Origin: a virus
Length of the DNA: 46,066 nt
IMG/VR virus record: IMGVR_UViG_3300030104_007222
Location: 1-46,066 of that record
Direction: 5' to 3' (one strand)
Positions 1 through 46,066 of this stretch are shown piece by piece. The position numbers were made by a program, and so were the translations under genes. How positions within the stretch are numbered: position 1 is the first letter of the stretch; each line of letters begins with the position of its first letter. The notes below the pieces were generated by a model. That model saw only the letters and a list, made by a program, of their open reading frames with translations, was not told the DNA's origin and made no database searches.

Positions 1-1665
1 GGAAACGACAGCAGTGGCAATGACAATGATTTTTCCAGCAGCGGCTTGGCAACAGCAGATCAGATGTCCGACTCGCCTACTGCCAACTGGTGCGTCTGGA
101 ACCCAATCGACACCTCGTTTAACGACAATGTTACGAGCGATGGAAATTTAAAAATTACGACAGCTAGCCCCGGCTATACGCGCTTTCAGCTTGGCACAAT
201 TGGAGTGACCAGCGGCAAATGGGAGTGGAAATGGACCCCTACAGATAGCTTGTCTGACGGCGGAATTGGTGTGGATGATGGCACCAGCCAAGCGGCGACC
301 GGGGCAAGCAGCGGGGCAATCTCAAACCAGTCAGCTAACGGCGTAATCTACCGAAGCGGCGGGACAAAACTCGTTAACGGTAGTGCGACTTCTTACGGAG
401 CCAGCTTTGCTGCTGACGATGTTATCCGTGTCCAGCTTAACCTTGATGCTGCTACTAAAACGATTGAGTTTTTTAAGAACGACGCCAGTCAAGGAACGAT
501 CAATCTTAACGATAATGTGACTTATTTTCCGGCACAGTTTTCCGCCGATGCTGGACTAGTAACCGTAGCGGATTTTGGGCAATCAGGATTTAGTCCTGCC
601 GCCACGTTCAAGGCGCTTAACGTAAATAATTTACCAGACCCAGCCATTGCAGACCCCAGCAAGTATTTTCACACTCAGCTTTATTCTGGTAACGGTAGCT
701 CTGGTCATGCAATTACTAACGATGCCAACGCGGGAGATTTTAAACCTGACTGGTTAGTATTGAGTCCCCGTTCAAACGGCGATCACCACAATTCTTTGGA
801 TGCTGTAAGAGGCAGCGATAAACGTATTCAAACAAATAACAGCACCGCAGAGCAAACAGACGATCCTGCGCTTGTTACGTTTGAAAGTGATGGGTTTGAC
901 CTTGACACAACTGATGTGAATTATAACGGATCGGGCAGAACTTATGCTTCTTGGCAATGGTCAACTGATGGTGCATCTGCCGCGACCAACTCTGACGGAG
1001 ATATTGATTCTTCGGTTATGAAAAACACCACCGCAGGGTTTTCAATAGTGACCTATACAGGCGGCGGCTCTACGGAAACTTACGGCCACGGGCTTGGAGC
1101 TAAACCCGCATTTATCGTAACCAAAAGGAGAAGTGGCACAGAAAACTGGTGGGGGTGGCATCAAGATTTAGCTGGCGAAACATCTTTGGTTTATATGGAT
1201 TTGACTAACGCTGCAACAACAAGGTCTGTCAGTTGGGCACCGACTAGTTCAACCATCCAAGTTTACAATAATACGGCAGTTGGTGCATCCTCAGACACAT
1301 ATGTCTCATATGTTTTTACCGAAATTGATGGATATAGTAAATTTGGTAGCTACACTGGCAATGGTTCATCAACAGCAGGGCCGTTTGTTTATACCGGATT
1401 TCGTCCTGCTTTTGTCATGACTAAAAATATTACAAATTCTGGCGATGCTTGGCCTATCGCAGATAATAAAAGATCACCCTTTAACGTATGCAATGCGACA
1501 GTTTTTTGGAACCAAACTACGTCCGAAACAACTGGTTATCAAATAGATATGTTGAGTAATGGGTTTAGACCTTACACCACTGATCATGGAGTAAACGAAA
1601 GTTCTGCTACTTTCATATATATGGCTTTTGCTGAAGCACCATTCAAAACAGCCAATGCTCGATAG
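1..1665 (+). CDS. Tail fibre / receptor-binding protein with SPRY-like domain (5' partial)
   Basis: The reading frame is open from base 1, so the gene begins upstream of the window; the in-frame TTG at 46 is not a convincing start. The N-terminal visible part (SDSPTANWCVWNP) and the following ~150 residues look like an SPRY/lectin-like beta-sandwich (GKWEWKW, GIGVDDG, VQLNLDAATKTIEFFKND). The middle and end carry two copies of a fold typical of marine phage tail fibres (DUF7483-like): DWLVLSPR...YASWQW and GHGLGAKPAFIVTKR...GYSKFGSYTGNGSS...RPAFVMTK. It would sit at the tail tip and bind the host surface. The chaperone-like gene and lysis genes follow directly. The fibre role is well supported; the receptor is unknown. 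Confidence 0.8.
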   Translation, partial: GNDSSGNDNDFSSSGLATADQMSDSPTANWCVWNPIDTSFNDNVTSDGNLKITTASPGYTRFQLGTIGVTSGKWEWKWTPTDSLSDGGIGVDDGTSQAATGASSGAISNQSANGVIYRSGGTKLVNGSATSYGASFAADDVIRVQLNLDAATKTIEFFKNDASQGTINLNDNVTYFPAQFSADAGLVTVADFGQSGFSPAATFKALNVNNLPDPAIADPSKYFHTQLYSGNGSSGHAITNDANAGDFKPDWLVLSPRSNGDHHNSLDAVRGSDKRIQTNNSTAEQTDDPALVTFESDGFDLDTTDVNYNGSGRTYASWQWSTDGASAATNSDGDIDSSVMKNTTAGFSIVTYTGGGSTETYGHGLGAKPAFIVTKRRSGTENWWGWHQDLAGETSLVYMDLTNAATTRSVSWAPTSSTIQVYNNTAVGASSDTYVSYVFTEIDGYSKFGSYTGNGSSTAGPFVYTGFRPAFVMTKNITNSGDAWPIADNKRSPFNVCNATVFWNQTTSETTGYQIDMLSNGFRPYTTDHGVNESSATFIYMAFAEAPFKTANAR

Positions 1666-1677
1666 GAGAAGAAAATA

Positions 1678-2241
1678 ATGTGGAAATATAACGGGAAAAT
1701 TATTCGAGAAGGCAGTTCTTGGATTAATAGTGATGGCATTCAACATCCACCTAACTGGCAAATTTGGTCTAAGTCTGAAAAAGAAGCCGCAGGGATGACA
1801 GAGGTTAATCCTGAAACTCCCCCCGACTCCCGCCTGTATACATGGAACTATGCTGCCGATGGCGTGACGATTGAAAAAACGGCTAAAAGTTTGACGGATG
1901 TCGGCCAGACGGATGATAGCGGTAATCCAATCAAAGACTCTGATGGCAATCAAATTATAGATGATGGTGTCAAAACATCTCTTAAAAAAGAAGTTAAAGC
2001 ACAGCAACATAGTAAACTGTCTGAAACAGACTGGGCGGTGGTTAGGAAAGCCGACAAGGGAACGGCTATTCCGTCTAACATCCAGACTTACCGAGATGCA
2101 ATTCGCACCAAAGCAACTGCAATGGAAAGTGCGATTGACGGTGCGGCAAACACCGATGCTGTAGCTGCGCTGTTTGTTACTTTTGACTCAGAAGGAAATA
2201 AGTCCGGTGTCCTTTATGATTGGCCAGAACTAGGGACTTAA
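1678..2241 (+). CDS. Putative tail fibre assembly chaperone-like protein
   Basis: This is a 187-residue protein starting 12 bp after the fibre gene, with GGAGAA just upstream. The N-terminal part (MWKYNGKII, then a PPNW..WS segment) is a short beta-rich domain. The C-terminal half contains LSETDWAVVRKADKG...IQTYRDAIRTKATAME, which resembles the conserved TDW..(R)..YRxxLR core of phage tail assembly chaperones (Phage_tail_APC type). Position directly after the fibre fits a folding or assembly factor. There is no enzymatic motif. Family assignment rests on a short motif and on context. Confidence 0.55.
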   Translation: MWKYNGKIIREGSSWINSDGIQHPPNWQIWSKSEKEAAGMTEVNPETPPDSRLYTWNYAADGVTIEKTAKSLTDVGQTDDSGNPIKDSDGNQIIDDGVKTSLKKEVKAQQHSKLSETDWAVVRKADKGTAIPSNIQTYRDAIRTKATAMESAIDGAANTDAVAALFVTFDSEGNKSGVLYDWPELGT

Positions 2242-2244
2242 TAA

Positions 2245-2409
2245 ATGGTGACGGTAAAAGACATAGAGGCTAGGGTAAATACACACGAAGCAGTATGTGC
2301 TGAAAGATGGAAAGAGACCATAGAGCGTATAAAACGTCTTGAGATGATTATGATTGGTTCAGCAGGTGCAGTTATTGCGCTGATGGCTGGCATGCTTTGG
2401 AAGATGTAA
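2245..2409 (+). CDS. Small coiled-coil/one-TM protein, XhlA/holin-like
   Basis: A 54-residue ORF starts with ATG 3 bp after the previous stop and ends one base before the lysozyme start. Residues 5-33 form a charged amphipathic helix (VKDIEARVNTHE...TIERIKRLE). A single hydrophobic helix (about 35-52, MIMIGSAGAVIALMAGMLW) follows. This soluble coil plus C-terminal TM is the layout of XhlA/haemolysin-type accessory lysis proteins. It sits first in a lysis cassette, so a role in membrane permeabilisation is likely. It could instead be a spanin-like or anchor peptide. Confidence 0.6.
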   Translation: MVTVKDIEARVNTHEAVCAERWKETIERIKRLEMIMIGSAGAVIALMAGMLWKM

Positions 2410-2410
2410 G

Positions 2411-2839
2411 ATGGATATTGATCGTTTAATCGCACAGCTCAAAGTTCACGAAGGCGTTCGTGATAAAGTTTATCTTGATACTGAAGGCATTGAGACGATC
2501 GGTGTTGGTCGTAATTTGAAAGACAAAGGTCTTTCAGAAGATGAGATTGATTATCTTCTGCAGAATGATATATCAGAATTTAAATCTGGAGTGCAGGACA
2601 CGTGGTCTTGGTGGGACAACCTAGATGATGTTCGGCAAAGAGTTGTTGTAGACATGGCATTCAACATGGGTCTCGGTGGCTTGTCAAAATTTAAAAAGAC
2701 TCTCGGGCACATAGAATCTGGCGAGTATGAAGAAGCAGCGTCTGAAATGCTTAATTCTCGTTGGGCAGAACAAGTTGGTCGGAGGGCAAATACTTTAAGC
2801 GAAATGATGCGAACCGGGGAGGACGGTGATGGCTTCTAA
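2411..2839 (+). CDS. Endolysin, T4-type lysozyme (GH24)
   Basis: The 142-residue protein matches the phage T4 lysozyme family over its length. The catalytic triad is in place: Glu14 (KVHEG), Asp23 (VYLDTEG) and Thr29 (IETIGVG). The C-terminal signature SRWAEQVGRRANTLSEMMRTG corresponds to the conserved RW..Q...RA.....RTG helix. It would cleave the MurNAc-GlcNAc bond of peptidoglycan at the end of infection. There is no signal peptide, so it depends on the holins encoded around it. It lies between an XhlA-like peptide and two membrane proteins. Confidence 0.93.
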   Translation: MDIDRLIAQLKVHEGVRDKVYLDTEGIETIGVGRNLKDKGLSEDEIDYLLQNDISEFKSGVQDTWSWWDNLDDVRQRVVVDMAFNMGLGGLSKFKKTLGHIESGEYEEAASEMLNSRWAEQVGRRANTLSEMMRTGEDGDGF

Positions 2840-3161
2840 AGGCAAAAAATCTTTGCAAAAAGACAGTGCATATGAGGAATATGACATTGATGGGGATGGT
2901 GTGGTTAGCGATGCTGAACTTGCAACAGTCAAGGCAATCCACGAGACAGAAGCAGCTGACGAAAAATCAGATGCCCAGAAAAAGATGGCTTGGGTCGCTA
3001 TCATCGCTATGCTTATTTTTACTGGTTTTATTTTCCTTCCTATATTTCCTGATAGTCGTATAAAAGCTCTGGCTGATCTTTTTGGTCTTTTTTACATAGG
3101 GATGGCTGGTGTTGTTGGAGCTTATATGGGGATGACAGCTTACATGAGTGCTAAAAAATGA
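2829..3161 (+). CDS. EF-hand membrane protein in the lysis cassette
   Basis: From ATG 2829 (a GTG one codon earlier is less likely; GGGAGGACGG precedes) the protein has 110 residues. Residues 19-30 form a complete 12-residue EF-hand loop (DIDGDGVVSDAE: D19, D21, D23, E30), so calcium binding is plausible. An acidic/basic helix and two hydrophobic helices follow (WVAIIAMLIFTGFIFLPIF and LFGLFYIGMAGVVGAYMGM). It overlaps the lysozyme end by 11 bp and the holin start by 4 bp. The fusion of an EF-hand to a small holin-like membrane domain suggests a Ca-responsive or regulatory lysis protein. This function is inference from location. Confidence 0.7.
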   Translation: MASKGKKSLQKDSAYEEYDIDGDGVVSDAELATVKAIHETEAADEKSDAQKKMAWVAIIAMLIFTGFIFLPIFPDSRIKALADLFGLFYIGMAGVVGAYMGMTAYMSAKK

Positions 3162-3565
3162 TACAAGCTCTTCTTCCAAGCATATTGCCAGCAGTAACTG
3201 ATGTTATTGGTAGGTTCCTGCCGGAAGACAAAGAAGCGAGGGCAAAAGCAGAGCGCGACTTAGAGGCGCAGCTCGCAACGCATCTTGCCAAAATTGATAT
3301 TGCGCAACTGGAAATAAACAAAGCAGAAGCCTCGCATCGAAGCGTATTTGTTGCCGGGTGGCGACCATTTATAGGCTGGACATGTGGAGTTGCACTGGCT
3401 TACACATATGTTTTGCAGCCAATTCTTGTTTTCGGTCTTGCACAGGCTGGCTATTTAATTGATTTGCCAACAATGGAACTTGGCGAAATGATGCCTGTTC
3501 TGATGGGGATGTTGGGTCTTGGTGGCCTCCGGACATTTGAAAAGTTCAAGGGTGTAAGTAAATAA
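3158..3565 (+). CDS. Holin, 3TM/GTA-holin-like
   Basis: The 135-residue protein has an N-terminal amphipathic segment (ALLPSILPAVTDVIGRFLP), a charged helix (residues ~24-58 with repeated KAE), then FVAGWRPFIGWTCGVALAYTYVLQPIL and a second hydrophobic region near LMGMLGLGGLRTFEK. The order coil - RPxxxWT - TM - GxGGLRTxEK is characteristic of the 3TM-type phage/GTA holin family. It overlaps the EF-hand gene by ATGA and touches the tail hub gene. It probably forms the membrane lesion that releases the lysozyme. Confidence 0.8.
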   Translation: MIQALLPSILPAVTDVIGRFLPEDKEARAKAERDLEAQLATHLAKIDIAQLEINKAEASHRSVFVAGWRPFIGWTCGVALAYTYVLQPILVFGLAQAGYLIDLPTMELGEMMPVLMGMLGLGGLRTFEKFKGVSK

Positions 3566-5415
3566 TGCCACTGCAAACTTTGAACATAAAACCGGGAATT
3601 GTAACTGACGTTGATGAATATACAGCAGCGAAAGTTGGTCCATATTGGGTTGATGCAGACAAGATTCGTTTTGTTAATGGTCTGCCACAGAAAATAGGTG
3701 GTTGGTCTAAAGACACAGCAACACCATCTGTTGCAACATCTAGCACAAATCTTTCTGCTGGCAAAGTTAGAGCATTGCTTAATTGGCGTCTCGTTGATGG
3801 CACTGATGTGACAGCGCTCGGTTCTGAAAGGCAGCTGCTTATTCTTCTTGGTGGAACTTATTATGATATCACACCATTGCGAACAACTGCAGCAACGCTC
3901 GGATCAAATCCAATAACAACATCTAGTGGATCTACAACAGTTACAGTGGCGCACACCAGCCATGGTGCTGACACTGGTGAGATTGTTTCTTTCAGTGGAG
4001 CTGCAGCTGTCAATGGTGTAACGCTGTCTGGTGCGTATGAGCTTACAAAAGTTGATAATAACTCTTACACTGTTGTTGACTCTGTCACAGCTTCCGGCTC
4101 TGGGTCTGGTGGTGGAAGCTCTGTTGTTGCATCCTATTTAATAGGAGATACAGAAGGAATGCTTGAGCCAACAGCAGCATTGGCTCTAGGCTGGGGAACA
4201 GGCACTTGGGGTGGAAGCACATGGGGAACTGCTCGAGCCAGCTCTAGCGTCACCCTAGAGCTTTCTCAGTGGAGTTTTGACCTTTGGGGAGAAGACCTCA
4301 TCGCAACAGTCCACAACTTTGGAACATATGTCTGGGATGCAAGTGCTGGGGTGGCAACGAGAGCAACATTAATAAATGAAGCTGAAATAACCAAATCAAG
4401 ATTTACCACAGTGTCTTTCCCGGACAGGCATCTCATTGCTCATGGCGCATATAACACCAGCACATCAGCGCAAGACAACATGTTAGTTCGGTGGTCTGAT
4501 CAGGAAGATTACTCTGAATTCACACCATCAACTACGAACACAGCTGGCAACCAAAGATTGCAAGTTGGCACCAAAATAATGGCAGCAGTTCCGACTCGTG
4601 AAGCAACATTCATCGGGACTGACGAGGCTATGTATGAGATGCAATTTGTTGGCGCACCATTTATATTTTCATTCCGTTTGCTTGGAACAGGCTGTGGTCC
4701 AATATCTCAAAACGCTATGGTAAATGAAAGTGGTGTTGTTTACTGGATGGGCAGAAGCAATTTTTTCGTTTACGATGGTCAGATCAAAGAGCTGCCTTGC
4801 CCCATCCAATATTTTATATTTGACGACTTGAACCAGCAGCAGCAGCAAAAAATATTTGGATCGATGAATCGTAAATTTCAAGAGGTCATCTGGTTCTATT
4901 GCTCAAATGATGCTGCTGATGATGAACCAGACAAATATGTTACTTATAACTTTGAGACAGGCGTCTGGACAATCGGCTCAATGCAAAGGACAGCTTGGCA
5001 CGATCAGTTTGGCGTTCGTCTTGTTCCTTATGCTATAGATAAAAGTGGATATCTTTATAATCAGGAGACAGGAACTGATGCTGATGGGTCGGCTATGACA
5101 TCATACATAGAGAGTTCTGCTATAGAATTTGATGTCCAGCAAGCGCCAGATGGCACGAATCTTTACATGATTGATAAATTTGTTCCTGCAGGAACTATCA
5201 CAGGATCCCTTGATTTAACAGTAAAATCAAAGAAATATCCGCAAGATGCTAGCGAAATTAGTAAAGGACCATTTACTATTTCGCCAACTACGACTAAAGT
5301 AAGCCTAAGAGCTAAAGGGAGACAGATGAAAGTTCGTTTCTCTAGTGATGCGACAGGTGATAATTGGGAGCTTGGCACATTTAGATTTAATTTACGACCG
5401 GATGGACAGCGATGA
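3565..5415 (+). CDS. Tail hub / DNA stabilisation protein (P22 gp10-like)
   Basis: A 616-residue beta-rich protein. It opens with PGIVTDVDEYTAAKVGPYWVDADKIRFVNGLPQKIGGW, the typical start of podoviral head-closure/hub proteins that list per-site data. It contains an inserted Ig-like/Ser-Gly-rich part (~105-200) and then propeller-like repeats: LWGEDLIATVHNFGTYVWDAS, FPDRHLIAHGAY, TREATFIGTDEAMYEMQF, VNESGVVYWMGRSNFFVYDGQ, YVTYNFETGVWTIG. The core resembles P22 gp10-type hub proteins that attach tail fibres or needle below the portal. This supports a short-tailed virion. Exact position in the tail is inference. Confidence 0.65.
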   Translation: MPLQTLNIKPGIVTDVDEYTAAKVGPYWVDADKIRFVNGLPQKIGGWSKDTATPSVATSSTNLSAGKVRALLNWRLVDGTDVTALGSERQLLILLGGTYYDITPLRTTAATLGSNPITTSSGSTTVTVAHTSHGADTGEIVSFSGAAAVNGVTLSGAYELTKVDNNSYTVVDSVTASGSGSGGGSSVVASYLIGDTEGMLEPTAALALGWGTGTWGGSTWGTARASSSVTLELSQWSFDLWGEDLIATVHNFGTYVWDASAGVATRATLINEAEITKSRFTTVSFPDRHLIAHGAYNTSTSAQDNMLVRWSDQEDYSEFTPSTTNTAGNQRLQVGTKIMAAVPTREATFIGTDEAMYEMQFVGAPFIFSFRLLGTGCGPISQNAMVNESGVVYWMGRSNFFVYDGQIKELPCPIQYFIFDDLNQQQQQKIFGSMNRKFQEVIWFYCSNDAADDEPDKYVTYNFETGVWTIGSMQRTAWHDQFGVRLVPYAIDKSGYLYNQETGTDADGSAMTSYIESSAIEFDVQQAPDGTNLYMIDKFVPAGTITGSLDLTVKSKKYPQDASEISKGPFTISPTTTKVSLRAKGRQMKVRFSSDATGDNWELGTFRFNLRPDGQR

Positions 5416-5660
5416 CAATAAGACAGGGAAGACTACCATCACCACCAAATGCTTATGATCAAAGATGGGCAAATCAGTTAGTCCGGCAGCTCGAGCAAAA
5501 CATCTCAGCAACAAATCTTGCTGCATCATCTTCCCGCTACACAGTAACCAATGTAACAACAGATCGTGCACTAGATGCAGATTCAACTTCAACAGCAGAG
5601 CTTGCTGATGTCCTTGGAACGCTGATAACTGATCTGAGAGAAAGAGGAGTTATAGGCTAA
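5412..5660 (+). CDS. Small conserved virion-region protein
   Basis: The 82-residue protein overlaps its neighbours by ATGA on the left and one base on the right. The first half (RLPSPPNAYDQRWANQLVRQLEQNI) is helical and Pro-led. The second half ends TDRALDADSTSTAELADVLGTLITDLRERG, a Thr/Ser-rich turn followed by a helix. It recalls a small family that follows the hub gene in many marine phage contigs. I cannot assign a function; a small structural or connector role is the natural guess. Confidence 0.6.
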   Translation: MTIRQGRLPSPPNAYDQRWANQLVRQLEQNISATNLAASSSRYTVTNVTTDRALDADSTSTAELADVLGTLITDLRERGVIG

Positions 5661-6955
5661 TGGCAGCTCTAACAAATTTAATTGAAAGAACAGGCAGCAT
5701 TGTTCCTGTTGGCACTGTGAATCCGGGGCAAGAAAGTTCTTCTGGACCAGTAACTGTCCCTGTCTATCAAGTTCAGTCTTTTGCCCCACAAGTTGAGACT
5801 GGCCAACTGCAAAAACTTTATGGCACGAGCGCGATGCCAATGTTTGAGTTTGCTAGGCGTGTGCAGTCTGGGGAATCAACTTTCGACCCTTCTAAGCAGT
5901 TTGATAGAGAAGCTGCAGATGTCATTGGCAGCTTGTCAGATGAAGAGTTGGCAGCACAAGGTTTAGAGCCTGACCTTATTAAAGATATTCTTATTCCAAC
6001 AGCATCAACTGCTACTGGTGCAGTTCTTGGAACTGCTGGGAGAATGGCATCCGCACTCCCCGGAGGAGGGACATCCTCTGAATTCTTAGGCCAGATTGGT
6101 CCAGCGGCAAAGAGTTATATTCCCGGTGCTGGTTCAACCCTTTCACCGGGGGCAGAAGCACTCGGTTTGAAGGCTGGTGAAATTGGAGTTCCTCTTTCTG
6201 ATGCAAATCAGCTAATGCAGGGAGGTGCGAAAGTTACTAGTGCGCCAATGAAATTCGGTGGCACTAACTATGTTAAAATGAATGCAGCAGAAGTTAATGC
6301 TGCTCAAGGAACATTAGCAGCCAAAGGAACTCCTTTTGCTGGTACTGGAGGATCAGTATCCGGCCCACCAGTAGAACCCGGATTTTTTGATGCTGGTGGT
6401 TTTTTTGACAAGGGCTTCACAGGTTATACACCTTCTTTTGCTCAAGTTGGAGTTGGCTTCGGCCTTGATCTTGGTTTCAATCTTTTGTCTGGCATGAAGC
6501 CAAAAGAGGCTGTTAAAAGTGCTGCGATAACTACTGCAGGAACAGCTATCGGAACTGCAGTTGCTGGCCCGATTGGTGGCTTCGTTGGTGGAACGATAGC
6601 AAAAGTTATCAGTGGCGGTTCTGTTGTTTGCACCGAGCTTCACGAGCAGGGTGAAATTTCACACAGTGAATACCGGACAACAAACTATTACACTGCCACA
6701 ATGCTGACGCCAACTCTCGTTAAAGGATATCACTTCTGGGGTGTTCCTGCTGCTGAAAAAATGAAAAAAGGCAAGCAGATCAAATTCTGGAAGTTTGTTT
6801 ACAAACAGTGGAGCAAGCATGCTCATTATAAACTAGGCAAAAGAAAGTTTAGCCTGTCTGGTTTTGTTGTTGCCAAATCTCTTGAAACAGCAAGCCTGTT
6901 GATTGGTAAAATTTATGAAGCAACTCTAGAAAAAAGGATATTCGCACATGGCTGA
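5660..6955 (+). CDS. Virion-region protein with glycine-zipper segment and VCTELHEQG motif
   Basis: 431 residues. The first 240 residues are low in charge and rich in Gly/Ala/Pro/Thr. Residues ~245-330 form a hydrophobic, glycine-zipper-like region (VGVGFGLDLGFNLLSG, AITTAGTAIGTAVAGPIGGFVGGTIAKVISGG) that could insert into a membrane. Next comes VVCTELHEQGEIS, a Cys/His/Glu motif recurrent in marine phage proteins of this position, then a basic aromatic C-terminus (KFWKFVYKQWSKHAHYKLGKRKF). The combination suggests a membrane-active ejection protein. No catalytic domain is certain; the C/E/H cluster is worth testing. Confidence 0.5.
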   Translation: MAALTNLIERTGSIVPVGTVNPGQESSSGPVTVPVYQVQSFAPQVETGQLQKLYGTSAMPMFEFARRVQSGESTFDPSKQFDREAADVIGSLSDEELAAQGLEPDLIKDILIPTASTATGAVLGTAGRMASALPGGGTSSEFLGQIGPAAKSYIPGAGSTLSPGAEALGLKAGEIGVPLSDANQLMQGGAKVTSAPMKFGGTNYVKMNAAEVNAAQGTLAAKGTPFAGTGGSVSGPPVEPGFFDAGGFFDKGFTGYTPSFAQVGVGFGLDLGFNLLSGMKPKEAVKSAAITTAGTAIGTAVAGPIGGFVGGTIAKVISGGSVVCTELHEQGEISHSEYRTTNYYTATMLTPTLVKGYHFWGVPAAEKMKKGKQIKFWKFVYKQWSKHAHYKLGKRKFSLSGFVVAKSLETASLLIGKIYEATLEKRIFAHG

Positions 6956-7229
6956 ACAAATGATGGAACAGCAAAGAAGCCTAAACGATGAAATGGGTGC
7001 AGACGCAGCAATGATGATGATGCAACCGGATGACGAAATTCGTGTCATTTTGCTCTCTCGGCTGGAGTCTATGACCCCGGAAGAATTAAAAGCTCTTGAC
7101 CGGGCTATTGATGGAGCCTCAGCTCGAGTTCTTCTCAAACTGCTGCCAGAGCTGCAGGATCTTATTGAGACATCAATGAGTCGCAAAGCTGGTGCTGGTC
7201 AGCAAGGTGGCGCATTGGCGGGAATGTAA
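6948..7229 (+). CDS. Hypothetical small acidic protein
   Basis: 93 residues, overlapping the previous gene by 8 bp and the next by one base. It has a Met-rich N-terminus (MAEQMMEQQ...AAMMMMQ), a helix with LESMTPEELKALDRAIDG, and a long leucine-rich helix (RVLLKLLPELQDLIE). The Gly/Gln tail is probably disordered. The layout resembles a small scaffold or chaperone for the adjacent internal proteins. I do not recognise a family. Confidence 0.55.
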   Translation: MAEQMMEQQRSLNDEMGADAAMMMMQPDDEIRVILLSRLESMTPEELKALDRAIDGASARVLLKLLPELQDLIETSMSRKAGAGQQGGALAGM

Positions 7230-7666
7230 TGGAGATACGCAGAGCATCAATATTTGATTTTTCTCACATCTGTGCTTTGCTTGTGCGAATGCATGAAGGC
7301 ACAGATTTTGACCTGCCAGAGATCGATGGTGAGAAATTTTCAAATGCTGTTTTGCGCACAATTAACCAAGGCATTGTTCTTGTTGCAATTGAAGAGGGAC
7401 AAATGATAGGTTCTATCGGCGGAATCAAATCTTCTGAATGGTGGTCTAATGAGCCGCTGCTGGGGGACATTTGGTTCTATGTTGAGCCTGAAAGCCGTGC
7501 AACCAGAGCTGCAGCAAACCTCGTTAAAGAGTTTATGTCTGCTGGCCAAGGCATGAAGATTAAACTCGGTCATATTTATGGCAATGATTTAGATCGTAAA
7601 GATAATTTTTTTGAAAGGCTCGGTCTCAAAAAAGTTGGGACTAGCTATTTCTCGGAGGCGAGCTGA
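7229..7666 (+). CDS. GNAT-family N-acetyltransferase
   Basis: 145 residues starting EIRRASIFDFSHICALLVRMHEG, the usual beta1-alpha1 opening of GNAT enzymes. It continues with strands LVAIEEGQMIGSIGGI and GDIWFYVEPESRATRAAANLVKEF (the acetyl-CoA-binding region, here with an R/A-rich rather than strict Q/RxxGxG/A loop), and a C-terminal FFERLGLKKVGTSYF. It would transfer an acetyl group from acetyl-CoA to an amine. The target is not evident. It is embedded between virion genes, as in many marine phages, so it may modify a virion protein or a host factor. Confidence 0.75.
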   Translation: MEIRRASIFDFSHICALLVRMHEGTDFDLPEIDGEKFSNAVLRTINQGIVLVAIEEGQMIGSIGGIKSSEWWSNEPLLGDIWFYVEPESRATRAAANLVKEFMSAGQGMKIKLGHIYGNDLDRKDNFFERLGLKKVGTSYFSEAS

Positions 7667-8676
7667 TGGGCGGATTGTGTTCAACAAGTGTTCAAGTCCT
7701 TCCTGATCCCAAGGAAGTTCTCAAAGATACTGAGATACCTGAATGGGTATCTGAAGGTGGTCAAAAACTTTTCCAGCAAGCTGCTGAACTTGCAGGTGGT
7801 GATTTTCCTGTTTTTGAAGGTGACCGCATTGCAACATTTGAAGACATAAATGACCCAGATGCTATATCTAAACTTACGAGGCGTGAGCAGGAGGGTCTGC
7901 AACTTCTTGAAGATCGTGGTGATGTTTATCAGCCTTATGTTGACCGGGCTGGTGAGGTTGCAACAGACATCGGCTCACAGAGGATAGATACTGGTCAGTT
8001 TGACTATTCTGCTTTTGGTCAAGAAGCTCTCGACAAATACCTCCCAACATTCACAAGTGCTGTTGATCCAGCTTTGCAGGATGTATCTGAAACATTTGCT
8101 AGGCGACAGCGAGATCTTGGTCTTGCCGCAGGCAAAACTGGTGCTTTTGGCGACCGCATGGGCATGGAAGCTGCAGAGCTGACGAGAGGTGAAGCTCGGG
8201 AGCGCGGTAGGCTGCTCTCTGAAGCTGGGCGACAGGGACTTGAATTTGCATCTGGACAGTTTGAGCGAGATCGTGGTGCAGCAGAAAGGCAATTTCAGCT
8301 TAACCAAGCTGCTCGTCAGACAGATTTTGATCTAAACCAAGCTAGCCGAAGAATGGAGCTTGAAGCAGTTACATCGCTCGCTCCGCAGGTGCAGGGACTT
8401 GTCCAGCAAGAGGCGCAAGGCTTGATTGGTGCTGGTGAGGCTGAGAGGCTTCTTGACCAACAAGCTCTCGAGATGGCTTACAGAGACTATGTTGAGCAGA
8501 GAGAATATCCATTCACTGCTCTAAACTTTGCCATGGGTGCTCTCAAAGGTCTGCCATTCGAGACTCGTGAGTTTACGATGCAGCGTGGTGGCGAGTTCAT
8601 CCAGTCTCCCAGCGTATATGGCCAGACAATGGGTGGGCTTGGTGCTTTGGCATCAGCCTACAAGCTGTTGAGTTAG
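7666..8676 (+). CDS. Candidate internal virion protein A (coiled coil)
   Basis: 336 residues. The first ~110 residues (DPKEVLKDTEIPEWVSEGGQKLFQQAAEL...TRREQEGLQLLEDRG) are helical. The middle (about 150-275) is a long Glu/Arg/Gln-rich coiled coil (RRQRDLGLAAGKTGAFGDRMG...ERDRGAAERQFQLNQAARQTDFDLNQASRR). The end is hydrophobic with several Gly and Ala residues. This arrangement occurs next to ejection-type proteins in podovirus-like marine genomes. It sits in an unbroken run of large Ala/Gly-rich genes. Role as internal or ejected protein is inferred. Confidence 0.5.
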   Translation: MGGLCSTSVQVLPDPKEVLKDTEIPEWVSEGGQKLFQQAAELAGGDFPVFEGDRIATFEDINDPDAISKLTRREQEGLQLLEDRGDVYQPYVDRAGEVATDIGSQRIDTGQFDYSAFGQEALDKYLPTFTSAVDPALQDVSETFARRQRDLGLAAGKTGAFGDRMGMEAAELTRGEARERGRLLSEAGRQGLEFASGQFERDRGAAERQFQLNQAARQTDFDLNQASRRMELEAVTSLAPQVQGLVQQEAQGLIGAGEAERLLDQQALEMAYRDYVEQREYPFTALNFAMGALKGLPFETREFTMQRGGEFIQSPSVYGQTMGGLGALASAYKLLS

Positions 8677-8685
8677 GAGTAGCAG

Positions 8686-10005
8686 ATGGCAACACCACCA
8701 AACAAAGTTAGTGGCGGTCTGAACCTTGGAGCAGCTGGCACGAATATAAACAATTTGTCTAACTATGGTGCTCTGGCAAAACAACTCGGACAGCAGCTTT
8801 ATCCGCAGCGAGTCGAAGATCCAAAAGACAAATGGCTGACTGCTTTCCAGTTTTTTTCAAACATGGCTGCAGCAGCGAGCAAACCCGGAGCTACCGCAAT
8901 AGGTGCATTTGGTGAGGCTGGAGCTACAACTGTTAAGACACTGCTCGATGAGCGCAAACAGAAACGTGCTGAAGATCTTGCAGCAACGAAGATGGGTTCT
9001 ACGCTTATTGGAGCACTCAAGCCCAAAACAGGGACATCAAAAGTTATTGAAATGGGTCCAGTTCTTAATGCAGATGGCTCACCAAAACTGGATACCACCA
9101 CTGGTGAGCCTCTCTTCAGATTCGATGTTCAAGATGCATCAGGAAATGTAACAAGCACATATGAAGCAACAAGAAAAGGTGGTCAGACAATAAACTTTGG
9201 CGGTGAGAAAAAATTCGCTGAAATTTTCGCTAGCCAAGAAGGACAAAAACTTAGCGAAAATTTGAAACTTTCCAGAGCAGCTGCTGACAAAGTCCCTGTA
9301 TTGGTGCAGATGCTTTCTTTTGTAACATCTCCAGATTTTGAATCCGGTAGGCTCGAAGAGCTGTTGATGCCAATGCGACAACTTGGTTATGGGCTTGGGA
9401 TCGATGTAGATGTATCGAAACTTGCTACCCAAGAAGCATTTGTTGCTTCTGCCCAGCAACTCGTTCTTGCTCAAGTTGAGCAGATGAAAGGTGCTCTCTC
9501 CGACAAAGAACTTGGATTTTTGCAAGCACAAGTTGCTAGCCTTGGGAAAAGTAAACGAGGCAACCAATTATTGTTGCATTTGGCTGCGCATCAAATGAAG
9601 AAAGCTGGTGGTTTTGATAAATTTTACGCTACTTGGAAAAATTCAGACGGAAAACGAATTGGAGAGCAAGGAACTGGTCCAGCTGATGTCGCTGACATGT
9701 ATAGGGCTTGGAGAAGTTCAGAAATTTACAAGCAGTCTCCAGAGCAATATGTCAAAAGTTTGGCTGAAAAGAAAGAGCAGGAGATGCTTCTCGCCTATGG
9801 TCAAGATCAAAGATCTCTCGACAACATGGGCGATGATGAATACCGCCAATTCATGCAACAAACAGTAGACCCAGTAACTGGGAAGCTAAGCACCGAGCAA
9901 GGTTCGATTCCTTTAAGGAATTATGTCAAATCTACTCTTGACAGGCTTTATGGAGTTACACTATTCAAAAAAATATTCAAAGACTATGGGTCTTTTGGAG
10001 GTTGA
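8686..10005 (+). CDS. Candidate internal virion protein B
   Basis: 439 residues with GGAG 9-12 bp before ATG. The start is Gly/Asn/Leu-rich and disordered, followed by an Ala-rich helix (AFQFFSNMAAAASKPGATAIGAFGEAGATTVKTLLDERKQKRAEDLAATKMG), a small beta segment (residues ~120-170), and an alpha-helical C-terminal domain from ~170 with LSDKELGFLQAQVASLGKSKRGNQLLLHLA. The last feature resembles the central helical domain of phage internal/ejection proteins. No enzymatic motif is visible. Its neighbours on both sides look like ejection proteins. Confidence 0.5.
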   Translation: MATPPNKVSGGLNLGAAGTNINNLSNYGALAKQLGQQLYPQRVEDPKDKWLTAFQFFSNMAAAASKPGATAIGAFGEAGATTVKTLLDERKQKRAEDLAATKMGSTLIGALKPKTGTSKVIEMGPVLNADGSPKLDTTTGEPLFRFDVQDASGNVTSTYEATRKGGQTINFGGEKKFAEIFASQEGQKLSENLKLSRAAADKVPVLVQMLSFVTSPDFESGRLEELLMPMRQLGYGLGIDVDVSKLATQEAFVASAQQLVLAQVEQMKGALSDKELGFLQAQVASLGKSKRGNQLLLHLAAHQMKKAGGFDKFYATWKNSDGKRIGEQGTGPADVADMYRAWRSSEIYKQSPEQYVKSLAEKKEQEMLLAYGQDQRSLDNMGDDEYRQFMQQTVDPVTGKLSTEQGSIPLRNYVKSTLDRLYGVTLFKKIFKDYGSFGG

Positions 10006-10006
10006 T

Positions 10007-12169
10007 TTGGCAGAGATAGTAAAAAAGAGATCTTTAACTGATGAATTAATTGATGAAGGTTCACAAGAGACAGAAAATAGTCAAGAAATTATTGCATCTC
10101 AAGAAGCACAAGAGCAACCTTCTGAACCTTTAGACTTAGAAGAAAAAATTAAACTCGGTCTTCAAGGTCTCTTGTTTAATTTTAGTGACGAGGGCATTGC
10201 TGCGGTCAAATCTTTATTTACAGATCAAAGCTATGATGAGGCTGTTGCTGCGGAGCGCAAAATTTTAGAAGAGGCGCGAGAAAAAGATAGTGCTCTAGCC
10301 TATGAGCTTGGTGGAGCCATTGTGCCATCTCTAGCTGCAATAGTATTTTCAGGTGGAGCAGGAACTCCAGCAGTCGCTGCTAACTTGGCACGCATTGGTG
10401 TTTCTGGAGCCAAGACAGGTCTAGGTCGCATTGCAAGAGGTTCCGCCGTTGGCACTGCAGAAGGTGCTCTTGCTGGAGCAGGTGCTGCAGAAGGTGATGT
10501 TTTAGATCGCGTAACAGACACACAAACGCTGATCTCAGCAGCCACAGGTGGTGTTGCTCGTCCAGTAATCCAAGGAGCACTTGGAACAGGAAAGAAAATT
10601 GTTGGCAAGGTTGCTGACAGGAATTTCACACGCAAAATTTTATCAGGTCTCGGCAAAGCAGAATCAGCAGAGCTTAACAGAATAATTGAAGAGACAGGAT
10701 TGTCTGTTGATGATGTAATTCGTCGCGTTGGCGAAGGTGAAGTAATTGGAGACATGGCTGACTCAGCAGCCACAGCCTTGCGTGCTTTGTATAGCAAGGC
10801 TGGCAAAGGTCGTGAAGGTGTGGCAGAGACTCTCTCTAGGCGCAGCACAGAAAAAACGACCGATGCCAAAGCAACAATGCAACGAGACTTGTCACCAGAG
10901 CCTACATTAACAGCTGGTGAAGGTGGTGTTAGAGTCCCAACTTCTGGCATTGTTGAAGGCACAGCTTCTGGAATCGCTAAAGGTAGTGAGACTGGAAACA
11001 TATTAAAATATTTCGGTGCAGGAATTAAAAGGTTAAAACGTGATGAGGGCAAAGCATATGACAAGATTTTTGCCCAAGGGATAGAGCCATCGAATGAATT
11101 GAACGAAGCTGCTCTGGAAATTCTGACAAATCAAAGAAGCCTGAGAAAGCCAATAAATGATTTAATGGCAGCTTCCGGCAAACCACCACTTTTCAAAATA
11201 AATCCAGAGACAAAAGTTCTCGAGCTGACGAGAGATGTTGATCTAGAGACAGGGGAGATCATAAGGCGTGCTTTGAGTGACAGCTCAAGTGCAGCTTACA
11301 GAGGTGGTCAAGGTGCAATGGGAGAGGCTGTTGGCAATTTAGAGAGTGGTCTAAGAAGAATCCTTGATGATGCCTCCCCAGATCTTAAAAGCACTCGTGC
11401 AGCTTGGGCAGCTATCAATTCATCAGCAGATGCTTTTGATCAGGGAAGAAAAATTTTAACAAAATCTGCTGATGATGCAGAAGTAATATTCGAAGATCTT
11501 GTTGCAAAAGGTGACATGGACGCAGTTGCTTCTTTCCGTCTAGGTTATGCGACTGCCTTGAGGAACAAAAGCTCTGCAGGCAATGTCACAACTCTCTTCA
11601 GAAATCTTTCTGATGTTGGAAGAAAAGAGCGACAGATATTAGAAATTATATACCCCGGTGACTCTCTGGAAGAAGCTGTCAAAAAAATAGATCTTGCAGA
11701 TGCAGCAAACAGAACACGCAACAGGGTTCTGAGTGGCTCTCCAACAGCACCGCAAATGGCAGCTGAAAGAAAGATCGGCACAGCATCTTCTATAGCCAAT
11801 CTTGTAGAGATAGCAATGTTCCCACTAACTCGCGGTCCAATTGCTGCTATGAGATTTATAAAAGATGCCATCGGCAAGAAATCAGAGAATCTGACTCCTG
11901 AACAAATGACTCAGATTGCCAAAATGTTAGTCGAAGAAGACCCAGTTGTTCTTGCTAAAGCTCTAAGGAATGACAAACTTGTCTCTGGTCTTGCTGCTAA
12001 ATATAACTCAATCGCTGATAGTTTAATCTCTGGTTCGGCTCGTGCAGCAACAGTTACAGCAGCGCCTGATATTCAAAGTGGGAAAATTCCAAGGTCAATT
12101 AGCTCCATAGCAGAAACTATGGATGCAGAAGCAGCGAGGAAAGTCCTTGAAGCGGTTGCGGATCAGTAA
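10007..12169 (+). CDS. Large candidate ejection/internal virion protein C
   Basis: 720 residues if TTG 10007 is the start. GGAGG at 9997-10001 lies 5 bp upstream of it, and an ATG start further up would overlap gene B by about 80 bp without a ribosome site. Residues ~90-200 are strongly hydrophobic and Ala/Gly-rich (IVPSLAAIVFSGGAGTPAVAANL, GSAVGTAEGALAGAGAAEG), fitting a membrane-crossing segment. The remainder is helical, with many charged segments. The size, low-complexity membrane segment and place after A and B suggest a protein ejected with the DNA. No lytic transglycosylase motif was found. Confidence 0.6.
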   Translation: MAEIVKKRSLTDELIDEGSQETENSQEIIASQEAQEQPSEPLDLEEKIKLGLQGLLFNFSDEGIAAVKSLFTDQSYDEAVAAERKILEEAREKDSALAYELGGAIVPSLAAIVFSGGAGTPAVAANLARIGVSGAKTGLGRIARGSAVGTAEGALAGAGAAEGDVLDRVTDTQTLISAATGGVARPVIQGALGTGKKIVGKVADRNFTRKILSGLGKAESAELNRIIEETGLSVDDVIRRVGEGEVIGDMADSAATALRALYSKAGKGREGVAETLSRRSTEKTTDAKATMQRDLSPEPTLTAGEGGVRVPTSGIVEGTASGIAKGSETGNILKYFGAGIKRLKRDEGKAYDKIFAQGIEPSNELNEAALEILTNQRSLRKPINDLMAASGKPPLFKINPETKVLELTRDVDLETGEIIRRALSDSSSAAYRGGQGAMGEAVGNLESGLRRILDDASPDLKSTRAAWAAINSSADAFDQGRKILTKSADDAEVIFEDLVAKGDMDAVASFRLGYATALRNKSSAGNVTTLFRNLSDVGRKERQILEIIYPGDSLEEAVKKIDLADAANRTRNRVLSGSPTAPQMAAERKIGTASSIANLVEIAMFPLTRGPIAAMRFIKDAIGKKSENLTPEQMTQIAKMLVEEDPVVLAKALRNDKLVSGLAAKYNSIADSLISGSARAATVTAAPDIQSGKIPRSISSIAETMDAEAARKVLEAVADQ

Positions 12170-12659
12170 ACTTTGTGCAATTGTTTTTGCAGCACTCGTC
12201 ATCTCTGCACCAGCCTTTGGTGCGGACACAAACACAACTGTCTCATCAACAGTAGTTACTGATAAAACTCCACCGACTGCCTCTGCGCCATCCATAAATG
12301 TTAACAACAGTGATGTTTGCAAAAGTGCATCTTCTGCAGCAATTCAAACGCAGATATTTGGGTTTGCTTCTGGTATAACAATAACAGATGAAAACTGTGA
12401 ACGTATCAAGCTCGCTCGTAGTTTGTATTTTATGGGCATGAAGGTTGCTGCGGTTTCTGTGCTTTGTCAAGACAGTCGTGTGTTCGATGGCATGTGGATG
12501 GCTGGGACACCTTGTCCCTACAAAGGCAAGATCGGCGAAGAGGCGAGACAGGCTTGGTTAGAAGATGCTGACTTGTTGCCTGAGGGAGCTTCTGTGATCA
12601 AAGAAAAAGTTGAAGAAGAAGAGAAGGAGCTACCTCCAGAAGAGGAATGGGGAGAGTGA
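12123..12659 (+). CDS. Exported cysteine-containing protein
   Basis: 178 residues from ATG 12123; TTG 12147, with AGGAAA upstream, is an equally good start and gives a cleaner signal peptide (KRLRISKLCAIVFAALVISAPAFGA). The mature part has a Thr/Ser/Pro-rich spacer, then SDVCKSASSAAIQTQIFGFASGITITDENCERIKLARSLYFMGMKVAAVSVLCQDSRVFDGMWMAGTPCPYKGKIG, with four cysteines that could form disulfides outside the cytoplasm, and an acidic Glu-rich tail. The central core recurs in marine phages. Together with the next two genes it forms an exported or membrane-anchored trio. Function unknown. Confidence 0.65.
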   Translation: MQKQRGKSLKRLRISKLCAIVFAALVISAPAFGADTNTTVSSTVVTDKTPPTASAPSINVNNSDVCKSASSAAIQTQIFGFASGITITDENCERIKLARSLYFMGMKVAAVSVLCQDSRVFDGMWMAGTPCPYKGKIGEEARQAWLEDADLLPEGASVIKEKVEEEEKELPPEEEWGE

Positions 12660-14011
12660 CAATAAAATCTTCTTTTGGCTCAATGCTGTCGGCATTGCTG
12701 CTGGTTTGTTTTTCGGCATACCCATCTTATTCTGAGGAAATTGTGGTGGGGCAAGAAACAACAGAAAATCTACTCCCTGGAATGAGTGAATTTACTCGGT
12801 CTGGAGGAACCAGCGTTGGAACAGGCAATGGTTGTCCATCAGGCGAGTTTTGCACTGCAGGAACCAATCGGCAAGGTGGAACATTTAGCACAACATTTGA
12901 TCTTGAAGATAGCATGACGATTGATGATATAAATCGTGGATTCAAACTAGATTATTCTGTTGATGTAAAATCACACCCAAGCAATTCTGTCCTTGCGTCT
13001 TGCACCAGCGGTGTTCTCCAGAGCGGTGATTGCAAAGACATATTTAATGTCACCCTTTCTTTGTTTAGTGCAGGAAATGTTCTTGAGCACAAATTTGTAG
13101 ACGAGATAGAATTAGACTATACCGGGACTAGGAATTTTTCATTTGAACAGAATATACCACAAAATGAATTCACAGAACTGAAAGGAGGATTCGAGCTGTT
13201 TGGCATCGATGCGGGCTTTCCGAGTGGGTTTTTCGGACCACATTTTTCTAATCCGAATCTCACTGCCACTTTCGACATTGTTTCATTCATCGAAACCGAA
13301 GTTATTGATATCCTCACCAATACCGAAATTATTACCGAGAATCCCATAGTGATTGTAGAGGTAGATCTCGCACCACCACCTCCGGAACCAGAGGTTGAGG
13401 TTGCTGAAATTGAGATAGAAGCTGAATTTGAACAACAACTTCAAGTCATGGCTGCCCCGGTTGAGGTTGCACCGCCACCTGTTGAATTTGCACAAGTCGA
13501 TGCTGCCGAGGCACCTGTTAGCGAGCAAGTCGAAGCTGAGATAGAAGCAGAACTTCAACAAGAGATAGAAGCACCCGCCCCAGAGCCAGAACAAGCGGAG
13601 CCTACTGAACCAGAGCCTGAACCAGCGGAGCCTACTGAACCAGAGCCTGAACCAGAGCCTGAAACTAGGCAAGCAGAATCAGAGCCAGAAGAAGAGCAGC
13701 AAGAAAAGCCAAAAGTTGTTGCTAAGAAAGCAGTTAAAGAAAAAATAGCTAAACAAATTATTAAAAGGATGGGATCATCGGGTCGTTATGATTCAAATAA
13801 CCAGATAAGAACTCTTGTTGTAATGCAGGTTCTTGGAGACTCAAAATCTTTCTTTAAGTCTCCTGTATCCCTTCAAGACAAGGAAGGATTTTTTGACAAT
13901 GCACGAGTTCCTGATTCTGTTATTTCTGACAATAATTTTGCTCAGTATGTGCTTTTCGGTGGTTCTTCTGCTCAGCACAACAATCTAGTAAACCTTCAAT
14001 GGAGAAAATAG
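12647..14011 (+). CDS. Exported protein with Pro-Glu repeat spacer
   Basis: 454 residues. A signal peptide (FGSMLSALLLVCFSAYPSYSEE) is followed by a beta-rich domain of ~200 residues with a few Cys, then a long acidic Pro/Glu linker (about 240-350) containing repeated EPEPAEPTEP units, a Lys-rich hinge (KPKVVAKKAVKEKIAKQIIKRMG) and a compact C-terminal module (TLVVMQVLGDSKSFFKSPVSLQDKEGFFDNARVPDS). The Pro/Glu stalk is like those of TonB-type periplasm-spanning proteins, so this could bridge the periplasm. The mode of action is not known. Confidence 0.6.
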   Translation: MGRVTIKSSFGSMLSALLLVCFSAYPSYSEEIVVGQETTENLLPGMSEFTRSGGTSVGTGNGCPSGEFCTAGTNRQGGTFSTTFDLEDSMTIDDINRGFKLDYSVDVKSHPSNSVLASCTSGVLQSGDCKDIFNVTLSLFSAGNVLEHKFVDEIELDYTGTRNFSFEQNIPQNEFTELKGGFELFGIDAGFPSGFFGPHFSNPNLTATFDIVSFIETEVIDILTNTEIITENPIVIVEVDLAPPPPEPEVEVAEIEIEAEFEQQLQVMAAPVEVAPPPVEFAQVDAAEAPVSEQVEAEIEAELQQEIEAPAPEPEQAEPTEPEPEPAEPTEPEPEPEPETRQAESEPEEEQQEKPKVVAKKAVKEKIAKQIIKRMGSSGRYDSNNQIRTLVVMQVLGDSKSFFKSPVSLQDKEGFFDNARVPDSVISDNNFAQYVLFGGSSAQHNNLVNLQWRK

Positions 14012-14602
14012 ATGGCTGAAGTTGAAGTTGCTGGCATTAAATTTAAAGGTGGCAAGATTGCAATTATCCTAACAGCCATCTCAACATTCGGTGGCGCAAT
14101 GTGGGGAGGCTTTGAGTTTTACAAAGACTACATGGACATGCGCGACAAAATTGAAAGCTACTCTGCACCAGACCTTTCTGGGTTTGACAAAAGGCTGGCT
14201 GTTTTGAAATCAGACATGTCTTCTATTAACGAAAATGTTGATTCTAAAATAAATGTTATAGAAGGGAAAATTGCAGTTTTCGAGAAGCTAGAGGAAGCAA
14301 TTCAAGAATCAGCAGACTCGGCTCGAGATGAAGCTCGGACAATCAAACGAGACCTAAAAGGGGAAATTTTGAGAACAGAGCGCCTCGTCGAATCAACAGA
14401 AAGGCGTGTCAAAGGAATACAGGAAGCAGTCCGGGGCATGGTTGATAAAGAAAATGAACGCAACAATACATTGCGAGATCGACTAAGCACGAGGATGGAC
14501 AGCTTAGACAAATCAATGAAGGATGGAATGAAGGCATTAGAGGATGATGTGAGTGATCAGATTCGCAAAGCTCTTGACAATCCTTTGTCAAAACTTAAAT
14601 AG
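14012..14602 (+). CDS. Membrane-anchored coiled-coil protein
   Basis: 196 residues beginning right after the previous stop. One TM helix lies at ~15-35 (GKIAIILTAISTFGGAMWGGFEFY). Almost all the rest is a continuous heptad coiled coil with alternating Lys/Glu/Asp (DMSSINENVDSKINVIEGKIAVFEKLEE, RTERLVESTERRVKGIQEAV, RDRLSTRMDSLDKSM). It could be a trimeric or dimeric rod. It completes the exported trio; an inner-membrane spanin-like part or a tail-rod anchor are both possible. It is the last late gene here and converges on an early gene two bases away. Confidence 0.6.
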   Translation: MAEVEVAGIKFKGGKIAIILTAISTFGGAMWGGFEFYKDYMDMRDKIESYSAPDLSGFDKRLAVLKSDMSSINENVDSKINVIEGKIAVFEKLEEAIQESADSARDEARTIKRDLKGEILRTERLVESTERRVKGIQEAVRGMVDKENERNNTLRDRLSTRMDSLDKSMKDGMKALEDDVSDQIRKALDNPLSKLK

Positions 14603-14604
14603 AC

Positions 14605-14844
14605 TCAAGTTCTAAGAGAATTTTTACAGAAAATTTGAATTGGCATCGCCCTCCCTTTGTATTCCTCAGAAACAGAAATAATTATTTCATTATAATTTTT
14701 TTCGACATGAAAGAAGCATTTTTCTAATGTATCAAATTTTATCTCGTTGCCATGGCGGTGTGTTATTTCATAAACATTGGTAAGCCCGAACTTTTCTTCA
14801 GGAGAAAACCAGAGCAAAGAAACAACTATTGTAAAAACATTCAT
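14605..14844 (-). CDS. Hypothetical small protein, possibly exported
   Basis: 79 residues, start coupled to the stop of the gene before it (ATGA). The first residues (MNVFTIVVSLLWFSPEEKF) are hydrophobic and may be a short signal or membrane anchor. The rest is mixed polar with two Cys (EKCFFHVEKN, PIQIFCKN). It is the last gene of the early minus operon and ends two bases from the late gene that comes from the opposite direction. No family recognised. Confidence 0.5.
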   Translation of the reverse strand: MNVFTIVVSLLWFSPEEKFGLTNVYEITHRHGNEIKFDTLEKCFFHVEKNYNEIIISVSEEYKGRAMPIQIFCKNSLRT

Positions 14845-15272
14845 TTCAGATATCCTTGATACATCTCTTCCGGTTGATCATAGAGCCACTGTGCTCTGCG
14901 AACAAACCAACCATCACCTTCTTCTGCTATTTCGAATATAACTGCTTTTTTTGGAAATGATATCTCAAAGCAGTTTCCAGCCATAACCTGATCTTTGAAA
15001 AGCATGTTGTGCCTTCCATCCTTGACCGCCATTGACCTAAGAACTCTAGCCCAGTGCTCTGGCTTTTTGCAAAAATGCTTTGTCAGCTCAACTTTGTGCC
15101 CCTGCTCATTGTTTATCTCTTGGTTTGACAACCAAGTTATTGTGTCAATGGAGCACTCGCTGTTTTGGCAGTTCATCACTTTCCTCGACCAGAGGGTATC
15201 CGTGGATGGACTCATGCCTGTTAGCAAGCCAACGAGCAAGATTCCACCAATAATCCTTGAACCAAGGATCAT
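14841..15272 (-). CDS. Hypothetical exported protein with four cysteines
   Basis: 143 residues. GGAG lies 7 bp upstream of ATG and the start overlaps the nuclease stop by ATGA. Residues 5-22 (SRIIGGILLVGLLTGMSP) look like a signal peptide or anchor. The mature part has Cys at NCQNSECSID, HFCKKP and GNCFEIS, which may pair outside the cytoplasm. The small gene after it may belong to the same type. Function unknown. Confidence 0.5.
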   Translation of the reverse strand: MILGSRIIGGILLVGLLTGMSPSTDTLWSRKVMNCQNSECSIDTITWLSNQEINNEQGHKVELTKHFCKKPEHWARVLRSMAVKDGRHNMLFKDQVMAGNCFEISFPKKAVIFEIAEEGDGWFVRRAQWLYDQPEEMYQGYLK

Positions 15273-15718
15273 TTGCTCGCTCCGCTGTCTCTAGAAGTTT
15301 TTTCACTTTGCTCATTGATTGCTCCTTTCAAATTCTTCCAGTCTTTGTCATCAAAATTTCCCATGTGCGACCAGTCTGCTTTTTCTATAACGTCATGCAC
15401 AGAGATTCCTTTTGCTATTTCACGAGAGCGATCCCCTTTTACAAGAATAACTCCTCGTCGACCAACTCTTATTAGTAGCCAGCTTTTGCCACCGTGGCGC
15501 TGATATGTCTCGTGCCACAGCCACTGAGAAGGTCTTATGCCAGTTTTTAACCTGCCTTTGCGCGGAAACTCAGGAACGTATTTAAGCTCTATCCAGCCTG
15601 AACCTTTTTCCGAGACATAATGGACATCGGGCATTCCAGAGGCAACACGGTTTTCAACTCGATACATTTTCAAACCAAGGTTGTTCCTTATAAGGTTCCA
15701 GAAGTTTTTTTCACTCAT
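15269..15718 (-). CDS. PDDEXK / VRR-NUC-type nuclease
   Basis: 149 residues from the ATG at 15718, which overlaps the previous stop (ATGA); a GTG at 15730 lacks a ribosome site. The motif GMPDVHYVSEKGSGWIELKYV contains the PD...(D/E)xK catalytic pattern (Asp in MPD, Glu and Lys in ELK). A Gln/Trp element follows in RPSQWLWHETYQRHGGKSWLLIRVG, as in VRR-NUC/Holliday-junction-type nucleases. It probably cuts branched or flapped DNA during replication and packaging. It lies behind the SNF2 helicase, a frequent pairing. Substrate is inferred. Confidence 0.8.
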   Translation of the reverse strand: MSEKNFWNLIRNNLGLKMYRVENRVASGMPDVHYVSEKGSGWIELKYVPEFPRKGRLKTGIRPSQWLWHETYQRHGGKSWLLIRVGRRGVILVKGDRSREIAKGISVHDVIEKADWSHMGNFDDKDWKNLKGAINEQSEKTSRDSGASK

Positions 15719-15984
15719 CCGAGCAACCACTCTAAAAATGTTTTGCCCTTTCCCTCTTTCTGATCTTTTTCTTTGGCATCATGTGCGTCTGCGATCCAAT
15801 CTCGTTTTTTGCTTTTTTCAGACTGATCTCTTTCCAAAATATTATCAAATTTGAGTTCAGCCTTGTATATGATGTAATTTATTTTCCCGATTGTCATTTG
15901 CTCTTCTTCTGCAACTTGTCGCGCAGTCATCTCTTTGGCTTTTCGTCTGATCCTTAAAATAAACTCGTCTGTGTATTTAGCCAT
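15715..15984 (-). CDS. Small helix-turn-helix-like protein
   Basis: 89 residues from ATG 15982-15984, preceded by GGAGGAA and overlapping the helicase end by 8 bp. The longer upstream frame is an overlap artefact. Residues ~8-45 (FILRIRRKAKEMTARQVAEEEQMTIGKINYIIYKAEL) have the length and pattern of a helix-turn-helix with an MTARQVAEE helix. The C-terminal half is Lys/Glu-rich and ends with FLEWLLG. It may bind DNA to assist the helicase or nuclease next to it, or act as a small regulator. No clear family. Confidence 0.6.
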   Translation of the reverse strand: MAKYTDEFILRIRRKAKEMTARQVAEEEQMTIGKINYIIYKAELKFDNILERDQSEKSKKRDWIADAHDAKEKDQKEGKGKTFLEWLLG

Positions 15985-17671
15985 TATCTTCCTCCATAAA
16001 AATTGACATTGGGTCTTTAGTAACCATATCTGCGAGGCTTTTCTTGTCCCGCAGAGCCTTGATGATTTTCTTATCGATTGTTCTGTTGGCTTCGATGTCG
16101 ATATATGTGACATTGTTGGTTGTGCCAATTCTGTGGCACCTGTCCTCAGACTGCAGCCTAACCTCAAGGTCGAAGCTGTTTGAGTAATATATTGCATAGC
16201 TGGCTGCTGTTAATGTAAGACCAATCCCACCGCTCTGTGGCTGACCGACAAAATATTTAATTTTAGGGTCGTTCTGAAAAGCGTCTACAGCGTGTGCTCT
16301 GTCATCGTTAGACACCCCTCCGTGGTAAGCAACTGCTAGCTCCCCAAGTTCGCTCTCTATGGCTCTTAAATCGGCTCTGAAACGTGCCCAGATGATAACC
16401 TTCCCATCAATATCACTCAGCAGCTCTTTCAGCAACTCCAGCCTCGGATTCTTTTCATCAATCGGAACTGGTTCATCTGATGGAAACCAACCACAAGTTA
16501 TCTGCTGCAACCTTAAAAGCCTTGTAATGGCTTCAGGAGCCTCGATGGTGTCTTCTTGGTAGTCAGCAACCCAATCATCCTTCATTGTGTTGTATAAGCG
16601 CCTCTGGGCGTCTGAGAGGTCAACATATGCACGCTGGTATATTTTGTCAGGCAGATCCAAACAGTCTTTCTTTAAAACCCGGTAAGAATGTCCCTCGATG
16701 CTTTTTGTCAGCTCATCAATATTGTTGTATGCTATTATCTGTTTGTTCTCATACCCACCCATGACGCAATACCTAGCTCGAAAAGAATAAAAGCTCTCAT
16801 AACCGAGAATGTATGGATCAAGAAATTTGAACTGACTGTAAACATCTTCTGGACCTTTTGTCACTGGTGTGCCAGTGAGTATCCTTCTGTATTTTGCCTC
16901 TTTTCCAATCTGGGTTATGAATTTTGTTCTTTTGGCACCGGGTCGTTTTATCCTGGAGCTTTCGTCAACAACCAGCAGCACATTCTCTGATCTCATGATT
17001 GTGGTGATCAGACCTTGGGCTTTCTTCGAAACGAATCCTTCAACATTGAAAGAGAATATCTTGAGGCTGTCTGATGATTTTTGCATATCAGCCCACTCCT
17101 CCATTTCTTTTTTTCTCATGGATGCTGAGTAGTATACAGCCTTTCTTGGGCACCACTCTGGCAAGTGGAATGGAATCTCATTCCTCAGCCAGTTACGGTG
17201 CACCCCGTTGGGTGCTATAATAACAAGAGCTGTTATTTTGCTGTTTGCATAAAGATAAGCAGCAGTGTCTATTATAATTTTTGTCTTGCCAGTGCCTTGT
17301 TCCATCAACAGAGCAAAGTTGCTCTTGTCACGTGACATATAGAATGCTCTGCGCTGATGCTCGAATGGCTTGGTCTCGAACATGTAGTCATCATTCTCCG
17401 GGACAGAAAATTTCTCTCTGTCTTCAGCTGCGCGCAATGACATTATATAATCATCGAGGATAGTTTTCGATTCGTCATCCCACTGAGCTTCTGGCCAGTG
17501 CTTCTGGATGTGCTTGATGTTGGCACCTGTGGGAGCGAACATCATCTTGCGCCCAACCCACTTGCTGAATCCCGGGAAGTTCCTAAGATTCTGAGTTGCC
17601 TCGGATGTCAACTTGACATTGGCATAACAATACCGGCCCTTCGCTTTTTCAATTTGCACTTGGTTCCTCAT
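15977..17671 (-). CDS. SNF2-family DNA helicase/translocase
   Basis: 564 residues with the full SF2/SNF2 motif set: Walker A at 125-130 (QGTGKT), Walker B DESS at 236-239, motif III LTGTP at about 265-269, and in the C-terminal RecA domain FVGQPQSGGIGLTLTAASYAIYYSNSFD and RLQSEDRCHRIG (motif VI arginines). The N-terminal ~95 residues are a small extra domain. It uses ATP to move on duplex DNA, likely in replication restart, recombination or branch migration. It overlaps the SleB gene and the HTH gene. The length is typical of phage SNF2 proteins. Confidence 0.92.
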   Translation of the reverse strand: MRNQVQIEKAKGRYCYANVKLTSEATQNLRNFPGFSKWVGRKMMFAPTGANIKHIQKHWPEAQWDDESKTILDDYIMSLRAAEDREKFSVPENDDYMFETKPFEHQRRAFYMSRDKSNFALLMEQGTGKTKIIIDTAAYLYANSKITALVIIAPNGVHRNWLRNEIPFHLPEWCPRKAVYYSASMRKKEMEEWADMQKSSDSLKIFSFNVEGFVSKKAQGLITTIMRSENVLLVVDESSRIKRPGAKRTKFITQIGKEAKYRRILTGTPVTKGPEDVYSQFKFLDPYILGYESFYSFRARYCVMGGYENKQIIAYNNIDELTKSIEGHSYRVLKKDCLDLPDKIYQRAYVDLSDAQRRLYNTMKDDWVADYQEDTIEAPEAITRLLRLQQITCGWFPSDEPVPIDEKNPRLELLKELLSDIDGKVIIWARFRADLRAIESELGELAVAYHGGVSNDDRAHAVDAFQNDPKIKYFVGQPQSGGIGLTLTAASYAIYYSNSFDLEVRLQSEDRCHRIGTTNNVTYIDIEANRTIDKKIIKALRDKKSLADMVTKDPMSIFMEEDNG

Positions 17672-18119
17672 AAAATATGTGTTGCCCTATTCTGGCTAAT
17701 TTTCTGTGTGACTGAGACCAGTCCGGGGAAACGTATCTGGCGTGATAATGCGTTGCACCTTCCATGCCCTCAATGATTATGTTTGTCGTCATAACAAGCC
17801 TTGCAATGTTGCCAGCGGACAACCATGACTTTTCTTCATTTGGTCTTTCGTGCTTGCCATCACACCAATAGCTGAATTGGCACATTCCTTTTATTGGGTT
17901 TCCGCTCCGGTAATATCCTTGCCGGACAACTCCACAATATGTCCCCGGATATTTGCCTGATAGCATTCTGTTCTTTATCACAATGCCAACAGCCAGCATT
18001 CCTATTGAGCCTTCACTCCTAGCCTCAAAATAAATAGCCTCCTGCAAGCATTGCTGCTCATCACTGGCAATTGCAGGAGTTGCCAATAAAAATAAAATTA
18101 TAGCTGTAATTATCTTCAA
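17649..18119 (-). CDS. Exported cell-wall hydrolase, SleB/Hydrolase_2 family
   Basis: The start is set at TTG 18117-18119 (TTG one codon upstream is equal), with GGAGGAG just before. The ATG at 18158 lies between the -10 and -35 boxes of promoter 18147 and cannot be in the transcript. Signal peptide: KIITAIILFLLATPAIASDEQQ. The mature enzyme has CLQEAIYFEARSEG, VGIVIKNRML, YCGVVRQG, CQFSYWCDGK and GATHYHARYVSPDW, the diagnostic SleB motifs with the catalytic Glu in FEAR. It would cut cortex-like glycan strands. It is encoded far from the lysis cassette and under its own early promoter. Confidence 0.88.
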   Translation of the reverse strand: MKIITAIILFLLATPAIASDEQQCLQEAIYFEARSEGSIGMLAVGIVIKNRMLSGKYPGTYCGVVRQGYYRSGNPIKGMCQFSYWCDGKHERPNEEKSWLSAGNIARLVMTTNIIIEGMEGATHYHARYVSPDWSQSHRKLARIGQHIFYEEPSAN

Positions 18120-18146
18120 CAAAACTCCTCCTTTCTCAGACAACTT

Positions 18147-18202
18147 ATTGTCCCTCATTTGTACCCAGAAGTAAATTATTTTCTATGCCTTATATATCAA
18201 TG
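18147..18202 (-). promoter_or_regulatory. Early promoter, class 1 copy 3
   Basis: Read on the minus strand: CATTGAT at 18202-18196, then exactly 20 bp, -35 TTTACT (18175-18170), a 17-bp spacer, -10 GACAAT (18152-18147). It leads into the leader CTGAGAAAGGA (18139-18129) and the SleB gene. It aligns without gaps to the copies at 20165 and 28905 from CATTGAT through the -10. The upstream heptamer overlaps the stop codon of the preceding gene. Strong sequence support; activity not shown. Confidence 0.8.
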
Positions 18203-19405
18203 GTCTAGCTTATAGTCTTTTGTGATTGTGCCGAGAGATTTGTCTCCGCGCTTGTGTGCCTTGCGCCAATATCGCTTCCCAGATTTTCTCCGGACGCACC
18301 AATGACCGCGAACCTCGTGAAGTCTTTTTGTTGTTGTGGCTTCTTCGTGTTGGTCAATGTTTACAACTTGTCCGGTCTTTTTTGGCAACTTGAGAGTTAT
18401 GACTCGATACTCGTTGCCCTTGCGAACTTTGCCGTAGCGAACTCTTGTGTGTGGAAATTTCCTTGTTGGCTCGTTAATGAACCAATCGAAGTTCAAGACA
18501 CCGAGCAGACAGATCATGAACCGGGCATCTCCTTCTGCTGATGTCAGAGCCATGCTGCTTGCTCTGGCTAACATCTCTGAGTCGAAGTTTCCATTGTCTG
18601 TGTGGCACCACCAGTGGACTGCGTGTGTTTGGCAAGCTACAATAGAATCAATCAGCTCAAGCATTTTTTCACCAGCCATATTAGCTGTCCACCAGCGAGA
18701 AAGAAGCTGGCGAGAAGCCTCGCGGTTGGCAGACTGGAAGCTCTCAAAGCTGTTGTATCCACTCATGCCTGTGTTGATGAATCCCTCAATCGATTTTTCG
18801 TCATCATCATACAAAAAATCTGCAACACGCCTCCTACTTTCTTCCTCAGAATATGCCCCTGAGAAATTAAGCTCAAAGCCAACTGGGGACATGTAAACTT
18901 TCTCTGCTCCAATTAAAAATGGTTGATTTGCAATCGTCACTTTGTTGTCGAAATTATTATCCCGGAAAGCCATTGTGAACATTGCTCTGTCATCACCTGT
19001 GTTCTCACAAAGATAACCAACACGATCTGATATGTGCTCCATCTCAGTGTCTTCAAGAAAATTGTCAACAGCTGCATTTATTTCTTTCACACGAACTTTC
19101 TCATTCCACTCTACCCAGATGAGATCCGTCGGCAGACGCGCAACTTCTGTCAGCATCTGGTAGACTCGCTCGGCACTGATCTGTGCTGATAGCCGGGCAA
19201 CATATTCTGTCAGCTCATCTTCGAGAACAAACCTTGTTGCTTGGCGCATGTTTTTATAGACAGTGTTTGCTGCCTTGCGAGCATTCGACCTAGGTGCTCT
19301 GAAAATGCTTGGCTGTCCGATCAGCCCACGCTTGGGGCTGGCCAGAGCAGCTATGGTCTCGTCTGCTAGCGAGAAAAGCTCTGAGTCAATGTAGGATGTA
19401 GTCAT
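18197..19405 (-). CDS. Conserved hypothetical protein (large early protein)
   Basis: 402 residues from ATG 19405 (GGAG nine bases upstream); an ATG at 19420 would extend the overlap. The N-terminal half is helical (IYRAP-type Arg/Ala stretch, then TEYVARLSAQISAERVYQMLTEVARLPTDLIWVEW). The C-terminal part ends HEVRGHWCVRRKSGKRYWRKAHKRGDKSLGTITKDY, a basic His/Cys/Trp motif seen in marine phage hypothetical proteins and likely nucleic-acid binding. Three clustered Trp/Cys/His (THAVHWWCHTDNG) could bind metal. No known family could be assigned. Confidence 0.7.
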   Translation of the reverse strand: MTTSYIDSELFSLADETIAALASPKRGLIGQPSIFRAPRSNARKAANTVYKNMRQATRFVLEDELTEYVARLSAQISAERVYQMLTEVARLPTDLIWVEWNEKVRVKEINAAVDNFLEDTEMEHISDRVGYLCENTGDDRAMFTMAFRDNNFDNKVTIANQPFLIGAEKVYMSPVGFELNFSGAYSEEESRRRVADFLYDDDEKSIEGFINTGMSGYNSFESFQSANREASRQLLSRWWTANMAGEKMLELIDSIVACQTHAVHWWCHTDNGNFDSEMLARASSMALTSAEGDARFMICLLGVLNFDWFINEPTRKFPHTRVRYGKVRKGNEYRVITLKLPKKTGQVVNIDQHEEATTTKRLHEVRGHWCVRRKSGKRYWRKAHKRGDKSLGTITKDYKLDH

Positions 19406-19670
19406 TGAGCATCGCTCCATAAACTGAGTTTGTTAAAGCTCTCGGAATTTTGGTAACACTTTTCCAGCCAATTTTTATATCTTTGACTTCGCAGTATTGT
19501 GCGAGCTGGCGACCCCACTCATATGCAATCTGCCAATACTCACCTTTGGTCTCATAGTCGTCACCCCAGACTCCATCTTGATAATCATTGAATCCAAGGA
19601 ACACAGATTCTTGAGTTAAGAATTTTCTTCGTGATGCCGTCCTATAGTTGCTCTTGTCATCGTTCGACAT
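19386..19670 (-). CDS. Hypothetical protein
   Basis: 94 residues with start coupled by TAATG to the preceding stop. It has a basic N-terminus (NYRTASRRKF), then FLGFNDYQDGVWGDDYETKGEYWQIAYEWGRQLAQYC, rich in Tyr, Trp and Asp, and a short C-terminal helix. The gene overlaps the start of the next by 20 bp. No family recognised. Confidence 0.5.
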   Translation of the reverse strand: MSNDDKSNYRTASRRKFLTQESVFLGFNDYQDGVWGDDYETKGEYWQIAYEWGRQLAQYCEVKDIKIGWKSVTKIPRALTNSVYGAMLNDYILH

Positions 19671-19948
19671 TATGCAGCCTCCCGATCAGAGTGGCCGAAG
19701 ATTTTGAGGCACAGGCTGTTGGTTACTTTTGTGTTGGCCTGAATGAACTGTCGGCTAAGTTTCTTGCGGACAGCTTTCATGTCGAGAGTTTTGCGCTCAA
19801 CATCGCTGATGACGATGTAGTGGTCTTCACCCTCGTAGGTCCCGGGACCAGACTCTTTAAGAGCACGAACATACTCAGCCTCGACTTCTTTAAGGTGCGC
19901 GATCTCTGCGCGGACTTTTGCGAGCTTGTTTACACGATGGTCTTTCAT
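19670..19948 (-). CDS. Hypothetical coiled-coil protein
   Basis: 92 residues, started by the leader CTGAGAAAGGA (19965-19955) and ACAA before ATG. The N-terminal helix (LAKVRAEIAHLKEVEAEYVRALKE) forms a coiled coil. It is followed by GTYEGEDHYIVISDVERKTLDMKAVRKKLSRQFIQANTKVTNSLCLKIF. The layout - coil, small beta unit, KxxLSRQFxxxNTK - resembles small phage proteins found next to replication genes, sometimes linked to Gp157-like proteins. Function not known. Confidence 0.6.
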   Translation of the reverse strand: MKDHRVNKLAKVRAEIAHLKEVEAEYVRALKESGPGTYEGEDHYIVISDVERKTLDMKAVRKKLSRQFIQANTKVTNSLCLKIFGHSDREAA

Positions 19949-19954
19949 TTGTTT

Positions 19955-19965
19955 TCCTTTCTCAG
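19955..19965 (-). repeat. Leader motif CTGAGAAAGGA
   Basis: Exact copy just upstream of the 19948 start. It overlaps the last codons and stop of the upstream gene (the TGA is inside the motif), so it serves as a coupled ribosome-binding site. Confidence 0.75.
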
Positions 19966-20138
19966 TTTTCCTGAATCATTTTCAGGATTGCCTTTTTGGT
20001 GCTGGCTGACATAGAGCACCCGGATTTCCGAGCTTGCCAGAATCCTTTTTCTCGCCAAACCTCGAATCCATCAACCACTGTGTAGCCATTGTTTTTCGAT
20101 ATTGCTGTGCGAGCTTTCGTTGCCAGATTTATTTTCAT
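19962..20138 (-). CDS. Small basic protein (58 aa)
   Basis: Starts with ATG at 20136-20138 behind leader CTGAGAAAGGA (20155-20145) and ends in a TGA that is part of the next leader. Sequence begins KINLATKARTAISKNNG, then VVDGFEVWREKGFWQARKSGCSMSAS and a Lys-rich C-terminal helix. Net positive charge and two Trp suggest nucleic-acid or membrane binding. It is the first gene after promoter 20165. Too short for confident assignment. Confidence 0.7.
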   Translation of the reverse strand: MKINLATKARTAISKNNGYTVVDGFEVWREKGFWQARKSGCSMSASTKKAILKMIQEN

Positions 20139-20164
20139 TTGTTTTCCTTTCTCAGTTATGACTT

Positions 20165-20220
20165 ATTATCTCTTATTGCTCCTTAAAAGTAAAGTGTTTT
20201 CTTTCTTAATGAAATCAATG
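20165..20220 (-). promoter_or_regulatory. Early promoter, class 1 copy 2
   Basis: On the minus strand: CATTGAT at 20220-20214, 20 bp, -35 TTTACT (20193-20188), 17-bp spacer, -10 GATAAT (20170-20165), then leader CTGAGAAAGGA at 20155-20145. It lies in the 84-bp gap after the polymerase gene and would drive 20138 down to 18197. It is closest in sequence to copy 28905 (GTAAG-Y-CATTGATTT shared). Confidence 0.85.
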
Positions 20221-20222
20221 AC

Positions 20223-23033
20223 TTACGAGTCACTAAGTTTGCGAATGTTGTCAACGTAGATTTTTCTGAAGCCTTTTTTGACATGACCCTTCACCAGAAA
20301 CCAATCACCATCACGAGATTGTTCAACAATAGGTTTGCCCATCTTGTTATATTTGAACCTGTCTATGGTGCAGATGATTGGCGCTGTGTCATCCTCGAAT
20401 GTTAGGTTGAGCCACAGGTTATTATTCTCAACTCTCCGACCACCACGCTTGGCCAAGTTAACAACCTCATTCATATCGCGCAAATTCTTCTCTGTCAGCT
20501 TGCCGAAGAAAACAAATGTTCCGGGATTGTCTCCATCGAGATCTTGGATGTCTGTAATGTCAGAAACGATGTTGTGCGCTCTCGGATCTTTCTTGATGTG
20601 GCCCCACCTACGTTCACACTCGAATATGTCATCGTATGGAGTGGTGCCATTGTCCAGAAGTTTCTCTTGCCTTGGTGTGAGAGGCTCTGCCATTTTCCTT
20701 CTGCGGATTATGTCCTCCGACATTTTTGGTCCTATTCCCTTGATACCAATCAGCCCACCTATCAGCTCGTTGTCCTGAACAGACCAGTTTTCTAGAGATC
20801 TGAATTTATCAAATGGCTTGTATGACATTCCCTCCCGGACAACTTCTCTCAACAGCTTTACACCTTGTGCATCATCCTTGACATTCCGGAGACACGCTGC
20901 AGCAAACTCCAGAGGAAATTTATACTTAAGAACACAACACCAATAAGACAGCATGCCATAACTAACAGCATGGCTCCTGTTAAAAGCCCAAGACCCCATA
21001 GTATTAATGTGATCCCATATATACCTTGCTTCACTTTCTTCAATATTATTTTCATCCGCACCAGCCTTAAATTTTTCGAAGTAACGGTCAAAGAATTCTT
21101 GGCCAAGAGACTTGCTCATTGCCTTACGCAGTTGCGAGACATCTTCCCAAGACAACTTGCCAACATCCCTGCCAATCTGCATGACCTGTTCCTGATAGAC
21201 AACAACGCCATTGGTTACTTCTGTTATCTCTTTGGTCAGCGGATGAAGGTATTCTGTTGGTGCAGCACCTGTGTGCCTTTTTATATATTCTGTTGTTCCA
21301 CCAGAGTTCAATGGTCCGGGACGAGCGAGTGCGGTGATGGCGGCAATGTCTTCGAAATCATGAACTTTCATCTGGCGCGTGACGGATTGCAATGCATATC
21401 CTTCGAACTGGAATATTCCAGCATACTTTTCATCGTTGAGTATTGCGAATGCCTCTTTGTCGTCCAGTGGGTAATTTATGAGCTGCTCTCTTTCCCACCC
21501 CACCTGATCAAGTGTGTCTTGGAGAATGCTGAGTGTCCTCAGACCAAGGGCATCTATCTTCAGCAAGTTCAAATCTTCGGCATCATACTTGTCTATCTGC
21601 GCAGACCCTCCATAGCTGCTTACTGAGCAGTAGTTGTGAACTGGCTCTTCTGTTACGAGTATCCCTGCTGCGTGGACACCGCTGTGCCTTGCGTGATATT
21701 CCATGTCAGCTGCTATTTTCATTTGTGGATATTTTTCAAGTATCTGCTTGCCAACATCCAATTCATTGAATGTGTCAAGGATGCAGAACGCTGCTCTTGA
21801 GTCTCCACCGCTCCTCTCAATGATTGCACCCTTGAGGTCATTAACCTCCCACATCGGAATTCCAAGCTCTTTGGAAACCTCAGTTATTGTGCTCTTGGCT
21901 TTGTAGCGAGAGACTGTCCCGAGATGCGCAACCTTCTCTGCTCCATACTTGTTGCGCAGATATTCAAAAACCATCTCCCTGCGGTCATCCTGAAAATCAA
22001 TATCGATGTCTGGGAGATCTGCTCTTGTTACATCTATGAACCTCTCGAATAGCAGATTGTGCTTGATCGGATCAACATTTGTTATGCCCAACAGGTAGCA
22101 AACAAGCGACCCAGCTGCGGAGCCTCTTGCTGGTCCAACAAGCATGTGCTGGCGAGCATATTTGACCATGTCTGCGATCACGAAAAAGTAATCTTCAAAT
22201 TCCTTCTCCGCAATCATTTCTATTTCTCTTTTGAGGCGATCATCATAATCTTCCCGCCCGAGATCAACTCCAAGTTCGTTTGCCCCTGCTCTGCAAAGTG
22301 CCTCTAGCGTTTTATTGGTCTTATAGCGCACCATTTGTGCTTGGGGGAGGCTCGCATCACACTGATCAGAGATCGCGTGTGTGTTGGCTATGGCCTCATC
22401 TGGAAGCCATTTTATAACAGACCTAAGCTCCCACTCGCTGAGGATGTGCATGGGTTTGGTTCTCGATTGGCGATTGCGCCCGGTCAGAACTTCATAAACC
22501 TTTTTGTCTGTCACCTTTGGATAAAAGTTATCACTGACAGCAACTGGCTTGAAGCCTCTTCCAATTGCATCCAAGCATCTCTTTGTGCTCATTGGTCCAA
22601 TCTCTATGTAGAGATTTTCCTTGTGAGTTGTTGGCAACATACCCCAGTTTGGATTTGCCCCGGAAAGGATTATCACATCCTCGGATATATCAAAAAGGTC
22701 AGAATAATCAAGGCGAGGAATATAATAAAAATTATCTGTAGATCTGGTAACAAGCTCATAAATCTCTTTCAACCCCCTGTTATTTTTTGCAATAAATGAC
22801 ATGTAGTTGGTTGGCTGTTTCTCCCGCGAGCGAGCATCATCAACAAAAGCGATCTCAACACCATACAATGGCTTCTTGCCAGCCTCCTTACAGGCACGCT
22901 GGAAAGCAGCATGACCCCAAGTGCCGGTGTCGCAAATGCCAACTGCATCCCCCTCCGCTGTGTCAATGACTTTTTTGACTGGTCCATAGGCTGTGCGGAA
23001 AGAGTATTCAGTTCGCAGTTTTATATTAAGCAT
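20223..23033 (-). CDS. DNA polymerase III alpha-type (C-family) replicase
   Basis: 936 residues from ATG 23033, which overlaps the exonuclease stop and has AGGAGGGG upstream. The C-family palm is clear: GPARGSAAGSLVCYLLGITNVDP (300-322) and PDIDIDF (341-347, catalytic Asp342/344), with a third Asp in LLKIDALGLRTL. Helix-hairpin-helix (GLIGIKGIGPKMSEDIIRRR) and a C-terminal OB-like domain (TFVFFGKLTEKNLR, WFLVKGHVKKG) follow. The N-terminal PHP domain is degenerate: KLRTEYSFRTAYG replaces the metal-binding HxHSxYS. Shorter than bacterial DnaE (~1,160). It would copy the phage genome, proofread by the adjacent exonuclease. No clamp gene is present, so the host clamp is probably used. Confidence 0.92.
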   Translation of the reverse strand: MLNIKLRTEYSFRTAYGPVKKVIDTAEGDAVGICDTGTWGHAAFQRACKEAGKKPLYGVEIAFVDDARSREKQPTNYMSFIAKNNRGLKEIYELVTRSTDNFYYIPRLDYSDLFDISEDVIILSGANPNWGMLPTTHKENLYIEIGPMSTKRCLDAIGRGFKPVAVSDNFYPKVTDKKVYEVLTGRNRQSRTKPMHILSEWELRSVIKWLPDEAIANTHAISDQCDASLPQAQMVRYKTNKTLEALCRAGANELGVDLGREDYDDRLKREIEMIAEKEFEDYFFVIADMVKYARQHMLVGPARGSAAGSLVCYLLGITNVDPIKHNLLFERFIDVTRADLPDIDIDFQDDRREMVFEYLRNKYGAEKVAHLGTVSRYKAKSTITEVSKELGIPMWEVNDLKGAIIERSGGDSRAAFCILDTFNELDVGKQILEKYPQMKIAADMEYHARHSGVHAAGILVTEEPVHNYCSVSSYGGSAQIDKYDAEDLNLLKIDALGLRTLSILQDTLDQVGWEREQLINYPLDDKEAFAILNDEKYAGIFQFEGYALQSVTRQMKVHDFEDIAAITALARPGPLNSGGTTEYIKRHTGAAPTEYLHPLTKEITEVTNGVVVYQEQVMQIGRDVGKLSWEDVSQLRKAMSKSLGQEFFDRYFEKFKAGADENNIEESEARYIWDHINTMGSWAFNRSHAVSYGMLSYWCCVLKYKFPLEFAAACLRNVKDDAQGVKLLREVVREGMSYKPFDKFRSLENWSVQDNELIGGLIGIKGIGPKMSEDIIRRRKMAEPLTPRQEKLLDNGTTPYDDIFECERRWGHIKKDPRAHNIVSDITDIQDLDGDNPGTFVFFGKLTEKNLRDMNEVVNLAKRGGRRVENNNLWLNLTFEDDTAPIICTIDRFKYNKMGKPIVEQSRDGDWFLVKGHVKKGFRKIYVDNIRKLSDS

Positions 23034-23565
23034 CCAAATGCCCCTCCTTGCTATACCACTTGACAACTTCTATCAGAGCACGAACGTCTGCGATTGATCG
23101 GTGAGCACCTTTGTGCTCTCGCCCTGTGACCTCAAAATATATGTCGCCCAGCTTGCGCTTTTTGTTCCAAACAGTTTCGCCAACCTCAACTGTGCAGATC
23201 TGATCTGGTGGCCAAGGGAAACTCATTACCTTGGCCAGCCTCTCAAGCTCGAACTTGAGCACAGTTCTGTCAAACGGAAGGTTGTGCGCAACGAGAGTTC
23301 GCTCGCCTAAAAAGAAATCACAAACCTCATCAAGCATTGCAACAAATGGCTTTTTGTTTGCAAGATCCTCATCTGTTATCCCGGTTATTTTTGTGATCTG
23401 TGGGTCGAGTGGTATGCCGGGATTGCACATGAATTCCAGCACACCTATCTCGTTGAGGTCGTCATCCAGCTTGATTGCTCCGAACTCTGTTATCCTAGGC
23501 TGAAGGTCTAAATCTGCACCTTCAGCTTTTGGGAGACCTGTCGTCTCAAGATCAAACACTATCAT
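23026..23565 (-). CDS. DnaQ-like 3'-5' exonuclease (DEDDh)
   Basis: 179 residues. Exo I motif FDLETTG gives Asp5 and Glu7; Exo II AHNLPFDR gives Asp99; Exo III AHRSIADV gives His155 and Asp160. Also FxCNPGIPLDPQITKITGITDEDL, the standard DnaQ second region. It overlaps the start of the polymerase gene by 8 bp and the VOC gene by 14 bp. As a separate epsilon-like subunit it would proofread the phage C-family polymerase. The length matches the catalytic domain only, without the alpha-binding tail of E. coli epsilon. Confidence 0.92.
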   Translation of the reverse strand: MIVFDLETTGLPKAEGADLDLQPRITEFGAIKLDDDLNEIGVLEFMCNPGIPLDPQITKITGITDEDLANKKPFVAMLDEVCDFFLGERTLVAHNLPFDRTVLKFELERLAKVMSFPWPPDQICTVEVGETVWNKKRKLGDIYFEVTGREHKGAHRSIADVRALIEVVKWYSKEGHLDA

Positions 23566-24046
23566 GGTTTATCCTAACGATAAACTTAACATCAACACCC
23601 AATATCTCTTTTGTGTCGAAGATCACATAGTTGTATGTTCGCTTGCCAGCTATGACAGGGTTGGTGTGTGATTCAGTCATCACCTCTTGAGCTACACCAA
23701 TGCCTCTCTCCTCAAAGAACTTTCGCCACTCTAATAATTCCTCAGCAGTGCAGTGCATCCCTAGGTGACTAACAGAGTTGACTTCTCTTGGCCAGTCCTC
23801 CTCTGCCTCCCTGTCACCCATCCAGTTATTTCCAGTGGTGTAGTGCAGAACCTCAAATTCTTTGCCATCAACTAAATCATAGTTGAATGAGAGATCTGCC
23901 TCATTGCGACCGGGTGATCCAAAAACTTCACCCTCTGCCACAACATGATCTTCTGCCCAATCTCCTGCACCCATCTCATCTAGCAGCTTCTTAGCATCTT
24001 CTGGTGACTTGGGGCAGATTGCAATTTGTTCGATTTTGAATTTCAT
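23552..24046 (-). CDS. Glyoxalase/VOC-superfamily protein
   Basis: 164 residues with two beta-alpha-beta-beta-beta halves. The second has NSVSHLGMHCTAEELLEWRKFFEERGIGVAQEVMTESHTNPVIAGKRTYNYVIFDTKEILGVDVKFIVRI, with the usual His (SHLGMH) and a terminal Asp/Glu strand. A first half with IAICPKSPEDAKKLLDEMG and FEVLHYTTG completes the fold. VOC proteins bind a metal in a cup and include glyoxalases, dioxygenases and resistance proteins. The substrate cannot be read. It sits between the SDR and the exonuclease. Confidence 0.7.
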   Translation of the reverse strand: MKFKIEQIAICPKSPEDAKKLLDEMGAGDWAEDHVVAEGEVFGSPGRNEADLSFNYDLVDGKEFEVLHYTTGNNWMGDREAEEDWPREVNSVSHLGMHCTAEELLEWRKFFEERGIGVAQEVMTESHTNPVIAGKRTYNYVIFDTKEILGVDVKFIVRINHDSV

Positions 24047-24048
24047 AA

Positions 24049-24720
24049 TTAAGCTCCATAAGGCAGGACACAGCCTGTCAAAAATTTGTGGTGTTGTTTG
24101 TCTTGAAGAAGGTGCGCTATGAATTCAGCCAGCAGCTCTGGTGGAGTCTCTTCCCCAGTGAGCAAACCATTGAGCTGATACTCTTGAGCATACTCTTTTG
24201 TCCAGCCACGAGTCTCAACAACCTGACGATCGATTGAGTCACTCATCCCTGTCCCTGACATCTTGTTCGGTGCGATCCCGAAAACTGTTATGCCATGTTT
24301 CTTCGTCAGCTCTCTTGCGAGCTGAAGAGTCATGATGTGCGCTGCACCCTTGGATGCATTGTAGGCTAGCGAACAAGTCATTGGCATGTGCGCAGCATTG
24401 CTGACGATGTTGACGATTGTCCCCTTGCTTTTTATCAGCATCGGCAAACAAGCTCTGGACATCATATAAATGCCTTTGGCATTTGTGTCCATCACTTTGT
24501 CCCACTCATCTTCTCCAAAATTTTCAAGCCAATTTATTATATTTACCCCTGCGCAGTTAATCAGGACATCAATTTCATCGATGCCACCCAAATCTGGCTT
24601 GCGAACATCCTTGCCATCTAGCCATTCATACTTGATGACTTCATGACCACCCTCCTGCAGTTCATTTTTCAGAGCCTGACCCAGACCCTTTCCACTGCCT
24701 GTTACCAAAATTTTACTCAT
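24049..24720 (-). CDS. Short-chain dehydrogenase/reductase (SDR)
   Basis: 223 residues. Cofactor motif TGSGKGLG (7-14), NCAG (55-58), catalytic Ser107 (IVSNAA), Tyr120 and Lys124 (AYNASK), and PNKMSGTGMSD after. It is a classic SDR that would use NAD(P)H to reduce or oxidise a hydroxyl/carbonyl. GAGG precedes the ATG, which overlaps the MazG-like gene by 8 bp. The substrate is unknown; it could process a nucleotide, sugar or lipid precursor in the same early operon as ThyX and the VOC protein. Confidence 0.88.
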   Translation of the reverse strand: MSKILVTGSGKGLGQALKNELQEGGHEVIKYEWLDGKDVRKPDLGGIDEIDVLINCAGVNIINWLENFGEDEWDKVMDTNAKGIYMMSRACLPMLIKSKGTIVNIVSNAAHMPMTCSLAYNASKGAAHIMTLQLARELTKKHGITVFGIAPNKMSGTGMSDSIDRQVVETRGWTKEYAQEYQLNGLLTGEETPPELLAEFIAHLLQDKQHHKFLTGCVLPYGA

Positions 24721-25003
24721 CGTTTTTATCCTCCATTAAAGATTCAACCATTGCAGCATAAACAGCAGCGTCATGAATGCTGTCTCTGTGCTCCATCTCA
24801 GTGTTAGCAAATCTGGTCAGCTTAACAATCATAAGCTCGAACAGGTGCCAAGTATTGAATTGCTCTTTGGTGATAAGACTGACGCCATCAGGGAACAGGG
24901 CAGTCATAACAGCTCCAACAGACTTGTAGTTGTCGCCATAGACCTTGTTCCTCTCTCGGAAAGTCTCAGCCATCGAGTCAAGGATCTCATCAGCTTTGGC
25001 CAT
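24713..25003 (-). CDS. MazG-like / DUF1599-type protein
   Basis: 96 residues from ATG 25001-25003; GGAGGG lies 8 bp upstream and earlier ATGs overlap the neighbour without a ribosome site. Sequence MAKADEILDSMAETFRERNKVYGDNYKSVG...FNTWHLFELMIVKLTRFANTEMEHRDSIHDAAVYAAMVESLM has the ExxxK/ExxD pattern of all-alpha NTP pyrophosphatase-type (MazG/DUF1599-like) proteins: Glu and Asp in an HDAAVYAAM helix. A role in dNTP pool cleaning or base modification is plausible. Confidence 0.65.
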   Translation of the reverse strand: MAKADEILDSMAETFRERNKVYGDNYKSVGAVMTALFPDGVSLITKEQFNTWHLFELMIVKLTRFANTEMEHRDSIHDAAVYAAMVESLMEDKNDE

Positions 25004-25241
25004 CTTCTTTGCCCTCCGCATATCCATCTGCTTTGCCATCAGAATATGCCTTCTTTGCAGACTCCTCAAACAGAACAAGCTCTGTTTGCAATTCAGTTGC
25101 AGCTTTCAGCACCTCTTGGTAGCCGTTAGCATTTTCAATGTATTCATAGAGCCTTTGCCGGGTGGTCGCATTGACGTCTAAGATCCTTGCAACTTTTTCG
25201 CCATCGATTTCTATGTCATTGCCAGTCATCCTGATAGTCAT
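24990..25241 (-). CDS. Hypothetical small protein with HTH-like segment
   Basis: 83 residues; GGAG lies 7 bp upstream of the ATG, which overlaps the stop of the phosphatase gene (ATGA). It begins TIRMTGNDIEIDGEKVARILDVNATTRQRLYEYIENA and ends with a Glu/Lys/Gly-rich tail (KKAYSDGKADGYAEGKEDG) that looks disordered. The middle could be a small HTH. No family recognised. Confidence 0.5.
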   Translation of the reverse strand: MTIRMTGNDIEIDGEKVARILDVNATTRQRLYEYIENANGYQEVLKAATELQTELVLFEESAKKAYSDGKADGYAEGKEDGQS

Positions 25242-25672
25242 CAAAAATCTCCTTCTTGAACTTGCAGGCATCTCAGCCCACTTTTTCTCCACATGTCAAC
25301 AACAGATTGCCTGTCATCAAGGACAAACCAAACCTTGCTCTTTTCAATCTCATTGTCGAGTATTTCTTTCTTTACAATGTAGTCTGGTCGGTGATCTTCA
25401 GCATCCCTCATCAGGAGCTTGTCATAATATATGTCGTTTAGACGAAGCCACTCAACAGTCTTATCTTTGAACTTGCTGTCGCGCCCACTAACAAGATAGA
25501 TGTGAGTTTCCTTAGACCTCAGATTGCTCAGGATGTTTGCAATATCATTGTTAACTGTGTCATCGATGCAGCGCTGGTTGAACTCATCCCAGTTTTTCTG
25601 GCTGGCAAATTTTAGCCTGTGATCACAGTTGCATAACGTCCCATCAAGATCACATATTATTATTCTCTCCAT
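25241..25672 (-). CDS. HAD phosphatase, polynucleotide kinase 3'-phosphatase-like
   Basis: 143 residues from ATG 25672, overlapping the ThyX stop (TAATG). HAD motif I is DLDGT (Asp8, Asp10). Further conserved parts are THIYLVSGRDSKFKDKTVEWL (motif II Ser), KKEIL (motif III Lys) and WFVLDDRQSVVDMWRK (motif IV DD). The last two and LLMRDAEDHRPDYIVKKEI match the phosphatase domain of T4 Pnk. It would remove 3'-phosphates from nicked DNA or RNA. The kinase domain is absent, so it is a stand-alone phosphatase. Confidence 0.85.
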   Translation of the reverse strand: MERIIICDLDGTLCNCDHRLKFASQKNWDEFNQRCIDDTVNNDIANILSNLRSKETHIYLVSGRDSKFKDKTVEWLRLNDIYYDKLLMRDAEDHRPDYIVKKEILDNEIEKSKVWFVLDDRQSVVDMWRKSGLRCLQVQEGDF

Positions 25673-26325
25673 TAGCTCTTCCTCGGATTCAGAGCATTGC
25701 CCATAGATGGTGCCGCCCACTCGGTTGGTGTCAAGAATGGCTCTGCCCAAGGATGGACTTTTATAACCTCATCAATCATCATCCTAAACACCTCTTGGTG
25801 CTCTCCTTGTGCTCTTGGACTCAGCCTAGATTTTGCTGTTTCGTGGAGGTTGCGTAGATCGAACTTGGCAACGATGTTGGTATGAATGTTCGTCGGCAAG
25901 ACGCCACGAGCATCTTCTGCAGGGACATACTCTCTTAGGCTCTGGTATGCCTGATTTATCTCTTTCATCGCATCGTCGTATAGCTCTTTAGCTCTAGGCT
26001 CGTCTAGGATGGCTGGTGGTGTGTAGTAGCCGAAGCCTTCCATGTCTACTGTGCGCTGTGATTGTTGAGCGTAGCTTCCCAAACGATTGCGAACAAACTG
26101 GTGTGTGAATGCTCGCGTCACATCTCGAATCTCGAATGTGTAATCAACGAACTCCCAGCTGGACTTGATTGTCTTCAGCATGTAATCAAGCTCCTCCTGC
26201 TTCTTGTCTTCAGGCCAATCTTTTATTTCCTGATATGCATCCTCGACATTTAACAGACGGGTGTTCTTGGTGAACAGGAGCAGATCTTTTGCATCCTGTG
26301 TGTAATTTACTAAATTAACTTTCAT
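25672..26325 (-). CDS. thyX: FAD-dependent thymidylate synthase
   Basis: 217 residues from ATG 26323-26325 with AGGAGAG upstream. The ThyX signature RHRx7S is present as RNRLGSYAQQS (79-89, Asn replaces His80), followed by QRTVDMEGFGYYTPP. The C-terminal DLRNLHETAKSRLSPRAQGEHQEVF contains the conserved RNL..F-type helix with Arg residues for dUMP/FAD binding. It methylates dUMP to dTMP using CH2-THF and FAD/NADPH. Sits with other nucleotide genes; a FAD-binding protein is encoded upstream. Length is typical. Confidence 0.93.
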   Translation of the reverse strand: MKVNLVNYTQDAKDLLLFTKNTRLLNVEDAYQEIKDWPEDKKQEELDYMLKTIKSSWEFVDYTFEIRDVTRAFTHQFVRNRLGSYAQQSQRTVDMEGFGYYTPPAILDEPRAKELYDDAMKEINQAYQSLREYVPAEDARGVLPTNIHTNIVAKFDLRNLHETAKSRLSPRAQGEHQEVFRMMIDEVIKVHPWAEPFLTPTEWAAPSMGNALNPRKS

Positions 26326-26473
26326 CAGCTCTCTCCTTGAAAATTTTGATCGTTGTTGTATAGACATTCTCACCGACTCGGGTGAATGCCTCTTCTGTTG
26401 TCTCATCGCCTTGCTTGCTTGAAAGCACAGCGATGCAAATGGCCATTGCCACAATGATGATATTTTTTATCAT
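26315..26473 (-). CDS. Small membrane peptide (52 aa)
   Basis: ATG at 26471-26473 overlaps the lipoprotein stop (ATGA), and its end overlaps the ThyX start. The N-terminal MIKNIIIVAMAICIAVLSSKQG is a hydrophobic helix (signal or TM); the remainder is a polar helix (DETTEEAFTRVGENVYTTTIKIFKERADES). Tight coupling on both sides supports a real gene. It may work with the lipoprotein upstream. Function unknown. Confidence 0.65.
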   Translation of the reverse strand: MIKNIIIVAMAICIAVLSSKQGDETTEEAFTRVGENVYTTTIKIFKERADES

Positions 26474-26898
26474 GGCTTGATGCTCTTGAATATCTCTGGC
26501 TCTTGAGACATATTGTCCAGTCGATAGGCAAGGAGAATGTAGACATTATAAACACCATCCCGCTCAACAACCTCTATTTCCTCCCTCTTAAAGCCAGAGA
26601 GATTAACATTGTCGATTGTTTCAACAGATGCAATCTCGGAGAGATTTTTACCACCAGCCCCACGATAATACTTTGACCGCCCATTGACGGTTGTAGAGAT
26701 CTGGCTTGCGATTGTCCTTTTGGCACTCAGCTCGGAAACCTCAATCGCAAATTGAAGGTTCCGGTCAGACGCATAGCCTGATGCATAGAGTGAGTTCTTT
26801 TCGTCTGGTGGTTCTGTATACCAGCTTGGTGCCTCGCTCAACTGATTTGTTGAGCATGCCCCAAGCATCAAAGTCAAAAATATAAATTCCTTTCTCAT
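26470..26898 (-). CDS. Lipoprotein, LPP20-like
   Basis: 142 residues from ATG 26898, with AGAAAGGAAA upstream; earlier in-frame ATGs lie in the neighbour. The signal peptide ends in a lipobox, Leu12-Gly13-Ala14-Cys15. The mature part starts SEAPSWYTEPPDEKNSLYASGYASDRNLQFAIEVSELSAKRTIASQI, which closely resembles the start of LPP20-family lipoproteins (PxW...P..Gxx...A...A...A). It would be anchored in the outer or inner membrane. It is an unusual cargo for a phage early operon. Confidence 0.75.
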   Translation of the reverse strand: MRKEFIFLTLMLGACSTNQLSEAPSWYTEPPDEKNSLYASGYASDRNLQFAIEVSELSAKRTIASQISTTVNGRSKYYRGAGGKNLSEIASVETIDNVNLSGFKREEIEVVERDGVYNVYILLAYRLDNMSQEPEIFKSIKP

Positions 26899-26914
26899 TG
26901 CACTCTTTCCTTTC

Positions 26915-27844
26915 TTAAATGCTATTTGAGTGTAGCGATGCGTCATAAGCACTGTCTTGGCTTATAAATTTATCTATGATAGCAATGTCCGGGACAATGT
27001 CATCAAGAAGCAACTGACGCCACGTTGCAAACCTCCCAAGAGAATATATGCCATGTTCCTTGGTAAGATAAAAGATAAATTCTTTACGGAGCCTTTCATC
27101 AATGGGCAGTATCTTGCCATACCTTTGGGTGCTTGATTTAGGCTCTATAATCTTCCTCGCTTTTATACCGAAATCATCCCTGAGTATCGACATCAGGTTT
27201 GGTCCGGGATTTGATGTTGGCTTGACTGCATGCTCTGCTATGACTGTTTTGCCAACTATCGAAACTCTGTAGTGCTCTTGCATTGGATCAGGATAATAAA
27301 TAGTTTGGTAAACATCAACGTCTGGATCTTCCAGCGAACCAACGTGAGTCCATATCTGCTGGCTCCTAAATTCTGCCGCATCTCCCCAGCCAACTATCTT
27401 CATCATGGCTGGCATTGGTATTGTGCTTATGACTGGGGCAGATCCTTTCTTCGGAAGATCATCAGCTGTCAGCTTCCTGTCATATTCTATCTTGCAGTCA
27501 GCAGCCATTGCACCAATCAGATTCAGCGGTGCGATATACCTTGTTGATGGTGACAGATTATTTATTGATCTGCTCTCAACAGCACCAGTGACTTTTTGTG
27601 AATAACTGTTAGCGAAGAAAACATTTGGTTCAGTGTGCATTTTGTTTTCATAGCTGACAGCCTTGCTGACGAAAACTTTTTTAAATGGTATCCCGCAAGA
27701 GTCACCTACGCTCGGTGTCCTGAACCTTAACAATGCAGAGTGATTGTTTGGCAGCTCGCTCTGAGCTTCCCTGACGATTGGCGAGTGTCTCCTTAGAATA
27801 TTTGCCGCCAAGAGACCAGCCATTCCAGCTCCATATATTATCAT
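26915..27844 (-). CDS. FAD/NAD-binding oxidoreductase, UGM/amine oxidase-like
   Basis: 309 residues; a perfect AAGGAGGTGAT lies before ATG. The N-terminal IIYGAGMAGLLAANIL has the Rossmann GxGxxG. The end contains KEHGIYSLGRFATWRQLLLDDIVPDIAIIDKFI, which parallels the N.G...GR...Y..MD motif of UDP-galactopyranose mutase and related flavoenzymes. It lacks a signal peptide. It could oxidise or rearrange a small substrate and is coupled in an operon with ThyX. The substrate is not predictable from sequence. Confidence 0.7.
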   Translation of the reverse strand: MIIYGAGMAGLLAANILRRHSPIVREAQSELPNNHSALLRFRTPSVGDSCGIPFKKVFVSKAVSYENKMHTEPNVFFANSYSQKVTGAVESRSINNLSPSTRYIAPLNLIGAMAADCKIEYDRKLTADDLPKKGSAPVISTIPMPAMMKIVGWGDAAEFRSQQIWTHVGSLEDPDVDVYQTIYYPDPMQEHYRVSIVGKTVIAEHAVKPTSNPGPNLMSILRDDFGIKARKIIEPKSSTQRYGKILPIDERLRKEFIFYLTKEHGIYSLGRFATWRQLLLDDIVPDIAIIDKFISQDSAYDASLHSNSI

Positions 27845-27864
27845 ATCACCTCCTTATAAATTTT

Positions 27865-27896
27865 AGGGCAGGAGCCACTGAACAGGCTCCTGCCCT
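27865..27896 (-). other. Intergenic hairpin (12-bp stem)
   Basis: Perfect inverted repeat, arms AGGGCAGGAGCC and GGCTCCTGCCCT with an 8-nt loop, five bases after the stop of the 27902 gene and upstream of the flavoprotein. It lacks a U-tract on the minus strand, so it is not a canonical terminator. It may reduce read-through or protect the mRNA 3' end. Confidence 0.7.
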
Positions 27897-27901
27897 ATAA
27901 A

Positions 27902-28426
27902 TTATTTTGCGTAAACTTCTGCCCATCCGTGATTGACATCATAAGCGAAGTCAGGACGACGACCGCCCTTTTCAATGAAGTCATCATAGAGCATTGGACC
28001 ATTGTCTTTCAAGACATTCCAAGAGTGCCACGCATTGGTTCCTTCGCGCCTTGGGTTGCTCCCCCCGACAACCTTGACCATCTGGCCTTTAAAAACTCTG
28101 CGTGGTGCAGTGGTCTTTTTCTCCTTCTTTGTCTCGACAACCTCTGCCTCTTCTTCAACTTGAGGTGCTTCTTGGTCAGTTAGCATTTTCCAGACTCGAC
28201 TTTCCGCAGTCGCTCGGTCTCTGAATTTTGAGATCTTGCGCTCTGCATTGATGTTGTAAATGTCGACAAGGAAGCCTGTCGGAAACAGACGGGTATCAGC
28301 CAAGCAATCTTGTTCCTTGACGATTCTGAATCCGTTGCCGGAATTGCGAGCAATTTCAGCTGAGGCGAAAACCTCGACCTTGGGTGCTTCTTTGCCAGTG
28401 CGATATAGTCCATATACTGTAGTCAT
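27902..28426 (-). CDS. Hypothetical protein with winged-helix-like C-terminus
   Basis: 174 residues, preceded by AGAAAGGAAAGCAAA (a variant of the leader). N-terminal ~85 residues carry TTVYGLYRTGKEAPKVEVFASAEIARN. A long acidic/basic linker (VEEEAEVVETKKEKKTTAPRR) separates a C-terminal unit GSNPRREGTNAWHSWNVLKDNGPMLYDDFIEKGGRRPDFAYDVNHGWAEV, which looks like a small winged-helix (a GxxxxxD..GGRR turn). It recurs in marine phages near replication genes. DNA binding is plausible. Confidence 0.65.
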   Translation of the reverse strand: MTTVYGLYRTGKEAPKVEVFASAEIARNSGNGFRIVKEQDCLADTRLFPTGFLVDIYNINAERKISKFRDRATAESRVWKMLTDQEAPQVEEEAEVVETKKEKKTTAPRRVFKGQMVKVVGGSNPRREGTNAWHSWNVLKDNGPMLYDDFIEKGGRRPDFAYDVNHGWAEVYAK

Positions 28427-28474
28427 TTTGCTTTCCTTTCTAAAAGAACGAGACCCCTTGCCTCTACTGCCTCA

Positions 28475-28500
28475 ACCCCAGCAGCCGAACTGTTTGGGGT
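28475..28500 (-). other. Intergenic hairpin between 28524 and 28426 genes
   Basis: Arms ACCCCA and TGGGGT with an inner CAG/CTG pair and a 5-nt loop, in the 97-bp gap between two early genes. No U-tract follows, so terminator activity is unlikely. The rest of the gap shows no other feature besides a leader variant at the right of the 28426 start. Confidence 0.5.
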
Positions 28501-28523
28501 GTTAGCAAATATGATGGGTGGGA

Positions 28524-28727
28524 TTATAGATGGATGAATGCGAATGCCTCTGGATAGTCTTCCTTGGCATCAGCGATCGAATCATAAGTCTCCTGATATC
28601 CGATCTCACCTGTGCCATCACATTCCCCGCAAGGAATGTCGCGAGCACTCGGGTCAATCGGGTTGCGATCCGAAACAACTCCATAACCATCGCAGTCTTC
28701 GCAGTAAACTTTTATCATCATTTCCAT
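28524..28727 (-). CDS. Zinc-binding small protein, DnaJ-finger-like
   Basis: 67 residues from ATG 28727 (leader CTGAGAAAGGA ends 8 bp upstream of the ATG). The two motifs CEDCDGYG and CGECDGTG are CxxCxGxG repeats as in the DnaJ zinc finger, with four Cys to bind one Zn. It ends in an acidic helix (YDSIADAKEDYPEAFAFIHL). Isolated CxxCxGxG proteins may bind protein or nucleic acid. It overlaps no neighbour. Confidence 0.75.
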   Translation of the reverse strand: MEMMIKVYCEDCDGYGVVSDRNPIDPSARDIPCGECDGTGEIGYQETYDSIADAKEDYPEAFAFIHL

Positions 28728-28729
28728 AA

Positions 28730-28876
28730 TCAATTTCCTTTCTCAGTTTTTTCTTGGAAGAACTTCTCGACACGCTTTCGCCAAGCTACGAACTCTGCGA
28801 ACCCATCTACTGTTGGCTGGGCATTTCCCTCGATGCAGAACTCGCTGTACATTTCGATATATTCTTGATCGGTCAT
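28730..28876 (-). CDS. Small hypothetical protein (48 aa)
   Basis: ATG at 28874-28876, immediately after leader CTGAGAAAGGA (28893-28883) and promoter 28905. Sequence: TDQEYIEMYSEFCIEGNAQ, then PTVDGFAEFVAWRKRVEKFFQE. It is an acidic N-half with a Trp-Arg-Lys helix. Its stop overlaps the leader of the next gene. First gene of the operon from promoter 28905. Confidence 0.65.
   Translation of the reverse strand: MTDQEYIEMYSEFCIEGNAQPTVDGFAEFVAWRKRVEKFFQEKTEKGN
28736..28746 (-). repeat. Leader motif CTGAGAAAGGA
   Basis: Exact copy lying inside the 3' end of the 48-aa gene and serving the zinc-finger gene. Other exact copies in the operon are 28883-28893 (downstream of promoter 28905). Confidence 0.75.
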
Positions 28877-28904
28877 TTCATTTCCTTTCTCAGTTGATGT
28901 AGGT

Positions 28905-28960
28905 ATTATCGCACATCGTTACTAGAAAGTAAAGTATTTTCTTTTCGTTATAAATCAATG
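28905..28960 (-). promoter_or_regulatory. Early promoter, class 1 copy 1
   Basis: On the minus strand: CATTGAT at 28960-28954, 20 bp, -35 TTTACT (28933-28928), 17-bp spacer, -10 GATAAT (28910-28905), then ACCTACATCAACTGAGAAAG. The gap after the helicase gene is 90 bp. It would drive the long operon 28876 to 20223. The downstream leader is nearly identical to that of plus-strand promoter 34825. Confidence 0.85.
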
Positions 28961-28966
28961 GCTTAC

Positions 28967-30436
28967 CTACATGTCAAAAAATTTTAGTGTGCGTGGTCGC
29001 ACCAAAAACAGGTTTTTCCTTGCACGTGTTGCTGCCACATACCACACTCTTATCTCCTCATCTGTGGCGCTGGCTTTCCATGACAAGCCACCCATGTCAG
29101 TGACCAATGCAACATTGTCAGCCTCGCCACCTTTGACTTGATGGATGGTGCTGATTGTAATGCGCGGTTCATCACCAAACTTTTCACCATTGTGCAAGCA
29201 TGCCCTGAGATATTCTCTTTCATCTGGTGCTATGTTCCTCAGCATTGTCATCCAGTTGTGCTGCTTTGCATCATTGCCAAATCCAAAATCCTTGAGCGTG
29301 TAACTCTGAAGATCTGGCAACTTAATTTTTGTCGGGATGAATTGAATAAGGTTCTTCGCTTCAGAAACAGAGATGCTCTTGCCCTTGCGCATGCCCTCCC
29401 AAGATATTATTGCACGGGTCTCGCTGGTGTCTGTTGATGAAGCTCCGAACATCTTGTAAGCATAGCCCTGCTGTTGGCATATTTTTTTGAACCGGGTCAA
29501 AAAGAATTTTGATCTGGAAAGCAGCATCCAAGATTCTCCCCCGGAAAGATCAAGCTCCTCCTCGTGCGCAACCCACTCAACATTGCCTCGCTCTTCTCTA
29601 GGATTCCACTCTTTGTCATAACGAGTTTTTATTCGTGAGCAGATCGACTTCGAAAAATTGTGAATGGATGATGGAGTTCTGTAGCTCTGCGGTAGGACAA
29701 TCCGGTTGCCTTTAAGCGAGAGGAACTTTCTTATGTCAGCACCAGCCCAGCCAAATATCGCCTGATCATCATCGCCAGCGATGTAAATTTTTGATGCTGC
29801 CTTGGAAAGATTTATTGCCATTTTGTATTGAAGAGAAGAAAGATCTTGAGCCTCATCAAAAATGCAGATGTCAACATCCAACTCTGTATCATACCTCTCG
29901 AGCATGTCGGTGAAATCAAGCAGACCATTCTCACGTTTGTATCTTTTGCTAACTTCTGCGAACTGTTGACATGCATGAAGTGTGAGGTCTGGTTCATTAG
30001 ATATTGCATACTGCTGCTCAATAGAACACATCCTCACTCGACTCAATGCCTCGACTCTTGCACACTTATCTCCAAGCCCATCGCCAATCGGCATGTGGAC
30101 AGCATCATCATAAACACCTCGGAACTCAACACCAAGAGTTCTTCCGAGTTTGCGCAGGTGGCTCTCGGTCATAACCTCATCGCGCTGAATGCCAAGCTGG
30201 CGAAACGCAAGTGAGTGAAGTGTCCGGAAGAATGGCAACCTGTTTTCGTCAATGCCGAATCTTGCCATGGCTCGCTCTTGAGCTTCGTATGCAGCCTTGC
30301 GAGTGAAGGCAAGATAAGCAATGCGCTCTGGAGGTGTGCCAGACTCAATCGCCTCATCAACAATGTTGAGGAGTGTTGTTGTCTTGCCTGTCCCCGGTGG
30401 TCCGAGGATTATGTTAACGCGAGATTGTGTTTCCAC
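28967..30436 (-). CDS. SF1 DNA helicase, UvrD/PcrA-like
   Basis: 489 residues; start is GTG 30436 with AAAAGG upstream, overlapping the previous gene by 23 bp. Motifs: Walker A GPPGTGKT (12-19), motif Ia AFTRKAA, DEAQD at 194-198, GDDDQAIFGWAGAD (motif III/IIIa), LPQSYRTP, TISTIHQVKGGEADNV (motif V), and YVAATRARKNLFLV (motif VI). It is a compact helicase with short 1B/2B. It would unwind DNA at the phage fork or in recombination. No DnaB-type ring helicase is present in the window. Confidence 0.92.
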   Translation of the reverse strand: METQSRVNIILGPPGTGKTTTLLNIVDEAIESGTPPERIAYLAFTRKAAYEAQERAMARFGIDENRLPFFRTLHSLAFRQLGIQRDEVMTESHLRKLGRTLGVEFRGVYDDAVHMPIGDGLGDKCARVEALSRVRMCSIEQQYAISNEPDLTLHACQQFAEVSKRYKRENGLLDFTDMLERYDTELDVDICIFDEAQDLSSLQYKMAINLSKAASKIYIAGDDDQAIFGWAGADIRKFLSLKGNRIVLPQSYRTPSSIHNFSKSICSRIKTRYDKEWNPREERGNVEWVAHEEELDLSGGESWMLLSRSKFFLTRFKKICQQQGYAYKMFGASSTDTSETRAIISWEGMRKGKSISVSEAKNLIQFIPTKIKLPDLQSYTLKDFGFGNDAKQHNWMTMLRNIAPDEREYLRACLHNGEKFGDEPRITISTIHQVKGGEADNVALVTDMGGLSWKASATDEEIRVWYVAATRARKNLFLVRPRTLKFFDM

Positions 30437-30626
30437 GCCTCACCTTTTCCACCCAGTCTCTGAGAAATTTTACATCATCGATCATAGATAAGTTAAATGA
30501 TCCTTTGTCCAAAATGCTCTCAACTGATAACAGGACACTTTCTATGTTTGTCTCTGTCATCGCTCTGAACCTCTCGGTCTGCTTTTCTTGCTCGACTTTT
30601 TTAGCATGCTCTTCTGGTGATGTCAT
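30414..30626 (-). CDS. Hypothetical small coiled-coil protein
   Basis: 70 residues from ATG 30626, which overlaps the stop of the zinc-ribbon gene. Sequence MTSPEEHAKKVEQEKQTERFRAMTETNIESVLLSVESILDKGSFNLSMIDDVKFLRDWVEKVRRG: a long charged helix, then a second helix. It overlaps the helicase start. It may be a helicase partner; unassigned. Confidence 0.5.
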   Translation of the reverse strand: MTSPEEHAKKVEQEKQTERFRAMTETNIESVLLSVESILDKGSFNLSMIDDVKFLRDWVEKVRRGNTISR

Positions 30627-30763
30627 TCTGCTTGCACCTTTGAGACTGGCTGCCCACAGCTGGTGCAGCACCAGTCATCTTTAATTTTTTTCAATCTTGT
30701 GTATGCACCACACCAAGGACAGTCTCTCATTTCCTCAGTCAGTTCTTCCTTTTCATTGCTCAC
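30623..30763 (-). CDS. Small zinc-ribbon protein (46 aa)
   Basis: Start is GTG 30761-30763, which overlaps the stop of the upstream micro-gene (GTGA), supporting translational coupling; an internal ATG at 30730 would give 35 residues. The Zn ribbon is CPWCG...CCTSCG with CxxC pairs ~20 residues apart. Basic helices flank it. Likely nucleic-acid binding and possibly linked with the primase/helicase it sits between. Confidence 0.65.
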   Translation of the reverse strand: MSNEKEELTEEMRDCPWCGAYTRLKKIKDDWCCTSCGQPVSKVQAE

Positions 30764-30831
30764 GGGACAACAGCACTAATCAAAGCACTCGCAATAACAA
30801 CACAGCTCCAAACAATTAAAACTGTCATCAT
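30760..30831 (-). CDS. Micro-protein, single TM (23 aa)
   Basis: ATG ATG at 30829-30831 one base after the primase stop, with GAGGAGAA about 8 bp upstream. The peptide (TVLIVWSCVVIASALISAVVP) is a single hydrophobic helix. Its stop overlaps the next GTG start. The ribosome site and double overlap argue for a real gene; function unknown. Confidence 0.55.
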   Translation of the reverse strand: MMTVLIVWSCVVIASALISAVVP

Positions 30832-30832
30832 A

Positions 30833-32374
30833 TCAAAAGTTCTCCTCTATCGTAGGAGGCAACCCCAGCGGCTCCTCTTCATAAAACTCTGGCGCAGGGA
30901 CTGACCAAACCTTTATCGCTTTGCCCTTTATTCTAAACTGATCCCTATCACCACCAACCTCTCTCAGCCAAGACCATATTTGGTGCTGGGAGTGGAATCT
31001 AAATCTCCTAGCCTCCAAGTATATAAAAAGATCCTCGGATCGGAAATACACTTTCTCTGCCTCTGGGTCGTGCCATGGTTTTGCATTCATTATCTCGTCG
31101 CGATGCCTCGCTTGCACCTTGCCAGTCAGGAATGAGTCAAGAACCTTCTCGAACTGGCCACGAGGCGAGGCATCGTCAGGATCGTTGATAACCTCAACAA
31201 CAGTCAACAATTCATTGATGCGACTCTCCCAACGAGGTTGGGGCATTATTGATGGGCACTTGTTCAACTTCTCAACACAAAGCCTCTGGAGCTTGCGTTG
31301 TTCGAGCAACTGGTCTGTTGTAACTTCTATGCGTTCGCCTTGCATCTCAACATACCAGCGCACGGATGACCTGTTCTCAGTTTCGTATTTTGTTATTGAA
31401 TCGATCTCGATTGAATTGCCGCCAAATCCACCACCAACTCCATAGGCTCGCTTGAGACATTTTGTCTTCTCGCAATAATTACAAATTGGAGCTTGCTTGC
31501 AGGTGTAGGCATATTCTTTTTTGGCAACAGCTTTTATTACACCGCCAGCCTCACCACTCGACAGTGGTGGGTCAAAGTGCTCGTAGTTATGCTTCATCAC
31601 CTCTTCTTGCCAGTCGTCTGGATTCTTCTTGCGATAGTAGACACCTATGTTAAAGAGAGAGACATTGCGCGTCCCTTCCGGGAATCCCATTGTCGAGAGG
31701 TGCTGAAGGCATGGTGGGCCATCATTAAAAACTTCAGACAGCTCTGGCTCAAATTCATCCAGCTGTTCCTGCTTGACACGCTTACTCTCAGCGAGATCTA
31801 AGAAGCCCTCAAGGTCTAGCCTCTTGCCTTCATGAATTGCATAACGCTCTGACTCATCTCCACCATGGTATGCTAGATTTATCCAGTTGCCACGATCCTG
31901 CTCATTGGCTCTTGACACCTGCTTGGGGAATATCTCTGCACCACCGTAACCTAACTGTGCGGAGAAACCATTGAGCTTCGCCACCATATCTGGGGCAGGA
32001 ATGGCAGGGTCACAAAAAAGGTAGAGGTGTGCACCACCACTCTTTGATCGGCATAGGACGAGTGGTGTGTGTCTTATTTTTTTCTCGAGTTCTTCGAGTG
32101 GTTCCTCGAGCTTGACCACACCACGAATGTCAATATCGATGCAGCCAAACGAGCATGTGTTGTTTTCCTTGAGCATGATAATGCCAAGTATGTATGCACC
32201 ACCTTTAAGGTGCTCAGTGTAATTCTGCTCTGATGCTGGTTCTGAATTCGTTATGGCACGACCGGAAAGTTTCCCATCATCGCCTTTGCTTGTCACTCTG
32301 TATTGGCCATGTGCTTTTTCGTAACCATCGAACAAAGCCATGAATCTTTTTATATCGCTCAAACTAACCTCCAT
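30833..32374 (-). CDS. AEP-type primase
   Basis: 513 residues from ATG 32374; TTG 32362, five bases after GGAGG, is an alternative start. The archaeo-eukaryotic primase core is visible: CIDIDIRG with Asp80 and Asp82 as metal ligands, SKSGGAHLYLF (110-120), EIFPKQ and RGNWINLAYHGG. A Zn-binding Cys cluster (CKQAPICNYCEKTKCLKRAYG) lies near residues ~290-310, and a C-terminal helical domain follows. It makes primers for the polymerase encoded downstream. Marine phages often pair such AEP primases with SF1/SF2 helicases. Confidence 0.88.
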   Translation of the reverse strand: MEVSLSDIKRFMALFDGYEKAHGQYRVTSKGDDGKLSGRAITNSEPASEQNYTEHLKGGAYILGIIMLKENNTCSFGCIDIDIRGVVKLEEPLEELEKKIRHTPLVLCRSKSGGAHLYLFCDPAIPAPDMVAKLNGFSAQLGYGGAEIFPKQVSRANEQDRGNWINLAYHGGDESERYAIHEGKRLDLEGFLDLAESKRVKQEQLDEFEPELSEVFNDGPPCLQHLSTMGFPEGTRNVSLFNIGVYYRKKNPDDWQEEVMKHNYEHFDPPLSSGEAGGVIKAVAKKEYAYTCKQAPICNYCEKTKCLKRAYGVGGGFGGNSIEIDSITKYETENRSSVRWYVEMQGERIEVTTDQLLEQRKLQRLCVEKLNKCPSIMPQPRWESRINELLTVVEVINDPDDASPRGQFEKVLDSFLTGKVQARHRDEIMNAKPWHDPEAEKVYFRSEDLFIYLEARRFRFHSQHQIWSWLREVGGDRDQFRIKGKAIKVWSVPAPEFYEEEPLGLPPTIEENF

Positions 32375-32379
32375 AGATT

Positions 32380-32401
32380 AGGGGAGGCCGAAGCCTCCCC
32401 T
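32380..32401 (-). other. UUCG tetraloop hairpin before the primase gene
   Basis: Minus-strand RNA folds as AGGGGAGGC-UUCG-GCCTCCCCT, a 9-bp stem with the very stable C(UUCG)G loop. It starts 10 bases after the upstream stop codon and ends five bases before the annotated ATG. A U-tract is missing. The 5' arm contains GGGGAGG, which would otherwise look like a ribosome site. A post-transcriptional role is likely. Confidence 0.75.
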
Positions 32402-32404
32402 TTA

Positions 32405-32415
32405 TCCTTTCTCAG
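32405..32415 (-). repeat. Leader motif CTGAGAAAGGA
   Basis: Exact copy; its TGA is the stop codon of the SSB-like gene (32414-32412). It lies directly upstream of the UUCG hairpin, so its leader function here differs from the other copies. Confidence 0.7.
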
Positions 32416-33194
32416 AACTGTTCGTCTTCTGGTGCTGCTGACACCCTCCCTTCTGAGACCTGTTCCTTGAACGACCGGGCATCCATGTAGATGCCTTGTC
32501 CGTTCTCTAGGCTTTTCAAAATGCCCCCAGAGTCACCATCAAGGCACTCAATGTCCCAGCCGAACCAAGACCCCTGATCATTCTCCTCCGGCACTGTAGT
32601 GAGCTTGTAAGAAGAATAAAACATCGCTGGATTAAATATGCCTGATCCATCTGGCTTCTGAATGCGCAGGTGGTTCATCATTGAGTTCCAACGACGAGCT
32701 TTCTTCAGCTGGCTTGATGTCATGCTTAACAATGCAGGATCATAGCTCCCATTCTCACCAACCACGAACAGGAAGTATTCAGCTGTCACGACAATCTCAT
32801 TGCCGTTGTCCAGCCTTTGGGTGTAGTCTTCTTCCTGTGTGCATTGCTCAAGGATGGATGCATCCGCACCATGATCACGCACAAACCCACCACGATTAGG
32901 CTTCCACTCAATGTGCGCACGACGATATTTAATCGGCACAACAGTGATCCCCTGCTCACCATCAACAGCTTCGTTCGAGACTGTATTGAAGATGTGGCCA
33001 ACCTCAGCACCTTCGACATATTTACCGTCGCGCTTGTTGACCTGTGGACTCATGGATTGAAGGATTGTGATGCGTGGCACCATAAGATCCTGTGAGCCGA
33101 TGCCTTCAGCTCCAGCACCCTGATCTTCAAAGAGCATGTCTTCGTTGACGAGTGCCACTACGTTGTCTTTCTTTTTAGCTACTGCTTTTGCCAT
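32412..33194 (-). CDS. ssDNA-binding-like replication protein
   Basis: 260 residues with GGAG before ATG and TAATG coupling. The body has OB-like strands: GITVVPIKYRRAHIEWKP, IVVTAEYFLFVVGENG, PALLSMTSSQLKKARRWNSMMNHLRI, MFYSSYKLTTVPEENDQGSWFGWDI. The C-terminus is acidic and ends APEDEQF, like the partner-binding tail of SSBs. It sits between the coiled-coil protein and the primase, as SSB-like proteins do in this gene order. The fold is inferred from pattern, not proven. Confidence 0.6.
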   Translation of the reverse strand: MAKAVAKKKDNVVALVNEDMLFEDQGAGAEGIGSQDLMVPRITILQSMSPQVNKRDGKYVEGAEVGHIFNTVSNEAVDGEQGITVVPIKYRRAHIEWKPNRGGFVRDHGADASILEQCTQEEDYTQRLDNGNEIVVTAEYFLFVVGENGSYDPALLSMTSSQLKKARRWNSMMNHLRIQKPDGSGIFNPAMFYSSYKLTTVPEENDQGSWFGWDIECLDGDSGGILKSLENGQGIYMDARSFKEQVSEGRVSAAPEDEQF

Positions 33195-33784
33195 TATGGT
33201 CTCCTAATCTGGACTTTTTGTCCTGTGTAAAGTTTAAACATGTCGCTGGGAACTTTGATTCCACGACCCATGCATTCACCAATGAATGCCTTTAACGTCT
33301 GAGGATGAACACCCATAGAATCACGATAGAAGATTTTTCTGTCCCGCAGCTCTTTCTTGAACTCGGAGCAGTCCTTGTCTTCACCTTTGCCGAATGCTAC
33401 CTCGACATTTGATTTTATGAGTTCGCCTCCACCATGCGACCGCAACCAATCGAAACACTGTTGCTGCCGTTCGTAGAGTTCCTCTTTGTTATCGCCTTTG
33501 GCTCGATCAATTGCACCAGCCGAAGGTATGGAAGCAGAAACAATATCAACAAGTCCAACTTTGGAGCCATCAGTCAAAGTAAACTCTTTGACGTTAAGCT
33601 CATGCATCAGATCAGGCATCTCTTGCTCTGTCAGTGATTTAAGTCTCTGCTCTTTTTCCTTCAGCTGCTGCTCGAGTGCTTCTATCTCATCTCTGAGTTT
33701 CTGCGCTCGTTGAGCTGCCTCGGCAATTGCACCTAGTTCGTTGGACGCAGGTGCCACGTCCTCAAGCAGATTGATATCAGTCAT
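33194..33784 (-). CDS. Gp157-like coiled-coil protein
   Basis: 196 residues from ATG 33784 (AGGAGGG upstream; a TTG one codon earlier is possible). Residues ~20-60 form a coiled coil (AAQRAQKLRDEIEALEQQLKEKEQRLKSL), followed by EMPDLMHELNVKEFTLTDGSKVGLVDIVSASIPSAG and a C-terminal helical domain ending GRGIKVPSDMFKLYTGQKVQIRRP. This Gp157-type arrangement (coil then a beta unit with LTDG) accompanies SSB/recombination genes in phages. It may load or stabilise the SSB-like protein. Confidence 0.6.
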   Translation of the reverse strand: MTDINLLEDVAPASNELGAIAEAAQRAQKLRDEIEALEQQLKEKEQRLKSLTEQEMPDLMHELNVKEFTLTDGSKVGLVDIVSASIPSAGAIDRAKGDNKEELYERQQQCFDWLRSHGGGELIKSNVEVAFGKGEDKDCSEFKKELRDRKIFYRDSMGVHPQTLKAFIGECMGRGIKVPSDMFKLYTGQKVQIRRP

Positions 33785-34148
33785 CAACCCTCCTTTCTAG
33801 TTCGATGGCTACGGGCATATACCAACCTTTACGTCTGTCCCGCACACCCTCTTCACGATTGCGCTCCCATCTTAGGAAACGCACAACTGGGGAGTTCTCT
33901 CTTGCAACCATCGAACAAATCGAAACTGCAATCGGGTCTCCACCTCCCGGCCAGAGCAAATAGTCCTCTGGTCCGAAATCTTTCATCACCTGTCGTGCCT
34001 TGCGCAAACTTGGCACTGGTAAGAACTGTGGCTTGTCATGCGACTCAAAAACAGGAATCATTTTTCCATACCGAGCTGCATCAGTCAGATCTGGTGTCCA
34101 ACCAAATTTGTTCTCACGAGGTGACTGGATAATATATACAGTGCTCAT
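33777..34148 (-). CDS. Conserved hypothetical protein
   Basis: 123 residues from ATG 34148, coupled (ATGA) to the previous stop; longer versions start inside the neighbour. MSTVYIIQSPRENKFGWTPDLTDAARYGKMIPVFESHDKPQFLPVPSLRKARQVMKDFGPEDYLLWPGGGDPIAVSICSMVARE has a compact alpha/beta look with a DxxLWPGGGDP turn and ends with basic RWERNREEGVRDRRKGWYMPVAIEL. It recurs in marine phages; no enzymatic motif identified. Confidence 0.6.
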   Translation of the reverse strand: MSTVYIIQSPRENKFGWTPDLTDAARYGKMIPVFESHDKPQFLPVPSLRKARQVMKDFGPEDYLLWPGGGDPIAVSICSMVARENSPVVRFLRWERNREEGVRDRRKGWYMPVAIELERRVDD

Positions 34149-34552
34149 TGCACTGGCCAAACATATGGCATGTCGTCTGGCTCCTTCCAGTTGAACTTTG
34201 AATAATATTCTGGGTCTTTGCGCAGAAGGTTTGAGCGATGGCTGGCATGAATGTCGTTGCGACCAATCCACGGAGGCATCTTGACACCATGGTCTTTTTT
34301 ATATTCCATGGTGTTTTTGAAGCCACGACGGATCCACTCCTCGATGCACAGATCCTTATAAAAGGTCAGGGCATCTTCGTAGCCACGCCACATCTTGGTT
34401 GCTGGGTGATTGACCCATGCCATCGTGTTGTTGTATTCACCGCGCAGAGCTTTCAGTATCTGAAAAGCCTCGACACGTTGCTTGCCCAATCGCTTGTTGT
34501 CTAAAAAGCGCACGGACTCTCCCATAGAGGGAGATGGTAGAAATGTCTGCAT
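34145..34552 (-). CDS. Pyrimidine-dimer DNA glycosylase-like protein
   Basis: 135 residues. MQTFLPSPSMGESVRFLDNKRLGKQRVEAFQILKAL and MAWVNHPATKMWRGYEDALTFYKDLCIEEWIRRGFKNTM match the MSMEG_6728/Pyr_excise-type family, related to T4 endonuclease V (DenV). These proteins act in repair of UV-damaged DNA; the T4 enzyme uses its N-terminal Thr2 as nucleophile, whereas here residue 2 is Gln, so catalysis may differ. It is the first gene of the operon from promoter 34581, with leader CTGAGAAAGGA at 34570-34560. Confidence 0.75.
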   Translation of the reverse strand: MQTFLPSPSMGESVRFLDNKRLGKQRVEAFQILKALRGEYNNTMAWVNHPATKMWRGYEDALTFYKDLCIEEWIRRGFKNTMEYKKDHGVKMPPWIGRNDIHASHRSNLLRKDPEYYSKFNWKEPDDMPYVWPVQ

Positions 34553-34580
34553 AACTTTGTCCTTTCTCAGCAGGGTCGTG

Positions 34581-34609
34581 AGTATGAAGCATCATGACAG
34601 CAAAGTCAA
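34581..34609 (-). promoter_or_regulatory. Early promoter, class 2, minus strand
   Basis: On the minus strand: -35 TTGACT (34609-34604), 17-bp spacer, -10 CATACT (34586-34581). Then CACGACCCTGCTGAGAAAGGA and the 34552 gene. The context CTTGACTTTG is identical to promoter 34825. The -10 is weaker. It would drive 34552 down to 28967. Confidence 0.6.
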
Positions 34610-34613
34610 GTTT

Positions 34614-34624
34614 TCCTTTCTCAG
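34614..34624 (-). repeat. Leader motif CTGAGAAAGGA, no gene behind it
   Basis: Exact copy just upstream of the class 2 promoter. Only a five-codon TTG frame follows, so it may be a relic of an earlier promoter/gene module or a binding site in its own right. Confidence 0.6.
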
Positions 34625-34717
34625 CTGAGACCACCCTGCCTGAGTCTGGTCTGGAAAGCAAGTGTTATAAGGGAGATCTGAGCAGAAAAAAATTCATCGA
34701 AAAAAATGAGAATTTGC

Positions 34718-34818
34718 GGCATCGGGCATCGCATCGTTGTTTTATTCAACAATATCAATAGGTTAAAGGCGATGCCAGACTCAAAATTGTGCGGAAAAAA
34801 GTGCCGGACACTGGCATC
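34718..34818. repeat. Nested inverted repeats in the divergent control region
   Basis: Two tandem GGCATCG units (34718-34731) face CGATGCC (34770-34776), and GATGCCAG (34771-34778) pairs with CTGGCATC (34811-34818) 32 bp further on. The second repeat touches the -35 of promoter 34825. The left side is A-rich (34680-34712). This could be an operator set or a replication origin. Confidence 0.6.
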
Positions 34819-34824
34819 TTTCGC

Positions 34825-34853
34825 TTGACTTTGTCCTAATTACGAGAGAGAAT
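34825..34853 (+). promoter_or_regulatory. Early promoter, class 2, plus strand
   Basis: -35 TTGACT (34825-34830), 17-bp spacer, -10 GAGAAT (34848-34853), then ACCTTCATTAACTGAGAAAG; the leader motif is at 34865-34875 and ATG at 34877. The downstream segment matches that of promoter 28905 at most positions. It would drive 34877 to 35967, closed by the terminator at 36042. Confidence 0.7.
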
Positions 34854-34876
34854 ACCTTCATTAACTGAGAAAGGAA

Positions 34877-35092
34877 ATGAGAGTGGCTAACTTCAAAATT
34901 GTTAATCGTGAGATCAAGAGAATGTTCAAGCTCGACATCGAGGTTGTGCGCGGTGAAGGTTACGTCTATTTCGAACTCGCAGATTATGACATTCCTTCTA
35001 TTTATGTCAACCCAACGTCAATTTCAACTTCTGATCTTGTTCGGCTCGTCTGGAATCATCTGATTGATAGCGTAGCTGACTGGTCTAAATAA
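34877..35092 (+). CDS. Hypothetical small protein (71 aa)
   Basis: First gene of the plus early operon, two bases after leader CTGAGAAAGGA. Begins MRVANFKIVNREIKRMFKLDIEVVRGEGYVYFELADYDIPSIYVNPTSIST, a small alpha/beta protein, ending with a helix (LVRLVWNHLIDSVADWSK). Expressed before the antirestriction protein, so an early takeover function is possible. No family recognised. Confidence 0.65.
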   Translation: MRVANFKIVNREIKRMFKLDIEVVRGEGYVYFELADYDIPSIYVNPTSISTSDLVRLVWNHLIDSVADWSK

Positions 35093-35100
35093 AAGTAAAA

Positions 35101-35111
35101 CTCAGAAAGGA
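35101..35111 (+). repeat. Leader motif variant CTCAGAAAGGA
   Basis: One-base variant of the leader, seven bases before the ATG of the ArdC-like gene. It provides its ribosome site and is the only second-position copy in this operon. Confidence 0.65.
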
Positions 35112-35118
35112 AAGACAA

Positions 35119-35967
35119 ATGAAAAAATTCGATGTTAAACAGGATGTGGTCAATCGCATCATTGAGAAGTTCGAGACAGTCGGTGAATTCGAGATGCCGT
35201 TCAAAACTTTCGGCACACAGAATTTTAAGACTGGTCATAGGTATCGTGGCATCAACATATTGTTGCTTGCGATGGCTGGCTACTCTTCTCCTTACTGGGG
35301 AACTCCTAAGCAGTGGATCGAAGCTGGTGCTGATATCTCTGGATCCAAGTGCACCAAGATTGTGTTCTGGAAAATCAAGAAGTATGAGGATGAGGAGAGT
35401 GGCGAGGAGAAAACTGTTGCTTGGGCAAAGTATTACAATGTGCTCAATGCAGAACAGGTAACTGGTTGGGAAGCTCCGGTCGCAGACCAAAAAGATGAAA
35501 CTCAGAAAATTATCGAGGCTGATGCGTTCTTTAATAACATTGGTGTCAAGACAAACCAAACTTTTGGTGGTGGTGCTTACTACTCCTCTGAAACAGACTC
35601 CATTGGAATGCCAGCTCGTGATGATTTTAATTCAACCAAAACTTCCTCGGCAACTGAGGCTTACTATTCTACTCTGGCTCATGAGAATGTTCATGCGACC
35701 ATGCACAAATCTCGTTGCGACAGAGACATGAAGTCTTACGCTGCTGAAGAGCTGGTTGCTGAGATTGGAGCTGCGATGCTTTGCGAACAGTTGAGCATCA
35801 GTTCAGAGATGCGCGATGACCATGTTGCTTATATTAAGAGCTGGCTCAAAGCTCTCCGAAACGACAAGCAGTTTATCTTTACAGCAGCGAGCAAAGCGCA
35901 GGACGCAGTTGACTGGATGAACAAAGAACAGGATAGCCAGCTTGCCCTATTTGATAGTGCTGCTTGA
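35119..35967 (+). CDS. ArdC-like antirestriction protein with zincin domain
   Basis: 282 residues. The N-terminal ArdC-type domain shows the typical LPFKTFGTQNFKTGHRYRGINILLLAMAGYSSPYWGTPKQW start (residues ~25-66), including RGxNxLLL and the YxSPYWGTxxQ motif. The C-terminal half is a zincin-like metallopeptidase with HENVH (188-192) and AAEELVAEIGA (Glu210/211). Such proteins bind ssDNA and protect entering DNA from restriction systems. Placed alone behind an early promoter and before a terminator, it fits immediate-early defence. Well supported. Confidence 0.88.
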   Translation: MKKFDVKQDVVNRIIEKFETVGEFEMPFKTFGTQNFKTGHRYRGINILLLAMAGYSSPYWGTPKQWIEAGADISGSKCTKIVFWKIKKYEDEESGEEKTVAWAKYYNVLNAEQVTGWEAPVADQKDETQKIIEADAFFNNIGVKTNQTFGGGAYYSSETDSIGMPARDDFNSTKTSSATEAYYSTLAHENVHATMHKSRCDRDMKSYAAEELVAEIGAAMLCEQLSISSEMRDDHVAYIKSWLKALRNDKQFIFTAASKAQDAVDWMNKEQDSQLALFDSAA

Positions 35968-36041
35968 CGGTTGCACGATTTGAGGATAACATTTCATCCT
36001 TACTGCGTTCCCATCGACAGTGAGCCTCCTTGAAAACTAGC

Positions 36042-36070
36042 CCCCCCAAGAAATTGGGGGGTTTCTTTTT
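36042..36070 (+). terminator. Rho-independent terminator
   Basis: Stem CCCCCCAA / TTGGGGGG (36042-36049 and 36054-36061) with GAAA loop and U-tract TTTCTTTTT. It closes the ArdC operon and insulates it from the packaging operon. Confidence 0.93.
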
Positions 36071-36089
36071 GGCCAATCATAAGATAACC

Positions 36090-36120
36090 TTATCGCAGTA
36101 TAGTTATTGTATGACAATAA
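36090..36120 (+). promoter_or_regulatory. Candidate late promoter/operator
   Basis: Perfect inverted repeat TTATTGT-ATG-ACAATAA (36104-36120) overlaps a possible -10 GACAAT (36113-36118), 17 bp from a weak -35 TTATCG (36090-36095). A second repeat GATAA-CC-TTATC lies at 36083-36094. It precedes the packaging operon by 19 bp and is a likely control site. The promoter itself is weak by consensus. Confidence 0.45.
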
Positions 36121-36138
36121 TTTGCAGAGAGATTTGAC

Positions 36139-36747
36139 TTGTCAGAGACAGCGAAAAAGAAACGTGGTAGACCGCGCAAGAAGCCAGAGCCAAAAGTTCA
36201 GGTTCAGAGGCCTGTTGATGATAGCCCACACAACTCTCATTTGAAGTGGGATGGCAAAGTTAGTGAAGATGTAAACTTTGATGGAAGGTTTAGTTCTGTC
36301 GAGCCTCTGAAGACACAGCAACCCGGTCGCAAAAAACCATACAAATGGAACCACAGAGCTTTGCAGAACTGGATCATGGGTCAAGCAGATCCTGCTGGGT
36401 TCCTTTCATCTGTCATGCTCGGCAAAGAGATTTTCCCTGTTTATGCACAGGACGAGGAAGGCAATTTGAAACACGTTGGAAAAATTGCTGCAGACCCTGA
36501 GTTAAGAATATCAGCTGCCAAAACTTTGTTGGCCAAATGCGTTCCTGATCTGAAGGCAGTTGAGATCAATCAAACGATTGAAGAACGCAAGGTCATCGAC
36601 ATCAGTGCATTGAGTGATAATGACCTCACCACAATTGAACGAGTTCTTGAACACGCTGTCATTGACGGAGATCCGGGCGGAGAAGATGCGGAGATCCTTG
36701 AAGCAGTTCATCCTGAACTCTTGGCAAGTAATAGAGCCGGGACGTAA
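36139..36747 (+). CDS. Putative terminase small subunit
   Basis: 202 residues; start TTG 36139 with GAGAGA upstream. The N-terminus has an AT-hook-like basic cluster (KKKRGRPRKKPEPK) for binding AT-rich DNA. The middle (NHRALQNWIMGQADPAGFLSSVMLGKEIFPVYAQDEEGNLKHVGKIAADPELRISAAKTLLAKCVPDLKAVE) is helical and ends LKAVEINQTIE, as in many small-terminase-like proteins, with an acidic C-terminus. It overlaps TerL by 62 bp. Position before TerL is the main support. Confidence 0.65.
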   Translation: MSETAKKKRGRPRKKPEPKVQVQRPVDDSPHNSHLKWDGKVSEDVNFDGRFSSVEPLKTQQPGRKKPYKWNHRALQNWIMGQADPAGFLSSVMLGKEIFPVYAQDEEGNLKHVGKIAADPELRISAAKTLLAKCVPDLKAVEINQTIEERKVIDISALSDNDLTTIERVLEHAVIDGDPGGEDAEILEAVHPELLASNRAGT

Positions 36748-38128
36748 CTTTTACGACAACTGGCACATTGATGCGATCTGTGAATATCTGCAGGCTGTGG
36801 CAGAAGGTGATATTCGTCGGCTGATAATTAACATTCCTCCAAGGCACATGAAGAGCATAACATCTTCAGTTGCCCTCCCGGCATGGCTGTGGACGCGCGA
36901 TCCTCAGAAAAGGTTCTTGTTTGCATCATACGCCAGTTCTCTGTCAATAAGGGATTCGGTCAAGTGCAGAAGGCTGATTGACTCTCCTTGGTACAGAGAG
37001 CATTTTGGAGAAAACTTTAGCCTGACAACTGACCAGAATCAGAAACAAAGATTTGACAATGACAAGACAGGCTACCGCATAGCAACCTCTGTTGATGGTG
37101 CGTTGACTGGTGAAGGTGGCGACATAATTGTTATTGACGACCCACACAATGTCCGGGAAGCAGAAAGTTCTACTGTCCGGGAAGGTGTTCTTGAGTGGTG
37201 GGATCAGGCGATGCAGACTCGTCTCAATGACCCGCAGACTGGTGCCTTTGTTATTATTATGCAGCGTGTGCACGAAGCTGATTTGACCGGGCACATTTTG
37301 GCGAATGATCTTGGCGATGAATGGAGTCACCTTTGTCTTCCTGCTCGTTACGAGCCTGATCACCCGTCAATCATCAGTGGATCTGGTGGTGGGCTTGACC
37401 CGAGAACCGAGCGTGGCGAGCTGCTTTGGCCAGAGCGTGTTGATGAGAATACCTTGTCTAACCTAGAGCGTTCGCTTGGAGAATATGCTGCAGCTGGTCA
37501 ACTTCAACAAAGACCAATGCCTCGTGGTGGCACAATCCTCAAAAGCAAATGGTGGCGTGCTTGGGAGAAAGAAGAGCTTCCCGACATCCAATATGTCATT
37601 CAATCTTGGGACACTGCCTATTCTACCAAGGAGAGAACTAGCTATTCCGCCCGGACAACATGGGGTGTGTTTATGTTTGAGAACACATGGAATGCAATTG
37701 CTCTTGATTGCTGGTATGACAGAGTTAGCTATCCAGACCTCCGCAGAGAAGCTCAAGACGCATATTCAGCGTATGAACCGGATGCTGTGCTCATAGAAAA
37801 GAAGGCATCTGGGCAAAGTTTAATACAAGATTTGAGAATGGCCGGAATCCCTGTACTCGAGTATATGCCTGACAGAGACAAGGAAGCTCGTGCCCATGCA
37901 GCATCAGCTTTACTTGAAGATGGACGAATTTGGTTTCCATTTCAGCGAAAATGGGCTAAAGATCTAATAAGTATATGTGCAGCATTTCCTGCAGGCGAAA
38001 ATGATGATATAGTAGACACATGCACTCAGGCTTGGTTGCGCTTAAGAAAAGGTTGGTTTCTCACTCATTCAGAAGATTGGGAGGATGAGGAAGAGCAGCC
38101 TAAACAAAAGGTGGTGATGTATGGCTAA
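36686..38128 (+). CDS. terL: Terminase large subunit
   Basis: 480 residues from ATG 36686 with GCGGAGAAG upstream; longer starts lie within the previous gene. The ATPase has a deviant Walker A PPRHMKS (51-57) and Walker B IIVIDDPH with Asp151/152. The nuclease domain has SWDTAYSTKE (Asp309), VLIEKKASGQ (Glu371) and ENDDIVDT (Asp440/441), the three acidic residues of the RNase H-like fold. It packages and cuts DNA at the portal. Its stop overlaps the portal start by 8 bp. Length is typical. Confidence 0.93.
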   Translation: MRRSLKQFILNSWQVIEPGRNFYDNWHIDAICEYLQAVAEGDIRRLIINIPPRHMKSITSSVALPAWLWTRDPQKRFLFASYASSLSIRDSVKCRRLIDSPWYREHFGENFSLTTDQNQKQRFDNDKTGYRIATSVDGALTGEGGDIIVIDDPHNVREAESSTVREGVLEWWDQAMQTRLNDPQTGAFVIIMQRVHEADLTGHILANDLGDEWSHLCLPARYEPDHPSIISGSGGGLDPRTERGELLWPERVDENTLSNLERSLGEYAAAGQLQQRPMPRGGTILKSKWWRAWEKEELPDIQYVIQSWDTAYSTKERTSYSARTTWGVFMFENTWNAIALDCWYDRVSYPDLRREAQDAYSAYEPDAVLIEKKASGQSLIQDLRMAGIPVLEYMPDRDKEARAHAASALLEDGRIWFPFQRKWAKDLISICAAFPAGENDDIVDTCTQAWLRLRKGWFLTHSEDWEDEEEQPKQKVVMYG

Positions 38129-40601
38129 AGATCCGACCGCTGTTATTCCGTTTTCTGAGGGTGCTCCTGGAGACAACCTCGAAGTTGAAGAGCTTCCAAC
38201 AGGTGAAGTTCTTGTTGGGGCATTTGATTCGAGGCAAGAAGAGTCTGAAACTGAATTCGATCAGAATCTTGTTGGTGAAATCGACCAGAGAGAACTGAAG
38301 GCTTCTGCTTCTGAGCTTATTGATTATTTCGAAGCTGACAAAGCTGGCCGGATGGAGTGGGAACAGCGATACAAGGATGGTCTGAAAACTCTCGATCCTG
38401 ACGGCAATCTCCAAGACGATGACGAGGATCGTGCGATTCGTGGCTTGAGCCAAGTTGTTCATCCGCTGATTGCTGAGGCTGCAACACAGTTTCAATCACG
38501 GGCGATTGCCGAGCTTTATCCTTCCGGTGGTCCAGTGCGCACTGTCATTGTTGGTGAAGCGAATGACGAGCTTGAAGAGCAAGCAACTCGTGTCAAGCAA
38601 TACATGAACTATCAGATCACACAGGAGATGCCAGAGTTCTTTCCGGATCTGGACAAAATGCTTTTCCATCTGCCTTTGGTTGGCCAGACATTCAAAAAGG
38701 TGTGGTATGACCCATCTTTCGAAAGGCTGACAGCACGTTTTGTTCAGGCAGAAGATTTTGTCGTCTCCCCGGACAGCACCGATCTGAAAACTTCACCGCG
38801 TTATACACACATCATTAAGCTGTCTCGTAATGACTACAACCGATTCGTCAAAGCTGGTTATTACGAGCCTCTCGATTCTTATGTTGCTGGTAGCGACGAT
38901 GATTCTGGAACAGTTGAGCAGATCGAGGGAATCTCTCCTTACGACGCAGAGCGCGATGATGGAACAGTTGTTCTCCTTGAGATGCACACCTATCACATGT
39001 TCGATGGCATTGATGGTGCTGATTCGTCAGACGAAGATGGAGTTGCGCTGCCATACTGCATAACGATTGATCAAAGCACTGAGAAGATTGTTTCTGTTCG
39101 CAGGAACTGGCGGGAAGATGACGAACGACAAGAGAAGCGCGAATGGTTCGTTGAATACAAGTTCCTCCCGGGTCTAGGCTTCTATGGCTTTGGTCTCTAT
39201 CACATCATTGGTGGTCTGGGAAAGGTCGCCACAGGTTCTCTGCGTGCTCTCTTAGATTCTGCTGCTTTCTCAAACATGCAAGGTGGCTTCAAGCTCAAAG
39301 GTCGTGTCCCCGGTGGTGAGATGGACATCGCACCCGGTGAGTTCGTTGATCTTGATGCAACGGTTGACGATGTTAAAAAGGCAGTCATGCCATTGCCTTT
39401 CAAGGAGCCATCAGGAACTTTGTTCCAGCTGCTTGGCTTTATTGTTGATGCTGGACAGCGTTTTGCAGCTATTGCAGACTTGAATGTTGGCGATGCGACG
39501 AACCAAGCTCCTGTTGGCACGACAGTTGCTCTCCTTGAGCAAGGCTCGAAGATCTTCAGCGCGGTGCACAAAAGGCTGCATGTTTCGCAAAGCAATGAGT
39601 TCAAGATCATGGTCGATCTCAACTCTATGCACCTCGATGACAGAGTAGAGTTTGCACAGGCTGGCGTTGCTAGTTTTATTCAGCGAGGAGACTTTGACGA
39701 CCGCATAGATGTTATCCCGGTATCTGATCCTAACATATTCAGCGCAACCCAACGCATTGCACAGGCACAAGCCATTCTCCAGATGGCACAAAGTGCGCCA
39801 CAGCTTCACGACATGTATGAAGCCTACAAACGGATGTATGAGGCTGTTCGTGTCCAGAACATTGATGAAATACTGAAAGAGCCAGAAGAAGCTGCACAGC
39901 TTGATCCTGTTGATGAGAACATGGCTGTTCTCCTCGGCAAACCAATCAAGGCTTTCAGCGAACAGAACCACGAAGCACACATCGCTGTTCATGTCCAGTT
40001 CATGAGTGATCCATCGCTTGCGGGCAATCCTGCAGCCAAAGCTCTGCAGCCGATTCTCATTGCACACATCGCAGAACACGTTGCGCTGTTGTATCGCTTG
40101 CGAATGGAGAAAGCCATGGGCATTGATATGCCAGAGCTGCCTAATCTCCGTGATCCCAAGTTCAAGTTCGATGACGTTCCGCAAGAGCTTGATGATGCAA
40201 TCGCAGAGCGAGCTGCGCAGGTTGTTCAAAGTGTTCCGCAGATGCAACCAATCCCCGGACTGGCTGGTGTTGGTGGTCAGCAGCAGAATCCTCTAGAGTA
40301 TGCAAAACAGCTTGCACAGCTTGAGGCTGATGCTTTGAAGGCTCGCACTGAGGCAGAGATCCAAGCTGATCAAGCCAAAGCACAGTCTGACATGGCAATA
40401 GATCAAGCCAAGGCACAACAACAGCTTCAAGCACAGATGATGAAGATGCAAGCTGACATGGAAGCCAAGATAGCTAAACTACAGGCTGAAGTTCAGATCG
40501 CACAGCAAAAAGCTAGTGCAGACATGCAATTGGAAGAGGCAAAGGCTGCTGCCGAGATCCAGCGTGATAATGTGAAAGCAGCACAAGAGGAAATTTTATA
40601 A
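38121..40601 (+). CDS. Portal protein (P22-type)
   Basis: 826 residues. The portal core is recognised by IDYFEADKAGRMEWEQRYKDGL, QVVHPLIAEAATQFQSRAIAELYPSGGPVRT, FKKVWYDPSFERLTARFVQAEDFVVSP, FKLKGRVPGGEMDIAPGEF and DATNQAPVGTTVALLEQGSK. The long C-terminal part from ~720 is a Gln/Ala/Lys-rich coiled coil (QADQAKAQSDMAIDQAKAQQQLQAQ), as in the P22 barrel. It forms the dodecameric ring for DNA entry and exit. Gly/Pro-rich segments near 705-715 separate core and barrel. Strong assignment by sequence and position. Confidence 0.9.
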   Translation: MAKDPTAVIPFSEGAPGDNLEVEELPTGEVLVGAFDSRQEESETEFDQNLVGEIDQRELKASASELIDYFEADKAGRMEWEQRYKDGLKTLDPDGNLQDDDEDRAIRGLSQVVHPLIAEAATQFQSRAIAELYPSGGPVRTVIVGEANDELEEQATRVKQYMNYQITQEMPEFFPDLDKMLFHLPLVGQTFKKVWYDPSFERLTARFVQAEDFVVSPDSTDLKTSPRYTHIIKLSRNDYNRFVKAGYYEPLDSYVAGSDDDSGTVEQIEGISPYDAERDDGTVVLLEMHTYHMFDGIDGADSSDEDGVALPYCITIDQSTEKIVSVRRNWREDDERQEKREWFVEYKFLPGLGFYGFGLYHIIGGLGKVATGSLRALLDSAAFSNMQGGFKLKGRVPGGEMDIAPGEFVDLDATVDDVKKAVMPLPFKEPSGTLFQLLGFIVDAGQRFAAIADLNVGDATNQAPVGTTVALLEQGSKIFSAVHKRLHVSQSNEFKIMVDLNSMHLDDRVEFAQAGVASFIQRGDFDDRIDVIPVSDPNIFSATQRIAQAQAILQMAQSAPQLHDMYEAYKRMYEAVRVQNIDEILKEPEEAAQLDPVDENMAVLLGKPIKAFSEQNHEAHIAVHVQFMSDPSLAGNPAAKALQPILIAHIAEHVALLYRLRMEKAMGIDMPELPNLRDPKFKFDDVPQELDDAIAERAAQVVQSVPQMQPIPGLAGVGGQQQNPLEYAKQLAQLEADALKARTEAEIQADQAKAQSDMAIDQAKAQQQLQAQMMKMQADMEAKIAKLQAEVQIAQQKASADMQLEEAKAAAEIQRDNVKAAQEEIL

Positions 40602-41170
40602 TGGCAGATCCTTACGGCGGAGACCGAACATTCACTGGCCCAACATCCACCAACATGGGTCCAATAACGGATCAGGAACTTGAGACGCTGAAAAGAGTCT
40701 CTCCATCTCGTCAACAGCAACTTGAGCAGAGAGCCTACCAGTCTTACATCGAAGCTCTCAGTCGTTTGCGCGCAGCTGAAGCTGCAGGCAACCCGAATGC
40801 AATGGGAATGTCCGGTGCTGCAGATGCACAGAATCGTTTGAATGCCATTCGGCAACCAATGGGTTCTGGCTCCGTGACTGATGCCGAGATGAGAGCATAT
40901 CAGGATGCGATTACAAATCAAATTACACCTCAAATGAGACCAATGGGTTCCGGTTCAACTTCCGATGCTGAGTTTGATGCAATGATGCGTGCTGTTCAAT
41001 CCGGCCAGATAACACCGGGACAAGCTGCAACGATGTCAACAGGTGTTGATGGTCCAACTGGTGGTGCGATGAGCGATGCCGACATGGGTGCCCTCGGAAA
41101 TCTTGCAGAAGACATCAATGATCTCGGTTCGTTTTTAAGAAGTCTTCAACAAAAGAGGAATGCACAATGA
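40601..41170 (+). CDS. Hypothetical protein with repeated PMGSGS...DAE units
   Basis: 189 residues, one base overlap with the portal. Two internal repeats PMGSGSVTDAEMRAYQDAI and PMGSGSTSDAEFDAMMRAV, plus a related GGAMSDADMGAL near the end, form short helical units separated by Gly/Ser turns. Such modular helices may line the virion interior or serve as scaffold. It sits where scaffold genes often lie; I do not claim it is the scaffold. Confidence 0.6.
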   Translation: MADPYGGDRTFTGPTSTNMGPITDQELETLKRVSPSRQQQLEQRAYQSYIEALSRLRAAEAAGNPNAMGMSGAADAQNRLNAIRQPMGSGSVTDAEMRAYQDAITNQITPQMRPMGSGSTSDAEFDAMMRAVQSGQITPGQAATMSTGVDGPTGGAMSDADMGALGNLAEDINDLGSFLRSLQQKRNAQ

Positions 41171-41343
41171 AAATCATGAATTGGGTTAAATCTCGAATCG
41201 TTGAGCCGACAAGCTGGATTGCTGTTGGCGTTGGCGCGATAATTATTTCTATTATTGTTCCGTCTGCAGCTGTTTATCTTTTGATTGCTGCAGCTGTGAC
41301 AGTTGCTCTTGGAATCTTTATGAAGGAGAAAGGGAATGGCTGA
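41167..41343 (+). CDS. Small two-TM protein (58 aa)
   Basis: ATG 41167 overlaps the previous stop (ATGA). After a basic start (KIMNWVKSRIVEPTSW) come two hydrophobic helices (IAVGVGAIIISIIVPSAAVYLLIAAAVTVALGIFM) and a Lys tail. It resembles small holin-like proteins found after the portal in marine phages. It overlaps the next gene by 8 bp. Function unproven. Confidence 0.65.
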   Translation: MKIMNWVKSRIVEPTSWIAVGVGAIIISIIVPSAAVYLLIAAAVTVALGIFMKEKGNG

Positions 41344-41590
41344 AGACGTAGTTGATATGCGGGCAATGTTTGAAGCCAAGATGGGCTTCTCTGCTGACGA
41401 TGTTCCGCTAGATGACACACAACTCGAGAACTTTTTGCTTCTCTGTCACGAAACCATGCTCAAAGATTCTGGCATGATGGAAGACGAAGAGATGATGGAA
41501 GACGAAGAGATGCAAGTCAAGGTCATCAAGATCCACGATGGGGATGTCCATGGCATGATGGACAAGGTGCTTAAAGGTCACAGCTACTAA
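41336..41590 (+). CDS. Hypothetical acidic Met-rich protein
   Basis: 84 residues. A helical start (DMRAMFEAKMGFSADDVPLDDTQLENFLLLCHETML) is followed by a tandem MMEDEEM repeat (residues ~47-59), coded by a direct repeat of GATGATGGAAGACGAAGA, and VKVIKIHDGDVHGMMDKVLKG. It overlaps both neighbours. The acidic charge contrasts with the basic genes that follow. Function unknown. Confidence 0.6.
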   Translation: MAEDVVDMRAMFEAKMGFSADDVPLDDTQLENFLLLCHETMLKDSGMMEDEEMMEDEEMQVKVIKIHDGDVHGMMDKVLKGHSY

Positions 41591-41778
41591 TGGCTGAAAA
41601 AATGACAAAAAAGCAGAAGATTGCCAAGCTCAAAAAGCAGAAGCCATCTCTCTATCGCAACATCAACCTCAAGAAACTTGGTGCAGGCAAGACTAAGAAG
41701 AAGCGCAAGGTTGGCTCCAAAGGTGCGCCAGCCAAAGGTGCTTTCAAGCGTGCAGCAAAGACTGCGAAAAAGCGATGA
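41590..41778 (+). CDS. Small Lys-rich protein (62 aa)
   Basis: Starts one base before the previous stop. MAEKMTKKQKIAKLKKQKPSLYRNINLKKLGAGKTKKKRKVGSKGAPAKGAFKRAAKTAKKR is very basic, with short Lys/Arg runs as in DNA-condensing or histone-like peptides. It begins the run of tiny basic genes. A DNA-binding or charge-neutralising role in the capsid is possible. Confidence 0.65.
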   Translation: MAEKMTKKQKIAKLKKQKPSLYRNINLKKLGAGKTKKKRKVGSKGAPAKGAFKRAAKTAKKR

Positions 41779-41846
41779 AAAAATCAGTCGCAGCTCCCAA
41801 AGGTTATCACTGGATGAAATCCGGGAAAGGAAAAGGACACAATTAA
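41775..41846 (+). CDS. Micro-protein (23 aa) with PKGYHWMK motif
   Basis: Coupled by ATGA to the previous stop and by a one-base overlap to the next start. The sequence is KKSVAAPKGYHWMKSGKGKG, then HN. The APKGYHWMKSGKG stretch matches a small peptide family I recognise from marine phage contigs, which is stronger support than its size alone. Function unknown. Confidence 0.65.
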   Translation: MKKSVAAPKGYHWMKSGKGKGHN

Positions 41847-42016
41847 TGGCTGCCAAAAAAACCCCAAGGAAACTGACGAGTCGCCAGCAAGCTGCCTTAA
41901 AAAAACATTCTGTTCATCATACTAAGAAGCACATGGATATGATGAGGAAAGCTATGCGTGGCGGAAGTACATTTTCTGCTGCACACAAAATGGCTCAGAA
42001 AAAAGTTGGTAAGTAA
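41846..42016 (+). CDS. Small basic protein (56 aa)
   Basis: ATG 41846 overlaps the previous stop by one base; the longer frame from 41621 is an artefact. MAAKKTPRKLTSRQQAALKKHSVHHTKKHMDMMRKAMRGGSTFSAAHKMAQKKVGK is rich in Lys and His with a helical centre. Probable virion-associated DNA-binding peptide, by analogy with its neighbours. Confidence 0.65.
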   Translation: MAAKKTPRKLTSRQQAALKKHSVHHTKKHMDMMRKAMRGGSTFSAAHKMAQKKVGK

Positions 42017-42018
42017 TA

Positions 42019-42276
42019 ATGGCTACATACAAGGGTCGCAAGGTCACTCTTAACAAACCTCGTCGCATTGCCAAAGGTGAGACAAGCCATGGCAAGAAAA
42101 AGTCTGTTGTTTATGTTATGGATGGCGGTAAAGTTAAGCGTGTGACTTTTGGTGATCCGAATATGAAGATAAAGAAGAACCAGAAAGGTCGGAGAAGCAA
42201 TTTCCGGTCACGACACAACTGCGACAATCCCGGACCAAAGACTAAAGCTCGGTATTGGTCATGTCGCGCATGGTAA
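42019..42276 (+). CDS. Conserved small basic protein with Cys pair (85 aa)
   Basis: MATYKGRKVTLNKPRRIAKGETSHGKKKSVVYVMDGGKVKRVTFGDPNMKIKKNQKGRRSNFRSRHNCDNPGPKTKARYWSCRAW. The segment VTFGDPNMKIKKNQ...RSRHNCDNP..KTKARYWSC(R/K)AW is conserved in marine phages. The beta-rich start and paired Cys (NCD, WSC) suggest a small Zn- or disulfide-stabilised fold. A DNA-binding virion protein is plausible. Confidence 0.75.
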   Translation: MATYKGRKVTLNKPRRIAKGETSHGKKKSVVYVMDGGKVKRVTFGDPNMKIKKNQKGRRSNFRSRHNCDNPGPKTKARYWSCRAW

Positions 42277-42286
42277 GGAGACCATT

Positions 42287-42385
42287 ATGAATTACGGTAA
42301 AAAGCGCAGCACGAACAAAAAAGTCATGAAGAAAAAAGTGATGAAGAAGAAGAAAAAGCCAATGGGCAAAAAGCGCGGATACTAA
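42287..42385 (+). CDS. Lys-rich micro-protein (32 aa)
   Basis: AAGGAG lies upstream of ATG 42287. MNYGKKRSTNKKVMKKKVMKKKKKPMGKKRGY is mostly Lys/Arg with a KKxVMKKK repeat. Its last base is the first of the next start. Real by ribosome site and tight packing; likely a DNA-condensing peptide. Confidence 0.65.
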   Translation: MNYGKKRSTNKKVMKKKVMKKKKKPMGKKRGY

Positions 42386-42522
42386 TGCCAGTCCGGAAAG
42401 TCAAAGGCGGCTACAGATGGGGCAGTTCTGGCAAGGTCTACAAGACCAAGGCAGCAGCCGAACGTCAGGGTCGTGCCATCTATGCCTCTGGCTACAAAAA
42501 GAAGGGTGGCAGGAAAAAATAA
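42385..42522 (+). CDS. Small basic protein (45 aa)
   Basis: Overlaps its predecessor by one base. MPVRKVKGGYRWGSSGKVYKTKAAAERQGRAIYASGYKKKGGRKK: a KGGYRWGSSGKVY beta motif and a helix (KAAAERQGRAIYAS) with basic ends. I recognise the VKGGYxWGxSGKxY..KxxAxxQxxAIxASGY pattern from marine phages. Function unknown but recurrent. Confidence 0.75.
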   Translation: MPVRKVKGGYRWGSSGKVYKTKAAAERQGRAIYASGYKKKGGRKK

Positions 42523-42714
42523 ATGGCTAGAGCTAAAATAAAAAAGGTTGCTGCCGCAGAGATCCGCGCTGCCAAGAAGTTTCTTGAGCGTCGTGGTCTT
42601 AAGAGCACAGAGCTTTCACCACGCAAGTTTGCTCAGGCAGCAAAGGAGCTTGACGAGTCGTTCAACGACACACTCGTTATCTTGGCTCGTGAGATTGAAG
42701 GTGGGCAAGGCTAG
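42523..42714 (+). CDS. Small helical protein (63 aa)
   Basis: Starts directly after the previous stop. ARAKIKKVAAAEIRAAKKFLERRGLKSTELSPRKFAQAAKELDESFNDTLVILAREIEGGQG: mostly helical, less basic than its neighbours. It stops in the first base of the tagged-cassette array. Function unknown. Confidence 0.65.
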   Translation: MARAKIKKVAAAEIRAAKKFLERRGLKSTELSPRKFAQAAKELDESFNDTLVILAREIEGGQG

Positions 42715-42764
42715 TGGCTGGTAAAGGCAAAATAGTCCGTGGGGCATTGGAAGGCTTGACAGAT
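42714..42764 (+). repeat. Tag repeat 1 (about 50 bp, coding for MAGKGKI...)
   Basis: DNA-level repeat with 43939, 44658 and 45107; differences are mostly third-base. It encodes the tag and the first helix of each product. Confidence 0.8.
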
Positions 42765-43214
42765 GTCTTCACAAAAGGTGATGATGCTCCTGTTGATGAA
42801 AGCAGAAGAACTTTCATGAAGGGAGCAGGTACAGTAGGTGCATTAGGTGCCTTGGGTGGAATTAAAGCTGGAGCGAAACTGATTGATAATATCCCAGCAC
42901 CTGTTAAGAAAGAGGCTGTCACACAAGTTGAAAATCTCTTTTCAACTAAAAGTTGGGATTCTCTCTTTGACAACTTAGCCGAACAATATGAAAATGATTT
43001 CGGGTCTGAACTTTTATATGATGAACTAGAAAATTTCCTTTTCTCGGGAAATTCTGGTCGGGCTTTGAAAGATTTTATATCTGGCAAAATAGATATTGAT
43101 GATCTTGATGATGTTAATGATAATCTTCCTATTTTGATCCGGGATCTCCGGGATGAGGGATTCGATGACCAGCAAGTAAAAAAACTTTTGTCTCAAGAGA
43201 TAAATATTGACTGA
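42714..43214 (+). CDS. MAGKGKI-tagged protein 1, twin-arginine-like segment
   Basis: 166 residues, GTG start overlapping the previous stop. N-terminal tag MAGKGKIVRGALEGLTD is followed by SRRTFMKGAGTVGALGALGG (30-49), a perfect SRRxFxK twin-arginine motif with hydrophobic core, unusually placed internally. The body (60-166) is helical and acidic with NLAEQYENDFGSELLYDELENFLF. The same tag opens the next four genes. It could be a virion-packaged protein delivered to the host. Export by Tat in the host is an inference. Confidence 0.7.
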   Translation: MAGKGKIVRGALEGLTDVFTKGDDAPVDESRRTFMKGAGTVGALGALGGIKAGAKLIDNIPAPVKKEAVTQVENLFSTKSWDSLFDNLAEQYENDFGSELLYDELENFLFSGNSGRALKDFISGKIDIDDLDDVNDNLPILIRDLRDEGFDDQQVKKLLSQEINID

Positions 43215-43939
43215 TGGCTGGCAAGAGCAAAATAATCGAAGGCTTATCGGATGTTGCCCAGCGATGGTTCAATTCACTTGACGAAACGACAGGTCACCGA
43301 CCTGAACTCCTTGCTGATTGGCCAGAATTTGTCGAAAAAGTTAAGAATCTTGACAAAGAAGCGCCATTCGCATTTTCTCAATACGAGCCTAAAGTTTTAA
43401 GATCCGCTCTTGCTGAAGCTGCAGATGGCGTGGCAGATGTAGCAGTTATAAAGCCTAAAGACTTCCGCATGCTTGCTGCTAGGAATCTTGAGATGTGGAT
43501 GCAAGGTGGCAAAAATTTTTCCCCTGACGACCCAATAACTCAAGACATATACAGAAAAATAGACGAATATGCTGATATGTACGAAAAGGGCATACAGTTC
43601 GATGACATCCCTTTTCTTGAAGTTGATCAGCCATACGAGGGAATTGCACAGGTTGTTGGTCACCAAGGTCGCCACCGGATGCGCGGTCAGGAGAAGATTG
43701 GTGCGGATGGCGCATTGATAAGAATCCTTCGCCCAGAGGATTATGACATCAAAGGCTCTGATGATGTTCTGCACACAGAAAAAAGCACTCATCAGCAAGA
43801 TTTTGAATCTTTCAGTGACGCTCTTCTCCCTAGTAAAATTTTGGGCGGCAAAGCATACAAACCCACAGCCGATGTCTTAAAGTTCTTGAGTCTCGGTGGC
43901 ACAGCTGGCGCACTCGGCAACTTGGTAGAGGAAGAATAA
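43214..43939 (+). CDS. MAGKSKI-tagged protein 2, GHQGRHRM motif
   Basis: 241 residues. Divergent tag MAGKSKIIEGLSD. A helical middle, then QPYEGIAQVVGHQGRHRMRGQEKIGADGALIRILRPEDYD. The GH(E/Q)GRHR motif recalls the ParB/sulfiredoxin-like nucleotide-binding loop seen in phage polyvalent proteins, so an NTP- or DNA-linked activity is possible. C-terminus ends GTAGALGNLVEEE, related to the ends of proteins 3-5. Cassette-like. Confidence 0.7.
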   Translation: MAGKSKIIEGLSDVAQRWFNSLDETTGHRPELLADWPEFVEKVKNLDKEAPFAFSQYEPKVLRSALAEAADGVADVAVIKPKDFRMLAARNLEMWMQGGKNFSPDDPITQDIYRKIDEYADMYEKGIQFDDIPFLEVDQPYEGIAQVVGHQGRHRMRGQEKIGADGALIRILRPEDYDIKGSDDVLHTEKSTHQQDFESFSDALLPSKILGGKAYKPTADVLKFLSLGGTAGALGNLVEEE

Positions 43940-43989
43940 TGGCTGGCAAGGGCAAAATAGTCCGTGGAGCATTGGAGGCATTGACAGAT
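43939..43989 (+). repeat. Tag repeat 3
   Basis: Second best match of the tag DNA; nearly the same as the 42714 copy over 50 bp. Confidence 0.8.
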
Positions 43990-44658
43990 GCAGCTTCTAA
44001 AGTTTTGCCAGATGATATTTCTAATCTGCCGAGCTACAAAGAAGCAGTAAGAGCTTTTAAAAGATCTGTGATGGGAGATGAAGAAGGTCTTTCTGTTGCA
44101 GAAAAATTAGAAATTCCAGAAGCTTCAGTTGATGCTGAAGATCTTTCTGTGTATGGTTTTGATTCTGATAAAGACCTATTTAGATCAAATCGAGATCCTT
44201 TTGATGATTGGGCAGCTGGAAAAATTGATCTGCAAGATTTTCAAAAAATAAAGCCTCCAACGAGTGAACAAATAAAATATAGATCTGAAGGAGATCCTGC
44301 TTATCCTTTTGATCACGCATTTCCGGATATACCACCAACCTCAGGCACTGAGTTTTTAGGTGGTGCAAATTATCCTCTTGATGTTAGATCTTATGTTCTT
44401 AGAGATCTTGAAATGAATTTTGGATTGTCAAAATCAGAGATAATGGATTATCTTAAAAAGAATGATTTGCTTGAAGCTACTGATCCGCAAGAATTCGATT
44501 TTAGTGAACAGCAAATGAAAGCATTAAAAGACGCATTTGCTTCTGACGATCCAGACAACCCTATCGTAAAAAGAGTCCGTGGTGCACTTGATGATCTTGT
44601 AGATGAAGATGATCTTGTTGAAGTTACGCCAGAGATGATTTATGGAAAAGCAAACTAA
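43939..44658 (+). CDS. MAGKGKI-tagged protein 3
   Basis: 239 residues. Tag MAGKGKIVRGALEALTD, then an acidic body without known motifs (SYKEAVRAFKRSVMGDEEGLSVAEKLE..., DWAAGKIDLQDFQKIKPPTSEQIKYR..., VLRDLEMNFGLSKSEIMDYLKKNDLLE). It includes GALDDLVDEDDLVEV near the end, matching the C-terminal element of the other cassettes but followed by 12 more residues. Function unknown. Confidence 0.65.
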   Translation: MAGKGKIVRGALEALTDAASKVLPDDISNLPSYKEAVRAFKRSVMGDEEGLSVAEKLEIPEASVDAEDLSVYGFDSDKDLFRSNRDPFDDWAAGKIDLQDFQKIKPPTSEQIKYRSEGDPAYPFDHAFPDIPPTSGTEFLGGANYPLDVRSYVLRDLEMNFGLSKSEIMDYLKKNDLLEATDPQEFDFSEQQMKALKDAFASDDPDNPIVKRVRGALDDLVDEDDLVEVTPEMIYGKAN

Positions 44659-44708
44659 TGGCTGGCAAAGGCAAAATAATTCGTGGGGCATTGGAAGGCA
44701 TAATAGAT
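44658..44708 (+). repeat. Tag repeat 4
   Basis: Copy of the tag DNA with more third-base changes and ATT/ATA replacing two codons after KIIRGALEG. Confidence 0.75.
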
Positions 44709-45107
44709 CTTGCCGACGTCAGAAAAGAAAAGGAACTGCAGAGCACTCTCGATGACTTCAGGGAAAAAATTTCCCTCAGGCGAGAAGAAGAGCTTTTGAA
44801 AATTGCTGATCACAACTGGAATTTTGAAATTGGTGACAGAGTCATAACTGGAGACGAAGTTGCTAGAGCTGAAAATCCAATGCCTTGGCAAATTGTAGGA
44901 AAAACTATTCTCAAAAAAGGTTTGCTTCCAGAATCTAATCCAAGAGAGGGCAAGAACATATATGGAGAAAATGTTCCTTATTATTATGTTCAGCGTGGAG
45001 TTGAAGGTTCTGGTGATTTCATGCGGACAACTCTACCTGAATGGGCAATTACTCAAAAGTTTGGCATCAATAAAGAAGGTGCACTAAAGAACTTGGTGGA
45101 AGACTGA
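44658..45107 (+). CDS. MAGKGKI-tagged protein 4
   Basis: 149 residues. Tag MAGKGKIIRGALEGIID, a helical part (RKEKELQSTLDDFREKISLRREEELLKIADHNW), then a beta-rich unit (FEIGDRVITGDEVARAENPMPWQIVGKTILKKG, YYYVQRGVEGSGDFMRTTLPEW) ending GINKEGALKNLVED. The SGD/W-rich part is reminiscent of small SH3-like folds. No catalytic motif. Confidence 0.65.
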   Translation: MAGKGKIIRGALEGIIDLADVRKEKELQSTLDDFREKISLRREEELLKIADHNWNFEIGDRVITGDEVARAENPMPWQIVGKTILKKGLLPESNPREGKNIYGENVPYYYVQRGVEGSGDFMRTTLPEWAITQKFGINKEGALKNLVED

Positions 45108-45157
45108 TGGCTGGCAAGGGGAAAATAGCTCGTGGCGCACTAGAGGCATTGACAGAT
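45107..45157 (+). repeat. Tag repeat 5
   Basis: Copy of the tag DNA, coding for MAGKGKIARGALEALTD, with synonymous drift at several codons. Confidence 0.75.
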
Positions 45158-46018
45158 GCTTATAAAAAGACATTTGCCCCTGAGACATATTATCATGGAA
45201 GCAATGTCCCAGACATAAAGAAGTTTGATGCAGGAACGGAATCATCAAAAGGTGGTATCGATAATACTGGGGCAACTTATTTTACAACAGACGAAAATTA
45301 TGCTCATGAATATGCTCTAAGAGAATTTTTAGACGATAATTTCCAAAGAAAAATAGATGACCCTTTTGGCAACATAAGAGACTATGTTGTTAAAGGACCA
45401 ATGGAAAAGAGCGAGGCTAAAAAAATTTATGAAGGGACGAATTTCAAAGAGTTGGATGAATATGGAACTGCCCCAACAATCTACCCAGTCAAAATAAAAA
45501 CTGATAATATATTCGATTTTGAAAATGAAAAACAGGTTGATGGTCTTATAAGTGAGTTGTCTTCAGGCTCTGATTTAATCAGTGATGTCGCGACAGGTTC
45601 AGAAATGAGTCTTAAGCAGGCAATGCAAATATTTTCGAGCCAAAAGAAAAATTGGAGTGACATGACGCCTCAAGAACAGGAGCTTCATGTTCGTGCACGA
45701 GACATTATAGACAAGCAGCCAAATGAAGCATATGTGCCAAGCGAAAGAACGTTAGATGATGTTATTTATGAAATTAGAGAAGGAAATTGGGAAGTTCTTG
45801 AAGACCAATCAATACAAAAAATTCTGAAAGACAAAGGATATCGTGGATACAGAACTAATGAACCGGGGACAATAGGTCTTTTTTATCCAGACAAAGGTGA
45901 TGTGAGATCTGTCTTTGCAAAGTTCGACCCAACCAAATCTAAATCAGGAAACATCCTTGCCTCTGTCCCAGCTGGCGCATTGGCAACTGGCGCACTAAGC
46001 GATATAGTTGATGAATAG
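45107..46018 (+). CDS. MAGKGKI-tagged protein 5, ADP-ribosyltransferase-like
   Basis: 303 residues. Tag MAGKGKIARGALEALTD, then TYYHGSNVPDIKKFDAGTES...GATYFTTDENYAHEYA (residues ~25-70): the H of YHG, the YFT strand and a helix with Glu/Ala form the first two thirds of the HYE ART fold; a third acidic position is not certain. The C-terminus DVRSVFAKFDPTKSKSGNILASVPAGALATGALSDIVDE is the FDPxKS..ILA type tail of phage polyvalent proteins. It could modify host or phage proteins/nucleic acid with ADP-ribose. Confidence 0.7.
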   Translation: MAGKGKIARGALEALTDAYKKTFAPETYYHGSNVPDIKKFDAGTESSKGGIDNTGATYFTTDENYAHEYALREFLDDNFQRKIDDPFGNIRDYVVKGPMEKSEAKKIYEGTNFKELDEYGTAPTIYPVKIKTDNIFDFENEKQVDGLISELSSGSDLISDVATGSEMSLKQAMQIFSSQKKNWSDMTPQEQELHVRARDIIDKQPNEAYVPSERTLDDVIYEIREGNWEVLEDQSIQKILKDKGYRGYRTNEPGTIGLFYPDKGDVRSVFAKFDPTKSKSGNILASVPAGALATGALSDIVDE

Positions 46019-46066
46019 AACAGGTTTCAGTAAACTACTCACCCCACCAGCCAAGAAAAGGAGAAA
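46011..46066 (+). CDS. Possible start of a further gene (3' partial)
   Basis: ATG 46011 overlaps the end of the previous gene, and the frame stays open to the window edge: MNRTGFSKLLTPPAKKRR. No ribosome site is seen, but overlap starts are the rule here. Could be the next structural gene. Low support. Confidence 0.35.
   Translation, partial: MNRTGFSKLLTPPAKKRR

Follow-up and report, generated by a model that had tools for sequence, protein, structure and literature searches.

A virus record of 46,066 nucleotides, analysed over its whole length and referred to here as the window, carries the same series of short sequence elements on its minus strand at three gene boundaries, which raises the question of what these elements do and which protein would recognise them. 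Replication genes run leftward on this 46-kb contig (Pol III alpha, exonuclease, ThyX, polynucleotide kinase, UvrD helicase, AEP-type primase, cell-wall hydrolase and helicase) and structural genes run rightward; numerous proteins of the window are without known function. Identity of the polymerase to those of named phages (of Vibrio and Cronobacter) does not exceed 44%, so that the replication genes indicate different relatives from the packaging genes. Comparison of the first 23 kb with named phages returned no megablast match, and querying genome contigs with the polymerase, for host identification, returned no relative. The record probably represents a marine phage of an uncultivated group, and a marine alphaproteobacterium is its likely host. 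The extended Shine-Dalgarno sequence AGAAAGGA would be complementary to 16S rRNA with the 3' tail CCUCCUUUCU, as in alphaproteobacteria. A six-frame search found no HU/IHF or sigma-factor domain encoded in the record, and there was no RNA polymerase among the PHROG matches of the scanned ORFs.

Three probable promoter copies in the leftward operon

The pattern CATTGAT-N20-TTTACT-N17-GAYAAT, on which the preliminary description was built, is confirmed as three exact minus-strand copies (copy 1, 18147–18202; copy 2, 20165–20220; copy 3, 28905–28960). Scanning the rest of the record for the full pattern recovered no others, even when three mismatches were allowed, a tolerance at which 0.03 matches would be expected by chance (mean of shuffles). 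The genes preceding the copies do differ, as had been said: they are a 407-aa ORF, Pol III alpha and UvrD helicase, respectively. An ungapped alignment of about 56 bp had been reported; it is real, and its extent is longer than that, with similarity reaching upstream of the heptamer (TA[AG]nnCATTGAT) and downstream to an extended Shine-Dalgarno sequence, (C)TGAGAAAGGA, after all three -10 boxes. Between the TAA/TAG and the Shine-Dalgarno, 38/83 columns were identical across all three copies, compared with a mean of 5.3 for random triples (maximum 24) and 8.6 for self-shuffles (maximum 21).

Copy 1 has its -35 box (TTTACT) at 18170–18175, its -10 box (GACAAT) at 18147–18152 and the Shine-Dalgarno AGAAAGGA at 18129–18136, preceding the cell-wall hydrolase gene (Pfam Hydrolase_2), whose start is likely a TTG at 18122 or 18119. 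In copy 2 the -35 box (TTTACT, 20188–20193) and -10 box (GATAAT, 20165–20170) are followed by the extended Shine-Dalgarno at 20145–20152 and by an ATG at 20138 (58-aa ORF, 19962–20138), and in copy 3 the corresponding elements lie at 28928–28933 (TTTACT), 28905–28910 (GATAAT) and 28883–28890, with an ATG at 28876 (48-aa ORF, 28730–28876). Hexamers of sigma-70 type with a spacing of about 17 bp are thus present in all three copies, and they are conserved in relatives. The three segments are very probably real promoters. Two more promoters of the window, at +34825 and -34609, share the design (TTKACT-N17-nAnAnT plus CTGAGAAAGGA) and are without the heptamer or upstream core: TTGACT-N17-GAGAAT, then AACTGAGAAAGGA, on the plus strand (34825–34853), and TTGACT-N17-CATACT, then CTGAGAAAGGA, on the minus strand (34581–34609), the latter being the start of the leftward replication operon.

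The upstream core and the IHF consensus

The conserved upstream unit is larger than the heptamer, comprising a 13-bp core, TAAgnCATTGATW, and then, at a fixed distance, an A-rich (sometimes T-rich) tract. Promoters were gathered by their -35, -10 and Shine-Dalgarno elements only, and the upstream columns were then inspected. After redundancy filtering, these promoter-anchored columns read T-A-A, four weaker positions (N4), T-T-G-A-T and W, followed by the A-rich tract, with peaks at an invariant AA (-29/-30 relative to the anchor) and at TTG (-22 to -24); N4 is weaker than the core positions, yet GTCA is preferred there. The consensus for integration host factor (IHF), WATCAANNNNTTR, as quoted in PMC3281130, reads YAANNNNTTGATW on the complementary strand. 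Both the core of copy 2 (TAAGTCATTGATT, 20213–20225, minus strand) and that of copy 3 (TAAGCCATTGATT, 28953–28965, minus strand) match this consensus exactly on the plus strand (AATCAATGACTTA and AATCAATGGCTTA), while the core of copy 1 (TAGACCATTGATA, 18195–18207, minus strand) is of IHF type with one mismatch to YAANNNNTTGATW. The A-rich tracts lie on the same strand at 18176–18186 (atagaaaataa), 20197–20207 and 28935–28946, and the core is flanked on its WATCAA side by A/T-rich DNA, with an AT content of 0.78 over an 18-base stretch in copies 2 and 3. The preference for GTCA in N4 exceeds what IHF alone would need.

At one fixed offset, 22/30 non-redundant promoter-anchored cassettes matched the IHF core with at most one mismatch, and 0/2000 shuffled motifs did as well. 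Because some loci had been fetched with patterns containing TTGAT, the count was repeated on loci selected by promoter or homology rather than by motif: 30/45 promoters again matched with at most one mismatch, against means of 5.0 (maximum 21) for shuffled motifs and 4.9 (maximum 12) for shuffled sequences. Exact matches to the IHF consensus number only four in the 46-kb window, two of them at copies 2 and 3 and one in the divergent early control region (TATCAATAGGTTA, 34753–34765, plus strand), between the two divergent promoters, where relatives L081 and L141 have a similar motif. Three of the four therefore fall in regulatory gaps (chance estimate 6e-6, post hoc where the first two are concerned). 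The core is also biased in orientation, being forward at 46 and reverse at 6 of 73 promoters. The identification with IHF was itself post hoc, having been proposed once the motif had been seen.

The core overlaps the end of the preceding gene in two copies: in copy 1 the TGA that ends the 407-aa gene lies within the heptamer, and in copy 2 the Pol III alpha gene ends with the TAA. In copy 3 the TAA is not a stop codon, the UvrD stop being a TAG at 28967–28969, and across the set YAA coincides with a stop codon in only 14/41 callable cases. YAA is thus conserved in its own right and not as a by-product of coding, and its reading as a mere stop codon was rejected.

Some 20 other consensus motifs, drawn from general knowledge, were compared with the unit, and none matched the fit of IHF relative to length; a CtrA site (TTAA-N6/7-TTAA) was found at 1/73 promoters. 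A repressor operator of 17–19 bp was considered over the -35 box, as a dyad AAAGAAAA-N3-TTTTCTTT; its complementarity follows from composition, with no covariation (z 1.3). The heptamer contains TTGAT, which is an FNR half-site, and relatives L019–L022 carry a perfect TTGATATACATCAA, so it could be read as half of an FNR/CRP-family box TTGATNNNNATCAA that places these genes under oxygen or metabolic control. The second half-site, however, is not conserved (3–5 of 5 mismatches in most members, and absent in nearly all), and FNR leaves the conserved YAA unexplained, making this reading scarcely credible.

Taken as a whole, the unit is very likely bound by a protein, and that protein is probably IHF. 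The preliminary description had read the heptamer as an activator site or an alternative RNA polymerase contact and had taken a phage- or host-encoded activator to be implied. The unit does behave like a protein-binding site, conserved at orthologous boundaries, but with its 13-bp core and A/T tract it fits the general host factor IHF better than it would a dedicated activator or an alternative polymerase contact; host IHF would serve as the activator, and a special one is not required. A site for a phage-encoded or other host activator, perhaps acting with IHF in the manner of GafY on a dedicated middle-gene regulon, is a possible but unlikely alternative: N4 within the core is not free, weak promoters carry the motif and strong ones lack it, many window proteins are of unrecognised function, and IHF acts with a co-activator at gene transfer agent promoters of Caulobacter (PMC11150451). 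Yet IHF accounts for the strongest columns, the tract is apparently conserved as A/T and not as sequence, and the record yielded no recognised candidate regulator and no sigma factor. The narrower proposal of a dedicated phage-encoded co-activator working with IHF at the TAAGTCATTGATA unit, as a bend-dependent, helix-phased cassette that sits at fixed operon boundaries and controls a middle-gene regulon in a lytic lineage encoding neither a polymerase nor a sigma factor, is distinctly unlikely.

Conservation and movable spacing in relatives

Relatives were represented by 67 loci encoding the polymerase. Where the polymerase is about 71–93% identical, the cassette mostly lies directly downstream of the polymerase gene, and in relatives it is also found after UvrD and flanking the cell-wall hydrolase; the core of copy 1 recurs in L011 and L012, where its location is identical or similar. 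Dozens of related phages retain the arrangement, with the gene boundaries at which it stands unchanged. Loss of the heptamer from relatives with the same operon layout was to have counted against the original proposal, and since the cassette is conserved after the same genes, at orthologous boundaries, this objection fails. Grouping the three operons as a shared regulon is likewise a sound inference, given one promoter family and a motif kept at orthologous boundaries. In L043 the promoters keep their places but lack the motif, which is therefore dispensable, and in L040 and L078 the cassette is partly missing and other promoters are present. Some of the replacement promoters in these three loci are immediately preceded by a hairpin that resembles a terminator and ends in a run of T. 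The cassette was absent from the Vibrio and Cronobacter relatives, no such promoter was found in Roseobacter phages CRP-901/902, blastn of the cassette against named phages gave chance matches only, and its pattern had three matches among genome contigs, in MAGs, which were taken as chance.

Could the similarity of the copies reflect a recombination cassette, akin to a T4-type promoter stem-loop (PeSL), that has been copied between boundaries rather than held by regulatory selection? The cassettes do sit exactly between genes, and some relatives have hairpins within the leader, or terminators immediately upstream of the cassette. Nevertheless, the same few boundaries are held over large divergence, conservation is limited to the promoter, core and Shine-Dalgarno columns, and the window copies have no stem-loop (among the leader stem-loops listed as stable, none belongs to the copy 1–3 type), all of which leaves copying a very remote explanation.

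The fixed distance of 20 bp between heptamer and -35 box, emphasised in the preliminary description, holds in the window's own sub-group, but relatives use 28–29, 32–33 and 39–40 bp. Among promoters whose core departs from the consensus at one position or none, the distance from core to -35 was 20 bp in 23 cases, 28–29 bp in seven, 32–33 bp in three, 39–40 bp in seven and 45–46 bp in two weak cases, and spacings of 20, 29, 32–33 and 39–40 bp all occur at the boundary behind Pol III alpha alone. Steps of about 10 bp would be expected of helical phasing, which is suggestive only: 20, 28–29 and 39–40 bp fit, 32–33 and 45–46 bp fit poorly, and there are few independent spacing classes.

Whatever the distance to the -35 box, the distance from the A/T tract to TTGAT is constant in relatives (the tract is T-rich in place of A-rich in L058, L212 and L219). 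Core and tract therefore behave as a single unit that can shift with respect to the promoter, and this speaks against a plain UP element. The proximal UP subsite, contacted by the alpha subunit of polymerase, lies at about -46 to -38, and in the 20-bp class the tract takes just this position, so that it could be read as an UP element with the heptamer as its extension. The tract follows TTGAT and not the -35 box in the 28–40-bp classes, however, the fit to the UP-element consensus is poor, and the invariant AA and TTG go unexplained. We consider the UP element improbable.

Proposed mechanism and known IHF-assisted promoters

The preferred reading, to which we assign a probability of roughly 0.6 on the sequence evidence, is that these promoters, inside a leftward replication/lysis operon, are served by the host's sigma-70 and helped by its IHF. 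Host RNA polymerase would use the three sigma-70-type promoters at gene boundaries of this long operon. Each -35 box is preceded, at a distance of about 20 bp, by a candidate host IHF site, YAANNNNTTGATW (WATCAANNNNTTR on the other strand) with its promoter-side A/T tract; IHF binding there would bend the DNA sharply, allowing upstream DNA or an alpha-subunit domain to touch polymerase and so helping promoters with the weak -35 box TTTACT. The stronger divergent promoters (TTGACT, 34.6–34.85 kb) have no close site but a common IHF match between them. Activation would be favoured over repression because the -35 boxes are weak. As the arrangement is kept at the same boundaries in dozens of relatives, the phage probably borrows host IHF to begin transcribing its genes for replication and lysis.

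A phage that seems to be lytic, and in which neither a polymerase nor a sigma factor is recognised, has to rely on host components for the timing of its genes, and a cassette with an IHF-type site recurring across a large uncultivated phage family offers a simple, testable account of that timing as well as a signature for finding promoters. The level of IHF varies with growth phase in the bacteria studied. Dependence on IHF, if true, would tie infection to the level of this factor in the host.

The promoter type, IHF-assisted sigma-70, is a known one, of which these copies would be further examples. In IS5-activated glpFK of E. coli, IHF and A-tracts raise transcription in a phase-dependent manner, 10 bp being tolerated and 5 bp not (PMC2753651); both systems place an IHF site (here predicted) and A-tracts ahead of a sigma-70 promoter, although the glpFK site lies about 215 bp upstream, inside the insertion sequence, whereas the present one is adjacent to the -35 box and built into phage promoters. 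The early promoter Pe of phage Mu is supported by IHF (PMC3820752 and references therein), and likewise combines a phage promoter, host RNA polymerase and an upstream host IHF site (here predicted); Mu is a temperate phage, and Pe occurs once, within an operator/enhancer architecture, unlike the cassette repeated at several operon boundaries here. With the T4-type PeSLs (PMC4503421 and references therein), the cassettes share a repeated intergenic promoter and, in some relatives, a hairpin or upstream terminator, but the window copies lack the hairpin, carry an IHF-type core and occupy fixed operon positions. In Caulobacter, IHF together with GafY activates a phage-like cluster (PMC11150451), and the promoters of this cluster require IHF, so that a role of IHF at phage-type promoters in an alphaproteobacterium would be common to both, again as a prediction here; the gene transfer agent needs GafY/GafZ as well, whereas no such co-activator is recognised here.

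Leader sequences and the hydrolase start codon

The first of the three minus-strand promoter copies precedes the cell-wall hydrolase gene, for which the mechanical ORF call places an ATG start at 18158, within the promoter spacer (window 18119–18158). Translation more probably begins downstream of the Shine-Dalgarno sequence, at a TTG (18122 or 18119), which would give the hydrolase a signal-peptide-like N-terminus. The (A)ACTSAGAAAGGA Shine-Dalgarno leader was also found at 19967, 28748 and 35099, ahead of downstream genes, and these genes have no promoter of this cassette type.

About 20 relatives carry a strong hairpin between the -10 and the Shine-Dalgarno sequence, at the expected transcript 5′ end (for example at L024, 4615; L085, 11580; L008, 2195, minus strand; and L088, 2623, among other phage loci), with stems that vary in sequence from one relative to another (GTTGGCG/CGCCAAC and GTTAGC/GCTAAC, for instance); no such hairpin lies in this interval in the window's three copies.

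Repeated gene starts

Within 42705–45160 of the window (plus strand), a 62-bp sequence beginning ATGGCTGGCAAGGGCAAAATAGTCCGTGG is present in 4–5 copies, placed at the starts of consecutive ORFs; its recurrence at successive gene starts suggests that these are tandemly duplicated genes.

Relationship to known phages

The IHF-consensus match at 34753–34765, which with its flank reads TAACCTATTGATATTGTTGAATAAAACAAC on the minus strand, resembles TAACGCCTTGATATCGTTGAACAAAACAGC in CRP-901 (L236, 1824–1855, plus strand), and the two phages possibly have an early control region in common. The window genome is a mosaic: its terminase (36614–38128) resembles that of Roseobacter phages CRP-901/902 (72% identity), whose replication module is unrelated to the window's, while its Pol III-type replication module (compared at 20223–23066) resembles that of Vibrio/Cronobacter podophages.

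Follow-up and report, generated by a model that had tools for sequence, protein, structure and literature searches.

A short GAL motif at the ends of diverse proteins of a marine phage clade, probably an address label for loading into the virus particle

Five tandem genes and their tags

The window, i.e. the whole stretch of DNA analysed here, is an entire linear IMG/VR virus record of 46,066 bases from a marine phage that carries five neighbouring genes with a shared short end-tag (Table 1). Its closest deposited relatives are the Roseobacter phages CRP-901 and CRP-902 (portal 63% identical). The five genes span 42714-46018 and are coupled by stop/start overlaps (TAGTG, TGATG, TAATG); gene 5 is the last in the record, which is without the scaffold and capsid genes that come next in relatives. 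Each gene starts MAGK(G/S)KI, and four of the five have RGALE near the N-end, gene 2 reading IIEGLSD instead. An earlier sequence-only reading had placed a tag of the form MAGKGKI..GALE, or a close variant, on all five; the common start is borne out, far beyond chance and not only locally, but the N-tag of gene 2 is without GAL. The same reading was right that the tag is repeated at the DNA level in four genes (a 62-nt repeat, 74-87% identical to a reference copy, with 29 nt common to all five) and that four genes share a C-terminal GALxxLVxE: in genes 2, 3, 4 and 5 the element GALxx(L/I)V(D/E) stands at the C-end or close to it, and a 32-nt C-terminal DNA repeat is found in three genes. The C-element of gene 3 lies 25 residues before the protein end.

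Table 1. Features of the window from the terminase gene to the end of the tandem genes
Feature	Position	Strand	Length (aa)	Remarks
Terminase large subunit	36614..38128	+		anchor of the frame
Portal protein, SU10-type	38121..40601	+		anchor of the syntenic frame
Portal-adjacent protein	40601..41170	+		GALGNLAEDI, and degenerate copies of the motif in the form G[A/S/P]x[ST]DxE
m84, small acidic protein	41336..41590	+		candidate receptor/adaptor, from its distribution
k85, conserved small basic protein	42019..42276	+		phrog_7595 (function unassigned); homologs annotated as HVA1 family in CRP-901/902
k63, conserved small protein among the putative cargo genes	42523..42714	+		distribution as m84; candidate receptor/adaptor
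Putative cargo gene 1	42714..43214	+	166	GTG start; N-tag MAGKGKIVRGALEGLTD 42714-42764, GAL 42741-42749; then RRTFMKGAGTVGALGALGG segment
Putative cargo gene 2	43214..43939	+	241	N-tag MAGKSKIIEGLSD; ParB/sulfiredoxin-like body with GHQGRHR; C-element GALGNLVEEE 43907-43936
Putative cargo gene 3	43939..44658	+	239	N-tag MAGKGKIVRGALEALTD, GAL 43966-43974; C-element GALDDLVDE(D) 44581-44607
Putative cargo gene 4	44658..45107	+	149	N-tag MAGKGKIIRGALEGIID, GAL 44685-44693; C-element GALKNLVED 45078-45104
Putative cargo gene 5	45107..46018	+	303	N-tag MAGKGKIARGALEALTD, GAL 45134-45142; ART-PolyVal-like body; C-element GALSDIVDE 45989-46015

The bodies behind the tags had been described as unrelated. 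They do differ, but not as five distinct types: those of genes 1 and 3 are distantly related by way of a gene 1 ortholog (42% over 45 aa, E 5e-5), so that about four body types are present. None of the five proteins has a match in PHROGs. The proposed arrangement of a constant tag on variable bodies, with swaps in relatives, is found: the gene 2 body, ~81% identical between the two, follows MAGKSKIIEGLSD in the window and MPSKGDIVRGALEGLSD in the related locus L089, and in another lineage an extended tag, DALGNKIGAL, stands on at least three bodies without detectable similarity. Tag and body are thus separable.

The region between portal and GroES

Related contigs were gathered using the portal and the small protein k63 as queries. 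The gene order in relatives is terL-portal-[variable]-(s65)-GroES-scaffold-s167-s184-MCP, and the median insert between portal and GroES is 6.9 kb in the clade of the window versus 0.57 kb in sister phages, i.e. those whose portal, scaffold and GroES are related but whose insert is short, among them the Pelagibacter phages HTVC023P and HTVC027P, Caulobacter phage RW and Planktothrix phage Pag-Yong1. Among clade loci that reach from portal to GroES and have a full portal match, 40 of 40 contain both m84 and k63, as do eight more loci whose portals are cut at the contig edge, and both proteins are absent from all 22 sister loci; since common descent could explain this distribution, the two proteins are candidates only. 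One locus, L138, is a single suggestive case, having k63, no m84 and few terminal GALs. The cargo region of that phage, which is without m84, also encodes a Hint/PT-HINT domain protein (6482-8419, E 1.7e-7).

Homologs of the portal-adjacent protein (e.g. L123 5231-5890 and L146 3603-4250) contain several GA[LM][ST]DxE copies, and the protein itself, with several degenerate G[AS][LM][ST]DxE copies in its sequence, looks like a multivalent version of the motif. Between portal and tandem genes, at 41590-42523, lies a run of very small Lys/Arg-rich proteins without GAL (e.g. 41590-41778 and 42385-42522), which are possibly DNA-binding virion proteins. Tandem gene 1-like proteins, two of them with GAL and RRxxLKG segments, are found upstream of terL in L163 (101-3262), and cargo-like genes can therefore sit outside the main region.

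A conserved terminal core

The comparison drew on 38 sources, i.e. the window and 37 related phage loci (a few of which may overlap, e.g. L157 and L158), with mechanical gene calling in the loci. Proteins of at least 100 aa encoded in the variable region (portal to GroES/scaffold), conserved anchor proteins excluded, form 81 families, and all tripeptides were compared in their first 60 (N60) and last 40 (C40) residues. GAL is the top tripeptide at both ends, in 30.7 of 81 families versus 2.4 expected from whole-protein shuffles for N60 and 18.6 versus 1.6 for C40, counts that are approximate because single-linkage clustering merged some families through their tags. When only these end segments are shuffled, the expectation is 3.6 (sd 1.6) and 1.7 (sd 1.0) respectively, and the composition-matched tripeptides GLA, AGL and LAG are rare at the ends. 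When window-like genomes are removed GAL still ranks first among the remaining 76 families (N 26.2 versus 2.5, C 16.8 versus 1.6). Counting GAM along with GAL, 43.7 of the 81 families have such a tripeptide at one or other end, and 9.9 have one at both. Several observations count against the loading signal proposed below: about 37 of the 81 families have neither GAL nor GAM at either end, the small basic proteins of the region lack a terminal GAL, gene 2 and several relatives have GAL at the C-end only, and some relatives have only GSL, GTL or GNL.

Aligned instances yield the consensus hydrophobic-G-A-L-polar-polar-[LIMV], often followed by D or E, the +5 position being hydrophobic in 77% of N-terminal and 83% of C-terminal cases. 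The sequence-only reading had taken MAGKGKI..GALE or a close variant as the constant tag; the constant part is instead the core GALxx-hydrophobic, with MAGKGKI a lineage-specific extension. Mean similarity of the tag flanks is 8.4 within genomes versus -7.1 between them, a difference driven mainly by the window-like genomes and small without them (-2.2 versus -6.7).

The enrichment is restricted to this region and clade. GAL is unenriched in the other regions of the same loci (4.6 N-terminally and 1.1 C-terminally of 55 families), where some of the GAL families are cargo-like proteins outside the main region, and unenriched in the sister phages (N 7.3 versus 7.9 expected, C 1.3 versus 5.7 expected). 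Terminal GAL is borne by gp66 and gp68 of CRP-901 and by gp65 and gp68 of CRP-902, and is absent from the GroES, scaffold, s167, s184 and MCP of these two phages. In the phages bearing m84 and k63, almost every ART or ParB-like body has GAL or a near variant of it at the C-end. In the sister phages, with their diverged portal, ART and ParB domains lie inside large proteins, mostly of 800-2,200 aa, none of which ends in GAL; a few large sister proteins have GAL near the start, not above chance expectation. An equivalent C-terminal motif of the sister phages, GGLxx-hydrophobic, was considered and set aside as weak (C40 8.0 versus 4.8 expected, C25 6.0 versus 2.7). Ends of this type (GGLSAMAR, GGLATMFTRRR) occur in some large sister proteins (L245 6563-11353, L175 13736-15583, L170 13651-15102).

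Bodies of the tagged proteins

The protein of gene 5 matches the ART-PolyVal profile with E 1.1e-5 and 26.7 bits, below the Pfam curated cut-off of 31.2 bits, and 10 of the 17 members of its family match the same profile, the best at 4e-8. Its structural model matches ADP-ribosyltransferase folds, the nearest being the cyanophage A4 pre-ejectosome protein (Z 7.2, rmsd 4.5, 140 aligned), with further matches to the anti-CRISPR protein 6kyf (6.5), MbcT (6.2) and tankyrases. By profile and model it is a probable ADP-ribosyltransferase, in line with the ART-like body discerned earlier. The best matches of the gene 2 model are sulfiredoxin, Noc, ParB and Osa (best Z 6.0, rmsd 2.9, 82 aligned), and the modelled body resembles the ParB/sulfiredoxin superfamily; H150, R153, H154 and R157 are invariant across 16 sequences. 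With Z-scores below 8 both structural assignments are middling, and the argument is that the matched folds agree with one another. By itself Foldseek returned nothing significant for the two models, tblastn with genes 2 and 5 found nothing in deposited phage genomes, and a search of bacterial genomes for ART relatives was negative.

Model confidence (pLDDT) is low at the tag ends of both proteins (residues 1-8 and 286-303 of gene 5, 1-5 and 228-241 of gene 2), as expected in such models of flexible extensions; GALSDIVDE of gene 5 falls in such a part, and residues 9-21 are predicted as helix. The tagged proteins of the window are short, with at most one domain each, short of the two or more domains that define polyvalent proteins. 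Larger multi-domain candidates occur in relatives, and a PBECR5 RNase-type domain is found in the relative L010.

Gene 1 (42714-43214) has a RRTFMKGAG segment, near the N-end in the window and central in longer proteins of relatives (L034 7165-8157, L029 16150-17145). Its TAT_signal match is weak, at 22.6 bits just under the cut-off of 22.7. Because several relatives have the twin-arginine segment deep within the protein, at about residue 120 or beyond, it is unlikely to be an export signal, and twin-arginine export of gene 1 was dropped.

A loading signal and its alternatives

The recurring GAL core probably serves as an address label by which proteins are loaded into the virus particle, and the packaging idea of the sequence-only reading is plausible. 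We consider it fairly likely that the shared element acts as a short linear motif for cargo loading, bound by a head component, and that the cargo is ejected to act as early effectors. Late proteins whose genes lie between portal and scaffold, and which are otherwise unrelated, would carry the motif on a flexible extension at the N- or C-end. While the head is being assembled the motif would be bound by portal, scaffold, the inner face of the capsid or a clade-specific adaptor, for which m84 and k63 are candidates, and this binding would draw the tagged proteins into the procapsid. The packaged proteins would then be ejected with the DNA and may serve as early effectors by ADP-ribosylation, as ParB/Srx-type nuclease or NTPase, or as RNase. 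MAGKGKI...ALTD would be the extended version of the window lineage, in which duplication and tag swapping may turn new bodies into cargo. Procapsid loading is the simplest reading because of the location among head genes, the bodies being of kinds that are known or predicted to undergo injection, and the short, terminal, flexible and often repeated nature of the motif. Whether there is one six-residue code (hydrophobic-G-A-L-x-x-hydrophobic), used at either end, read by a single head receptor and open to unrelated effectors without limit, as a phage counterpart of encapsulin targeting peptides with m84/k63 as a possible dedicated adaptor, seems to us an evenly balanced matter.

An alternative that we consider unlikely is that the element acts at the membrane: the Gly/Ala/hydrophobic C-terminal stretch (ILASVPAGALATGALSDIV) would insert in or cross the host envelope, aiding head exit or membrane passage, and packaging would depend on something else. 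A hydrophobic Gly-rich stretch often precedes the C-terminal GAL, and gene 1 has RRTFMKGAG together with a hydrophobic segment; yet the N-terminal GAL is without such a stretch and has the same core and +5 hydrophobic position, and several C-terminal cases are polar (EGNFDGPSMGALRNLPND). Equally unlikely is that the motif binds a partner at infection time rather than for packaging, e.g. the host polymerase, a phage assembly site or GroEL/GroES-assisted folding, as might be thought of a region that abuts the phage GroES gene; the proteins are, however, encoded within the head gene cluster, and the sister phages have GroES too but not the motif. Cleavage by a prohead protease at or near GAL(E/D) during maturation, like T4 internal protein processing, would be in keeping with the GALE or GALD of the window tag and with the proteolysis of T4 internal protein I to its mature form (PMC3012670). 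It is nevertheless very improbable: among GroES, scaffold, s167, s184 and MCP there is no protease match (the only matches of scaffold, s167 and s184 are to families without an assigned function), the +3 residue is variable (G, P, E, D, S, T), and the motif is found at both ends. That the tags are only a functionless local tandem duplication of a gene start is scarcely credible, since the 62-nt DNA repeats do represent a recent duplication in the window genome but the core is conserved far outside it, recurring across related phages and enriched, with diverged flanks, in the 76 families without window-like genomes, so that the local-duplication-only reading is excluded.

Relation to known systems

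Procapsid loading by a terminal signal has precedents. The T-even internal proteins IPI, IPII and IPIII have an N-terminal capsid targeting sequence (CTS), by which packaging was shown in T4, and Alt is an injected ADP-ribosyltransferase of T4. The sequence-only reading knew of no named system with such a layout; the T-even internal proteins have it, i.e. a constant short terminal sequence on diverse non-homologous bodies that form an accessory variable set, with one body here ART-like as Alt is. The GAL motif differs in having its own consensus (the T4 sequence was not aligned), in standing also at the C-end and in belonging to a different phage group, and packaging, demonstrated for T4, is here a prediction. 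DdrB of the P1 Dar system has a ParB-like domain. The P1 system is alike in its N-terminal packaging signal on injected anti-restriction proteins, a ParB/Srx-type domain among them, and unlike in that the P1 signal was described for DarB, whereas the GAL motif is common to dozens of families at either end. Internal proteins of T-even phages are injected and block host restriction (PMC12373910), and the first 30 residues of P1 DarB suffice to send a reporter to the capsid (PMC9024508).

Encapsulin cargo peptides, GSLxIGSLK or LTVGSLRR, bind inside an HK97-fold shell (PMC10960027, PMC5959871) and are likewise very short Gly-small-Leu motifs with hydrophobic neighbours, usually C-terminal in encapsulins. 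Membership in that class was rejected since the GALxx-hydrophobic consensus and register differ; the likeness is kept only as an analogy and a lead. In the part of Iyer 2017 drawn on here (PMC5512222), packaging and injection are predicted for polyvalent-protein domains encoded together with virion components; the ART-PolyVal, ParB/Srx and PBECR5 domain types beside portal and terminase genes are held in common with it, the domains of the window being separate small proteins with a common tag and not fused, and that part of the paper does not mention a short shared motif of the GAL kind.

The layout is thus of a known kind, with parallels in T-even internal proteins, P1 DarB and encapsulin cargo. 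To our knowledge, and in the open-access literature searched, neither the motif itself nor its placement at either end nor its occurrence in dozens of families has been described. If the loading reading is true, the virion cargo of a common group of marine phages could be identified by a simple motif search, dozens of hypothetical proteins would become predicted injected effectors, and a portable tag for loading proteins into phage heads would be at hand. The clade with the motif and the sister phages without it offer a natural comparison for how a capsid recognises its cargo, a question common to encapsulins and phages.
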